45,590 nt of DNA from Prevotella sp. (GTDB taxonomy: Bacteria > Bacteroidota > Bacteroidia > Bacteroidales > Bacteroidaceae): positions 1 through 45,590 of the forward strand of contig JAFPZD010000068.1 of the NCBI GenBank assembly GCA_017417465.1, written 5' to 3'. Below, piece by piece: positions 1 to 45,590 of the stretch (within the stretch, counting starts at the first letter, position 1; the number at the start of each line of letters is the position of its first letter). Position numbers and translations under genes: made by a program. The notes under the pieces are model-generated. The model made no database searches. It was not told where the DNA came from and saw only the letters and a program-made list of their open reading frames with translations.

Positions 1-657
1 GACCAGGCGCTCGTGGGCGACAAGACCATCATCTTCCGGCTGATCGATGCCGACATGTACTGGCACTTCGCCAAGAAGGACGTCAACGGCGTGGCCGAGC
101 GTGGCATCGCCCTCCACAAGATGATACGCCTCGTCACGGCGGCAGCCATCAATGGCGGCTACCTTAACTTCATGGGTAACGAGTTCGGACATCCTGAGTG
201 GATCGATTTCCCACGTGAGGGTAATGGCTGGAGCCACAAGTATGCCCGCCGCCAGTGGAACCTCGTCGACAACAAGGACTTGTGCTACCACTGGTTGGGC
301 GACTTCGACCGCGAGATGCTGAAGACCATCAAGTCGGTGCGCAACTTCCAGAACAAGCCGGTGGTAGAGATATGGCACAACGACGGCGATCAGGTGCTGG
401 CCTTCATGCGTGGCGACCTGCTCTTCGTGTTCAACTTCTCACCCACACAGTCGTTCACCGACTACGGCTTCCTCGTGCCCACCGGCTCTTACGATGTCGT
501 GCTCAACACCGACTCGAAGGACTTCGGAGGCTTTGGCTTTGCCGACGACAGCATCACCCACTTCACCAATTACGACCCGCTCTATGTCAAGGAGCACAAG
601 GAGTGGCTCAAGCTCTACATCCCCGCTCGCTCGGCTGTGGTGCTGAAAAAGAATTGA
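1..657 (+). CDS. glgB: 1,4-alpha-glucan branching enzyme, C-terminal part (5' end outside window)
   Basis: Only the last 218 codons are present; the reading frame is open from base 1, so the start lies upstream of the window. The opening residues SHDQALVGDKT-like (DQALVGDKT visible) and the later stretch NFMGNEFGHPEW are signatures of eukaryotic-type (GH13 subfamily 8) branching enzymes, which Bacteroidetes carry. The end of the catalytic barrel is followed from about residue 115 by the all-beta C-terminal domain (FVFNFSPTQSF and so on). The enzyme moves alpha-1,4 glucan segments to alpha-1,6 positions during glycogen synthesis in the cytoplasm. The frame closes with TGA at 655-657. No other glycogen gene is visible in the window; partners would lie upstream. 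Confidence 0.93.
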   Translation, partial: DQALVGDKTIIFRLIDADMYWHFAKKDVNGVAERGIALHKMIRLVTAAAINGGYLNFMGNEFGHPEWIDFPREGNGWSHKYARRQWNLVDNKDLCYHWLGDFDREMLKTIKSVRNFQNKPVVEIWHNDGDQVLAFMRGDLLFVFNFSPTQSFTDYGFLVPTGSYDVVLNTDSKDFGGFGFADDSITHFTNYDPLYVKEHKEWLKLYIPARSAVVLKKN

Positions 658-798
658 AGATGAGGAGTTGAGGAGGTAAAGTAGAATACCTCTGCTGCTC
701 TGAGATCCTGCAAAAGGAACGGTTTGACGAGGGAATAGATCTATTCTACTCTACTCCTCTACTCCTTTACTCCTTTACTCCTTAAAAATAGTTCACCT
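658..798. repeat. Intergenic spacer with 8-bp CTACTCCT-type tandem repeats
   Basis: This short spacer holds about four octamers of the form CTACTCCT/TTACTCCT at roughly 748-783 and a small palindrome GAATAGATCTATTC near 739. I see no clear promoter or terminator in it. Confidence 0.6.
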
Positions 799-1893
799 TT
801 GAGATACCACGACCCACATAAGAAGAACGGCACCATCACCATCCGCGTGATGTGTGCCGTCGTCTTTATGCTCTTCTGCTTCCTCTGGCTCTATTTGTTT
901 CAGGGCGATGTCATGGCTTACGGACAGCATGTGCTCAGTGGGGGACAGACGCACTACGACCGCACCGTTGGCGCTGTCATTATCACTGTCGTGCTGCAAC
1001 TGCTACAGTTGGGCGTCTACGGCGTTGTGCGCCTTGCACGGCGAACCCATGCGCTGACCTACCTGCCGTCGATGCTCACATTGGCAGTGCTGTCACGTGT
1101 CAGCCCCGATATGACCGTCCACTCCGTCGTCCATGGCCATTGGTGGATTGTGGTTCTCATCCTTGTGGCGTGGGGTGGGGCAGTGTGGCTCTCGCGCCAC
1201 CTGCTACCGTTTGCCGACGACAACAAGGAGCTCACGGGACTCTTCTCGCAGCGGTCGTCCATCAACCTGCTGATCATGGTACTGATGATGCTGGGTGTGG
1301 TAGCCGTGAGCAATACCGAGGCTGTGTTCCACTTCAGGGCCCATGCCGAGGCGGCACTCCAGAGGGGCGATGTAGACGAAGTGCTGCGTGTGGGGAGCCG
1401 TTCGCATGAGACCGACGAGAGCCTCACCATGCTGCGCATCCATGCCCTGGCACGTCAGGGGCAGTTGGGCGAACGACTCTTTGACTACCCCATTGTTGGG
1501 CGTAGCACCGACATGCTGCCGCTGAAAGGCAGTCGCAGCCGACTGTTGGTGATGCGGCGTGACAGTCTGCTGAAGCATCTTGGAGGCCGTCCGCTTTATG
1601 CCATGGACGTCGACACCTATCTCCATGCCCTCCAGCGCGACTCGCTGGCCACGCCCCTCGTTGCCGACTACCTGCTGTGCAGCTACCTCATCGACCGCAA
1701 TCTCACTGCGTTTGCCGAGGCACTTCCCACTTATTATCCTGACTCGGTGGCGCTGCCCCGCTACTACCGCGAAGCCCTACAGGTCTATCATCAGCGCGAC
1801 TCCCTGCCCAAACCGGCCATGGACAACGCGGCCCGACTTCGTGCCTTCAAAGAGCAGCGCAACTCCTACTGGTTCTACTATTACTACCATTAG
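799..1893 (+). CDS. Integral membrane protein, DUF6057-like
   Basis: A membrane protein of 364 residues if it starts at the TTG at 799, or 347 if it starts at the ATG at 850; the latter removes only a charged leader and may be the real start. About five hydrophobic segments fill the first half (roughly residues 15-38, 55-76, 83-100, 115-132 and 150-172), followed by a soluble C-terminal half of about 180 residues rich in Arg, Leu and Tyr. The ending NSYWFYYYYH resembles the aromatic ends of Bacteroidetes DUF6057 proteins, which is the basis of the family call. The soluble half may be a helical-repeat (TPR-like) domain, but I cannot confirm this. Function unknown. It follows glgB on the same strand after 141 bp and is probably transcribed separately. 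Confidence 0.7.
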   Translation: MRYHDPHKKNGTITIRVMCAVVFMLFCFLWLYLFQGDVMAYGQHVLSGGQTHYDRTVGAVIITVVLQLLQLGVYGVVRLARRTHALTYLPSMLTLAVLSRVSPDMTVHSVVHGHWWIVVLILVAWGGAVWLSRHLLPFADDNKELTGLFSQRSSINLLIMVLMMLGVVAVSNTEAVFHFRAHAEAALQRGDVDEVLRVGSRSHETDESLTMLRIHALARQGQLGERLFDYPIVGRSTDMLPLKGSRSRLLVMRRDSLLKHLGGRPLYAMDVDTYLHALQRDSLATPLVADYLLCSYLIDRNLTAFAEALPTYYPDSVALPRYYREALQVYHQRDSLPKPAMDNAARLRAFKEQRNSYWFYYYYH

Positions 1894-2191
1894 TGTCCGG
1901 TAAACTTATAGTCGGTACCTCATCATGCCCTGCAGGGCTAACTTATCCCCCCTAACCTCCATTTGCGTCCGAAGAGACCTCCCCTAACCCCTCCTGTAGG
2001 AGGGGGATAAGTTACCTTTTCCGCTGCAGGTCTAACTTATCCCCTTTTCAGTTGCAGATCTAACTTATCCCCCTCCTACAGGAGGGGTTCTTCGCAGAGC
2101 GAAGCGGCAAAGCCGAGCGAGGGGAGGTCTCCACCGCCGCAAAACCGAGCGAGGGGAGATCTCTTACGGAAGTTTCTAACGACCAACTACT
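1894..2191. repeat. Gene-free spacer with palindromic REP-like elements
   Basis: This 298-bp spacer lies between a plus-strand and a minus-strand gene that converge here. It contains a perfect 27-bp inverted repeat (1988-2014 against 2061-2087, core CCCCTCCTGTAGGAGGGG) built from TAACTTATCCCC blocks. The segment 1976-2029 is an exact inverted copy of 40382-40435. Further GAGCGAGGGGAG blocks occur at about 2115-2160. It may act as a transcription end for both flanking genes, but there is no T-run terminator. Confidence 0.8.
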
Positions 2192-3691
2192 TCACCTCTT
2201 CACCTTCTCCACTCTCTTTGTCACCCCGATGGCGCCCGTGGGACAAACCAGGCGGCACAGGTGGCAGCCCACGCACTTCGCGCCGATGATGCGCGGCTGT
2301 CGGGTCTCGGCGTCGAAGGCGATGGCCTGATGGCCGCCATCCTGACACGAGATGTAACAGCGTCCGCAACCGATGCAGCGCTCACGGTCAATCTTTGGAT
2401 AGACCTTCGTCTCGCGGTCGAGGGCAGAGGGTAGCACAAAGTTAGGCAGCATCTCGCCCACGAGCTCCTCCAAACGTTCGACGCCTCGCTCCGCCATATA
2501 GGTCTGCAGGCCCTGCACGAGGTCGTCAATGATGCGGTAGCCATACTGCATCACCGCCGTACACACCTGCACGTTGCGGCAGCCCAGCTGTATGAACTCC
2601 AGGGCGTCGCGCCATGTCTCTATGCCACCGATGCCGCTCAGCTCCACATTCTTCATAATCTCGTTCGCAGCCATCTCGTAGATGTAGCGCAGGGCGATGG
2701 GCTTCACGGCCTTTCCCGAATAGCCCGACACCGTCAGCTTGCCGCTCACGGCAGCCTCTGGCGACATCGTCACGCTCTTGATGGTGTTGATGGCCGAGAT
2801 GGCATCAGCACCGGCGAAGAAGGCCGCCATGGCGGGCTTGTAGATTTGCGTGATGTTAGGCGTCATCTTGGGAATGACGGGAATCTTCACGCTGCGCTTC
2901 ACGTGAATGGTGTAGATGGCCACCAGTTCCGGGTTCTGCCCCACGTCGCTGCCCAGACCGGCCAGGCGCATCTGCGGGCACGAGAAGTTCAGCTCCACGG
3001 CGTCGCAGCCTGCCGCCTCGGCCATCTTTGCCAGCTCAATCCACTCCTCCTCGGTTTGGCCCATGATCGAGGCCACCACAATCTTCCTGGGGTAGTTCTG
3101 CTTCAGGCGGCGCAGGATGTAGAAGTCCACCTCGTAGGGATTCTCGCTGAGCTGCTCCATGTTACGGAATCCGGCGAACGTCGTGCCCTCCTTCACCGCG
3201 TCGAAGCGTGGCGACACCTCGCGGATGTCCTGCTTGCAGATGGTCTTGTAGAACACGCCGCCCCATCCCATGTCGAAGGCCTTCGCCACCATCTCGTAGT
3301 TGGTGCAGACGGCCGACGAGGCCAGGAAGAACGGGTTCTCGCAATGGATGCCGCAGAAGTCAATGTTCAGTTTTGATTGACCATTGACCATTGACCATTG
3401 ACCATTATTGGCTGCGCCTTCGGAGGCGGAGCAATGTTCAATGTTCAATGTTGAATGTTCAATGTTGAACAACTCCTTGATCCTTATCGGCCTGTCATAA
3501 TGAATACAGGCCTGCTCGGCACGTTCAAGGTCGGCCTCGCTGCACCCGTCAACCCACTGCCGGGCGTTCTTGGCATTATCAAAACGAATGGCTCTGATAG
3601 CCCGTGCCGGGTCTCCCGTCTTACACGCTTTCGTGCAGGGAGCATCCTCACACAGCAGGCAGCGTGCAGCCTCTTCTTGAATACGTACCAT
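2192..3691 (-). CDS. preA: PreA-like NAD-dependent dihydropyrimidine dehydrogenase subunit with a fused N-terminal Fe-S segment
   Basis: 499 residues. Residues about 112-410 form an FMN-binding dihydroorotate-dehydrogenase-type barrel (NFSCPQM, MTPNIT, SGIGGIETW, VQVCTAVM). The C-terminus holds two [4Fe-4S] ferredoxin motifs, CIGCGRCYISC and CVGCHLCRLVCP. The N-terminus adds a cysteine motif CLLCEDAPCTKAC of the kind found at the start of PreT/GltD subunits, so part of the electron-input partner seems fused on. The expected role is NADH-dependent reduction of uracil or thymine; the actual substrate here is not shown by sequence. Residues about 75-110 are encoded by heptamer repeats and look like inserted intergenic DNA, yet the frame stays open. 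No preT gene lies next to it. Transcribed away from kdsB's 3' end on the same strand, 120 bp downstream of it. Confidence 0.88.
   Translation of the reverse strand: MVRIQEEAARCLLCEDAPCTKACKTGDPARAIRAIRFDNAKNARQWVDGCSEADLERAEQACIHYDRPIRIKELFNIEHSTLNIEHCSASEGAANNGQWSMVNGQSKLNIDFCGIHCENPFFLASSAVCTNYEMVAKAFDMGWGGVFYKTICKQDIREVSPRFDAVKEGTTFAGFRNMEQLSENPYEVDFYILRRLKQNYPRKIVVASIMGQTEEEWIELAKMAEAAGCDAVELNFSCPQMRLAGLGSDVGQNPELVAIYTIHVKRSVKIPVIPKMTPNITQIYKPAMAAFFAGADAISAINTIKSVTMSPEAAVSGKLTVSGYSGKAVKPIALRYIYEMAANEIMKNVELSGIGGIETWRDALEFIQLGCRNVQVCTAVMQYGYRIIDDLVQGLQTYMAERGVERLEELVGEMLPNFVLPSALDRETKVYPKIDRERCIGCGRCYISCQDGGHQAIAFDAETRQPRIIGAKCVGCHLCRLVCPTGAIGVTKRVEKVKR
3376..3468. repeat. Two heptamer arrays inside preA
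   Basis: Four ATTGACC heptamers (3376-3403) and five ATGTTCA/ATGTTGA heptamers (3434-3468) flank a small GCCTTCGGAGGCGG-type hairpin. They lie in the linker between the N-terminal Fe-S segment and the FMN barrel of preA and are translated. Gain or loss of one heptamer would shift the frame. Confidence 0.9.
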
Positions 3692-3811
3692 AGTCGTAAC
3701 TCGTTTGTTGATTATTTTGTTGAGAAAAGTCTAGTTTTATTCGATGGTGCCCACTCGTCGCCGTCACAGCCGGGCAGTCGCCCACTGTGCTTGCGGTGCT
3801 GGGGCCGAGCG

Positions 3812-4558
3812 TCACTGACACGCAAGCAGGAACGCCTCGGCACGGCGCAGGTCGTCGGGGGTGTCGATGCCCACGGTCTCCACGTCGGTGAGGCCCACGC
3901 GGATGCGGTAGCCGTTCTGCAGCCAGCGCAGCTGTTCCAGGCTCTCGGCCTTCTCGAGCGGGCTCTGCGGCAGGCGGGTGATCGCGCTGAGCACCTCGCG
4001 ACGGTAGGCATAGAGCCCGATGTGCTTCAGGAAGGTGAACTGCGTGAGCCACTCCTCGCGCGCGAATCCTCTTATATAAGGTATAAGGCTGCGGCTGAAG
4101 TAGAGCGCGTAGCCGTTCACATCGCAGACAATTTTCGGCGAGTTAGGGTTCTCAGCAGCCTCAAGGCTGTCGAAAGGTTTCCCTAACGTGGCAATCTGCG
4201 TGCGAGGGTCATCGTCGAACAGCGCCTTGATGGTCTCCAGCTGCGAGCGCTGGATGAAAGGCTCGTCGCCCTGCACGTTGATGACGACGTCGGCGTCAGT
4301 CTGCAGCAGTGTGGCTGCCTCCTCGATGCGGTCAGTGCCGCTTTTGTGGTCGGCGCGCGTCATGATGGCCTTGCCGCCGAAGGCCTCCACGGCCTCGCGG
4401 ATGCGCTTGTCGTCGGTGGCCACGTAGGTCTCATCGAGCACCTGACTCACCTGTTCGCACACGCGCTGAACGACGGTCTTGCCGCCCAGCATGGCCAAGG
4501 GCTTGCCGGGGAAGCGTGTTGAGGCATAACGTGCCGGGATGATTCCGATGTATTTCAT
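3812..4558 (-). CDS. kdsB: CMP-KDO synthetase (3-deoxy-manno-octulosonate cytidylyltransferase)
   Basis: 248 residues from the ATG at 4558; a longer frame runs upstream to 4609, but the family begins exactly at MKYIGIIPARY. Diagnostic motifs are IPARYASTRFPGKPL (residues 6-20), SGTDRIEEA and VINVQGDEPFI. The length is typical. It activates KDO with CTP for lipopolysaccharide inner-core synthesis in the cytoplasm. A TAACTTTG -7 element lies on the minus strand at 4582-4589, leaving a leader of about 20 nt. The KDO-8-phosphate phosphatase kdsC lies separately in the window at 22791, so the pathway genes are scattered. Confidence 0.96.
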   Translation of the reverse strand: MKYIGIIPARYASTRFPGKPLAMLGGKTVVQRVCEQVSQVLDETYVATDDKRIREAVEAFGGKAIMTRADHKSGTDRIEEAATLLQTDADVVINVQGDEPFIQRSQLETIKALFDDDPRTQIATLGKPFDSLEAAENPNSPKIVCDVNGYALYFSRSLIPYIRGFAREEWLTQFTFLKHIGLYAYRREVLSAITRLPQSPLEKAESLEQLRWLQNGYRIRVGLTDVETVGIDTPDDLRRAEAFLLACQ

Positions 4559-4581
4559 ATAGGGTAGTCGTAATTTGCTTG

Positions 4582-4589
4582 CAAAGTTA
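4582..4589 (-). promoter_or_regulatory. Probable -7 box (TAACTTTG) of kdsB
   Basis: On the minus strand the sequence reads TAACTTTG, matching the Bacteroidetes TAnnTTTG element, 23 nt upstream of the kdsB ATG. No convincing -33 TTTG is seen at the right distance. Confidence 0.5.
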
Positions 4590-4773
4590 CAAAAAAAACT
4601 TAAATCCATGTCACAATCGCTCGTTTTTTTTTCGAGTGAGACCTCTTTTTTCTACTTTGGGCCTCCTCATACCGCTTTTTGGGAAGGCGATCTCCCTCCA
4701 ACGATGACGCTCCCCTCGGTGTGTGCCGAGCGGGTTGGCGGTGTGCGCCGCCCACGTCCCCGAAAACCGGCAG

Positions 4774-5004
4774 AACCGTGTAAAACCCATGCCATCTCAA
4801 ACCGTGTCTAACCGTGTAAAACCGATGCCATCCAACCCCACCCGTGTAAAACCGATGCCACAAAAACCGTGTTTGCGTAGCCACGGTTTGAGCCACGGTT
4901 TGAGCCACGGTTTGATGGCCACGGTTTGACACGGTTTTGCACGGTTGGGTATGATGGCCACGGTTCTACACGGTTGGGTGTGATGGCCACGGTTCTACAC
5001 GGTT
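4774..5004. repeat. ACCGTGTAAAACCGATGCCA repeats and their inverted copies
   Basis: Three near-identical 20-mers on the plus strand (4774-4793, 4811-4830, 4841-4860) are followed by AGCCACGGTTTG 12-mers (about 4880-4916). Then come two inverted copies, TGGCCACGGTTCTACACGGTT, at 4955-4975 and 4984-5004. The first and last groups could pair as a large imperfect hairpin. The same core, with one mismatch in 19 bp, makes up the array at 45171-45412. Confidence 0.85.
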
Positions 5005-5057
5005 GTTCACGGTTTTCGGAGTATTGGGAAAAGCGCATGGAGCCAAATTTGGACTGA

Positions 5058-5252
5058 TGCAGATTCGAATGGACGTTCTTCGTGGGGAAGGATATGGCAA
5101 GGGCGCTGGGGTACAAGAAACTGGAAAATACGCTTGCAGTACATGTCGATGACGAGAACAAAACCACTGCACTGATTCAGGTGTCTGGTTCAACCCAAAC
5201 ACATATAAAGCATTTCCTTTACACCAGTAGAATAAAAAGTTGCTATTTATAG
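5058..5252 (+). pseudogene. Remnant of a BRO-N family phage antirepressor
   Basis: A frame without a start codon (TGA at 5055-5057 just before it, TAG at 5250-5252) translates to a recognisable BRO-N core: FEWTFFVGKDMARALGYKK, then HVDDENKTTALIQVSGS. This matches the usual order W-F-V-x-K-D-V-A-x-x-L-G-Y, H-V-D-x-E-D-K-T, T-A-L-I-Q-G-S-G-S of BRO-N domains in prophages of Bacteroidetes. The N-terminus and everything after about residue 50 of the domain are missing, and the normal INESGLYSL block is absent. It lies 50 bp past a repeat array and ahead of hemW. It is probably a leftover of an excised or decayed prophage or mobile element. Confidence 0.75.
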
Positions 5253-5350
5253 AGGAAATCGGTCATTAGAAACAATATCCGTGAGAGCTGCGGATGAACT
5301 AACTTTTCGTCATTCTGCCCTCTTTGTTGGTGAAATTACTCCGCTTCGGC

Positions 5351-5410
5351 AAAAAAGCGAATGAAATGCAAAGGAAAGCGCGTTTTCTTTTTGCATTTCA
5401 CTCGTTTTTT
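5351..5410 (+). promoter_or_regulatory. Inverted repeat overlapping the hemW promoter
   Basis: AAAAAAGCGAATGAAATGCA (5351-5370, continuing AA) pairs with TTTGCATTTCACTCGTTTTTT (5390-5410) with two imperfections, over a loop of about 17 nt. The 3' arm carries the candidate -33 TTTG of hemW and ends in a T-run, so it could be a terminator from upstream transcription or a control element. Confidence 0.5.
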
Positions 5411-5420
5411 CGTACTTTTG
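5389..5420 (+). promoter_or_regulatory. Promoter of hemW (TTTG-N19-TACTTTTG)
   Basis: A -33 TTTG ends at 5393 and the -7 element TACTTTTG spans 5413-5420, separated by 19 bp, which fits the Bacteroidetes sigma consensus. The ATG at 5429 is only 8 nt beyond the -7 box, so the transcript should start at or within a few bases of the start codon. Confidence 0.7.
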
Positions 5421-5428
5421 CACCTGCA

Positions 5429-6526
5429 ATGGCTGGGGTGTATGTCCATATACCGTTTTGTAAGTCGCGGTGCGTCTACTGCGGCTTCTTCTCGACGACG
5501 AAGCATGAGCTCGCCGCCGCGTATGTCGATGCCGTGTGTGCGGAGTGGCAACGGCGGCGGCAGGAGCTGCACGATCCTGTGCGCACTATATATATAGGTG
5601 GTGGTACGCCGTCGCAGTTGGCAGAGCCACAGCTGCGCCAGTTGCTGGAGGCGCTGACCTCGCCCCTCGACGCGGCGACGCTGGAAGAGGTGACCATCGA
5701 GTGCAATCCCGACGATGTGACGGAGGCCTTTGCCGCACTGCTCGCCTCGCTGCCCGTCAACCGCGTGAGCATGGGGGCACAGACCTTCAGCGACGAGCGC
5801 CTGCGCTTCCTGCACCGTCGTCACAATGCTGAGCAGGTGGGACAGGCCGTCGGGCGCCTGCGTGCTGCCGGCATCGGCAACATCAGCATTGACCTGATGT
5901 ACGGTTTCCCCGAGGAGACGCTTGCCGACTGGCATGGCGACATCGACGCGGCGCTGTCCCTCGGCGTGGAGCACCTGTCGGCCTACGCCCTGATGTACGA
6001 GGAGGGCACGCCGCTCTATGCCCTGCTGCAGCGTGGCGCGATTGAGGAGCTCGACGAGGAGCTCTGCCGACAGATGTACTACGACCTGAAGGATCGCCTC
6101 ACGGCCGCTGGCTATGAGCACTACGAGCTGAGCAACTTCGCTCGTCGCGGGTTCCGCTCGCGGCATAACAGCAGCTACTGGAACCAGACGCCCTACGTCG
6201 GTCTGGGGGCTGGCGCTCACTCGTTCGACGGCAGGCGCCGCAGCTGGAATGTTGACGACGTGGCGCGCTACATCAATGGCGACGAGGGTGGCAGCGAGAC
6301 GCTCGACGAGCCTACGCGCTACAACGACTTGGTGATGACGGCGCTGCGCACCTGCGAAGGCCTCGACCTGTCGGCACTGACGGCAGCACAGCGTGACTAC
6401 TGCCTGCGGATGGCACGGCAATACGTCGACGGCGGGCTGCTTGAGGTGGACGGCGGTCGGTTGCGCCTGCGGCGTGAGGGACTGTTCGTGAGCGACATGG
6501 TGATGTGCGACCTGATGGCGTGTTGA
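5429..6526 (+). CDS. hemW: HemW-type radical SAM heme chaperone
   Basis: 365 residues from the ATG at 5429; the frame is open further upstream, but homologous sequence begins at MAGVYVHIPFC and the promoter lies within that upstream stretch. The radical-SAM cluster motif is FCKSRCVYCGFF, followed by YIGGGTPSQL and MGAQTFSDERL. The HNSSYW sequence matches the HNxxYW signature that separates the heme chaperone HemW from coproporphyrinogen dehydrogenase HemN. It likely hands heme to membrane respiratory proteins; older annotation calls it an oxygen-independent coproporphyrinogen III oxidase-like protein. Encoded alone, with its own apparently leaderless promoter. Confidence 0.93.
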   Translation: MAGVYVHIPFCKSRCVYCGFFSTTKHELAAAYVDAVCAEWQRRRQELHDPVRTIYIGGGTPSQLAEPQLRQLLEALTSPLDAATLEEVTIECNPDDVTEAFAALLASLPVNRVSMGAQTFSDERLRFLHRRHNAEQVGQAVGRLRAAGIGNISIDLMYGFPEETLADWHGDIDAALSLGVEHLSAYALMYEEGTPLYALLQRGAIEELDEELCRQMYYDLKDRLTAAGYEHYELSNFARRGFRSRHNSSYWNQTPYVGLGAGAHSFDGRRRSWNVDDVARYINGDEGGSETLDEPTRYNDLVMTALRTCEGLDLSALTAAQRDYCLRMARQYVDGGLLEVDGGRLRLRREGLFVSDMVMCDLMAC

Positions 6527-6556
6527 CTGAAGAAATTCTTGTTTTTACTTAAAAAG

Positions 6557-6588
6557 TTTGCACAATCAGCGGAAAAGCATTATCTTTG
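6557..6588 (+). promoter_or_regulatory. Promoter of the VTC operon (TTTG-N20-TATCTTTG)
   Basis: TTTG at 6557-6560 and TATCTTTG at 6581-6588 are 20 bp apart, a full match to the Bacteroidetes consensus, 22 nt before the ATG at 6611. Confidence 0.8.
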
Positions 6589-6610
6589 CAACCAGTTTTA
6601 CAGAAACGAC

Positions 6611-7369
6611 ATGGACAAGCTACTTAAACAGTTCCCACCCATCACGCTGGAAGAGATGAGCGGCGTCAAGCTGATGAACCGCACGGACACGAAGTTCGTG
6701 ACGACGATGGCACAGCTGCGACGCCTGCTGGCAATGGCGCAGGGTGACTACTTCGTGCAGGAGATTGGCGGCGAGCGAAACATGCTCTACGACACGACCT
6801 ACTTCGACACCGAGGGCTTCGACATGTACAACGCCCACCAGCATGGGCATGCCGGGCGGCAGAAGATCCGCTTCCGTACGTACGTCAGCAGTCAGCTGCA
6901 GTTTATGGAGGTGAAGACAAAGAATAACCGCGGGCGAACGAAGAAGAAGCGCATTGAGGTGACCGACATGGACCTGGACGACAGCGAGAAGCGCGCTTTC
7001 CTGAGCCAGCACCTGCGCTACGATGCCGACAGCTTGCAGCCTCACATGCACAACTACTTCCACCGCGTGACACTAGTGAACCGTGGCAAGACGGAGCGGC
7101 TGACCATCGACACGCAGCTGGAGTTCCATAACGTGCTGACGGGCCGTGACCGTGACATGGGGCCGCTGGTAATCATTGAGCTGAAGCGCGACGGCCTGGT
7201 GTTCTCGCCGGTGCTTGAGATGCTGAGGCAGCTGCGCATCCATCCGCATGGGTTTAGTAAGTACTGCATGGGTGCTGCAATGACCAACGACGGCCTGCCG
7301 CTGCACCGCTTCAAGGAGAAACTGAGGGATGTGGAGAAGATATTGAGAATTGAGAATTGTGAATTGTGA
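6611..7369 (+). CDS. VTC-domain protein (polyphosphate polymerase-like)
   Basis: 252 residues; the start at 6611 follows the promoter, and the open frame before it lies across the promoter. It matches the VTC fold, the triphosphate-tunnel domain of the yeast vacuolar transporter chaperone polyphosphate polymerase. Visible elements are MNRTDTKFV (residues 22-30), YDTTYFDT (60-67), the basic strand KIRFR (85-89), FMEVKTK (98-104) and IIELKRDG (about 190). These supply the ring of Arg/Lys and the acidic metal ligands expected of the tunnel. Bacterial members are annotated as polyphosphate polymerase-domain proteins, but their product is mostly untested. The last residues (ILRIENCEL) are encoded by a heptamer repeat, so the natural C-terminus may have been altered. 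First gene of a five-gene run; DUF4956 follows after 26 bp. Confidence 0.85.
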   Translation: MDKLLKQFPPITLEEMSGVKLMNRTDTKFVTTMAQLRRLLAMAQGDYFVQEIGGERNMLYDTTYFDTEGFDMYNAHQHGHAGRQKIRFRTYVSSQLQFMEVKTKNNRGRTKKKRIEVTDMDLDDSEKRAFLSQHLRYDADSLQPHMHNYFHRVTLVNRGKTERLTIDTQLEFHNVLTGRDRDMGPLVIIELKRDGLVFSPVLEMLRQLRIHPHGFSKYCMGAAMTNDGLPLHRFKEKLRDVEKILRIENCEL

Positions 7370-7383
7370 ATTGAGAATTGTGA
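7342..7383. repeat. Heptamer array ATTGAGA/ATTGTGA at the 3' end of the VTC gene
   Basis: Six consecutive 7-bp units at 7342-7383. The array supplies the last codons and the TGA stop of the VTC gene and fills the gap before the DUF4956 gene. Confidence 0.9.
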
Positions 7384-7395
7384 ATTAGAATAGTT

Positions 7396-8049
7396 ATGGA
7401 TAGTTTATTAGATTTGTTTACGGGCGATTTCGGGTATGCGATGATAAAGTTTATCATTTGCCTTGTCGTCAACTGGTTTATCATCGACGTGCTCTATTTC
7501 AGGAAGAGCAAGCGTCGCGACTTCTATTTTACGTTCCTGCTGATGACGGTGGCCATCTTCTTCCTGGTCTACTTCATGATGGGCATGGAACGAGGGAAGG
7601 CAACGATGGGCGTGGGCCTGGGACTCTTCGGCATCTTCAGCATCATGCGCTACCGCACGGATGCCATGCCAGTGCGCGAGATGACCTATCTCTTCGTCAT
7701 CATCTGCCTCTCGGTGGTCCACGCGATGGCTGAGACCTACGTGGAGCTAATTCTCGTCGACATGGTGTGCGTGCTGACCATCTTCCTCTGCGAGCTGAAG
7801 CTGAAGGTTCACCACACGAAGCTGATACAGTACGACCGCGTGGAGCTGATCAAGCCTGAGCGGCGCGAGGAGCTGCTCGCCGACCTTGAGGAGCGCACGG
7901 GCCTGAAGATTCAGCACATCGACATTGGTGGCATCGACTTCCTGCGCGACACTGTCGTGCTACGCGTCACTTACGAGGACGACGAGGTGGCGATGAACGA
8001 CGTAAACAGACAATTCACAGTGAGAAAAAGTCAATGGACAGAAGTGTAA
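7396..8049 (+). CDS. DUF4956 membrane protein
   Basis: 217 residues. Hydrophobic segments at about residues 10-33, 45-66, 72-84 and 95-135 indicate four or more membrane helices; the conserved loop FSIMRYRTDAMPVREMTYLF is characteristic of DUF4956. The C-terminal 80 residues form a soluble domain (EERTGLKIQHIDIGGIDFL) resembling a small ferredoxin-like fold, which is an inference. DUF4956 genes commonly sit next to VTC-domain genes, and this arrangement is kept here. A role as membrane partner of the VTC protein is plausible but unproven. Its 3' end overlaps the next gene by 16 bp, indicating a shared transcript. Confidence 0.88.
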   Translation: MDSLLDLFTGDFGYAMIKFIICLVVNWFIIDVLYFRKSKRRDFYFTFLLMTVAIFFLVYFMMGMERGKATMGVGLGLFGIFSIMRYRTDAMPVREMTYLFVIICLSVVHAMAETYVELILVDMVCVLTIFLCELKLKVHHTKLIQYDRVELIKPERREELLADLEERTGLKIQHIDIGGIDFLRDTVVLRVTYEDDEVAMNDVNRQFTVRKSQWTEV

Positions 8050-8795
8050 TCATCGTGGCCGTGGCCCTCATGCTGGGCGCACGGCCTGTTTGCGCCCAGA
8101 GCGAGGGTGGCCTGCTGCTCAGCGCTGGCGCCGAGAAGAAAGTGAACAAACAGCTGAGCGTGGGCGTCGAGGCCGACTACCGCACGCGTAACGATTTCAA
8201 GACTGCCGACCGCTGGAGCATCGCCCTGGGTGGTGACTACAAGCTGACGAAGGGGCTGAAGGCCGATGTGGGCTACACGCTGCTGAACAGCAACTTCCGC
8301 GAGAAGCTGACCTACAGCAGTGCGACGAAAGGGCGCTGGCGTCCCAGCTACTGGGGCGTACGCCACCGTTTCCATGCGTCGCTGACGGCTAACCGCAAGC
8401 TGTGGAGAGACCTGCGTGTGTCGGTGCGCGAGCGTTGGCAGTACACCTACCGCCCGTCGAAGGATGTGGAGCGCTGGAAGCTGGACCCCTCTGCCCACAC
8501 CATGGAGCTTGACGACGACTACGTGCGCAGCGGCAAGGGCAAGAACCAGCTGCGCTCGCGTCTGCAGCTCTCGTGGGACAAGAAGCGCGCCCTACTGACG
8601 CCCTACGCCAGTGCCGAGTTCTACCACAGCTGGGCCATTGAGAAGGTGCGCTACACCGTGGGCACTGACATACGGCTCAGCAAGCAGCATGAGCTGACCG
8701 TGTACTACCGATTCCAGGACATGCACAACGTGGACGAGGACGACTTCGATCCCGACATGCACTATCTTGGCCTCGGCTATCAGTTTAAGTTTTAG
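8034..8795 (+). CDS. DUF2490 outer-membrane beta-barrel protein
   Basis: 253 residues. A signal peptide (about residues 1-21, ending VCAQ) is followed by alternating amphipathic strands throughout: YRTRNDF, WSIALGGDYKL, HRFHASLTA, LRVSVRERWQYTYRP, HELTVYYRFQD. The protein ends in phenylalanine (GLGYQFKF), the normal outer-membrane barrel end. This matches DUF2490, a family of small barrels of unknown function in Bacteroidetes. The start overlaps the end of the DUF4956 gene by 16 bp, so the two are probably coupled in translation. It may form the outer-membrane part of the system encoded by this operon. Confidence 0.85.
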   Translation: MDRSVIIVAVALMLGARPVCAQSEGGLLLSAGAEKKVNKQLSVGVEADYRTRNDFKTADRWSIALGGDYKLTKGLKADVGYTLLNSNFREKLTYSSATKGRWRPSYWGVRHRFHASLTANRKLWRDLRVSVRERWQYTYRPSKDVERWKLDPSAHTMELDDDYVRSGKGKNQLRSRLQLSWDKKRALLTPYASAEFYHSWAIEKVRYTVGTDIRLSKQHELTVYYRFQDMHNVDEDDFDPDMHYLGLGYQFKF

Positions 8796-8806
8796 CATTT
8801 AATGGT

Positions 8807-9988
8807 ATGAGAAAGAACGTATTATACATCCTGCTGGCAGGCATGGCCATGGCCGGCATCGTGGCTTGTGAGAACGACGACACCGACTTTAGCAACTACA
8901 CGATAGGGACGGGTGAGAACGAAATAGAGGAGGAGCTCAGCGACACGCTCTGGATGAACATTGTCTACAGCGGTGCGACGGTGACGGTGGGTGGCGACGT
9001 GAGCGATTCGGTGACCATTGTCGCCAGCGGTGCCGACGTGACCGTCACCTCGACGCTGAATCGCTATCTGGAAGTGACGCTCAGCGGCACGACGACCGAC
9101 GGCTCGCTGCTGGTCAACAGCCAGAAACGATACGGCCTGGTGCTCAACGGCGTGAATATCACTAACGGCGACGGGCCTGCCATCAACAATCAGTGTAGCA
9201 AGGCCCTGTACCTCACTTTGGCCGATGGCACCACGAACATGCTGACCGACGGGACGGCGTATGCCGACGCACCCACAACGGCCGAGGGCATTGCCATCGA
9301 CCAGAAGGGCACGCTGTTCAGCGAGGGCCAGATTTACTTCAGAGGCACAGGCACGCTGACCGTCAACGGCAATGCTCGCAACGGCATCGCCTCGGACGAC
9401 TATATCGTCGTTGAGGACGGCAACATTACTATTAATGTGGCCGCAACAGGCACCAACGGCCTGAAGGTGAACGACGGGCTGGAGATACAGGGTGGCACGC
9501 TGGTCATCGGCGTGGCTGCCGACGGTGCCCGTGGCATAAAGAACGACGCCCGGACAACCATCAGCGGAGGCACCACCACCATTGCCACTTCGGGCGACTG
9601 CCTCATTGAGACGCTGAGCGACGGCACCCGCGACACTACGTCGTGTGCGGGCATCCGATGCGACAGTCTGTTCACCATGACGGCGGGTACCCTGAACATC
9701 ACGAGCAGCGGCGATGGCGGCAAGGGCATCAACTGCAACGAGGATGTGGTGTTCAGCGGTGGCACGCTGACCGTCGTCACCACTGGTAACAACAGTGTAG
9801 GCAAGCCGAAGGGCGTGAAGAGCGACACGGGCATCACCGTCAGCGGTGGCTCGTTCAGTGTCACTGTCAGGAAGAGCTGGGCCTGCGACAACGGCAGCGA
9901 CAGCGACGACCCTGCCGACATGCTGACCGTCGTCGGCACGCCAACGCGGAAGTCGATTGCCAAGCGCCAGGTTACCATTGTCTATTGA
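8807..9988 (+). CDS. Cthe_2159-like beta-helix lipoprotein (carbohydrate-binding domain family)
   Basis: 393 residues. A lipoprotein signal (GMAMAGIVAC) places the acylated cysteine at residue 21. It is followed by the acidic run ENDDTD, which resembles the export signal for surface-exposed lipoproteins in Bacteroidetes. From about residue 45 the sequence consists of short repeating rungs with regular V/I-T-V and N/D-G turns (VTIVASGADVTVTST, GNITINVAATG, GTLNITSSGDGG), which predicts a right-handed beta-helix. The overall pattern matches proteins annotated as carbohydrate-binding domain-containing (Cthe_2159 family, PF14262), one member of which binds acidic polysaccharide. In other bacteria such genes often accompany VTC, DUF4956 and CotH-kinase genes; no CotH gene is present here. 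Eleven bases separate it from the DUF2490 gene. Confidence 0.85.
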   Translation: MRKNVLYILLAGMAMAGIVACENDDTDFSNYTIGTGENEIEEELSDTLWMNIVYSGATVTVGGDVSDSVTIVASGADVTVTSTLNRYLEVTLSGTTTDGSLLVNSQKRYGLVLNGVNITNGDGPAINNQCSKALYLTLADGTTNMLTDGTAYADAPTTAEGIAIDQKGTLFSEGQIYFRGTGTLTVNGNARNGIASDDYIVVEDGNITINVAATGTNGLKVNDGLEIQGGTLVIGVAADGARGIKNDARTTISGGTTTIATSGDCLIETLSDGTRDTTSCAGIRCDSLFTMTAGTLNITSSGDGGKGINCNEDVVFSGGTLTVVTTGNNSVGKPKGVKSDTGITVSGGSFSVTVRKSWACDNGSDSDDPADMLTVVGTPTRKSIAKRQVTIVY

Positions 9989-10012
9989 ACTGAGACTCCA
10001 TAAGCCAACACC

Positions 10013-11083
10013 ATGTCGTTTGAAAAGATAAGAATCAAGGATATCGCAGAGCGGGCCGGTGTCTCAGTGGGCACCGTCGACCGCGTGCTGCATGACCGTC
10101 CCAACGTCTCGAAGTCGGCCCGTGAGAAAGTAGAGAAAGCCCTGGAGGAGGTGAACTACGAGCCCAACGCCTACGCTTCGGCCCTGGCGTATAACCGCGA
10201 CTACACCTTCTTCTGTATTATCCCTATGCATGAGAGCGAGGCCTACTGGGACGAGATTGAGGAGGGCGTGAAGGCCGCCACCCTGCACCGTCGCGATTTC
10301 CATGTCACGTTGCGCATCCTGCATTATGAGCGCTTCAATGGCGAGTCGTTTGTGGCTGCCACCAAGGAGTGTCTGGACGCACGCCCCGACGCGGTGGTCA
10401 TCGTGCCCGCCAAGCTTGAGCTGACGAAGGCCTTTGCCGACGACTTGCACGAGTTGAACATTCCCTTCATCCTGCTCGACTCGTACTTGCCCGACCTGAG
10501 ACCGCTGGCTTTCTTCGGGCAGGACTCGTTCCAGAGTGGCTATTTTGCTGCCCGCATGCTGATGCTCATTGCTGGCAAGGACGACGAGATCTTCGTTATG
10601 AAGCAGCTGAAGAATGGCCACATCGGCAGCAAACAGCAGTCGAACCGCGAGACGGGTTTCCGTCACTATATGAAGGATCACTTCCCACAGATTACGATTA
10701 CGGAAGTGGACCTTCCCCTTGACGGCAACCGCGAGGAGTACAACGACATTCTGGAGGACTTCTTCACGGCCCACCCGCACATCCACCACGGCATCACCTT
10801 CAACTCGAAGGCCCACCTTGTGGGTCAGTTCCTGCTGCGTACCAATCGGCGAAATGTGCAGATCATGGGCTACGACATGGTGAAGAAGAATGCCGACTGC
10901 GTGCGGCAGGGCAGCATCTCGTTCCTCATCGCCCAGCATGCCTACATGCAGGGCTATGCGTGTGTGGAGACGCTGTTCCAGGCTATCATCCTGCGCAAGG
11001 AGGTGACGGCCGTGAACTACATGCCGATTGAGCTGTTGACGCAGGAGAACATCAACTTCTACCGTCGCACGAACATTGGCTGA
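10013..11083 (+). CDS. LacI-family transcriptional regulator
   Basis: 356 residues. The helix-turn-helix occupies residues 7-25 (KDIAERAGVSVGTVDRVLH), with the usual hinge helix following (YEPNAYASALA). The rest is a periplasmic-binding-protein-like sensor domain (residues about 65-350; PDAVVIVPAK, IMGYDMVKKN). The sensor is closer to the sugar-binding Peripla_BP_4 type than to classical LacI; the ligand cannot be read from the sequence. The gene starts 24 bp after the beta-helix lipoprotein gene on the same strand, so it may be the last gene of that operon and might regulate it or a carbohydrate locus elsewhere. It converges with the AddB-like gene 6 bp downstream. Confidence 0.9.
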   Translation: MSFEKIRIKDIAERAGVSVGTVDRVLHDRPNVSKSAREKVEKALEEVNYEPNAYASALAYNRDYTFFCIIPMHESEAYWDEIEEGVKAATLHRRDFHVTLRILHYERFNGESFVAATKECLDARPDAVVIVPAKLELTKAFADDLHELNIPFILLDSYLPDLRPLAFFGQDSFQSGYFAARMLMLIAGKDDEIFVMKQLKNGHIGSKQQSNRETGFRHYMKDHFPQITITEVDLPLDGNREEYNDILEDFFTAHPHIHHGITFNSKAHLVGQFLLRTNRRNVQIMGYDMVKKNADCVRQGSISFLIAQHAYMQGYACVETLFQAIILRKEVTAVNYMPIELLTQENINFYRRTNIG

Positions 11084-11089
11084 GACGCT

Positions 11090-14002
11090 TCAGTTTCCGG
11101 CGGCACACAGCAGCCTGTAGGGACACTCGGTGCAGCGTCCGCGGTCGGTGGTAGGGGCGAAGGGCATGTCGGGATTGAACATGTTGTCGACCGTCTCACG
11201 TAGCAGTTCGCCGAAGCGGGGAGCGTGTTGGGCGATGTCGTCGATGCGCTCCTTGCCGAAGAAAAGCGTGGGGTCGTAGTCGGCAGTGCCAGCATGCTGA
11301 ATGAAGAGCAGGGCAGGGGAGACGGGCGTCTGCGGGTGCTCCTTGCTGACGAGGCAGGCGTAGAGTATGGCCTGCAGGTAATAGTCGCTATGTTTTTTTA
11401 GGTTTTCCTGTTGGAAAACGGCGTCGACGTCGGAAAAAGATTCCAGACGGTGACTTCCAGTCTTATAGTCTATGACACGGATGCGCTGCTGGCCATCCTC
11501 GGTGATGCAGTCCAGGCGGTCGATACGCCCGCCGATGGTTGTGCTGAGGTGGTGGGTGGCGAAGGGTGCCGCTACGTCGCACTCCAGGCCAATAATGGTG
11601 AAGGGCGCCAAGCGGACGTCGATGGAAAGCAGCTGGCGCAGGTAGTGGATGATGACTTCACGGTTGATGATTTGCAGGCCGTTCAGGGTGGTGTGCGTGG
11701 TGCCGGGGGCAGTGTGGAAGAGCTCCTGGCTGATGGCTTCGTCGACGGCGCGGATGATGTCGACTCGCTCCTTGAGGAGCCTTTTCAGGTCGTCGGCAAG
11801 TATCTGGTGGCTTTTCTCCATCAGACGCGTATAGACGATGCGTGCCGCTTCGTGGAAAATATTTCCGAAGAGGCGGTTGTCGATGACGTCGTCGTCGGTG
11901 TTGTCGGGTTCGCGCAGGTTGTGGACGTAGGTGTAATAGAAGATGAGGGGGCAGCGCTGGTAGCGGTTGATGGCGGTGGGCGTCAGCAGCGGGAAGGATG
12001 CAGGCTGGACGGTGTCGACGGGACGGACGGAAGTCGGTCTGAAGCGCTGCAGGAGACGCTGCATCACCTCGGGGGACTTGGCGATGGTTGGCGGACGGAA
12101 TGGCGTGTGCTTCTGGGGCGCCTGTAGTGAGCGGAAGCTGATGTGGTGGGGGCTCTCGACCATGAGCTGGAGCATGAAGCGGCTCATCTCGCCGCGCTGT
12201 CCCTCGGCAGTGGCGTTGTTGTAGACGATGGTGACGTCGTCGGCGCGCTGCAGCAGGCGGTGGAAGTAGTAGCTGTAGATAGCCACCTTGTGATCGATGG
12301 TGGTTAAGCCGAAGGCCTTACGGATGTTGTAGGGAATGAACGACGCGTCGCTGATGCCGCGTGGCATGTTGCCCTCGTTACACGATAGCAGGAGCAAGTG
12401 ACGGAAATCAAGGTTGCGCGTCTCGAGGATGCCCATCACCTGCAGACCTTCTGCGGGCTCGCCGTGGAAAGGAATGGCTGTGGACTGCACGAGCTGGCTG
12501 ATGAGGCGCTGCAGGGTGACGACATCGACGGCGAGGTCACCGCTCAAGACCAGGGCGTGCAAGCGGTTCAGCAGCGTGTAGGCCCTGAACACCGACTCCT
12601 GGAAGAAGGGTGTGGGCTGAGGTGTCGGGGGCACTGGCAGGCGAGTGGCTACGCACTGCATGACGTCGCAGAGCCATTGCAGCAGGTCGAGGTTCGAGCC
12701 ATCGAGCGCACGGAAGAGCAGGGTGGTGGGCTCGTCAACGCTCATTTCGCTGGTCGAGGGGTAGTAGACCTTCTCAGCGTTCAGCCGTTCCAGCAACTGG
12801 GCAACGGCTTCCGAGAGCGGCGAGACGTAGGGGTGGCGCAGCACGGCGTTGACATGGCGCAGGCGGAAACAGCCGCGCTGCGCAGCAAAGCCGTTGGTGC
12901 GCAGGTCGATGAGCAGGGTGATGAGCGCGGCAACTGGCGTCTGCGCCAAGGGATAACCCGTGGTGATGTTGACCTTCTCGACGTCAGGCGGCAGACAGTG
13001 GATGACGGTCTGTAGCAGACCCTCGTTGCACAGCACGATGGCCGTGTCGGGACCATGAGCCACAGACTCCGAACCCTGAATCGAGGCGAGCCACTGCGGG
13101 ATGAAGCGCGCCTGGATGTTCTCGGTGGGCGCGGCGATGAACGTCAGCTGCTTCTGACGTCCGAAGCAGCCGTAGATGGCCTCGTCCTTGCTGTCGAGCT
13201 CGTTGGGGAAGTCGCTCAGCTGCTGGCTGATGAAGTGGCCGGCCTCGTGCTGTTCCGTCTGGCGGGTGTAGTAGTGGTCGAAGTCCCAGTAGAAGCGGGC
13301 CTTGCCCTCCTGCCGGAGGAATTTGAAGAGCCGGCGCTCGACGGCGAGCAGCAGGTTGAAGCCCACGAAGAGATAGCGGTCGTACGTGAAAAGCTCGGGC
13401 TTCAGGTTGCTGACCACCCTGCGGTAGAGCGCCCCCTCGTAGGCCAGTTGCTGGTCGGCGAGCCGGCTGTTGAAGTCGTGATAAACGTCGCCCATGCGCG
13501 ACCAAAGCTTCAGGAACCGCTCTTTCAACCGGGAGTTGTGGTCGTCGGAAAAGTTGCTGAAGAACCTTCGGATGACGTCCTTCTGCGCTTCAGTCAGGTA
13601 ACTGACGGTGTCAAGCTCGTGTATGTCGCGCAGGTTAGCGAACACCTTGTCGGCATCGGCCATGTTCTTGTCGAGGTCGTCATAGTCGGCCAGCAGCGTC
13701 TGCCCCCAGCCATAGAAGTGGTCGAGTGTCTCGTCGATGGCCGTCTGCTGCGTAAAACTCTTGTAGAGGTCGCACACCAGCTTGATGGGGTCGGCGACCG
13801 TCAGCTGGCTCTGCTGGCGGAACAGGTCGCTGATGGTGACGTAGGCCGGGCTCCAGATGGGCTTCCCGGCGAGGCGCGCCAGGTGGGCGTTGAGAAACAG
13901 CGACGCACGCTTGTTAGGGAACACGACGGCCGTGTGCGACAGGTCCGTGCCGTACTTGGCGAGCATGTCGCGGGCCACGTACTCCAGGAACGTCGTCGTC
14001 AT
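11090..14002 (-). CDS. AddB-like helicase-nuclease subunit, PD-(D/E)XK family
   Basis: 970 residues from the ATG at 14002, chosen because GGGGGAG lies just upstream as a ribosome-binding site; an ATG at 14038 is an alternative. The N-terminus (VVFPNKRASLFLNAHLA) resembles AddB/RexB, whose ATPase motifs are degenerate. The C-terminal nuclease shows IRVIDYKTGS with the catalytic D-x-K, and four cysteines (YQRCPL plus CTECPYRLLC) match the iron-sulfur staple of AddB nucleases. AddAB-type complexes process double-strand breaks for RecA loading. The expected AddA/UvrD helicase gene is not adjacent, which is unusual; it must lie outside the window. Upstream on the strand is the cysteine desulfidase gene, 44 bp away, so the two may be cotranscribed. 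Confidence 0.85.
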   Translation of the reverse strand: MTTTFLEYVARDMLAKYGTDLSHTAVVFPNKRASLFLNAHLARLAGKPIWSPAYVTISDLFRQQSQLTVADPIKLVCDLYKSFTQQTAIDETLDHFYGWGQTLLADYDDLDKNMADADKVFANLRDIHELDTVSYLTEAQKDVIRRFFSNFSDDHNSRLKERFLKLWSRMGDVYHDFNSRLADQQLAYEGALYRRVVSNLKPELFTYDRYLFVGFNLLLAVERRLFKFLRQEGKARFYWDFDHYYTRQTEQHEAGHFISQQLSDFPNELDSKDEAIYGCFGRQKQLTFIAAPTENIQARFIPQWLASIQGSESVAHGPDTAIVLCNEGLLQTVIHCLPPDVEKVNITTGYPLAQTPVAALITLLIDLRTNGFAAQRGCFRLRHVNAVLRHPYVSPLSEAVAQLLERLNAEKVYYPSTSEMSVDEPTTLLFRALDGSNLDLLQWLCDVMQCVATRLPVPPTPQPTPFFQESVFRAYTLLNRLHALVLSGDLAVDVVTLQRLISQLVQSTAIPFHGEPAEGLQVMGILETRNLDFRHLLLLSCNEGNMPRGISDASFIPYNIRKAFGLTTIDHKVAIYSYYFHRLLQRADDVTIVYNNATAEGQRGEMSRFMLQLMVESPHHISFRSLQAPQKHTPFRPPTIAKSPEVMQRLLQRFRPTSVRPVDTVQPASFPLLTPTAINRYQRCPLIFYYTYVHNLREPDNTDDDVIDNRLFGNIFHEAARIVYTRLMEKSHQILADDLKRLLKERVDIIRAVDEAISQELFHTAPGTTHTTLNGLQIINREVIIHYLRQLLSIDVRLAPFTIIGLECDVAAPFATHHLSTTIGGRIDRLDCITEDGQQRIRVIDYKTGSHRLESFSDVDAVFQQENLKKHSDYYLQAILYACLVSKEHPQTPVSPALLFIQHAGTADYDPTLFFGKERIDDIAQHAPRFGELLRETVDNMFNPDMPFAPTTDRGRCTECPYRLLCAAGN

Positions 14003-14046
14003 GGTGGCTCCCCCGTTGTCGTTGTGTCTCTCAGTCATCGTGTCTG

Positions 14047-15333
14047 TCAGCAGCCCTTTGTGGTCATGATGCGCAGCACGAGGTCGTCGGTGGCACACAT
14101 GGCGTCGGCGCCGATGGCTGTCAGGTTATGGATGGTGCGGTCGATGTCGTCGTCGACGATGCCTTCTGCCGATGTGACGCACTTACCCTCCATGGCGAGC
14201 AGTGCCGACATGACGGCGGTGCTGACGCCGGAGGCAATCTTCAGCGAGCACGAAGGCTTGGCGCCGTCGCAGAGCATGCCCGCAATGTTGGCAATCATGT
14301 TCTTGATAGCGCTGCACACCTGCTGGTAGCCGCCGCCCATGAGCAGGGTGATGCCCACGCTGGAACCGATGCCGGCGACGACACAACCGCAGAGTGCCGA
14401 CAGGCGTCCGAGCGACTGCTTGATGTAGATGGCGGTGAGGTGGCTGAGCATCAGGGCGCGCGTCAGCTCCTCCTCGGTGTTCTCGTTCTCCTGGGCGTAG
14501 ACGCAGACGGGATTGGTGGCGCAGATGCCCTGGTTGCCACTGCCCGAGTTCGACATGACGGGTATCATGGCCCCGCCCATGCGGGCGTCGCAGGCCGATG
14601 CCGTCCGGGCGATGATGTGGCTGTAGATGCTGTTGCCGAAGATGCCCTTCGACAGTGGGCGGTCGATGGTCTTGCCGAGGTTGTGGCCGTAGTTGCCCTT
14701 GATGGCCTCGCGTGCCGCCCCGATGTTGTAGTCGCGCGCCGAGAGAATGAACGACAGTTCGCCGAGGGGTGCCGTTGTGGCGAAGTCGTAGACCATGCGA
14801 AGACTGAGGCGGATGCCCGACTGTTCGTCGTGATGCACCTCACGCCCTACGTTTTGGGGCGCCTCGCTCGTCGGGCCGGCATAGACGAAGTTGGTGTGGG
14901 CGCCGCTGATGATGGCGGTGGCGCTCTTGCCGGCTGCCGAGCATACCATCTCGGCGTAGAGCTTCTCCTGAATGCCCTCCTTCAGATGGATGAAGATGCG
15001 CTTCTCGTCGATGTAGCGCCTTCCCTGCTCGAGTGCCTCGGGCGTCAGGTCCTTGATGACCTCCAGCTGATATTCGCTCTTGCCGATGAGTGCGCCCAGG
15101 GCGATGGCGATGGGCAGCCCGATCATGCCCGTACCGGGTATTCCCACGCCCATGGCATTCTTCAGGATGTTGGCACTCAGCCAGGCCTCGATGTGCTCAG
15201 GGCATTGTCCCAGCGTCTCGGTGGCTTTGGCCGTACAAAGAGCCACCGCCATTGGCTCTGTACAGCCGATGGCGGGGACAACTTCTTGCTTGACCAGTGC
15301 AATGATTTGGTCACGTGTTTCTTTGTCAATCAT
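14047..15333 (-). CDS. L-cysteine desulfidase (CyuA/YhaM, UPF0597 family)
   Basis: 428 residues. The active-site region AIGCTEPMAVAL carries the conserved cysteine (C24) thought to act as base. Three further cysteines in the second half (SACDARMGG and GICATNPVC) provide the oxygen-sensitive [4Fe-4S] cluster ligands. The family breaks L-cysteine down to sulfide, ammonia and pyruvate; some members prefer other serine or cysteine-type substrates, so the assignment is to family level. Full length. It starts 5 bp after the dsbD stop and is clearly in an operon with it, which links cytoplasmic thiol breakdown with thiol export to the periplasm. Confidence 0.9.
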   Translation of the reverse strand: MIDKETRDQIIALVKQEVVPAIGCTEPMAVALCTAKATETLGQCPEHIEAWLSANILKNAMGVGIPGTGMIGLPIAIALGALIGKSEYQLEVIKDLTPEALEQGRRYIDEKRIFIHLKEGIQEKLYAEMVCSAAGKSATAIISGAHTNFVYAGPTSEAPQNVGREVHHDEQSGIRLSLRMVYDFATTAPLGELSFILSARDYNIGAAREAIKGNYGHNLGKTIDRPLSKGIFGNSIYSHIIARTASACDARMGGAMIPVMSNSGSGNQGICATNPVCVYAQENENTEEELTRALMLSHLTAIYIKQSLGRLSALCGCVVAGIGSSVGITLLMGGGYQQVCSAIKNMIANIAGMLCDGAKPSCSLKIASGVSTAVMSALLAMEGKCVTSAEGIVDDDIDRTIHNLTAIGADAMCATDDLVLRIMTTKGC

Positions 15334-15338
15334 AGTAT

Positions 15339-17360
15339 TTATTTCTTGTAGTTCTTCAGGCCTGTGTTCAGGAACTCCACATACTCGTCGATGTTCTCGT
15401 CGTATGAGCGTAGGCCATTGAGGGGCTTGCCTGTCGTGGGGTCGAGCAGCACATAGTTAGGCTGCGTGTTGGCGCCTATCTTAGTGCGTTGCAGGTAGCT
15501 CCACTTGTCGCCGATGGTGCGTAGCTTACGCTGCTGTCCGTCGACGTCGGTCACCTCGATGGGCTCTGGCAATGGCGTCTTGTCGTCGACGAACAGGGAT
15601 ATGAGCACGTACTTATTATTAAGTATGTCCTGCACCTTCTGGTCGGTCCATACAGCGGCCTCCATCTTGCGGCAGTTGACACAGCCGAAGCCGGTGAAGT
15701 CGACCATCACGGGCTTGCCCTCGGCCCGTGCAGCGGCCATGCCCAGGTCGTAGTCGGTGTACTTGGCTTCGACGCTTCCTTCGTAGAGGTTGAAGTCCTG
15801 GGTGTACATCGGTGGTGCGAAGGCCGAAATGGCTTTCAGGGGAGCACCCCACAGTCCGGGTATCATGTAGACGGTGAAAGCCAGTGAGATGAGTCCGAGG
15901 AAGAACTGGGGCACGTTGGTGCGGTGCTGATCGTCGTCGTGAGGAAACTTAAGCCATCCCAGGAGGTAGGCACCGAGCAGTCCGAAGAGTGCTATCCAGA
16001 GGGCGAGGAACGTCTCGCGGTCGAGCAGCCGCCAGCCGTAGGCCAGGTCGGCCACCGACAGGAATTTCAGTGCAAAAGCCAGCTCGATGAATCCGAGGAC
16101 CACCTTCACCGTGTTCATCCATCCGCCCGACTTCGGCGCAGCCTTCAGCAGTGACGGGAACATGGCGAAGAGTGTGAACGGGATGGCCAGGGCAATGGCG
16201 AAGCCGAGCATGCCGATGGTGGGTGCCACGATGTCGCCCTGCGTCGAGACGGCTACGAGGAGGAAGCCGATGATGGGGCCTGTGCACGAGAAGGAGACGA
16301 GCACCAGCGTGAAGGCCATGAGGAAGATGGAGAGCAGACCCGTGGTGTTCTCCGACTTCTGGTCGATCTTGTTCGACCATGAACTGGGCAGCGTCAGCTC
16401 GAAAGCCCCGAAGAACGAGGCCGCGAAGAGGATGAGCAGCAGTGCGAAGAATATGTTGAACAGGGCGTTGGTCGATAGGGCGTTCAAGGCCGAAGCGCCG
16501 AAGAGCAGTGTCACGGCCAGGCCCAGGACGACGTAAATCACGACGATGCTCAGACCGTAGGTGACGGCCTCGCGGACAGCCTTCTTGCGGTCCTTGTTAC
16601 GCTTCAGGAAGAAGCTCACGGTCATGGGGATGATGGGCCACACGCAGGGCGTCAGCACGGCGAGGAAACCACCGAGCAGTCCCTCGAGGAAGATGAGCCA
16701 CCACGACATGCTGGTGGTGTCGCTGCCACTGTGCTCCAGGGCGTTCAGCTCGTCGATGACGGGTGCCCAGAGGTCAGATTCACCTATGTTGGTGGTGGCA
16801 GCCACGGCCGCCGTGTCGGCCACGGTGCTGTCGGCAGGGGCGGCTTCCTCGGTCTGCTCAGCCTCAGGTGCCGGTTCCTCGGCAGGCTCGGGGGCTGCTT
16901 TTACGGCAGGGGCGTCGCCGCTCTGCTTGAACTCGACGGTGGTTGGCGGCATGCACATCTCGTCGTTGCAGGCACCAAACTCCAGATAGCCTTCGACGGC
17001 ATACTTGGGCTTTGTGAAACGAATCTTCTGGACGAAGGCTCCCTTGCCCTCGAAGAAGCGCAGCTTGGCGCCGAACATCTCGTCGAACTTCTCGACCACA
17101 TTGCCGCGCGGCGTCAGCTTGCCTACAAGCTCCACGCCGTCCTTCTTGTCGAGATGGAACGAGGCCTCAGTAGGCCCGGCGTCGCCGAGGTCGGTAGAAT
17201 AGACATGCCACCCCGGGTCAATGGTACACGAGAACACAATCTCGGCCTCATCGCCTTGCAGCATGTTAAGTTTCGAACTGAAGTGAACGGGGTCTGCCAT
17301 CTGGGCCTGTGCCGACAGCACAAGCAGGAGAAGGGCAAGCAGGGAATAGATGCGTTTCAT
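15339..17360 (-). CDS. dsbD: DsbD-type thiol:disulfide interchange protein
   Basis: 673 residues from the ATG at 17360; the frame extends upstream, but MKRIYSLLALLLLVLSAQAQ is a signal peptide. Three parts are seen: a periplasmic N-domain with the pair C131/C136 (CNDEMC); an Ala/Glu/Pro linker at about 155-195; a membrane domain of about eight helices with cysteines in LTPCVWPIIPMT and SCTGPIIG; and a C-terminal thioredoxin-like domain with C560-VN-C563. This is the complete electron relay that passes reducing power from cytoplasmic thioredoxin to periplasmic proteins. It leads the minus-strand run dsbD, cysteine desulfidase, AddB-like gene. Confidence 0.93.
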   Translation of the reverse strand: MKRIYSLLALLLLVLSAQAQMADPVHFSSKLNMLQGDEAEIVFSCTIDPGWHVYSTDLGDAGPTEASFHLDKKDGVELVGKLTPRGNVVEKFDEMFGAKLRFFEGKGAFVQKIRFTKPKYAVEGYLEFGACNDEMCMPPTTVEFKQSGDAPAVKAAPEPAEEPAPEAEQTEEAAPADSTVADTAAVAATTNIGESDLWAPVIDELNALEHSGSDTTSMSWWLIFLEGLLGGFLAVLTPCVWPIIPMTVSFFLKRNKDRKKAVREAVTYGLSIVVIYVVLGLAVTLLFGASALNALSTNALFNIFFALLLILFAASFFGAFELTLPSSWSNKIDQKSENTTGLLSIFLMAFTLVLVSFSCTGPIIGFLLVAVSTQGDIVAPTIGMLGFAIALAIPFTLFAMFPSLLKAAPKSGGWMNTVKVVLGFIELAFALKFLSVADLAYGWRLLDRETFLALWIALFGLLGAYLLGWLKFPHDDDQHRTNVPQFFLGLISLAFTVYMIPGLWGAPLKAISAFAPPMYTQDFNLYEGSVEAKYTDYDLGMAAARAEGKPVMVDFTGFGCVNCRKMEAAVWTDQKVQDILNNKYVLISLFVDDKTPLPEPIEVTDVDGQQRKLRTIGDKWSYLQRTKIGANTQPNYVLLDPTTGKPLNGLRSYDENIDEYVEFLNTGLKNYKK

Positions 17361-17582
17361 ATTGGTTAATAGTTTGGGCTTTATTATAAAAACGCTTTGG
17401 GCGGCGGGATTGGTACAAAATGGGGGAGAGTTTAACAAAATTTACTATATTCGTCTGGCACCGACGGGGGAGTGTGAAGATACACTGGCCCTGACGGGCC
17501 ATCGGGCTGGCACAAGGCCTGCCCCTACACTGGCGGGCTGGCAGGCGGGTAGTGGCGGCCTGGCCGACGGCCTCTGGCGTCG
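17361..17582. repeat. Spacer with a 21-bp arm repeated beyond the TonB gene
   Basis: GGCCTGCCCCTACACTGGCGG at 17516-17536 recurs in inverted form at 20172-20192, so the TonB receptor gene is bracketed by the two. Related GGGCAGG blocks occur in the hairpin at 23358-23396. I see no obvious TAnnTTTG promoter for dsbD here. Confidence 0.7.
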
Positions 17583-20093
17583 TCAAAACTCGACAATCAC
17601 CTTTCCGTTGATCTGTCTGCCCGTCAGGTAATTGGGCACGGCCCATTGGCGGTTGGTGACGTCGGTGACCCAATAATAGGAGTTGACGTTCGAGATGCCG
17701 AGGAGGTTAAGGCAGTCGATGCCGAGCCATACGTTCTTGATGCTGAAGGCCGTGGGGCTGGGCGCCTTGTAGGCCAGGTAGCTCATGCCGATGTCGGCAC
17801 GCTTGTAGGCCGGTGCGCGGAAGTTCTGGGCCTCGATGCCGCGGTGGGGCGCGCCGAAGGGCAGGCCGTCGGCGTAGGCCAGCCGCAGGGTCATCTTCCA
17901 TCGCTCCGTTCCTGGGAAGTAGTCGGTGAAGTGCAGGTTCAGTGCGAACCGCTGGTCGGTGGGCAGCGGATACGATGCTCCGCCGAAGCGTTCCTTGTCA
18001 GTGAAGTGCTGCTGGGCACTCATCAGCGAGAACGTCAGCCACGAGTCGGTGCCAGGGACGAACTCTCCGAAGAGCTTCAGGTCGAGGCCCATGGCGTGTC
18101 CGGCGGTGAGGTTCTCGCCATAGTACGTCACCTTGACGTTCTGCACGTTGTAGGGTACGAGGTTCGACAGGGCCTTGTAATAGGCCTCGGCGGTGAACTT
18201 GAACGGCCTCTGGCCGAGCATCTTGAACCGATAGTCGACTGCGGCGAGCACCTGCACGGAGCGCTGGCTCTTGATGTTGCGGTTCAGCGTGACGACGGTG
18301 GTGCCCGTGGCACTCATCGTCGTATCGCGCAGCTCCTTGTAGAAGGGTGCCTGATAGTAGAGTCCCGTGGCAAAGCGGTAGGTCAGGTTGGGGTTGGCGC
18401 CCGGGACGATGGCCAGCGATAGTCGTGGGGAGACAATGGTCTCCTTATTATACGACCAGTTGGCGAAGCGCACGCCGTAGGTCAGCGTGTAGAATGTCGG
18501 GGATTTGCCGGAGTCTCCGGGTTGTCCGGGTTGCCCGGATAGTCCGGATTGTCCGGATTGTCCGGGATTTCCGGAGTTTCCGGAATCTCCGGATTTTCCG
18601 GCTTTCCCGGAATTTCCGGACGACCAGCGCAGCACATCCTGCAGGTAGCCCTCCAGGCGAGTGGACTTCATTTCCTGGTGCGATGCGAGGTTATAGATAA
18701 GGTCGAGGCGCTCGCCCGTATGGGGTACCGAGTAGCCACTGCTGTCGCGCATCTCGTACTCGCGGCTTTGCTCCTTGATGTGTTCCCACTTCATGGTGAG
18801 GGCGCCCTCGATGGCATGGCGCCGCAACTGGCGGTTGACCATGAGCTTCAGGCTCTGGACGTTGGCCGTCAGGTAGTTACGCGCATGCTCGGCGTAGGTG
18901 CCCACGCCCAGCTGCTCGGCGCTCTGCGCATCGTTGAGCCAGTACTGTCCCTGAATGTCGTAGCGCTCCTGCTCCTTGGTATGGAATGCCGACCACAACA
19001 GCTTCACGTGCGTGGAGTCACCGATGTGGCGGGTCAGCGAGGCCGTTCCGAAGAGTGTGCGGAAGATGTCCTTCTCCTGACCGTCGAAGTAGACCTTGAA
19101 CGACTTGGCATCCTCCATGGTTCCGAACGATGTCTCGCGGTCCTTCGGTCGGAAGTTGTAGTGGTTCTCCGAGATGTTACCCAGCAGTGCCAGCGTCCAG
19201 CGGCGGTTGGGCTCGTAGGTGATGTAGGTCTGGTAGTCGAGCTGGTTGGGGCGGTACTCGCCCGTAGTCTCCAGCGAACCGAGCAGGTAACGGTTGGTCT
19301 TGTAGCGCAGACCGTGGCTCATCGAGAACTTCTTCGACGAGGTGCCCAGATAGGCTGACCCACCGAGCAGCGAAGCCATGGCTGATGCCTCGAAGCGTTT
19401 GGGGCGGCGGTAGGTAATGTCGAGGGCACTCGACATCTTGTCGCCGTATTTAGCCGAGAAGCCGCCGGAGGAGAAGCCCACGCGCTCGACCATGTCGGCA
19501 TTGATGACCGACAGGCCTTCCTGCTGGCCACTGCGGATGAGCAGCGGACGGTAGACCTCGACGTTGTTGATGTAGACGGAGTTCTCGTCGAACGAGCCGC
19601 CGCGAACGTTGTACTGGCTCGACAGCTCGTTATGGGTGGAAACGCCGGCCTGTTGCTGGATAAGCTCCTCGATGGCATTACCCGTGGCGCTAGGCACGGC
19701 CTTGATCTCCTTAAGGTCGAGCTGCTCCATCTGGTCGGTCTGGCGACGCTTCTCGGTGACCACCACCTCGCCAAGCTCTTGGCTCGAGCGCAGCAGTACG
19801 CGCAGTGTCTGGGTGCCCTGGGGTTTGTAGAGGGTACGTGTGCGGGTGTTGTAGCCCACCATCGAGTAGCGGATGACGACGGAGTCGGCCGTGTGGAGTC
19901 GCATGGTGTATTCGCCCTTGAGGTTGGTCATGGTGACCTTCGACTGGCTGGGGCAGGCCACGGTGGCAAGCTCCAGGGCGTTGCCCTCGTCGTCGGTGAC
20001 TGTTCCCTTAAGCGTGAACGTTTGGGCTATAGCAGTAAGGGTCGCCATGAGCATGGCGACACCGATGAAGAATCGTCTCTGTGTCTGTATCAT
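17583..20093 (-). CDS. TonB-dependent receptor with a collagen-like insert
   Basis: 836 residues from the ATG at 20093; the upstream frame lacks a signal sequence, while MIQTQRRFFIGVAM begins a normal one ending about residue 22. Residues about 24-110 form a carboxypeptidase-regulatory-like beta-sandwich (LKGTVTDDEGNALELATV), followed by the plug (YNVRGGSFDENSVYINNVEV) and a barrel to the C-terminus. No SusD-type gene follows, so it is not a typical SusC; the substrate is unknown. Residues 493-531 are 13 perfect Gly-X-Y triplets (GNS, GKA, GKS, GDS and so on) encoded by a 9-bp repeat, probably in an outer loop of the barrel. A TACTTTTG box on the minus strand at 20094-20101 touches the start codon, implying a leaderless message or a different promoter. 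Confidence 0.9.
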   Translation of the reverse strand: MIQTQRRFFIGVAMLMATLTAIAQTFTLKGTVTDDEGNALELATVACPSQSKVTMTNLKGEYTMRLHTADSVVIRYSMVGYNTRTRTLYKPQGTQTLRVLLRSSQELGEVVVTEKRRQTDQMEQLDLKEIKAVPSATGNAIEELIQQQAGVSTHNELSSQYNVRGGSFDENSVYINNVEVYRPLLIRSGQQEGLSVINADMVERVGFSSGGFSAKYGDKMSSALDITYRRPKRFEASAMASLLGGSAYLGTSSKKFSMSHGLRYKTNRYLLGSLETTGEYRPNQLDYQTYITYEPNRRWTLALLGNISENHYNFRPKDRETSFGTMEDAKSFKVYFDGQEKDIFRTLFGTASLTRHIGDSTHVKLLWSAFHTKEQERYDIQGQYWLNDAQSAEQLGVGTYAEHARNYLTANVQSLKLMVNRQLRRHAIEGALTMKWEHIKEQSREYEMRDSSGYSVPHTGERLDLIYNLASHQEMKSTRLEGYLQDVLRWSSGNSGKAGKSGDSGNSGNPGQSGQSGLSGQPGQPGDSGKSPTFYTLTYGVRFANWSYNKETIVSPRLSLAIVPGANPNLTYRFATGLYYQAPFYKELRDTTMSATGTTVVTLNRNIKSQRSVQVLAAVDYRFKMLGQRPFKFTAEAYYKALSNLVPYNVQNVKVTYYGENLTAGHAMGLDLKLFGEFVPGTDSWLTFSLMSAQQHFTDKERFGGASYPLPTDQRFALNLHFTDYFPGTERWKMTLRLAYADGLPFGAPHRGIEAQNFRAPAYKRADIGMSYLAYKAPSPTAFSIKNVWLGIDCLNLLGISNVNSYYWVTDVTNRQWAVPNYLTGRQINGKVIVEF
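18504..18617. repeat. 9-bp TCCGGAnnn tandem repeat encoding Gly-X-Y triplets
   Basis: About 13 units of the form TCCGGA(A/T)NN run through the TonB receptor gene in frame. Each unit carries a TCCGGA or near palindrome. The translation is collagen-like. Confidence 0.9.
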
Positions 20094-20171
20094 CAAAAGT
20101 AATAACGCTGGAATTGACGATTTATTGTTTAAGAGGGGAGAAGAGGAGGGGGAGGAGGGGGGAGGGCCAGG

Positions 20172-20342
20172 CCGCCAGTGTAGGGGCAGGCCCGGCACAT
20201 GGGGGGATTTTGGGGTATTTTGCAACTCACTGTGCTACAGAGTGTTAAACAATACCCGGTTTTCTTGCGAAGAAGATACGGTTTTCTTGCGAAGAAGATA
20301 CGGTTTTCTTCTCAACAAGATACGGTTTTCTTGCGAACAAAA
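20172..20342. repeat. 22-bp tandem repeat and inverted arm upstream of the TonB gene
   Basis: The inverted copy of the 17516-17536 arm lies at 20172-20192. It is followed by four units of TACGGTTTTCTTGCGAAGAAGA-type sequence: a 24-bp first unit at 20253-20276, then 22-bp units at 20277, 20299 and 20321. The region lies between the TonB receptor and FemAB-like genes. Confidence 0.88.
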
Positions 20343-20371
20343 CCCGGTCTTGTTGAAAACGCCTCGGGCTG

Positions 20372-21355
20372 TCAGTCACGATAGACCCACGACAACAACC
20401 TGTTCACCCATGGGATGGCACAATGGAACCACCGGTAGGTGCTGGTTGGCTTCCCGCCAAACCGCAGGATGAAATCGCGGAAACGGTTCTTGCGGAAGGG
20501 CAGGCCGACGTCCATGAAATAGATGTGCTCGTAGCCCTCAGCGTGGGCGCTCTTGATGGCATGCCAGATGGTGAGCAGGTCGGGATGCAGTCGTGCGTAC
20601 GACTTTCGGCGGAAGGCGCAGTACCACAAGTAGGCCTGGCGCTGGCTGTAGACCACGGCCGAACAGCCGATGACGTGGCCGTGGTAACGCGTGAGGCTGA
20701 GGCTGCCGTTGCCCCGCTCGCGGATGGCCTGGAAGAAAGCGTCGGAGGGGATGTAGCGCTTGGGCTTCAGCCAGTTATGCCGCCGCAGCAGCTTCGAGAA
20801 GGCCCCGAAGTCGGCGTCGGTCTGCACCGCATCTGTTACCACGCCGTGGGCGTAAGCCCGGTCGATGCGCCGCTGTAGTTTCGGCGTGATGCGCTCCTCG
20901 GGCGTGTGGGAGTGTAGCGAGTTGTGGATGCTCATCCAGCGTACGGGGAAGTAGCGGCTCTCGCGCAGCTGGCGGTAGCCGAACATCTTCTGCGTCAGGT
21001 TACTCACCTCCATGTAGAGCACGCGGCGGCCCAGCTTCGACGTCAGCCGCTGGAGCATCAGGCCGAAGAGCACGGCAGGCTGCTCGACGGCGGCGGGGTG
21101 GGTGACGCCTTCGCCCAGGATGCGGCAGTGACGGTAGAGGTAAGGCGGGAAGAGCGACGAGCGGTAGCGCACGACGGCCAGCATCTGGGCGTGCACCGTG
21201 CCGTCGGCTGTCTCGGCGACAACCATGTAGGGGCGCATGCGCGGTGTCTGGCGGCAGATGCTGAAAAGCTGTGGGCTGTGGAAGAAGTTCTCGTCCGACA
21301 GTCCTGCGGGCAGCGTGTCGCCACTGGTATAGATGCGTATCTGGAGTTCGCTCAT
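20372..21355 (-). CDS. FemAB/GNAT-like acyltransferase
   Basis: 327 residues from the ATG at 21355 (MSELQIRIYTSG). The sequence has the layout of the FemAB-type GNAT fold (Acetyltransf_6): an N-terminal half with PRMRPYMVVAETADG, and a C-terminal half with GCSAVVYSQRQAYLWYCAF and a HPDLLTIWHAIKSAHAEGY helix followed by YIYFMDVG-like strand residues. Such proteins add amino acids or acyl groups to cell-wall or polysaccharide precursors, but the substrate is not evident. A minus-strand TATCTTTG box ends 6 nt before the ATG. It is divergent from the nitroreductase gene and transcribed toward the TonB receptor gene, with a repeat array between them. Confidence 0.75.
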   Translation of the reverse strand: MSELQIRIYTSGDTLPAGLSDENFFHSPQLFSICRQTPRMRPYMVVAETADGTVHAQMLAVVRYRSSLFPPYLYRHCRILGEGVTHPAAVEQPAVLFGLMLQRLTSKLGRRVLYMEVSNLTQKMFGYRQLRESRYFPVRWMSIHNSLHSHTPEERITPKLQRRIDRAYAHGVVTDAVQTDADFGAFSKLLRRHNWLKPKRYIPSDAFFQAIRERGNGSLSLTRYHGHVIGCSAVVYSQRQAYLWYCAFRRKSYARLHPDLLTIWHAIKSAHAEGYEHIYFMDVGLPFRKNRFRDFILRFGGKPTSTYRWFHCAIPWVNRLLSWVYRD

Positions 21356-21361
21356 CGGGTG

Positions 21362-21369
21362 CAAAGATA
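21362..21369 (-). promoter_or_regulatory. Probable -7 box (TATCTTTG) of the FemAB-like gene
   Basis: Minus-strand TATCTTTG lies 6 nt before the ATG at 21355, which would give an almost leaderless message. A TTTG at 21395-21398 is 25 bp away, longer than usual. Confidence 0.45.
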
Positions 21370-21401
21370 GTGCTTTTTGCGCAGTTAAGGGCGGCAAATG
21401 C

Positions 21402-21417
21402 GTTAAAGGGAGTTAAA
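21402..21417. promoter_or_regulatory. GTTAAAGGGAGTTAAA motif, copy 1
   Basis: This 16-bp direct repeat (GTTAAA, 4 bp, GTTAAA) lies between the divergent FemAB-like and nitroreductase genes and recurs exactly at 25154-25169 before rarA. It could be an operator. Confidence 0.4.
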
Positions 21418-21430
21418 CGGCGGCGAATTG

Positions 21431-21461
21431 TTGCTCAATGGGTGCAAAAGTGTTAACTTTG
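21431..21461 (+). promoter_or_regulatory. Promoter of the nitroreductase operon (TTG-N20-TAACTTTG)
   Basis: TTG at 21431-21433 and TAACTTTG at 21454-21461 are 20 bp apart, 23 nt before the ATG at 21485. Confidence 0.7.
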
Positions 21462-21484
21462 CACGGTTATAAAGCGACATAGAC

Positions 21485-22027
21485 ATGGAAGACTTCAAGA
21501 CCCTGGCGCAGCAGCGCCGCTCCCACAGGGTGTTCACCGCTGAGGAGATAGATGCCGACGACGTGCGCCTGATATTGCGGGCGGGCCTGATGGCCCCGTC
21601 GTCGATGAACCGCCGCACGTGGCACTTCGTCGTCGTCGACGACAAGTTGGACCTCGAGAAACTGTCGGACGCCAAGGACCACGGCGCACAGATGATCAAG
21701 CAGGCACCGCTGGCCATCGCCGTCCTGGGCGACCCCGTCGAGAACGACTGCTGGGTGGAGGACGGCTCGATAGCCGCCATCGCCATGCAGTATCAGGCCG
21801 AAGACCTCGGGCTGGGCTCCTGCTGGGTGCAGATGCGTGGGCGTGGCCTTAGCGACGGCACCACGGCCGACACCGTCATTCGCGGCGTGCTCGGCATACC
21901 TGACAACTACTGCGTGCTCTGCGTGCTGGCCATCGGCCATCCGGCCGACGCCAAGCCCCCGAAGGACGAGGACGGCCTGCGCTGGGAGAACGTGCACATC
22001 GGACACTTTGAAGACCCCGTGCTATGA
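21485..22027 (+). CDS. Nitroreductase-family flavoprotein
   Basis: 180 residues. FMN-binding signatures are the N-terminal QQRRSHRVFT and APSSMNRRTWHF, then LGDP and the conserved QYQAEDLGLGSCWVQ helix. The C-terminus (VLCVLAIGHPAD) is typical of short Bacteroidetes nitroreductases. It probably uses NAD(P)H to reduce nitro, quinone or flavin substrates; the natural substrate is unknown. It is the first gene of an overlapping run: its stop overlaps the start of the DUF2520 gene by 4 bp (ATGA). Confidence 0.92.
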   Translation: MEDFKTLAQQRRSHRVFTAEEIDADDVRLILRAGLMAPSSMNRRTWHFVVVDDKLDLEKLSDAKDHGAQMIKQAPLAIAVLGDPVENDCWVEDGSIAAIAMQYQAEDLGLGSCWVQMRGRGLSDGTTADTVIRGVLGIPDNYCVLCVLAIGHPADAKPPKDEDGLRWENVHIGHFEDPVL

Positions 22028-22794
22028 ACGTCACATTCGTAGGAGCAGGGCGGCTGGCCACACAGTTCGCACTGGCACTCAGTGAGCGCGGCAACACCAT
22101 CGACGCCGTCTACAGCCGCACCATGGCATCGGCTGAGCAACTCACCCAGTTGGTGGGCGGCATGCCCACCGATCGTGTCGAGGCGCTGCCGTTGTATTCA
22201 GACGTCTACATCCTGGCCGTGAAGGACACGGTGCTGCCCGCGCTGATACCGCAGGTGGCGAAGGGCCGCGAGGGGCGCCCCATGTACCACACGTCGGGCT
22301 CCATCCCCATGTCGGTGTTCACCGGACTGACCCACTATGGCGTCATCTATCCCTTGCAGACATTCTCGAAGGAGCGTCGCGTCGACCTCGCGCGCGTACC
22401 TTTATTTATTGAGGCTAACAACGACCTCGCACTGCATGTGGCACGCCTGACGGCCGAGAAGGTGAGCAACGACGTCCGCGAACTGGACAGCGACCGCCGC
22501 CGCCAGCTGCACCTCGCCGCCGTGTTCGCATGCAACTTCGCCAACCACTGCTACGCCCTGGCCGCACAGGTGCTGGCGCAGCGGGGGCTGCCCTTCGACG
22601 CCCTGCTGCCGCTCATCGACGAGACGGCCGCCAAGGTGCACGACATGGCGCCCGCCGACGCACAGACGGGGCCCGCCGTGCGCTACGACACAAACGTCAT
22701 TCGGGCGCATCTCGACATGCTGGCCGACCAGCGGCAGCTGTACGATGTCTACGAACTGATGAGCAAGAGTATTCACGAAACCATGAAGCAATGA
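22024..22794 (+). CDS. Rossmann-fold and DUF2520 domain protein
   Basis: 256 residues. The N-terminus carries the dinucleotide-binding loop VGAGRLATQFA (residues 6-16) and resembles the NADP-binding half of ProC-like reductases. The C-terminal half has the DUF2520 pattern HLAAVFACNFANHCYALA and TGPAVRYDTNVIRAHL. The family is probably an NADP-dependent oxidoreductase, but the substrate is unknown. It overlaps its neighbours on both sides by 4 bp (ATGA), so it is translated with the nitroreductase and KdsC. This order with kdsC and maf is common in Bacteroidales, as I recall it, so the setting is an ordinary housekeeping one. Confidence 0.9.
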   Translation: MNVTFVGAGRLATQFALALSERGNTIDAVYSRTMASAEQLTQLVGGMPTDRVEALPLYSDVYILAVKDTVLPALIPQVAKGREGRPMYHTSGSIPMSVFTGLTHYGVIYPLQTFSKERRVDLARVPLFIEANNDLALHVARLTAEKVSNDVRELDSDRRRQLHLAAVFACNFANHCYALAAQVLAQRGLPFDALLPLIDETAAKVHDMAPADAQTGPAVRYDTNVIRAHLDMLADQRQLYDVYELMSKSIHETMKQ

Positions 22795-23309
22795 TCAACT
22801 ACGACCTACGGAAAATACGCGCCATCATCTTCGATGTCGATGGCGTGCTCAGCCAGGAGACCGTCACACTGCCGCCCGACGGCGTGCCCCTGCGCACGGC
22901 GAACATCAAGGACGGCTACGCCATCCAGCTGGCCATGAAGCTGGGCCTGCGCATCGTCATCATGACGGGTGCCACGGTGGAGGCCCTTCGCCTGCGCTAC
23001 GAAGCGCTGGGCATGGAAGACATCTACATAGGGTGTGCGGTGAAGATGCGCACCTACGAGGCATTCCTCCAGAAGTATGACCTGAAGGACGACGAGGTGA
23101 TGTACATGGGCGACGACATTCCCGACCTGGAAATCATGCGGCGTGTAGGCTGCCCGGTGTGCCCCCGCGACGCCTGCCCTGAGATTCGCGAGGCGAGCAT
23201 CTACGTCAGTCAGCGCAACGGCGGGCAGGGCTGTGCCCGCGACGTCATCGAGCAGACGCTGCGTGCACAGGGTAAATGGCAGATGAATGCCACGGCCTTC
23301 GGGTGGTAG
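22791..23309 (+). CDS. kdsC: KDO-8-phosphate phosphatase, HAD family
   Basis: 172 residues from the ATG at 22791, which overlaps the stop of the previous gene. HAD motifs are IIFDVDGVLS with D15 and D17 (motif I), VIMTGA (motif II) and MGDDIPDLEIM (motif IV). The short, capless layout and the ending GGQGCARDVIE are those of KdsC, which releases KDO from KDO-8-phosphate before activation by KdsB. Some Bacteroidetes members act on other sugar phosphates, so the exact substrate is inferred. Confidence 0.9.
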   Translation: MINYDLRKIRAIIFDVDGVLSQETVTLPPDGVPLRTANIKDGYAIQLAMKLGLRIVIMTGATVEALRLRYEALGMEDIYIGCAVKMRTYEAFLQKYDLKDDEVMYMGDDIPDLEIMRRVGCPVCPRDACPEIREASIYVSQRNGGQGCARDVIEQTLRAQGKWQMNATAFGW

Positions 23310-23311
23310 GA

Positions 23312-23396
23312 AGTGAAGAGCGAATAGTGAAGAGTGAATAGTTTATAGTGAATAGTGTGCACACAGGGGCAGGACGTGCGCCTGCCCCTGTGTGCA
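23312..23396. repeat. Heptamer array and GC-rich hairpin between kdsC and maf
   Basis: Six AGTGAAT-type heptamers run from 23312 to 23353. They are followed by a perfect 16-bp stem, TGCACACAGGGGCAGG (23358-23373) with CCTGCCCCTGTGTGCA (23381-23396), over a 7-nt loop. There is no T-run after the stem, so it is a REP-like palindrome more than a classical terminator. Confidence 0.85.
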
Positions 23397-23419
23397 TAGT
23401 GTAATCGAGAAATGAAGAA

Positions 23420-24010
23420 ATGATGAATCCGTTAGCAAACTTAGCCAACTATCACATCATACTGGCCAGCAACTCGCCGCGACGCCGGGAGCTGCTGGCA
23501 GGACTGGGCATCGACTTTGAAGTGAAGGTGCTGCCCGACATCGACGAGAGCTACCCCCAGGACCTGCCAACGCCACAGGTGGCGGGCTACATCGCCCGCG
23601 AGAAGGCTGAGGCCTACCGCCCCATGATGGGCGACGCCGACCTGGTGATTACGGCCGACACCATCGTGGTGGCCGGCGACGAGGTGATGGGAAAGCCACA
23701 CGACGCCGACGATGCGCGCCGCATGCTGATGCGGCTCAGCGGGCGCACACACCAGGTCATCACGGGTGTCTGTCTGGCTACCCGTGAGGCGCTAAGGTGC
23801 TTCTCCGTGACGACCGACGTGACTTTCAAGCCACTGACCGACGCGGAGATTAGCTACTACGTGGAGGTGTATCGCCCCTACGACAAGGCAGGGGCGTATG
23901 GCATACAGGAGTGGATAGGCTACATAGGCGTAACGGCCCTTAACGGCAGCTACTTCAACGTCATGGGACTGCCCGTGCAGCGCATCTACAGCGAGCTGGC
24001 GAAGTTGTAG
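23420..24010 (+). CDS. maf: Maf-family nucleotide pyrophosphatase (dTTP/UTP type)
   Basis: 196 residues; it starts at 23420 or at the adjacent ATG at 23423. Maf signatures are IILASNSPRRRELLAGLG (residues 13-30), ITADTIV with the catalytic aspartate, GKPHDADDA, SGRTHQVITGV and DKAGAYGIQEWIG. The D-K-A-G-A-Y-G-I-Q block and overall layout fit the YhdE-type dTTP/UTP pyrophosphatases that remove non-canonical nucleotides. It follows kdsC after a 110-bp repeat-bearing gap and may be on the same transcript. It converges with the acidic unknown gene 11 bp downstream. Confidence 0.95.
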   Translation: MMNPLANLANYHIILASNSPRRRELLAGLGIDFEVKVLPDIDESYPQDLPTPQVAGYIAREKAEAYRPMMGDADLVITADTIVVAGDEVMGKPHDADDARRMLMRLSGRTHQVITGVCLATREALRCFSVTTDVTFKPLTDAEISYYVEVYRPYDKAGAYGIQEWIGYIGVTALNGSYFNVMGLPVQRIYSELAKL

Positions 24011-24021
24011 GCCTGCGGCAA

Positions 24022-24831
24022 CTACTCGTCGCCGTAGTCGGCAAGGTTCTCGGCCTCCTCGTCGGGGTCGTCGCTGCCAAGGTCCATCATCGTTGAGTAG
24101 TTCTCCTCGGTGATTTCGTCGTCGTTGGGCTCTCCGAAGTCAATGTCGTCCTCATCGGGCTTGTTGTAATCGTCTTCGATTTCGACATCTGCGTCCTCGT
24201 CTTCGTCATCGGTGTGCGTGTTGAACTTCATACGAGGCTTTTCAGTCTCAGGCTTAGCCTTGGCGAAGATGGCCTCAACCCACGTCCCCTTGGGAACTTC
24301 GAGCACTTCGAAACCGTCGTCAACCTTCTTTTCGTACATGCCGCCCTTCTTGTGGAGACGGTCCTTGGGCAGGGTGGTCGTAGAGATGTCGAAGCCGCTC
24401 TCAATAATGTCCTTGATGCTCTGCGACAGGGAGTCCCAGCCGCCGCCGAAGTTGCGGTCGAGCACCTCGACGAGCTTCGCCGCAGAGATGTGGCGAATAT
24501 TCTCGTAGGTGAGGTCCGTAACGCGCATGATGGGGCGCTTCTTGATGGCCCAGACAATCTTCTGAGTCTCGTCGATGCGCATCTGTCCCACCTTGTAGCC
24601 CTGCTTCTCGTACTTTGTCCGGACGGCTTGTGAGTCGGTGGTGATTTCCTCAACCATGAAGGCTGAGCGAATGATGTCAACATAGTGGCGGAGATTATCC
24701 TTCACCTCGGCATCCTTGTCGGCGCTGTCCAAAAGGCGGAAGATGTCGTTCTCCTGAACATCCCAGACACTGCTCTTCGTCAGTGTCTTCAGTGTTAGTG
24801 CTTTTTTGGCAGTTTGGTCCATATCGTTCAT
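24022..24831 (-). CDS. Unknown protein with a very acidic C-terminal tail
   Basis: 269 residues (start at 24831; a second ATG three codons later is possible). I do not recognise the family. Residues about 1-200 look globular and mostly helical (NDIFRLLDSADKDAEVKD, ISAAKLVEVLDRNFGGGWDS). Residues about 205-269 are dominated by Asp and Glu (DDEDEDADVEIEDDYN and so on). Such tails are seen on proteins that bind basic partners, mimic DNA or interact with RNA polymerase (compare the delta subunit of Firmicutes), but this is only analogy. The gene is upstream of, and divergent from, rarA across the polypyrimidine tract. No signal peptide or membrane segment is visible, so it is probably cytoplasmic. 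Confidence 0.8.
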   Translation of the reverse strand: MNDMDQTAKKALTLKTLTKSSVWDVQENDIFRLLDSADKDAEVKDNLRHYVDIIRSAFMVEEITTDSQAVRTKYEKQGYKVGQMRIDETQKIVWAIKKRPIMRVTDLTYENIRHISAAKLVEVLDRNFGGGWDSLSQSIKDIIESGFDISTTTLPKDRLHKKGGMYEKKVDDGFEVLEVPKGTWVEAIFAKAKPETEKPRMKFNTHTDDEDEDADVEIEDDYNKPDEDDIDFGEPNDDEITEENYSTMMDLGSDDPDEEAENLADYGDE

Positions 24832-25135
24832 ATCAGCTTTGTTTTTCGATTGTACGTTTCCTCGCTTTCTAATTCCGGGAGGGTGGTTTCCTTTTCCCGT
24901 GCCTCCGTTCTTCCTTTCCCGTTCCTCAAACCTTCCTTTCCCGTTCCTCCTTTCTCCCTTTTCCCCTTTCTCCGTTCCCCTCTTCCGTTCCTTCCTTCTT
25001 CCTTTCCTGTTCCTCCTTTCTCCCTTTTCCCTTTTCTCCGTTCCCCTCTTCCGTTCCTCCCTTGTTCCTTTCCTGTTCCTCCTTTCTCCTTTTTCCCCTT
25101 TCGATTATGGCTGCAAAGATAATACTTTTTAGGGA
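24832..25135. repeat. Polypyrimidine tract with 66-bp repeats
   Basis: From about 24870 to 25112 the plus strand is almost entirely C and T. Units of 66 bp beginning GTTCCTCCTTTCTCCC start at 24943, 25009 and 25075, the last one truncated. The spacer separates the acidic unknown gene from rarA. The mirror-like purine/pyrimidine tract could form triplex DNA; this is inference. Confidence 0.9.
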
Positions 25136-25153
25136 GTTTACAACGTCTGATTA

Positions 25154-25169
25154 GTTAAAGGGAGTTAAA
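25154..25169. promoter_or_regulatory. GTTAAAGGGAGTTAAA motif, copy 2
   Basis: An exact copy of the 16-bp motif at 21402-21417, here 27 bp before a TATCTTTG box (25196-25203) in front of rarA. Confidence 0.4.
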
Positions 25170-25195
25170 GGATGGAAGTTTTGCCGAAAAATGCC

Positions 25196-25203
25196 TATCT
25201 TTG
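25196..25203 (+). promoter_or_regulatory. Probable -7 box (TATCTTTG) of rarA
   Basis: TATCTTTG lies 63 nt before the rarA ATG at 25267. The nearest TTTG (about 25180-25183) is only 12 bp upstream, so the -33 element is unclear. Confidence 0.4.
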
Positions 25204-25266
25204 CCGCTGTTAATCGGAAGAAGCACGGCATGACGGGCTTCAAATCAATGAGAAAGGACAAAAGAC

Positions 25267-26631
25267 ATGCAGCAACCTTTGGCAGAACGAATGCGGCCGC
25301 GCACACTCGATGACTATATCGGACAGCAGCACCTCGTAGGTCCGGGCGCCGTCCTGCGCCGGATGATTGAGTCGGGGCGCATCACCTCGTTCATTCTTTG
25401 GGGCCCACCGGGCGTCGGCAAGACAACGTTGGCTCAGATCATCGCCCACCGGCTGGAGACGCCCTTCTACACGCTGAGCGCCGTGACCAGCGGCGTGAAG
25501 GACGTGCGCGACGTTATTGAGAAAGCACAGAAAGGGCGTTTCTTCAACGCCGCCTCGCCGATTCTTTTCATCGACGAGATACACCGTTTCTCGAAGTCAC
25601 AGCAGGACTCGCTGCTCGGCGCCGTGGAGCGAGGCATCGTGACCCTCATCGGGGCCACCACCGAGAACCCGTCGTTCGAGGTCATCAGGCCATTGCTCTC
25701 GCGCTGCCAGCTCTATGTGCTGAAATCTCTTGAAAAGGACGACCTGCTGAAGCTGGTCGACCGCGCCCTCACCACCGATGTGGAGCTGAAGGAGCGTCAC
25801 GTCGAGGTGCGTGAGACTGGCGCCCTGCTGCGCTACAGTGGCGGAGATGCTCGCAAGCTGCTCAACATTCTGGAGCTGGTCGTTGAGAGTGGTGCCGCCG
25901 AGCAGACCGCAGAGGGAAGCGACGGGGACGCCGACGCGAGCGGTGCTGTGGGCGATGCGCAGGCTGACAGTCCGGCGGATTCTTCCGCCGGGAAAATAGT
26001 GATTACCGACGAGCGCGTCGTGGCCTGCCTGCAGCAGAACCCATTGGCCTACGACAAGGACGGCGAAATGCACTACGACATCATCTCGGCTTTCATCAAG
26101 AGCATCCGAGGCAGCGACCCGGATGCCGCCCTCTACTGGATGGCACGCATGATTGAAGGCGGCGAGGACCCGCAGTTCATTGCCCGCCGCATGGTCATCT
26201 CGGCATCCGAGGACATCGGTCTTGCCAATCCCAATGCGCTGTTGCTGGCCAATGCCGCCTTTGACACCGTGATGAAGATTGGGTGGCCGGAGGCTCGCAT
26301 CACCCTGGCCGAGTGCGCCGTCTACCTGGCTACCTCGCCAAAGAGCAACTCAGCTTACTTAGGCATTGACGCAGCTCTTGCCCTGGTCCGCCAGACGGGC
26401 AACCTGCCCGTACCGCTTCATCTGCGCAACGCGCCCACCGCCCTCATGAAGGACTTGGGCTACCACGATGGCTACAAGTACCCCCACGACTTCCCCGGTC
26501 ACTTCACCCCGCAGCAGTACATGCCCGACGCCCTGCAGCAGCAACGCCTATGGCATGCCCAGCACTCGCCGGCCGAGCAAAAGCTCTACGAGCGAATGGT
26601 GAACTACTGGGGTGAGCGGATGAAGGACTAA
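25267..26631 (+). CDS. rarA: Replication-associated recombination protein A (RarA/MgsA), AAA ATPase
   Basis: 454 residues. The Walker A loop is WGPPGVGKTTLAQII, the Walker B region is ILFIDEIHRFSKSQQD, and the sensor region reads IGATTENPSFEV. The C-terminal half (DPDAALYWMARMIEGGEDP, ASEDIGLANP) is the RarA-specific tetramerisation domain. An Ala/Asp/Glu/Gly-rich insert at about residues 212-245 is unusual, sits where the AAA lid joins the C-terminal half, and looks like a flexible linker. The protein acts at stalled replication forks and is related to clamp loaders. Start chosen at the ATG before QQPLAERMRPRTLDD, the normal family start. Confidence 0.95.
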   Translation: MQQPLAERMRPRTLDDYIGQQHLVGPGAVLRRMIESGRITSFILWGPPGVGKTTLAQIIAHRLETPFYTLSAVTSGVKDVRDVIEKAQKGRFFNAASPILFIDEIHRFSKSQQDSLLGAVERGIVTLIGATTENPSFEVIRPLLSRCQLYVLKSLEKDDLLKLVDRALTTDVELKERHVEVRETGALLRYSGGDARKLLNILELVVESGAAEQTAEGSDGDADASGAVGDAQADSPADSSAGKIVITDERVVACLQQNPLAYDKDGEMHYDIISAFIKSIRGSDPDAALYWMARMIEGGEDPQFIARRMVISASEDIGLANPNALLLANAAFDTVMKIGWPEARITLAECAVYLATSPKSNSAYLGIDAALALVRQTGNLPVPLHLRNAPTALMKDLGYHDGYKYPHDFPGHFTPQQYMPDALQQQRLWHAQHSPAEQKLYERMVNYWGERMKD

Positions 26632-26664
26632 CGCCCGTTCAGTATAAACAATCATGCAAAAACA

Positions 26665-26705
26665 TTCCGCCCGTCGCGTCCAATGAAGGTACGCGACGGG
26701 CGGAA
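26665..26705. terminator. Bidirectional terminator hairpin between rarA and the giant cohesin/dockerin gene
   Basis: A perfect 15-bp stem, TTCCGCCCGTCGCGT (26665-26679) with ACGCGACGGGCGGAA (26691-26705), has an 11-nt loop. An A-run lies on its left (a U-run for minus-strand transcripts), while the right side is CTCTTATAC. It lies between convergent genes. Confidence 0.85.
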
Positions 26706-26732
26706 CTCTTATACAATCATCCGGCCTGTTGA

Positions 26733-29700
26733 CTATTCACCATCTTCTAATAAGTGGAAGAGTTTACGGGATCTGAGGCCGGCCATGATGTTGGTGACGC
26801 GCACAATGTCGCCGATACCCACCTGGCCGTCGCCATTGACATCGGCCCGATCGGCGATATCGGGATTTGCATTGGTACCTGCCATCACGTTGGTGATGGC
26901 CACGATATCACCAATACCTATCTGGCCGTCGCCGTTGACGTCGCCCTCGATCTCGCCCAGTATCTCGCCGTCCAATGCCAGCTTGATGGTCTTGTCGTTA
27001 CGGTCGGTGACTTTCACGAAGGCATTGAAGCGTCCCGAGCTGGTGGCAGTCTCCACAAGGTTTGCTTTCAGGCCCTTCACCAAGTAGAAGCCCTTATTGG
27101 CGGCGAGCGTCTGGTCGGTGTAGGTGCCGGTGATGGTGGCGGCTCCCATCGTCGAGCTGAGCGTTGATACGTCGGCGCTGATGGAGGTCTGTCCGAGGTT
27201 GTAGATGGACTGGTACTCAGCGCCATCGCTGATCAGTTGGTTGCTGTTCAGAGTGCCCACCCAGATGAGGTAGGGCACGTTGGCCTCCATCTGCTCAACA
27301 GTCTCGAACTGCAGTGCCCGGTTGTCGATGCCTGTCAGGCGTGCCACCCGCGTGCCTCCGCCGAATGCTGCTTGCGGGTCAGCCACGGGGCAGGGCAGGC
27401 AGACGGTGTTCCAGCCACCCTTGACGAAGGTGCGCTGCAGGCGCACGGTGGCCTGATCGATGTTCTCCGGCGTGTAGTCGACGCTTTCCTTGAGCAGTAT
27501 GCTCTCAGTGATGACCTTGAACTTCACCGTGAGGGTGGTTGTGCCCTTAACGGTGTAGGCGAAGGTCGGCTGGTTAGAGAGCAGACGGTCACCATCGTAG
27601 TAGCCTACGAAGCGATAGCCCTCCACAGGCTCTGCCTCCAGGTTGAGCACGGTGCCATAGTCGTAGACGGCGCTGACGACGTTGACCGTTCCGTGCCGCT
27701 CGTTGCAATCGATGGTTATCGTGCACTTGTTGGGCTTGAAGACGGCGCGCATGTTGTAGACTTTGTTCATGGACACCGTGACGGGGTTCTCGTCGGAGTA
27801 GCGGTTAATCTGATCCTCCAGCAGCGTGTTACCGGAAGCCTTGGCGGCCTGACGGGCGCGGGCAGAAGCGACCGACTCCACGTCCTCGCCGACCGTGCCC
27901 CAGTAGTCGAAGGTATAGCCTTCGGCGGGCTGTGCCGTCATGGTGACGTTAGTGCCGAAGTCGATTTCGCCGCTGGTGTCAATATTGTCACTCATGGCGA
28001 TGTTGCCAGCGGCAACTGTCGGCCATGCCTCAACATTGTACTGCACCAGACCGCCCTTGAAGAGCATCCAGCCTACCTGCTTGCCGTTCTTTCCGGCGAA
28101 GCCTTCCTTGTCGTTGACGCCATCGGTGTTCACCTGCAGGGTGTAGTAGCCGTTGCGGCTCACGTTCTGCATCTTCACAGTGTAGACGCTGTCGTTGTTG
28201 GCTGCCTTGGTGATGGCAATGTTCGAAGTGAGCTTCTCGCCCTCGTAGCGCAGCACCATGTCGTCGCGGGTAAACGTTGAGGCGTTGATGGGCTTGTTGA
28301 ACGTTACCGTCAGCTCGTCGAGCACGTCAACGGCAATGTCACTTCCCTGCGGCACCGTCTTAATGCTCTCGACATCGAGGCGCTTAGTCGGGGCAGGCTC
28401 GAAGGTGACTATGAAGGTGGTGTTGCCGTCACGATTCTTCTGGAACGGGATGAGCAGGTGCACCTTGTTGTCGCGGATGGGGTCGCCGCCGTCGTGCATG
28501 GTGTACTGTGTCTGCCATATCTCGCCCCTTTCGATAAGGTTTTGATACTTTTGATCAATTGTGTTTATCCCGTGAGCATCCTTGATGCCACCCTCGCCCA
28601 TGGTCGGGTCGGCAAACGACGTGTAGAGGAAGTTGAAGCCTTCTTGCATCTCGTCCTGATTGTCAATGTTGAACGTGACCCAATAAGTGTTGTTGCCCTT
28701 ATACTGCACTGTCGTCTTGTCGATATAGGAGAAGATGGGCAAGGTAGTGCCATCGTTCACATACATGCGGTCGGGCACTTCGGGCGGGTTAATACCGAGG
28801 TTGTCGTTGACGGCCCAGCCGTGCAAGTCTTCGGTCTGTGGTATCCAGTAGCCCATGAGTGCTCCCTTCGGCAGGCTGATACTGTGTATCAACTCGTGGA
28901 TGGTCACCTCGTCTAAGAGCGACAAGTCAGGATTACCGTACGACGTGAGGTGGTTCACAGCTATTTCGTACTTCGTGAAGTGTCCTAACAGCGATGACGT
29001 CAGCTCCCACTGGGCGTAGGAAGATTTACCGGCGGGGATGTCGCCGAAGACGGTAGCGATGGTGGAGTCGAGTGCCAGCACGGTCTCGCCACCATTGAGG
29101 CGCGACGAGAGGATGCTGAAGTCGATGAACAGTCCCTTCTCGTTGTCGATGATCTTCGGCTGGTGGGTGAACATGCGGATGTTCGTGGCGTCGCCGTTGC
29201 CCTTGTTGTTAATGAGCACAGCGAACTCTGCCGGCACGATGGGCTCGATGACATCCTTCGTCAGCGGGTCGTCGCCGTAGATGTCGCGCTGCACGAAGTA
29301 GGTCAGGTCAAGGACGGGTGAGGGCTTCACCTGCAGGCTGACGGGCAGCAGCGTGCGCACCTGTGTGACGCCATCGCCATCGGTGAAGTAGAGCGTGCCG
29401 CCGAAGCTCCATGTGGTCAGCGCCTCGGGTGCGGCATACTTCGTCGGGATGAAGAGCACGGTGGCCACGCCCTTGGCCTTCGGACCGAGGGTCCATGGGC
29501 CGTCGACGGAACCTTCGAAGCCATCGATGCTTTCGAAGTTGATCTGGAACTCATGGCTGGTGGCCTCGTTGCCTAACAGGTCCTTCACAAGAAGTGACAG
29601 TTCAATGCCGGTCAGGTCAGTGGACAGTCCGTTCTCAACAGTCAGTGTGCCTCGGAAGGCCTGGCGCGTCATCACCAGCTTCTGGTCAATCTCCAGTTTC

Positions 29701-32700
29701 ACGCTGGCGCAGGTGTTCTTGCCCATGTTCTCGTACATGTCGAGAAGGTCCTGCTGGGCACTTTCGTAGAGGTCGTCCCATGACTCGAAGCCTTTCAGCA
29801 CAAGGTCGTTCTCACAGGAGTCGAGGCGGTTGACGTACTCATTGATATAACGTGTGCGTGGAATCTCATCGCGCTCCAGCCATCTTTCTTCTTTTCTTGG
29901 GTAAGACTTGTCGCGCCAGAGAAGTTCATTATTAATAGACCCATCTTGGGGGTAATATCCGTGCATTTGGTAATGTGATTCTCGATAATTTAGATATCCT
30001 ATCCACTGTGCATACTTTTGGTAATATAGATGCATGCGGCTGACGTACTGGTCGTAGCTGAAGTCATAGTACTGGTCGGAGCCGTTGAGCTTGACAGCGT
30101 CTATCCGGTCTTGCATCTCTTCTATCGTTTTACCACCAGTCATAGTAGGAGGACTCCACGAATCCCATATAGAGCAATGCATTCCTTCCACCATCTCGGA
30201 GATGATGTTGTTCAGGGTGTCGATACTCTCCTGGAACTCCGACGTCAAATTGTCGAGCGCTTCTGGAGCATTCATGATTTCCTCCATCAAGTTAAACTCT
30301 GTCAGCAGGGCCTGTCCGTAGAGGTTCATCTTGGTGAGGTAGGTCAGGAAGTAGGAGTTGTCGACGTAGTTTTCCAGCAAATTCTGGTAGTACTCCACGG
30401 TGCCTTCCACCATGGCGGGATCCATTTCATCATCCTCGCTGCCGGTGCCCTCAGCCTTGTGTGGGCGGTGGGAACGTGAGAGGTAGTCGCCTCGGCCTAC
30501 ACCTTCGTAGACGTTTTTCACGCCGTTGTAGAAGTTCTTCCAGTCGTTAATTTTGTCTCTGATTCCGCCTGGGTTAGTAACGGCATCCTTGATATCTTTG
30601 ATTTGCCCATCTACTTTATGCTTGATGTTGGTTTTGAGGGTATTCTTGATCTTGTTCCAGCCACTGTCGTTACTCTGCCAGATGTCCACATAGTCGCGAA
30701 TGTCGTCAACGTCGTCGCTCCAGTCGGGTGTGGGCACAAGGTTCGACATGGCGCAGAGCAGGTCGATGGTACCGCGCAGGGCACCGTCGCTGGCTGCACG
30801 GAAGTTCAGACCGTTGCCTAAGCCTCCGTACACAGGTGTGCCGCCAGAACCGCCCCAAGCGCCACCGCCGTCGCCGCCACTGCAGCCGCCATTGCCGCCA
30901 GTGCCCACGTCCTTAATGAGATTGACGGTCTTGGCAACCCAGGCGTGCTTATGGTCTGAACCGCAAGGCCACTCCCAATCGGCCAGATACTTGCTGTTGC
31001 AGGGAAGGTTGCTGGCAGCCTTGAACATGCCGCGTGTGCCGGCAGTCTGCTCAACGTTATGTGTGACACGCACGGGGATGACATAGCTCTGCTGTGCACC
31101 TACAATTACACCCTCATGCTGCACCAGCGGTGTGAAGGTGAAGCCCTCGACCTCAGGCAGTGTGAGGTTGGTGCTCTGTGCGGCGATAAGTCCCTCGTTG
31201 CGCAGAATGATGTTGTAAAGCATTGACTTGCCCTCATCCAGCAGGTCGAGTCCCAGGGTGTCGGGGGCGCTCATGACGATGACGGGCACGGGCACCTGCG
31301 TCTCGTAGGTCAGGGTGCTGATGATTTCGTACTCGTCCTCAACCTCGGTCTCCACCACGTCCCAGCTCACGCCGATGGCCTGATAGGAAATGGTGGCGGT
31401 GTGGTTCTTCGTTTCGCCCGGCGACACGGTGACGTTCTGGCGGTAGTCGTCGTGCTTGGGAGCGGTGACATAGAGCTGGTAGAAGCCCTCGTTGATGTCG
31501 TTGAACGTCACGTAGCCGCTCGCGTCGGTGGTCAGCGTCTTGATGTCGGCGCCGGTGTTGTAGTCCTTCAGGCGCACGGTGGCCTCGCTGACATACGGGT
31601 GGTTGCCGTCCTTGTCGCCGTAGATGGTCATCTCGTCCTGAACATAGACCTTCAGGTTGCCCTTGCTCTCGCTGACGGTGGTGACGCTGAAGTGGATGAC
31701 GGTGCCGTTGCCGTTCTCGCAGTTGATGGCGATGGTGCCCGTCTGCTCAACGTTCACGTCGAAGCCCTGACTATCGAAGCGTAGCAGTATCATCGTGCTG
31801 TCGCCGCGCTCCAGTGAGGGCAGCTGTGAGGCTGATGCCAGCGTGACGAACTTGCCCATGCCGGTGGGCAGCGAGATGGTGATCTTGCCCGTGGCTGTCT
31901 CGCCCTTGTTGGTGAGCCAGATGGGGTAGGTGCGTGGCTGGGTAATCTGGACGGTGGTCTTGATGTTGTTCTCGCTGACGGCCAGGTCGGCGGTGCGCAT
32001 CTTCACGAAGTTCCAGGTGTTTACGTTCAGCGTGGCACCCTCGTCACACTTGATTTGGAACTGAATCTGTTCGTAGTTGGTAATGTTGGTAAGCGACTTG
32101 CCGGTGATGGTGTATTTCAGGTCTACCTCACCGTTGGCGGGCAGCGTGGCAATGGGCGTCACCTGGATGTCGTAGTTGTTGGTGGCACCGGTGAAGGTCA
32201 TCGACACGTTGTGCAGGGCGAGGCCGCAGGTGTTGCGCAGGCGCATGACGAAGGAGCTGGTCTCGTCCTTGTACACCTCGTGTACGGTGTAGCTGGTCTC
32301 TGTGCGCTGCATGCCGTAGACCTCGAATGAGCCAAGGTAATTCTGCGACGTCTCTATGTCGGCACGGTTGCAGGCTCCGATTTTGACGGTGCCTGAGAAG
32401 CTGGCGGGGATAGTACGGTCGGCAATGAATGAGCCATCGGTTCTGATGCCGCCCGTCGGGCCGAATGATTCGCGCTGTCCATTGCAGTCCATGAAGAGCC
32501 ACAAATTGTGGACCGTGTTCACTTGTCCGTCAATGCCTATGCAGGTGCCGGTGAAGTTGGCCTTCTCACCAACGTTGTAGCCGGTCTTCTTCGCTGCCAA
32601 GGTATAGTTGTAGAGGCTATTGCCCGTCAGTTCCACGATTTGCGATGTGTTGTTGGTGGTGAGCAGCTCTACGGGCTTGTTGTCAGGATTGACGACAGCC

Positions 32701-35147
32701 TTTACCTGATAGGTACCGGTGCAGGGGAAGTTTTTGGGGCGGAAGGTGAAGGTTTTGGCTTCGCCCTTATTCACCACGACGGGTATGGTGTAGGTGGTCC
32801 ATTCGGTGTCGCCATAGTAGAGCTTCACGGGTACATTGGAGGGAGCAGCGGCTGAGCCGATGTTCTTCACCTGTATGGTGGCGTAGATGGGCGTTCCTTC
32901 GTTGACGAGGGTCTTGTCAAGTGTAAACGACGTGATGGTCAGGTCGGGCATGGTGCGGTCGCTGATGAGCAGCCATGTGCTGCCGGCACTGTAGCCTGTG
33001 GCTTGTGCGACGACGCTCACCGTGCGGTCGCCCTCGGCGACATCGTTGCTCAGTGCACGGAATGTGGTGGTGACGCTCTTCTGTCCGGCCGGGATGGTCA
33101 CCGTCTTGCTGAACTCCACGTCGGCAGCATCGCTCGTCAGCGTCACGGCGAGGGCACCGCCGCTGGTGGTGTTGCGGCTGATGGTCAGTGTGCAGCCCTC
33201 TTCGGCACCTTCGAGGATGGTCGACTGGTTGGCAATGACGCTGAGCGTCGGTCCGTCGTCGTCGGTGATGGTGATGGAGTCGATCACCACGGCCTGCTTG
33301 TCGCCAATGGCGTCGCAGTTACAGTCGCTCATGTAGACTGAGGCACGGATGCGCACCGTGCGGTCGCCGTCCACCTCCTGGTTGTCCTTCACGCCAAGTG
33401 GGAACTTGACCGTGGTGGTACCGGCGGGCATGGTGAGCGTCTGCTGGCTGTAGTAGATGTCGTTCAAGCCGTCGTCGGCCAGCTTGATGGTGATCTTGTT
33501 GTTGGTCACCTCTGTGCGGGTGATGATGCCCATCATGGCCTGCGGGCCGGCACCCTCGCTGACGGTCTTCGGCGAGAGGGTCATGCTGATGGCGGGTGTG
33601 TCGTCGTCGTGGAGCATGAATACGACCTCGCCCGTCTGATAGTGCTCGGCAGTACCGCTGAGGCGGATGCTCATGTCGTTGGCCGGCTGGTTGTCCTGAA
33701 TGATGGGAATGTCGATAGTGGCCTGCAGGGCGCCGTCAGGGAAGACGATGCGCTGGGGCAGCTTGAAGCGTTTCTGCTCCTCGATGTTCAGATAGACGGC
33801 CAGCTGTTCAGCCCATGGGCGCTGCGGCACGCTGACGGTGAGGTGGATGGTCTCGCCCTCGTTGTAGTCAGACTTGTCGACGGTGAAGGTCAGGGGAACG
33901 AGGTTGGTCTCTTCCATCGTCACCGTATCGGTCACGACATCGTAGCCGTTGTTCTGGTTGGCGTTGACAATGACGGCCACCTTGGGGTCGACGTCGTAGC
34001 GATTGTTCTGCACGGCATAGACATAGAAGCTGGTGCGGTTGGAGCCTTTGGCAAAGGTAACCGTGCCGTCGTTCGAGAAGCGCAGACGGTCGGTCTTGCC
34101 CGAGGCGTCGCGACTGGTAATATTGAACGTCTCGGCAATCGAGGTGTTGCCGGTGCGGCGCAACTCGCAATAGTAGCCATTGGTGGAGTTCTTGGGAATG
34201 ACGGTCTTATTGGCTGTCAGCTGCAAGTATTTGTTGACGCGCAGCGAGTAGCTGCTGGCGGTGGCGGTGTTGTTCGCCTGGTTGATGGTGCTTTCACCAC
34301 AGTCGGCTGCAGGCACGACCTGCACGACGGGGCGGCAAAGGCCACCGATGCCTGGAAAGTCGTCCAGGGTGAATGTGGCAGTGCGCGAGACGGAGCCATT
34401 GACAGCCAGTGTGCCATCGTAGGCCGTCGTGCCCACGTAGACCTGAGCGCCAGTGGTCTGGCTCTCCAGGTAGATGCGCTCGGTCCATCCGGCGCCTGTT
34501 GCCAGGTCGCCAATGTTCTTGACAGTCCATGAGAATTCGAGCTCACCGGCGGGGTCGACGAGCGTCTGCTTCACACGTACGTTCGAGGGCTGCAGGTCGG
34601 GGCGGGGAACGGTCTCGATGGTCACCGAGCCGTCGGCCTGTGAGGTCAGCACATTCTGCTGCTCACGGTTGGTCAGCACAACGCTGTTGGCCATCAGATA
34701 GACTGGATAGACGACGCCGTTGCCCAAGTCAGCGGGCAGGGGCAGGTCTACCGTGAGCACTGCTCCCGTGCTGCCTACGATGCGGCTGTTTTCACTGCTA
34801 TAGACAATGATGCGGTAGGTCTTGTAGGACGACACACCGCCGTTCACTGCAGGGTCACGCCAGTGACCGCTGCTTGTCAGGCGTGTTGTCACGGTGTGGT
34901 TGGCGCAGCGCGTCTTCGACAGGGTGACTGCCGTGTTGTTGTTCTCATCGAGTGCGAGCTCGTAGGGCACATCAATGTCGAACTGTACACCGACGATGTC
35001 GCTGCTGTTTTCCATCTCAATGGGCAGGCTGACGGTTTTGCCCGCCGGGCAGGTCACTGCCCCCACACGCAGTACGTTGGTCTGCGCCTGCATAACGGCA
35101 GCTAAGCACAGCAACGCTGCTAATAGTTGGAATCTTAAGTATCTCAT
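26733..35147 (-). CDS. Giant secreted protein with cohesin-like N-domain, CARDB and Calx-beta repeats, and C-terminal dockerin
   Basis: 2804 residues. Signal peptide 1-22. Residues about 24-180 resemble a cohesin (VGAVTCPAGKTVSLPIEMEN, VGVQFDIDVP, then DGSVTI). Next come a CARDB-like domain (about 184-300), Calx-beta-like domains (about 410-730; ILEGAEEGCTLTISRN), a second CARDB (about 734-840) and a carboxypeptidase-regulatory-like domain (about 1160-1255). A Gly-rich linker (about 1415-1445) and a helical, more AT-rich middle (about 1455-1815) follow. Further beta domains include an SbsA-like Ig domain (about 2260-2370) and an InlB-like repeat (about 2470-2545). The end, 2735-2795, is a dockerin with two Ca-loops, DVNGDGQIGIGDIV and DVNGDGQVGIGDIV. 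Likely surface or extracellular. It starts 28 bp after the BspA-like gene, so both share a transcript. No enzyme domain was recognised; function unknown. Confidence 0.82.
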   Translation of the reverse strand: MRYLRFQLLAALLCLAAVMQAQTNVLRVGAVTCPAGKTVSLPIEMENSSDIVGVQFDIDVPYELALDENNNTAVTLSKTRCANHTVTTRLTSSGHWRDPAVNGGVSSYKTYRIIVYSSENSRIVGSTGAVLTVDLPLPADLGNGVVYPVYLMANSVVLTNREQQNVLTSQADGSVTIETVPRPDLQPSNVRVKQTLVDPAGELEFSWTVKNIGDLATGAGWTERIYLESQTTGAQVYVGTTAYDGTLAVNGSVSRTATFTLDDFPGIGGLCRPVVQVVPAADCGESTINQANNTATASSYSLRVNKYLQLTANKTVIPKNSTNGYYCELRRTGNTSIAETFNITSRDASGKTDRLRFSNDGTVTFAKGSNRTSFYVYAVQNNRYDVDPKVAVIVNANQNNGYDVVTDTVTMEETNLVPLTFTVDKSDYNEGETIHLTVSVPQRPWAEQLAVYLNIEEQKRFKLPQRIVFPDGALQATIDIPIIQDNQPANDMSIRLSGTAEHYQTGEVVFMLHDDDTPAISMTLSPKTVSEGAGPQAMMGIITRTEVTNNKITIKLADDGLNDIYYSQQTLTMPAGTTTVKFPLGVKDNQEVDGDRTVRIRASVYMSDCNCDAIGDKQAVVIDSITITDDDGPTLSVIANQSTILEGAEEGCTLTISRNTTSGGALAVTLTSDAADVEFSKTVTIPAGQKSVTTTFRALSNDVAEGDRTVSVVAQATGYSAGSTWLLISDRTMPDLTITSFTLDKTLVNEGTPIYATIQVKNIGSAAAPSNVPVKLYYGDTEWTTYTIPVVVNKGEAKTFTFRPKNFPCTGTYQVKAVVNPDNKPVELLTTNNTSQIVELTGNSLYNYTLAAKKTGYNVGEKANFTGTCIGIDGQVNTVHNLWLFMDCNGQRESFGPTGGIRTDGSFIADRTIPASFSGTVKIGACNRADIETSQNYLGSFEVYGMQRTETSYTVHEVYKDETSSFVMRLRNTCGLALHNVSMTFTGATNNYDIQVTPIATLPANGEVDLKYTITGKSLTNITNYEQIQFQIKCDEGATLNVNTWNFVKMRTADLAVSENNIKTTVQITQPRTYPIWLTNKGETATGKITISLPTGMGKFVTLASASQLPSLERGDSTMILLRFDSQGFDVNVEQTGTIAINCENGNGTVIHFSVTTVSESKGNLKVYVQDEMTIYGDKDGNHPYVSEATVRLKDYNTGADIKTLTTDASGYVTFNDINEGFYQLYVTAPKHDDYRQNVTVSPGETKNHTATISYQAIGVSWDVVETEVEDEYEIISTLTYETQVPVPVIVMSAPDTLGLDLLDEGKSMLYNIILRNEGLIAAQSTNLTLPEVEGFTFTPLVQHEGVIVGAQQSYVIPVRVTHNVEQTAGTRGMFKAASNLPCNSKYLADWEWPCGSDHKHAWVAKTVNLIKDVGTGGNGGCSGGDGGGAWGGSGGTPVYGGLGNGLNFRAASDGALRGTIDLLCAMSNLVPTPDWSDDVDDIRDYVDIWQSNDSGWNKIKNTLKTNIKHKVDGQIKDIKDAVTNPGGIRDKINDWKNFYNGVKNVYEGVGRGDYLSRSHRPHKAEGTGSEDDEMDPAMVEGTVEYYQNLLENYVDNSYFLTYLTKMNLYGQALLTEFNLMEEIMNAPEALDNLTSEFQESIDTLNNIISEMVEGMHCSIWDSWSPPTMTGGKTIEEMQDRIDAVKLNGSDQYYDFSYDQYVSRMHLYYQKYAQWIGYLNYRESHYQMHGYYPQDGSINNELLWRDKSYPRKEERWLERDEIPRTRYINEYVNRLDSCENDLVLKGFESWDDLYESAQQDLLDMYENMGKNTCASVKLEIDQKLVMTRQAFRGTLTVENGLSTDLTGIELSLLVKDLLGNEATSHEFQINFESIDGFEGSVDGPWTLGPKAKGVATVLFIPTKYAAPEALTTWSFGGTLYFTDGDGVTQVRTLLPVSLQVKPSPVLDLTYFVQRDIYGDDPLTKDVIEPIVPAEFAVLINNKGNGDATNIRMFTHQPKIIDNEKGLFIDFSILSSRLNGGETVLALDSTIATVFGDIPAGKSSYAQWELTSSLLGHFTKYEIAVNHLTSYGNPDLSLLDEVTIHELIHSISLPKGALMGYWIPQTEDLHGWAVNDNLGINPPEVPDRMYVNDGTTLPIFSYIDKTTVQYKGNNTYWVTFNIDNQDEMQEGFNFLYTSFADPTMGEGGIKDAHGINTIDQKYQNLIERGEIWQTQYTMHDGGDPIRDNKVHLLIPFQKNRDGNTTFIVTFEPAPTKRLDVESIKTVPQGSDIAVDVLDELTVTFNKPINASTFTRDDMVLRYEGEKLTSNIAITKAANNDSVYTVKMQNVSRNGYYTLQVNTDGVNDKEGFAGKNGKQVGWMLFKGGLVQYNVEAWPTVAAGNIAMSDNIDTSGEIDFGTNVTMTAQPAEGYTFDYWGTVGEDVESVASARARQAAKASGNTLLEDQINRYSDENPVTVSMNKVYNMRAVFKPNKCTITIDCNERHGTVNVVSAVYDYGTVLNLEAEPVEGYRFVGYYDGDRLLSNQPTFAYTVKGTTTLTVKFKVITESILLKESVDYTPENIDQATVRLQRTFVKGGWNTVCLPCPVADPQAAFGGGTRVARLTGIDNRALQFETVEQMEANVPYLIWVGTLNSNQLISDGAEYQSIYNLGQTSISADVSTLSSTMGAATITGTYTDQTLAANKGFYLVKGLKANLVETATSSGRFNAFVKVTDRNDKTIKLALDGEILGEIEGDVNGDGQIGIGDIVAITNVMAGTNANPDIADRADVNGDGQVGIGDIVRVTNIMAGLRSRKLFHLLEDGE

Positions 35148-35175
35148 AGTCTTTAACTTTATCTTGGTTACCTTT

Positions 35176-38100
35176 TTACTTCTTCACTTTAAACTGTTTG
35201 CCGTTCACGTTGACGACGTAGACGCCCTGAGGCAGCGAGTGCCACGGACCGACGGGACGGCCCTGCAGGTCGTAGACCTGTCCCGTTTGTTGCTGTATCA
35301 CAGCAACAGACCCCACACCGGTAGCCGTGTCGCCGACGACGGTGACGCCAAGGTGGCGGGCTTCGGCATTGCTCAGGTAGACGTCGCTGACGGTAGCGCC
35401 TGTGGGCAGGCTGTTCAGCAGCTCGTGCTCACCGGCGGCAAGGGTGTTGCCAGCAGGCGAGTAGACGACGATGCGCACACCGTCGACCACGTCGCGCATG
35501 GTGACCGAGAAGCCGGCGCGCAGGGCGTTGCTGACGTTGAGCTGGCGGCTGTTGGCACCGCTGACGGTCAGCTGCAGGGCGGCCACCTCGTCGCTGTTGG
35601 CGAGTGTGACGCTGCTGCCACTGACAGTAATCAGGTTGCTGCTTTCAGGCGACACCATATTATTAATACGCGCGCGTGAGCCTGATGGCTGCTCGAAGCC
35701 GAGCAGGAAGTCCACGGTGCCTACGATGTCGCTGACGTTGATCTTCTCGTCGCCGTTGGTGTCGGAACAAGCGAAGTTGTACATGACGCCGGCGGGCTTC
35801 GCGTCGTTCAGGGCGTAGTAGATGACGCTCTGCAGGTCGGTGACGTCGACCGTCTGGTCGGCGTTCACGTCGCCGTCAGTCCAGGTGAGCCTGAGCAGGA
35901 TGGTCTGCTGGTTGCCGCCGATGGAGTAGGCCAGTACCTTGTCCTTCTCGGCCTTCAGTGGGTAGTTGCTGGTGTAGAGATTCCACTGCCCGTCGGTCTT
36001 ATAGAACTCCCAGACGTTGGGCCACGGGGTGTAGTAGCTGTTGGTGTGGTAGAAGCGGGCCAAGTCGTTGCTGGTGTAGCCGAAGTCCTGGTTGCTGTGG
36101 CGGTAGGTTGACAGACGATTGGTCGGTAGTGTGAAGGGCACGCCGACGGTGACATCGGTGACGGGTGCGTTCGAGGGCACCACAAGCTCACTGGTGGCGT
36201 AGTCGAAGAACTGACGGTTATAGGTAAAGTTTGTCAGCGTCGTCTTGGGGATGACTTGTGAGATGTCGGTCAGACGGTTGTAGCTGACGTCGAGCTTCGT
36301 CAGGGTCGTCAGCTTCGAGGCGAAGGGATAGATGTCGCCAGTGAGCAGGTTGCCCTGGAGGTAGAGCTCGGTGAGGGGTGCGAGCGCATCGGCCGACTTG
36401 CCGTTGAACAGGGTGCCGATGTTGCCGGTGAGCTGGTTGTTGCTCAGGTTCAGCGTCTGTAGCTGCTTCAGCAGGAACAGCGAGTCGGGCAGCTGGCCGG
36501 TGAGGCCCTGTGCCGAGAGGTTGATGCCGGTGATGCGGTAGAGGTCGGTGCTGCTTTCGACGGTGGTGACCCCTGCCCACTTGCCAGTGGCATAGTGGTT
36601 GTTGTCGAGGTCCCACTGTGTGCTCTTCCACTGCGTGCCGCCCAGCTCACGATAGAGCTTCTTCAGCACAGCATAGTCGAGGTCGTCGAGCACGGCGCCC
36701 ATGAAGAAGCTGCGAATCTCCTTGAAGTCCTTCCAGAAGGTGGCCTCCTGATAGAGTGACTCTGTTCCCTCGGGCACCTCGAGCACGCATTTTGAGCGGA
36801 AATCCTTGCTGTAGGTGTCGCTCTTGGGCGGCGTGCCGGCATAGACACGCATCAGCTGCAGTGAGTCGCAGCCATAGACGGCAGTGAAGCTGGTCCATTG
36901 CGAGTAGTCCTGGTTGCGGCCGAAATAGATGCTCTTCAGACGCTTGCAGTTCTCGAAGCAGTGAGAGCCGAGGTCGGCGGTGAAGCCGTCGGGAACGCGG
37001 AAAGTCTGTAGCTGTGAGTTGGAGAAGGCGTATCCATCAATATTTGTTATGTTCTCAGGCAGGTCAATCTCCGTCAGGCCACTCTGATCGAAGGCCATCC
37101 AGCCTATCTCGGTGACGGTGGCGGGCAGGTTGATGTGCTGCAGGGCGGTGGCCTTTTGGAAGGTGTAGTTTGGTATGCGCGTAAGATTGGCAGGCAGCTT
37201 GACGCTGACGAGGTTAGGCGTGTTGCAGAAGACACTGTTGCCAAGGGTGGTGAGACCGTCGGGAAGAACCACACTGCTGATGGCGCAGCCGTTGAAGGCG
37301 TCGCCGGCAATCTCGGTGACACCATCGGGGATGGTCAGCGTGCCAGTAATCTTGGGCGTTTCGCGGAACGACGAGCCGCCGATGTAGGTCAGGGCGGTGG
37401 GCAGCTTGGTGAGCACCAGCTCCTTACAGTTCCAGAAGGCATCGTACTCGATGCGCGTTATTTGGTCGTTCAGCACGATGGACGGCAGCTTCACGCAGTC
37501 GCGGAAAGCACGGTATTTGATGGTGCGGATGCCGTTGTGCATCGTGACGGTGGTCAGATTCGGGCAGTTGAAGCAGTAGGCGTTAGGTACGTAGTCGATG
37601 CCAGTGGGCACGTTAACGGTCGTCAGATTGGCACAGTCTTCGAAGACGGAGCCTTCCATCCACGCGATGGAGTTGGGCAGAGTGACGGTGGTCAGACCCG
37701 TGTTGCGGAATGCCTCACCATAAACCGTGGTCAGCGTCGTCTGATTCAGGCCGTTGACGGTGGTCAGCTTCGTACAGTCATGGAAGACGCGGCTGCCGAT
37801 TTCGGTGACGCCAGTGGGCAGGGTGGCGGTGGTCAGGTTGCCGCAGTGGTAGACAAGTCCTCTTGGTATTGCCTTGATGTTGGCTGGGACGGTGAACTGG
37901 GTGATGGCCTCGCAGTACTCGAAGGCCCAGTCGCCGATGCTGGTAATGGTCGACGGCAAACTGATAGCTGCGACGGCCTTGCACTCGCTGAAGGCAGCAT
38001 AGCCGATGGACTCTAGCCCTTCGTTGAAGGTGATGCTGGGCAGCACCCAGTTGTAGCGGAAGGCATAGTTGCCGATGCTCTTGCACGAGGCAGGGATGAC

Positions 38101-39891
38101 GAGGGGCGACGTGCGTACCTTGTTATTAAAGAAAGCGTAGTCGCCAATGCTTTCGACGGTGGAGGGTATGTTGACCGTTTCCAAGGCGTAGCACTCGCTG
38201 AAGGGGCCGTGGCCGATGGTCTTAAGACCATTGGACAGCGTGGCGCTGACCAGCTTTTCACAGTGCCAGAACACCTCTTGCTCCAGTGCGGTAACGCCGC
38301 TGGGGACGGTCACCTGGGTGATGCCGGTGTAGTAGAAGGCATCGCGCCCGATGGTCTTCACACCAGATGGAATGGGACACTCGGTGAGACGGAATCGGTT
38401 GCCGTGATCGCGCTCCTGACAGATGGCATACTCGCCGATGGCGGTGGTGCCGCTGGGCAGCTTGAGCGAACGCAAATGAGGCATGTCGTAGAACATGAAG
38501 TTACCCACAACGTTGGCCTCCGTGTTGTAGACGGTGCTGCCGTATTGTGTCACTGCGCCATTGTCCCAATGCCAGCGCGCGTAGCTGTCGCCGCCAGCAA
38601 CGATGGAAGCATTGGTCAAGTCAAGCTTCTGTAGACCCCACATCTGCTGATGCAGGAAGTTGATATCGGTGCCGTTCAGCGGTCCGCTGACGGTCAGCTC
38701 AATGATGTTGGCGGGGTCGCCCTTGGCCATCACTTTCTGCTCTAACTGTCCGCCGGCGGTGGTGGTAACACTGATTGTGGTGGGCTGGCCGATGGGCACG
38801 ATGTGGTACTTCTTGGTGAAGTCGTTAGTGCGGTAAGTGTCCACCAGGTCAGGATTGACGTAGAGCGTTATACTTCCTGGTAGGGCATAGCCCTGTTCGA
38901 AGGGGTAGTTCGGGCCAGGGAAGGTCAGCTTCTGGAGGTTAGTCATATTGGAGCCGCACCAGGTGTAGTCTGTGCCTAACGAGGTGAGCCCTGTGCCGAA
39001 GTTAATCTCGGTGAGCGACGTGCAGGCGTAGAAGACGCCTTGGCCGATGGTCTCGACGGCATCGGGCAGGGTGATCGACTGCAGACTGGGGCAGCCGGCG
39101 AACGTGTTGTAGGGGATGGTCGTGATGTTGGGCGAGCCGTTGAAGACGCACGAGCGCAACAGGGCGCAGTTGTCAAAGGTCTGATCGCCTAATGATGTGA
39201 GGTTACCTGGGAAACTGACGGTTTCCAGTTTGTCACAATTATAAAAGACCTGTTTTCCCAAGGTCAGGTTGCCAGTGCCAGTGGTAAAGGTGACCGTCTT
39301 CAAATTGTTGCATTGATAGAACCCGTAGTTCTCGATACTGGTCAGGCTGGCGGGCAGGGTGATGCTCGTCAGGGCGTGACAGTAGTCAAAGCAGTCGTTT
39401 TTGATGGTTGTCAGGCTGGTGGCCGCACTGAGGTTGATGGAAGACAAGGCGGCACAGTCACGGAAGGCGTGGGAGCCCAGAATCTGTACTTTAGAGTTCA
39501 GGGTGACGCTCACGAGTTTTGAGCAGCCGCTGAAAGCATAGTTGCTTGTGCCATCGGGGCCGCCAACAGCGATGATGTTCTTTCCGAACGTGATGCTTAC
39601 GAGGTTGCCGCGGTTGCCGACACCGCCACTGACGTAGAGCACCTGGTGGCTCACACCGTTGGCATCGGTAACGGCATCGGCGATGATGATGCGGCCGGCC
39701 TTCGATGCGTCGGAAGCGTAGGTCTTGACGGTCTTGAAAGTGGCAGGGCCGTCGGCGCTGTCGTAGCTATAGGTCAGCTCGTTGCCGTTGGCATCGGCTA
39801 CCACCACGTCGGTGGCTGAGGCCATAAGCGGCAGGGCGAGGCTGAGCATAAGCAGGGCGCAGCGCAGGTGGGTTAATCTGACTTTTTTCAT
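35176..39891 (-). CDS. BspA-like leucine-rich-repeat surface protein with dockerin and T9SS-like tail
   Basis: 1571 residues. Signal peptide about 1-26. Residues about 95-1080 are tandem BspA-type (LRR_5) repeats, at least two dozen by eye (pattern C-x-x-L-x-x-V-x-x-P-x-x-V-x-x-I-G). A block of classical leucine-rich repeats follows at about 1150-1240 (LQTLNLSNNQLTGNI). A dockerin-like pair of Ca-loops, DVNADQTVDVTDL and DTNGDEKINVSDI, lies near residues 1339-1390. The C-terminus (VYDLQGRPV, LPQGVYVVNVNGKQFKVKK) resembles type IX secretion sorting domains. BspA-type proteins mediate adhesion to host proteins and other bacteria in oral species. It is the first gene of a two-gene transcript with the cohesin/dockerin giant. 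Confidence 0.88.
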   Translation of the reverse strand: MKKVRLTHLRCALLMLSLALPLMASATDVVVADANGNELTYSYDSADGPATFKTVKTYASDASKAGRIIIADAVTDANGVSHQVLYVSGGVGNRGNLVSITFGKNIIAVGGPDGTSNYAFSGCSKLVSVTLNSKVQILGSHAFRDCAALSSINLSAATSLTTIKNDCFDYCHALTSITLPASLTSIENYGFYQCNNLKTVTFTTGTGNLTLGKQVFYNCDKLETVSFPGNLTSLGDQTFDNCALLRSCVFNGSPNITTIPYNTFAGCPSLQSITLPDAVETIGQGVFYACTSLTEINFGTGLTSLGTDYTWCGSNMTNLQKLTFPGPNYPFEQGYALPGSITLYVNPDLVDTYRTNDFTKKYHIVPIGQPTTISVTTTAGGQLEQKVMAKGDPANIIELTVSGPLNGTDINFLHQQMWGLQKLDLTNASIVAGGDSYARWHWDNGAVTQYGSTVYNTEANVVGNFMFYDMPHLRSLKLPSGTTAIGEYAICQERDHGNRFRLTECPIPSGVKTIGRDAFYYTGITQVTVPSGVTALEQEVFWHCEKLVSATLSNGLKTIGHGPFSECYALETVNIPSTVESIGDYAFFNNKVRTSPLVIPASCKSIGNYAFRYNWVLPSITFNEGLESIGYAAFSECKAVAAISLPSTITSIGDWAFEYCEAITQFTVPANIKAIPRGLVYHCGNLTTATLPTGVTEIGSRVFHDCTKLTTVNGLNQTTLTTVYGEAFRNTGLTTVTLPNSIAWMEGSVFEDCANLTTVNVPTGIDYVPNAYCFNCPNLTTVTMHNGIRTIKYRAFRDCVKLPSIVLNDQITRIEYDAFWNCKELVLTKLPTALTYIGGSSFRETPKITGTLTIPDGVTEIAGDAFNGCAISSVVLPDGLTTLGNSVFCNTPNLVSVKLPANLTRIPNYTFQKATALQHINLPATVTEIGWMAFDQSGLTEIDLPENITNIDGYAFSNSQLQTFRVPDGFTADLGSHCFENCKRLKSIYFGRNQDYSQWTSFTAVYGCDSLQLMRVYAGTPPKSDTYSKDFRSKCVLEVPEGTESLYQEATFWKDFKEIRSFFMGAVLDDLDYAVLKKLYRELGGTQWKSTQWDLDNNHYATGKWAGVTTVESSTDLYRITGINLSAQGLTGQLPDSLFLLKQLQTLNLSNNQLTGNIGTLFNGKSADALAPLTELYLQGNLLTGDIYPFASKLTTLTKLDVSYNRLTDISQVIPKTTLTNFTYNRQFFDYATSELVVPSNAPVTDVTVGVPFTLPTNRLSTYRHSNQDFGYTSNDLARFYHTNSYYTPWPNVWEFYKTDGQWNLYTSNYPLKAEKDKVLAYSIGGNQQTILLRLTWTDGDVNADQTVDVTDLQSVIYYALNDAKPAGVMYNFACSDTNGDEKINVSDIVGTVDFLLGFEQPSGSRARINNMVSPESSNLITVSGSSVTLANSDEVAALQLTVSGANSRQLNVSNALRAGFSVTMRDVVDGVRIVVYSPAGNTLAAGEHELLNSLPTGATVSDVYLSNAEARHLGVTVVGDTATGVGSVAVIQQQTGQVYDLQGRPVGPWHSLPQGVYVVNVNGKQFKVKK

Positions 39892-39923
39892 AAGGTTGTT
39901 GTTTTTGATAAGTAATATTTGTG

Positions 39924-39931
39924 CAAAGTTA
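39924..39931 (-). promoter_or_regulatory. Probable -7 box (TAACTTTG) of the BspA-like gene
   Basis: Minus-strand TAACTTTG lies 32 nt before the ATG at 39891. A -33 TTTG is not obvious at 19-21 bp. Confidence 0.5.
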
Positions 39932-40074
39932 ATAAAAAATAGGGGAAAAAGGGCCGCTTTTTGCTATCATTCCACTAACAAAAGCACAAATTGTTAGTCG
40001 TTTTGCACTTTTTGTTAGTGAAAAGTGCTCCTAACGCCCCCAAGGTTTGCCCAAAGAGGACGTCGTGTCTGCTC

Positions 40075-40272
40075 GGAGAAGTGTGGGAGAGATCTCGGAG
40101 AAGTGTGGGAGATATCTCGGAGAAGTGTGGGAGAGGTCTAGGAGAAGTGTGGGAGAGATCTAGGAGAAGTGTGGGAGAGATCTAGGAGAAGTGTGGGAGA
40201 GGTCTAGGAGAGGAGTGGCAGTCCTCTCGGAGCGGGTTGGTAGTCCCCTCGGAGCGGACTTTGGGTTTGTTC
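40075..40272. repeat. Nine-unit 22-bp tandem array
   Basis: Units of GGAGAAGTGTGGGAGAGATCTA type start at 40075, 40097, 40119, 40141, 40163 and 40185 with one to three differences. Three diverged units start at 40207, 40229 and 40251, all exactly 22 bp apart. The array lies between the BspA-like gene and the Kelch/AraC gene. Confidence 0.92.
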
Positions 40273-40305
40273 GAAAGAGACTTGAAACTAATCGGTCTTT
40301 AGTGC

Positions 40306-40435
40306 AAGAGACCTCCCCTAACTTGAAGATTTTTGTCCGCTTAAGGACAAAAATCGCCTGTAGGAGGGGGATAAGATAGACCTGCAGCGGAAAAGGTAAC
40401 TTATCCCCCTCCTACAGGAGGGGTTAGGGGAGGTC
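40306..40435. repeat. Palindromic REP-like element, inverted copy of the 1976-2029 element
   Basis: 40382-40435 is the exact reverse complement of 1976-2029 (54 bp), with near-identity continuing for about 20 bp more. A second palindrome, TTTTTGTCC (40330-40338) with GGACAAAAA (40345-40353), interrupts the left half. Confidence 0.88.
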
Positions 40436-40445
40436 ATTAGAGGGG

Positions 40446-40577
40446 TTAGGGAAGTTCACCAGAGTGCTTAGGGAAGTTCACAAAAGTGCTTATGGGAGTT
40501 CACTGGAGTACTTAGTGTAGTTCACCGGAGTGTTTAGGGTAGTTCACCGGAGTGTATATGGGCGGTCACTGGAGGAG
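40446..40577. repeat. Second 22-bp tandem array, ending at the stop codon of the Kelch/AraC gene
   Basis: Six 22-bp units of TTAGGGAAGTTCACCAGAGTGC type start at 40446, 40468, 40490, 40512, 40534 and 40556. The next triplet in phase, TTA at 40578-40580, is the stop codon (TAA on the minus strand) of the Kelch/AraC gene. Confidence 0.9.
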
Positions 40578-42329
40578 TTACGGCTGGGCGAGCCACTCTC
40601 GGGGCGTCATGCCAGTGACTGACTTGAAGTTTCGGAAGAACGACGTCTCGTTGGCAAAGCCCGAAGCTGTAGAGAGCACCGTGCTCTTTATGTTTGGGTT
40701 GTCGCGAAGCAGCTGCTTGGCATGCTCGATGCGCAGGTTGTTGAGGAACTGCGAGAACGAGCATCCCTTGGTGGCCTTGACGCTGTCGGAGATGCTACGC
40801 TTGCTGGCTTTCAGAATTTCCGATACGTCGCTAAGCTTCAGCTCGCTGTTGAGGTAGAGTCGCTGGCTGGTCATCAGTGTGTCAAGCCGTTCGAAGAGGA
40901 GGGCTGCTGTTTCGTTGTAAACGGTGGGCTCTGAGTCATCGTCGGCATCACTCGGGTCGTCCTCGGTAGCATCGTCAAGGTCAGACGACGTTTCAATGGC
41001 GATTGTCGCACGCTGACGGCGACGTACCAAGAATACTGCGCAGGCGATGAGGAGCAGGGCTACCGCGAGGACGAGCCACACCCATGTAGCCGACAGCAGA
41101 CCGGCACCAGCAGGAGCCGTTTCTGGATTGAAACGGAAAAGCCACACGGTGTCGAAGGGCTTGTAGTTGCTGTCGTAGATGCCTCCGGCGATGAGCAGGT
41201 TGCCGTCGGGCGTCAGGACGGGTATCTGGTTTCCTATGTCGGGAATGGGGTCAGTGTAGTAAAGCGTCAGCTTGGCAGGGACGCTCGCGGGGCGGTCGTG
41301 CTCTGCGCTTGCCACCGCGGCGGCATAGTCGATGCAAAGGACGTAGTGGCGGAGTTCATTGTCGCCCCCTTTCAGATAAGCCTTGCCCGCCTGGCGGTCG
41401 GCAACGATGGGCGAGTAGTAGGTGATGTCGCCCAAGCTGCTGCGCGTAGGGACAGGCACGTCGGTGGGCAACAGTGTGAACACGGTGTCGCGCACCAGAA
41501 TGATGGCCATCTGCCCGCAGGAGTCTTGTGCGGCAATGAGGTTGGCGTAGACGCCTTTCTTCTCGTCGCCAACGAAGGCGCAGTTGCTGTCGTACAGAGA
41601 CTCGATGTTCAGCGGAGTCCACTGGGTCAGCAGCGGTGCATGGAAAGTACTGCCCTTCACACGGTCGACGATAGACGCATCGATGGGGTGGTAGCAAGTG
41701 TCTATCGGCGCAAAGATGAGAGCATCGTCGGCAGCCGAGTGGAGCATGTAGGGATGTCTGCGCTGCACCGTTGGGGTCTTGATGTGACGAAAGGCCGGTT
41801 GGGAGTCGTAAAGTTCGATGTCATCGCGGTAGTAGTGATTGCCGCTGATGGCCACCCGCCCGCTGTCGAGCTCGATGGCTGAGGCCAGGCTGCGCTTGGT
41901 GTCAAGGCATCCGAAACCCTCGAAGGTGTGGGTGGCGGGGTCGTAACGCTCTACCGTAAAAGTATGGCCAATGCCGAGCGCTTCGGAATGACCACCGAAC
42001 ACGAGCACTTGCCCCGAACGCAGCCCCACGACGGTGCCGTTGTCGTGGGTATAGACCATTTGCATGGTGTGCCAGCTGCCGTTGCTGAAGTATTCGGCCG
42101 TCTGAACGGGGACGAAGCCCGACGTGCGCCCGCCAATCACCGTGAGCTCGCCATTGGCATAGAGGGTGGTGTGGCCTGCGCGCGGCTCGTTCATGGGCGT
42201 GAGCCGTTCGGGCGACATCTTCACCTCAGGGCATGCTGCCGCTTGGTGGTTGTCGCTCATTGCCTTCAGGGGCAGCAGGGCGAGAAGGGTTAAAATAATA
42301 TAAGGTACGCGCATGCGAGAGTCAATCAT
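40578..42329 (-). CDS. Membrane-spanning regulator: periplasmic Kelch-type propeller plus cytoplasmic AraC DNA-binding domain
   Basis: 583 residues from the ATG at 42329 (an ATG at 42314 is also possible; the longer frame to 42377 starts upstream of the likely transcript start). An N-terminal signal or anchor (YIILTLLALLPLKAM) is followed by Kelch-like repeats (about 35-400; PRAGHTTLYANGELTVIGG, QVLVFGGHSEALGIG, GNLLIAGGIYD). A single membrane helix lies at about 410-437 (WVWLVLAVALLLIACAVFLV), then an acidic linker, then an AraC-type double helix-turn-helix at about 485-583 (ETSFFRNFKSVTGMTPREWL). The layout is that of a one-protein sensor that carries a periplasmic signal to DNA, like hybrid two-component sensors but without kinase modules. 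It lies upstream of the BspA-like/giant pair on the same strand and may regulate them; this is inferred from position. Confidence 0.85.
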   Translation of the reverse strand: MIDSRMRVPYIILTLLALLPLKAMSDNHQAAACPEVKMSPERLTPMNEPRAGHTTLYANGELTVIGGRTSGFVPVQTAEYFSNGSWHTMQMVYTHDNGTVVGLRSGQVLVFGGHSEALGIGHTFTVERYDPATHTFEGFGCLDTKRSLASAIELDSGRVAISGNHYYRDDIELYDSQPAFRHIKTPTVQRRHPYMLHSAADDALIFAPIDTCYHPIDASIVDRVKGSTFHAPLLTQWTPLNIESLYDSNCAFVGDEKKGVYANLIAAQDSCGQMAIILVRDTVFTLLPTDVPVPTRSSLGDITYYSPIVADRQAGKAYLKGGDNELRHYVLCIDYAAAVASAEHDRPASVPAKLTLYYTDPIPDIGNQIPVLTPDGNLLIAGGIYDSNYKPFDTVWLFRFNPETAPAGAGLLSATWVWLVLAVALLLIACAVFLVRRRQRATIAIETSSDLDDATEDDPSDADDDSEPTVYNETAALLFERLDTLMTSQRLYLNSELKLSDVSEILKASKRSISDSVKATKGCSFSQFLNNLRIEHAKQLLRDNPNIKSTVLSTASGFANETSFFRNFKSVTGMTPREWLAQP

Positions 42330-42346
42330 TCGGTAGAATTTGCGGG

Positions 42347-42377
42347 CAAAGATAAGGATTTTTTGTGACATACGCAA
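42347..42377 (-). promoter_or_regulatory. Promoter of the Kelch/AraC gene (TTG-N20-TATCTTTG)
   Basis: On the minus strand, TTG (42375-42377) and TATCTTTG (42347-42354) are 20 bp apart, 17 nt before the ATG at 42329. Confidence 0.7.
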
Positions 42378-42427
42378 TTATATCCTGAACTTTGTGACGT
42401 GTCTTTTGATTATTTTCACACTCAACA

Positions 42428-42459
42428 TTTGTGCGATTCGATTTTATTGCTTACTTTTG
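42428..42459 (+). promoter_or_regulatory. Promoter of the DUF4494 gene (TTTG-N20-TACTTTTG)
   Basis: TTTG ends at 42431 and TACTTTTG spans 42452-42459, with 20 bp between; the ATG at 42500 is 40 nt on. It is divergent from the Kelch/AraC promoter. Confidence 0.75.
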
Positions 42460-42499
42460 CGCCCCGAAACGTATCACACATATTATTCAAGAAAAGAAT

Positions 42500-42988
42500 A
42501 TGAGAAGCAGAACAGCAAACTGGTTTGAGTGCAAGATTCGTTATGAGAAGATCATGGACGACGGCTTGCAGAAGAAAGTGACCGAGGCCTACGTCGTTGA
42601 TGCCCTGAGCTTTAGCGAGGCCGAGGAACGAATCATTGAGGAAATGTCGTCGTACATCAGCGGCGAGTTCAACGTGACCGACATCAAGAAGGCGCCATAC
42701 GGTGAAATCTTCTTCGACGACGCACCGACGGCTGACCGCTGGTATAAGGCCAAGCTGCAGTTCATCACCTTGGACGAAAAGACCCAGAAGGAGAAACGTT
42801 CGAGCATCAACTATCTTGTTCAGGCCGGCTCGTTCAACGGTGCCGTGAAGAACATCGACGAGGTGATGGGTACCGGGATGAGCACTTATGAAATTGTGTC
42901 TGTGGCCGAGACGATGCTGATGGACGTCTACGAGCATTTGGCTACCAAGCCCAACGACGACAAACCGGAATTCGAAGAGCAGGCGTAA
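42500..42988 (+). CDS. DUF4494 protein
   Basis: 162 residues from the ATG at 42500; the open frame before it crosses the promoter. The start MRSRTANWFECKIRYEK and the segments YVVDALSFSEAEERIIEEM and GEFNVTDIKKAPYGEIF fit DUF4494, a small Bacteroidetes family. No signal peptide or membrane segment; predicted alpha/beta and cytoplasmic. Function unknown. The yggS-like gene begins 24 bp downstream, so the pair is probably cotranscribed, a pairing often seen in Bacteroidales as far as I recall. Confidence 0.9.
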   Translation: MRSRTANWFECKIRYEKIMDDGLQKKVTEAYVVDALSFSEAEERIIEEMSSYISGEFNVTDIKKAPYGEIFFDDAPTADRWYKAKLQFITLDEKTQKEKRSSINYLVQAGSFNGAVKNIDEVMGTGMSTYEIVSVAETMLMDVYEHLATKPNDDKPEFEEQA

Positions 42989-43012
42989 AGCGCCGACAAT
43001 CATTGTTTTTGT

Positions 43013-43687
43013 ATGGAATACCCAGTCAAAGAGAATCTGCACCGCGTGTGGGACGCCCTGCCGCAGGGCGTGCGTCTGGTGGCTGTCAGCAAGTTCCATC
43101 CTGAGGACTACGTGATGGCTGCCTACGACGAGGGGCAGCGTGTGTTCGGCGAGAGCCACGAGCAGGAGCTGGCGCGTAAGGTGCCGGCACTGCCGAACGA
43201 CATCGAGTGGCACTTCATTGGCCACCTGCAGACGAACAAGGTGAAATACATTGTGCCTTACATCGCCATGATTGAGGCGGTGGACTCACTGAAGCTGCTG
43301 CGCGAGATTGAGAAGCAGGCGGCGAAGGTCGACAGGGTGGTGAAGGTACTGCTGGAGCTGCACATCGCCGAGGAGGCTACGAAGTACGGGCTGACGCTCG
43401 ACGCCTGCCGCGAGCTGCTCAGTGGCGGCGAGTGGCGCACGATGGCTCATGTGCAGATCTGCGGGCTGATGATGATGGCGTCACTCACCGACGACGAGGC
43501 GCAGCTGGGGCGTGAGTTCCAGACGGCAGCCGACTTCTTCGACGAGGTGAAGCAGCAGTACTTTGCCGACGATGCTGCCTTCTGCGAGCGTTCGTGGGGC
43601 ATGAGCGACGACTACCTCATCGCCGTCCGTCACCACTCTACGATGGTGCGCATCGGCACCAGCATTTTCGGGCCGAGGGTGTATTAG
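43013..43687 (+). CDS. yggS: YggS/PLPBP-family pyridoxal phosphate homeostasis protein
   Basis: 224 residues. The PLP-binding lysine is K27 in RLVAVSKFHP. Other family motifs are VFGESHEQEL, IEWHFIGHLQTNKVKYI and CGLMMMASL. The C-terminus SWGMSDDYLIAV and VRIGTSIFGPR holds the phosphate-binding loop and matches the normal end. It is a fold-type III PLP protein without clear enzyme activity that buffers PLP levels and affects amino-acid metabolism. Second gene after DUF4494. Confidence 0.95.
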   Translation: MEYPVKENLHRVWDALPQGVRLVAVSKFHPEDYVMAAYDEGQRVFGESHEQELARKVPALPNDIEWHFIGHLQTNKVKYIVPYIAMIEAVDSLKLLREIEKQAAKVDRVVKVLLELHIAEEATKYGLTLDACRELLSGGEWRTMAHVQICGLMMMASLTDDEAQLGREFQTAADFFDEVKQQYFADDAAFCERSWGMSDDYLIAVRHHSTMVRIGTSIFGPRVY

Positions 43688-43730
43688 GCCCACCCCTGAC
43701 CCCTCCCGAGGGGAGTCTATATAGAATAAC

Positions 43731-43991
43731 TCAAGTTTCGCAAGCGATGAAAACGATGCGCAGCCAGCCCCGTAGGGGCATGACAATGGTAGCCAGCCAT
43801 TTCAATGGCTGGTATAAAGGGGCGTTAGAAGAGCGTGCCGTAGGTACGCGACAGCATTCAACCCTTGTCGCGTACCTACGCCACGCTCGCTACCCCAGCC
43901 CTGTGTACCGGCCATTAAAATGGCTGGCTACCATTGTCTGATGCCTACGGCATCGGCTGTGCAGAACTTACGCAAAACTTGCGAAACTTGA
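43731..43991. mobile_element. MITE-like nested inverted-repeat element, 261 bp
   Basis: The ends are perfect 14-bp inverted repeats, TCAAGTTTCGCAAG (43731-43744) and its complement (43978-43991). Inside are a 21-bp pair (43782-43802 with 43918-43938; core ATGGTAGCCAGCCATTT) and a further stem of about 22 bp (43831-43853 with 43866-43888; core CGTAGGTACGCGACA). No gene is carried. No clear target-site duplication is seen. It may be a MITE or a compound REP element. Confidence 0.55.
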
Positions 43992-44620
43992 ATAATTTGA
44001 AAGATTTGATTCGATTTGTCCTATTTCTCGGCGAAGCCGACTGGATTAGATGAGGCTATTATCTATTCCTTTGTTACTATCTTTGTTACTATGTTACTGT
44101 GTCTTCCCCCTTTGCTTTGTCTCCTCCCTTTCGGGGAGGCCGGGAGGGGTTTCACTTTGCGAAGCCTTTTGTTACTATTCTTGTTACTATGTTACTGTGT
44201 CTTTAACCATTAACCCTTAACCATTAACCATTCACCATCTTTGTTACTGTGTCTTTATACCCCCATACCCTGTCTTTATCCCCCTTCGCTTGCGAAGCCT
44301 TTTGTTACTATTCTTGTTACTATGTTACTGTGTCTTTAACCATTAACCCTTAACCATTCACCATCTTTGTTACTGTGTCTTTATACCCCCATACCCTGTC
44401 TTTATCCCCCTTCGCTTGCGAAGCCTTTTGTTACTATTCTTGTTACTATGTTACTGTGTCTTTAACCATTAACCCTTAACCCTTAACCATTCACCATCTT
44501 TGTTACTGTGTCTTTAAACTTTTACTCTGTCTCCCCCTTCCTTTGTTACTATTTTTGTTATTCTGTTACTGTGTCTTTAAACCCCATACTTTGTCTTTCT
44601 CCTTTACTATTTTCCCATCA
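43992..44620. repeat. Gene-free low-complexity region with 126-133-bp repeats
   Basis: Copies beginning GCGAAGCCTTTTGTTACT start at 44159, 44292 and 44418. Each contains TTGTTACTATGTTACTGTGTCTTTAA and a TTAACCA heptamer array (for example 44203-44237). A further diverged copy lies at 45510-45552. No coding potential was recognised. Confidence 0.85.
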
Positions 44621-44629
44621 AAAAATGAT

Positions 44630-44662
44630 ACAGCCGGACGCCTGCTGCAGGCATCCGGCTGT
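44630..44662 (-). terminator. Rho-independent terminator of the amidase gene
   Basis: ACAGCCGGA (44630-44638) pairs with TCCGGCTGT (44654-44662), with a GCCTG/CAGGC inner stem. On the minus strand the hairpin is followed by ATCATTTTTT, a proper U-run, about 55 nt after the amidase stop. Confidence 0.85.
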
Positions 44663-44716
44663 GTTATTGGTTGGCCGTAAGGTGTTTGAGGAAGTGTTAC
44701 TTTGTTGCCCCTCATG

Positions 44717-45127
44717 TCATAGCCGTGAATACTCTGTCGATGCCAGGAAACACGGACAGGCCTTGCTCACGTGCGGCAGCTCACAGTGCCCGATAATCTT
44801 AGCGTCGGGGTAGTCGAGCTTCAGCGACTGCAGCAGGTGCCAGAGTGAGGCTTTCTGTGCATCGGTACGCGTGTCCATGGGACGCCCGTGCTTATCGAGG
44901 CCTCCCTCGTAGCAGACGCCTATAGAGTGCTGATTGTAGTGCTTAGCATGTGCGCCTACGAGGTTCTCATGGCGTGTCTGGTACACCTTGCCGTCACGGG
45001 TGACATAGTAGTGGTAGCCGGTGAACCCGAAACGCGCTGCGTGGTCGGCAATAAGCTTCGTGACGGGGTAGGATCGGTCTTCGCGCGTCGCGCTGCAGTG
45101 AATAACAATTAAATCAATTCTTCGCAT
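44717..45127 (-). CDS. N-acetylmuramoyl-L-alanine amidase (Amidase_2, T7-lysozyme-like)
   Basis: 136 residues. The zinc ligands expected for the T7-lysozyme fold are H10 (IVIHCSAT), H114 (IIGHCE) and C124 (SKACPCF), with K122 as the catalytic lysine. GYHYYVTRDG and HSIGVCYEGGLD complete the family pattern. The usual aspartate after PCF is replaced by leucine, and the C-terminus is short but not clearly broken. It cleaves the bond between muramic acid and the stem peptide. No signal peptide, as in phage-type enzymes. In related genomes such genes commonly follow an HU-like DNA-binding gene and a tiny smalltalk gene; neither is visible in the 460 bp upstream, which hold repeats instead. Confidence 0.9.
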   Translation of the reverse strand: MRRIDLIVIHCSATREDRSYPVTKLIADHAARFGFTGYHYYVTRDGKVYQTRHENLVGAHAKHYNQHSIGVCYEGGLDKHGRPMDTRTDAQKASLWHLLQSLKLDYPDAKIIGHCELPHVSKACPCFLASTEYSRL

Positions 45128-45170
45128 ATTTTTGCATGTGTTTTTAGTGATTAATTAATGGCCAGATTTT

Positions 45171-45412
45171 GCATCGGTTCTACACGGTTTTTCATAGCCA
45201 GATTTTGCATCGGTTCTACACGGTTTTCATGGCTGGTTTTCGCATCGGTTCTACACGGTTTCCATGGCTGGTTTTTGCATCGGTTCTACACGGTTTTCAT
45301 GGCTGGTTTTCGCATCGGTTCTACACGGTTTTTCATAGCAGGTTTTCGCATCGGTTCTACACGGTTTTCATGGCTGGTTTTTGCATCGGTTCTACACAGT
45401 TTTTCATAGCCC
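45171..45412. repeat. Seven-unit tandem array, 35-36 bp
   Basis: Units beginning GCATCGGTTCTACACGGTT start at 45171, 45207, 45242, 45277, 45312, 45348 and 45383. The whole unit is conserved, including the TCATGGCTGGTTTT part, so there are no CRISPR-like spacers. The core is the reverse complement, with one mismatch, of the repeat at 4811-4860. Confidence 0.92.
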
Positions 45413-45590
45413 TTTGCCTCTCCTTGCTTTTTGCCAGCTAAGCCAGATCTTTTCTTCTGTTACTTTTTTTTGTTACTATGTTACTGTGTCTTTAACCTTC
45501 TTCGCTTGCGAAGCCTTTTGTTACTCTCTTTTGTTACTCTGTTACTGTGTTTTCTCAACTTTAATAAGTTGAGTAAGGAGGTGAGGAGTA
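45413..45590. other. End of window: no gene seen
   Basis: This stretch holds another copy of the GCGAAGCCTTTTGTTACT repeat and a small hairpin, CTCAACTT (45554-45561) with AAGTTGAG (45566-45573), followed by AAGGAGGTGAGGAG. The last could be a ribosome-binding site for a gene beyond the window. Confidence 0.5.

Follow-up and report, generated by a model that had tools for sequence, protein, structure and literature searches.

Gene B of the window (the whole analysed stretch, 45,590 nucleotides of a Prevotella sp. contig) encodes a cohesin and a dockerin at opposite ends of a single chain, and on balance it is probable that this protein is a monovalent adaptor whose two ends bind two different partners, within a cohesin-dockerin surface system of Bacteroidales that has been little studied. 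The term adaptor is used here in the cellulosome sense, because the two ends are inferred to bind different partners. In what follows, G, C and L denote genomes, contigs and loci, with G000 for the window's own genome and C202 for the contig of the window. This genome is a fragmented assembly of 4.4 Mb in 278 contigs, with 90.8% completeness and 5.5% estimated contamination.

Domain organization of gene B

From its signal-peptide-like start onwards, the gene B protein presents an N-terminal cohesin, a CARDB domain, a carboxypeptidase-regulatory-like domain, a Big_5 domain, an InlB B-repeat and a C-terminal dockerin that leaves 18 residues to the protein end (Table 1). This layout of one cohesin and one dockerin per chain, on a protein predicted to be secreted by a signal-peptide rule of thumb, is that of a monovalent adaptor scaffoldin. 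Several cohesins were not found on gene B, as one domain exceeded the Pfam cut-off and profile A2 gave one strong match and one with an E-value of 0.065; a further cohesin-profile match, weak at 11 bits and spanning residues 1025-1117 in the open frame, was not counted. Searches for a C-terminal T9SS type A tail with TIGR04183 and PF18962 gave no match, the end being occupied by the dockerin.

The preliminary description had read the two ends as a cohesin and a two-loop dockerin, and both readings were confirmed when the isolated domains were compared with PF00963 and PF00404, since each scored above the curated cut-off. The cohesin passed narrowly (24.8 bits, cut-off 24.1); it was absent from the Pfam scan of the whole protein at E ≤ 0.1 and was recovered by scanning the domain alone. 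The dockerin was unambiguous (35.2 bits, cut-off 22.9), with two calcium-loop repeats. Moreover, when a profile built from 19 related domains was compared with the PDB, cohesin entries were the best 20 of the 26 sequences listed. The AlphaFold2 model of the N-terminal domain, obtained with 62 natural sequences (pLDDT 93.8, pTM 0.87), had the cohesin beta-sandwich fold, and all 50 structural neighbours listed were entries holding cohesins. The N-terminal domain of gene B is a cohesin.

Table 1. Position of genes A and B and of their parts in the window
Feature	Position	Strand	Remarks
Gene B (P0001)	26733..35147	-	2804 aa
Gene B apparent type I signal peptide	35085..35147	-	residues 1-21; heuristic
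Gene B N-terminal cohesin, modelled stretch	34587..35087	-	residues 21-187
Gene B CARDB domain	32643..32948	-	residues 734-835; Pfam scan
Gene B carboxypeptidase regulatory-like domain	31392..31595	-	residues 1185-1252; Pfam scan
Gene B best-conserved body region, alignment A3	29118..29630	-	query for finding relatives
Gene B Big_5 domain	28098..28361	-	residues 2263-2350; Pfam scan
Gene B divergent InlB B-repeat, better of two stretches	27510..27704	-	residues 2482-2546
Gene B C-terminal dockerin, genome-wide 'GIGDIVAITN' class	26790..26945	-	residues 2735-2786
Gene A (P0002)	35176..39891	-	1571 aa; same strand as gene B
Gene A dockerin, proposed cognate of the gene B N-cohesin	35725..35874	-	
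Gene A degenerate cohesin-like domain (Coh')	35317..35640	-	51.7 bits to profile A2, itself a member
Gene A C-terminal tail resembling T9SS sorting tails	35179..35388	-	

The upstream gene A and the joint occurrence of its dockerin with the N-terminal cohesin

Gene A lies 28 bp upstream of gene B and encodes, in this order, BspA-type LRRs, a dockerin, a cohesin-like domain (Coh') without a Pfam cohesin match and a T9SS-type tail. The tail matched neither TIGR04183 nor PF18962 and scored 54 bits with the analysis's own tail profile; it is also a member of another profile, drawn from the tails of this genome. Because the curated T9SS models do not match them, the T9SS identity of several tails, including this one, rests on resemblance, by which the gene A LRR protein would bear its own T9SS-type tail. 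Upstream of the A-B pair, P0003 (40578-42377, minus strand) combines Kelch repeats with an AraC-type HTH and a probable transmembrane segment, and looks like a membrane-spanning regulator; another, different sensor-like gene is found beside the A-B pair of contig C264 (L114). Elsewhere in the window, a VTC-domain gene lies near a Cthe_2159 carbohydrate-binding-domain gene (6542-7369 and 8807-9985, plus strand).

The search for relatives by the N-terminal cohesin failed, because this domain is too variable to serve as a query. A profile of the body region, which covers neither end, was used instead, and the resulting census is therefore free of selection for cohesin or dockerin. Against GTDB r220 contigs it found 173 relatives, and the analysis went on with the best 80; their titles name Prevotella, Alloprevotella, Paraprevotella, Muribaculaceae and other Bacteroidales, many from rumen or gut assemblies. 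Two relatives stand under Firmicutes names (L186 and L188, Erysipelotrichaceae and Pseudoflavonifractor contigs), labels that either wrong binning or transfer could explain.

Sixty-eight of the 80 loci could be scored, after the removal of seven with gene B cut at its start and five without an adjoining ORF of at least 200 aa. Of these, 60 had the N-terminal cohesin together with the gene A dockerin and eight had neither, with no mixed case (Fisher p 1.4e-10, without correction for kinship), against a background of dockerins in 12 of the 296 remaining ORFs of 200 aa or more at the loci. Among the eight loci with neither trait, gene B had no cohesin match in one, and in seven the cohesin lay deeper, behind repeats. 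In a gene B sub-family represented by L151, L158, L162, L170, L174, L177 and L194, repeats precede a cohesin situated inside the chain, and the gene upstream lacks a dockerin. On the tree each of the two traits changed five times and all four independent pairs agreed; the kinship-corrected joint loss gave p 0.125, the lowest value reachable with four pairs, so that this test cannot reach 0.05. The window's genome holds four giant gene B proteins with an N-terminal cohesin, on C202 (the window), C206, C264 and C76, and all four directly follow a gene A that encodes a dockerin and a tail-like C-terminus.

A natural fusion of genes A and B

Locus L167 has genes A and B merged into one ORF, in which residues 31-764 correspond to gene A of L172 (49%) and residues 792-2726 to gene B of L172 (63%). 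The last dockerin of A stands directly before the cohesin of B, and Coh' and the tail of A as well as the signal peptide of B are missing. The fused dockerin is weak against the analysis's own profile (8.7 bits, E 0.12). The key expectation of the adaptor reading is that this dockerin docks onto the adjoining cohesin. An AlphaFold2 model of the dockerin-cohesin segment (pLDDT 83.6, pTM 0.61) showed both the weak dockerin and the cohesin folded, with low confidence for the linker and the relative placement; its alignment of 10 dockerin and 20 cohesin rows was chosen among many trial subsets, not blind, because in it each set of rows aligned with its own domain. A fusion of this kind would be expected if the two were partners, although it is no proof of binding.

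Because of the gene order, the joint presence and absence of the two domains and this one natural fusion, we infer that the N-terminal cohesin of gene B would most likely bind the dockerin of the LRR protein encoded by the upstream gene A. An unlikely alternative is that Coh' caps the gene A dockerin in cis and that the gene B cohesin binds something else. The succession of a dockerin and a cohesin-like domain, common in gene A and also seen in other proteins, would fit such capping. However, Coh' is degenerate and falls below the 8-bit listing threshold in many gene A proteins, whereas the N-terminal cohesins of complete gene B proteins reach 72-158 bits, and L167 has the cohesin of B where Coh' was, although this could also mean that Coh' is replaceable.

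A dockerin in place of the T9SS tail

The C-terminus was complete in 76 relatives, of which 56 matched the tail profile, 12 were tail-like by pattern, five had other ends and three ended in a dockerin (L150, L153 and L156, the last on a Xylanibacter rodentium contig). The tail profile was built from tails picked by pattern in these same loci and is therefore not independent of the failure of the curated models on many tails. In most relatives gene B would be anchored by its C-terminal T9SS tail. Alignment of the window protein with the near relative L119 holds until about residue 2730; beyond this point the former continues into the dockerin and the latter into a T9SS-type tail. Within the window's genome, the paralogues on C202 and C206 end in a dockerin, that on C264 matches the analysis's own tail profile (22 bits), and that on C76 reaches 36.4 bits with TIGR04183, yet does not match the own tail profile. 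The C-terminal dockerin needs three changes on the tree. A dockerin of a second class, common to about 50 proteins of the genome, has replaced the T9SS tail of gene B in the window's lineage.

The T9SS translocon marker SprA_N is present in the window's genome with 707 bits, and 121 matches were found at E ≤ 0.01 to the tail profile built from the genome's own tails. There are two strong SprA_N matches, at C206:101222-102799 and C221:2315-3877 (707 and 690 bits), which may reflect either contamination or an additional gene for the T9SS translocon.

Two classes of dockerin in one genome

A pattern search of the fetched stretches of this genome gave 63 dockerin ORFs, and in 53 of them the dockerin lay at most 70 residues from the protein end; 51 of these 53 have a signal-peptide-like start by a rule of thumb that leaves a few doubtful. 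The GIGDI motif occurs in 49 of the 51 terminal dockerins that could be extracted as pairs, with a mean pairwise identity of 0.76, and three more dockerins of this class lie away from the protein end. The C-terminal dockerin of gene B shares an identity of 0.64-0.83 (mean 0.74, n=48) with the other members of the class and of 0.27-0.33 with the four gene A dockerins of this genome. By these identities, the terminal dockerin of gene B and the gene A dockerins form two classes. A tree of the cohesins sets most N-terminal cohesins apart from those of the C7 type described below, but with 39 of 91 branches open it is weakly resolved, and it was not used as proof of classes because its base is weak.

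The class difference bears on the head-to-tail chains or closed rings suggested in the preliminary description, in which the C-terminal dockerin of one gene B molecule would bind the N-terminal cohesin of the next. Both domains do stand on one chain in the window protein, in its paralogue on C206 and in L153 and L156. However, the C-terminal dockerin is missing in 73 of the 76 relatives with a complete C-terminus, the N-terminal cohesin tracks the upstream dockerin, and the class of the terminal dockerin is unlike that of the dockerins accompanying N-terminal cohesins here, and about 50 other proteins would compete with it. L150, moreover, ends in a dockerin without showing an N-terminal cohesin, although it has no adjoining gene A and its N-terminus may be incomplete. 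Chains or rings are unsupported by these data, and we hold them to be very unlikely.

In a Pfam scan of 51 terminal-dockerin proteins, from which the window protein and that of C206 were left out for exceeding 1800 residues, the 25 commonest of 83 families comprised several LRR types, Cleaved_Adhesin (3), Peptidase_C10 (2), rhamnogalacturonan lyase domains (2) and cohesin (2), and no cellulase family was among these 25. Across dockerin-rich genomes of the family, the dockerins bear a signature of their own genome, with identities of 0.51-0.80 within genomes and 0.37-0.50 between them, in a non-random sample of 40 high-scoring dockerins from seven genomes (1 to 10 each) set against 15 from this genome. 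Thirty-four of the 40 lie at most 26 residues before a stop, and the other six reach the end of the fetched stretch. A private receptor in each species would produce such a signature, as would homogenisation by recombination.

Cohesin carriers and the candidate receptor

The window's genome holds 66 Pfam dockerins and four Pfam cohesins; the lineage profile, which included seven sequences from this same genome, gave 13 cohesin-like matches at E ≤ 0.1, ten of which had E-values no higher than 2.8e-10. On contig C7 a gene for a 232-aa cohesin-dockerin protein precedes one for a 234-aa cohesin that bears a T9SS-type tail (23.6 bits with TIGR04183, cut-off 23), and C106 encodes a cohesin protein of 293 aa with half a dockerin. 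The succession of a tail-less cohesin-dockerin gene and a cohesin gene with a tail was found in nine of 22 loci, a descriptive count in loci chosen for holding cohesins (G102, G086, two in G113, G017, G060, G010, G148 and C7). The terminal dockerin would most likely hold gene B, by a non-covalent bond, to the cohesin of a T9SS-anchored protein, for which the 234-aa protein of C7 is the candidate; this receptor of the terminal dockerins is a guess from gene context, and surface location and export route are likewise presumed.

Cohesin proteins with half a dockerin, that is, one calcium loop, were also seen in L242 (G129, 1801-2679) and L247 (G078, 2145-3449), besides that of C106 (L037, 9448-10326), whose half dockerin bears the signature of its own genome. 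Multi-cohesin proteins occur in L241 (G139, 1475-4621), with three cohesins, and in L247 (2145-3449), with two, and these are possibly true scaffoldins in Bacteroidales.

In 151 genomes of the family, cohesin-type domains were detected in 64 by the lineage profile (E ≤ 1e-5), versus 35 over the Pfam cut-off. Pfam dockerins accompanied them in 61 of the 64, leaving three genomes with cohesin only, 26 with dockerin only and 61 with neither; kinship is uncorrected in these counts, the thresholds for the two domains differ, and the profile includes members from four of these genomes. The 26 genomes without a cohesin-type domain (E ≤ 1e-5) among the 87 with dockerins are a gap in the adaptor model, and either their cohesins were missed or their dockerins are truly orphan.

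This gap would suit a different reading, in which the terminal dockerin is an export or sorting tag read by the T9SS or another machine, with no cohesin involved. The dockerin also occupies the site of the T9SS tail of the near relative L119, and it forms the very C-terminal end of unrelated proteins, each genome having its characteristic form. However, the known T9SS tails are beta-sandwich domains, and genomes with cohesins are nearly always dockerin-positive, which makes a tag of this kind quite unlikely. It is also conceivable that these domains are non-binding structural relics, the cohesin folds serving as spacers and the dockerins as calcium-stabilised ends, since cohesins and dockerins occur outside cellulosomes and the PDB entry 2xdh is titled a non-cellulosomal cohesin; nevertheless, joint presence and absence and a genome-specific signature on unrelated proteins are unexpected of inert spacers, and we regard this possibility as highly improbable.

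Returning to the adaptor reading, a broader extension of it may be proposed tentatively, as a possibility we consider less likely than not: many Bacteroidales might use two interchangeable surface tags, namely the T9SS tail and a species 'barcode' dockerin read by a few cohesin-tail carriers, with gene B as the adaptor between the dockerin pool and the LRR-dockerin/cohesin pair. If this were true, dockerin proteins would reach the surface and stay on it by riding on, or docking to, the cohesin-tail carriers.

Comparison with known systems

Both the domains and the adaptor layout were already known. A survey of rumen bacteria reports dockerins in Bacteroidetes, including Prevotella, and calls their role undefined (PMC7480376), and Bacteroidetes cohesins were reported earlier (PMC6071333). 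In the literature searched, that is, titles, abstract openings and some passages, with subscription journals mostly outside, no Prevotella cohesin-dockerin system was described, nor was the conserved A-B pair, the exchange of a tail for a dockerin or a genome-specific terminal class in Prevotella-type bacteria. The present analysis names candidate partners for Bacteroidetes dockerins and points to a possible second means by which common bacteria of the gut and rumen hold proteins at their surface.

Non-cellulosomal cohesins resembling that of gene B, namely Clostridium perfringens NagJ and Archaeoglobus fulgidus 2xdh, were among the PDB profile or fold matches, although they belong to other organisms and other architectures. 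Unlike primary scaffoldins of the CipA kind, gene B has one cohesin and no Pfam carbohydrate-binding module at E ≤ 0.1. The genome as a whole is reminiscent of Ruminococcus albus, for which many dockerins, few cohesins and an anchoring by single cohesins are proposed (PMC6118326), as it also combines many dockerins with few cohesins; however, the anchor proposed here is a T9SS-type tail, and the terminal-dockerin proteins, going by the 25 of 83 families shown, include LRRs and peptidase, adhesin and rhamnogalacturonan lyase domains.

A close parallel in layout is found in the monovalent adaptor scaffoldins, such as ScaC of Ruminococcus, which combine one cohesin with one dockerin and for which a switch between dockerin types is proposed (PMC11557425). 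Their prior description makes incomplete the earlier premise that in most known systems cohesins and dockerins sit on different proteins. Like these adaptors, gene B has one cohesin and one dockerin, and its ends belong to different classes. In contrast to them, it is 2804 aa long, carries CARDB, Ig-like and InlB-like repeats, stands beside an LRR protein, belongs to a genome with a T9SS marker, and bears its dockerin in the position that a T9SS-type tail occupies in a near relative.
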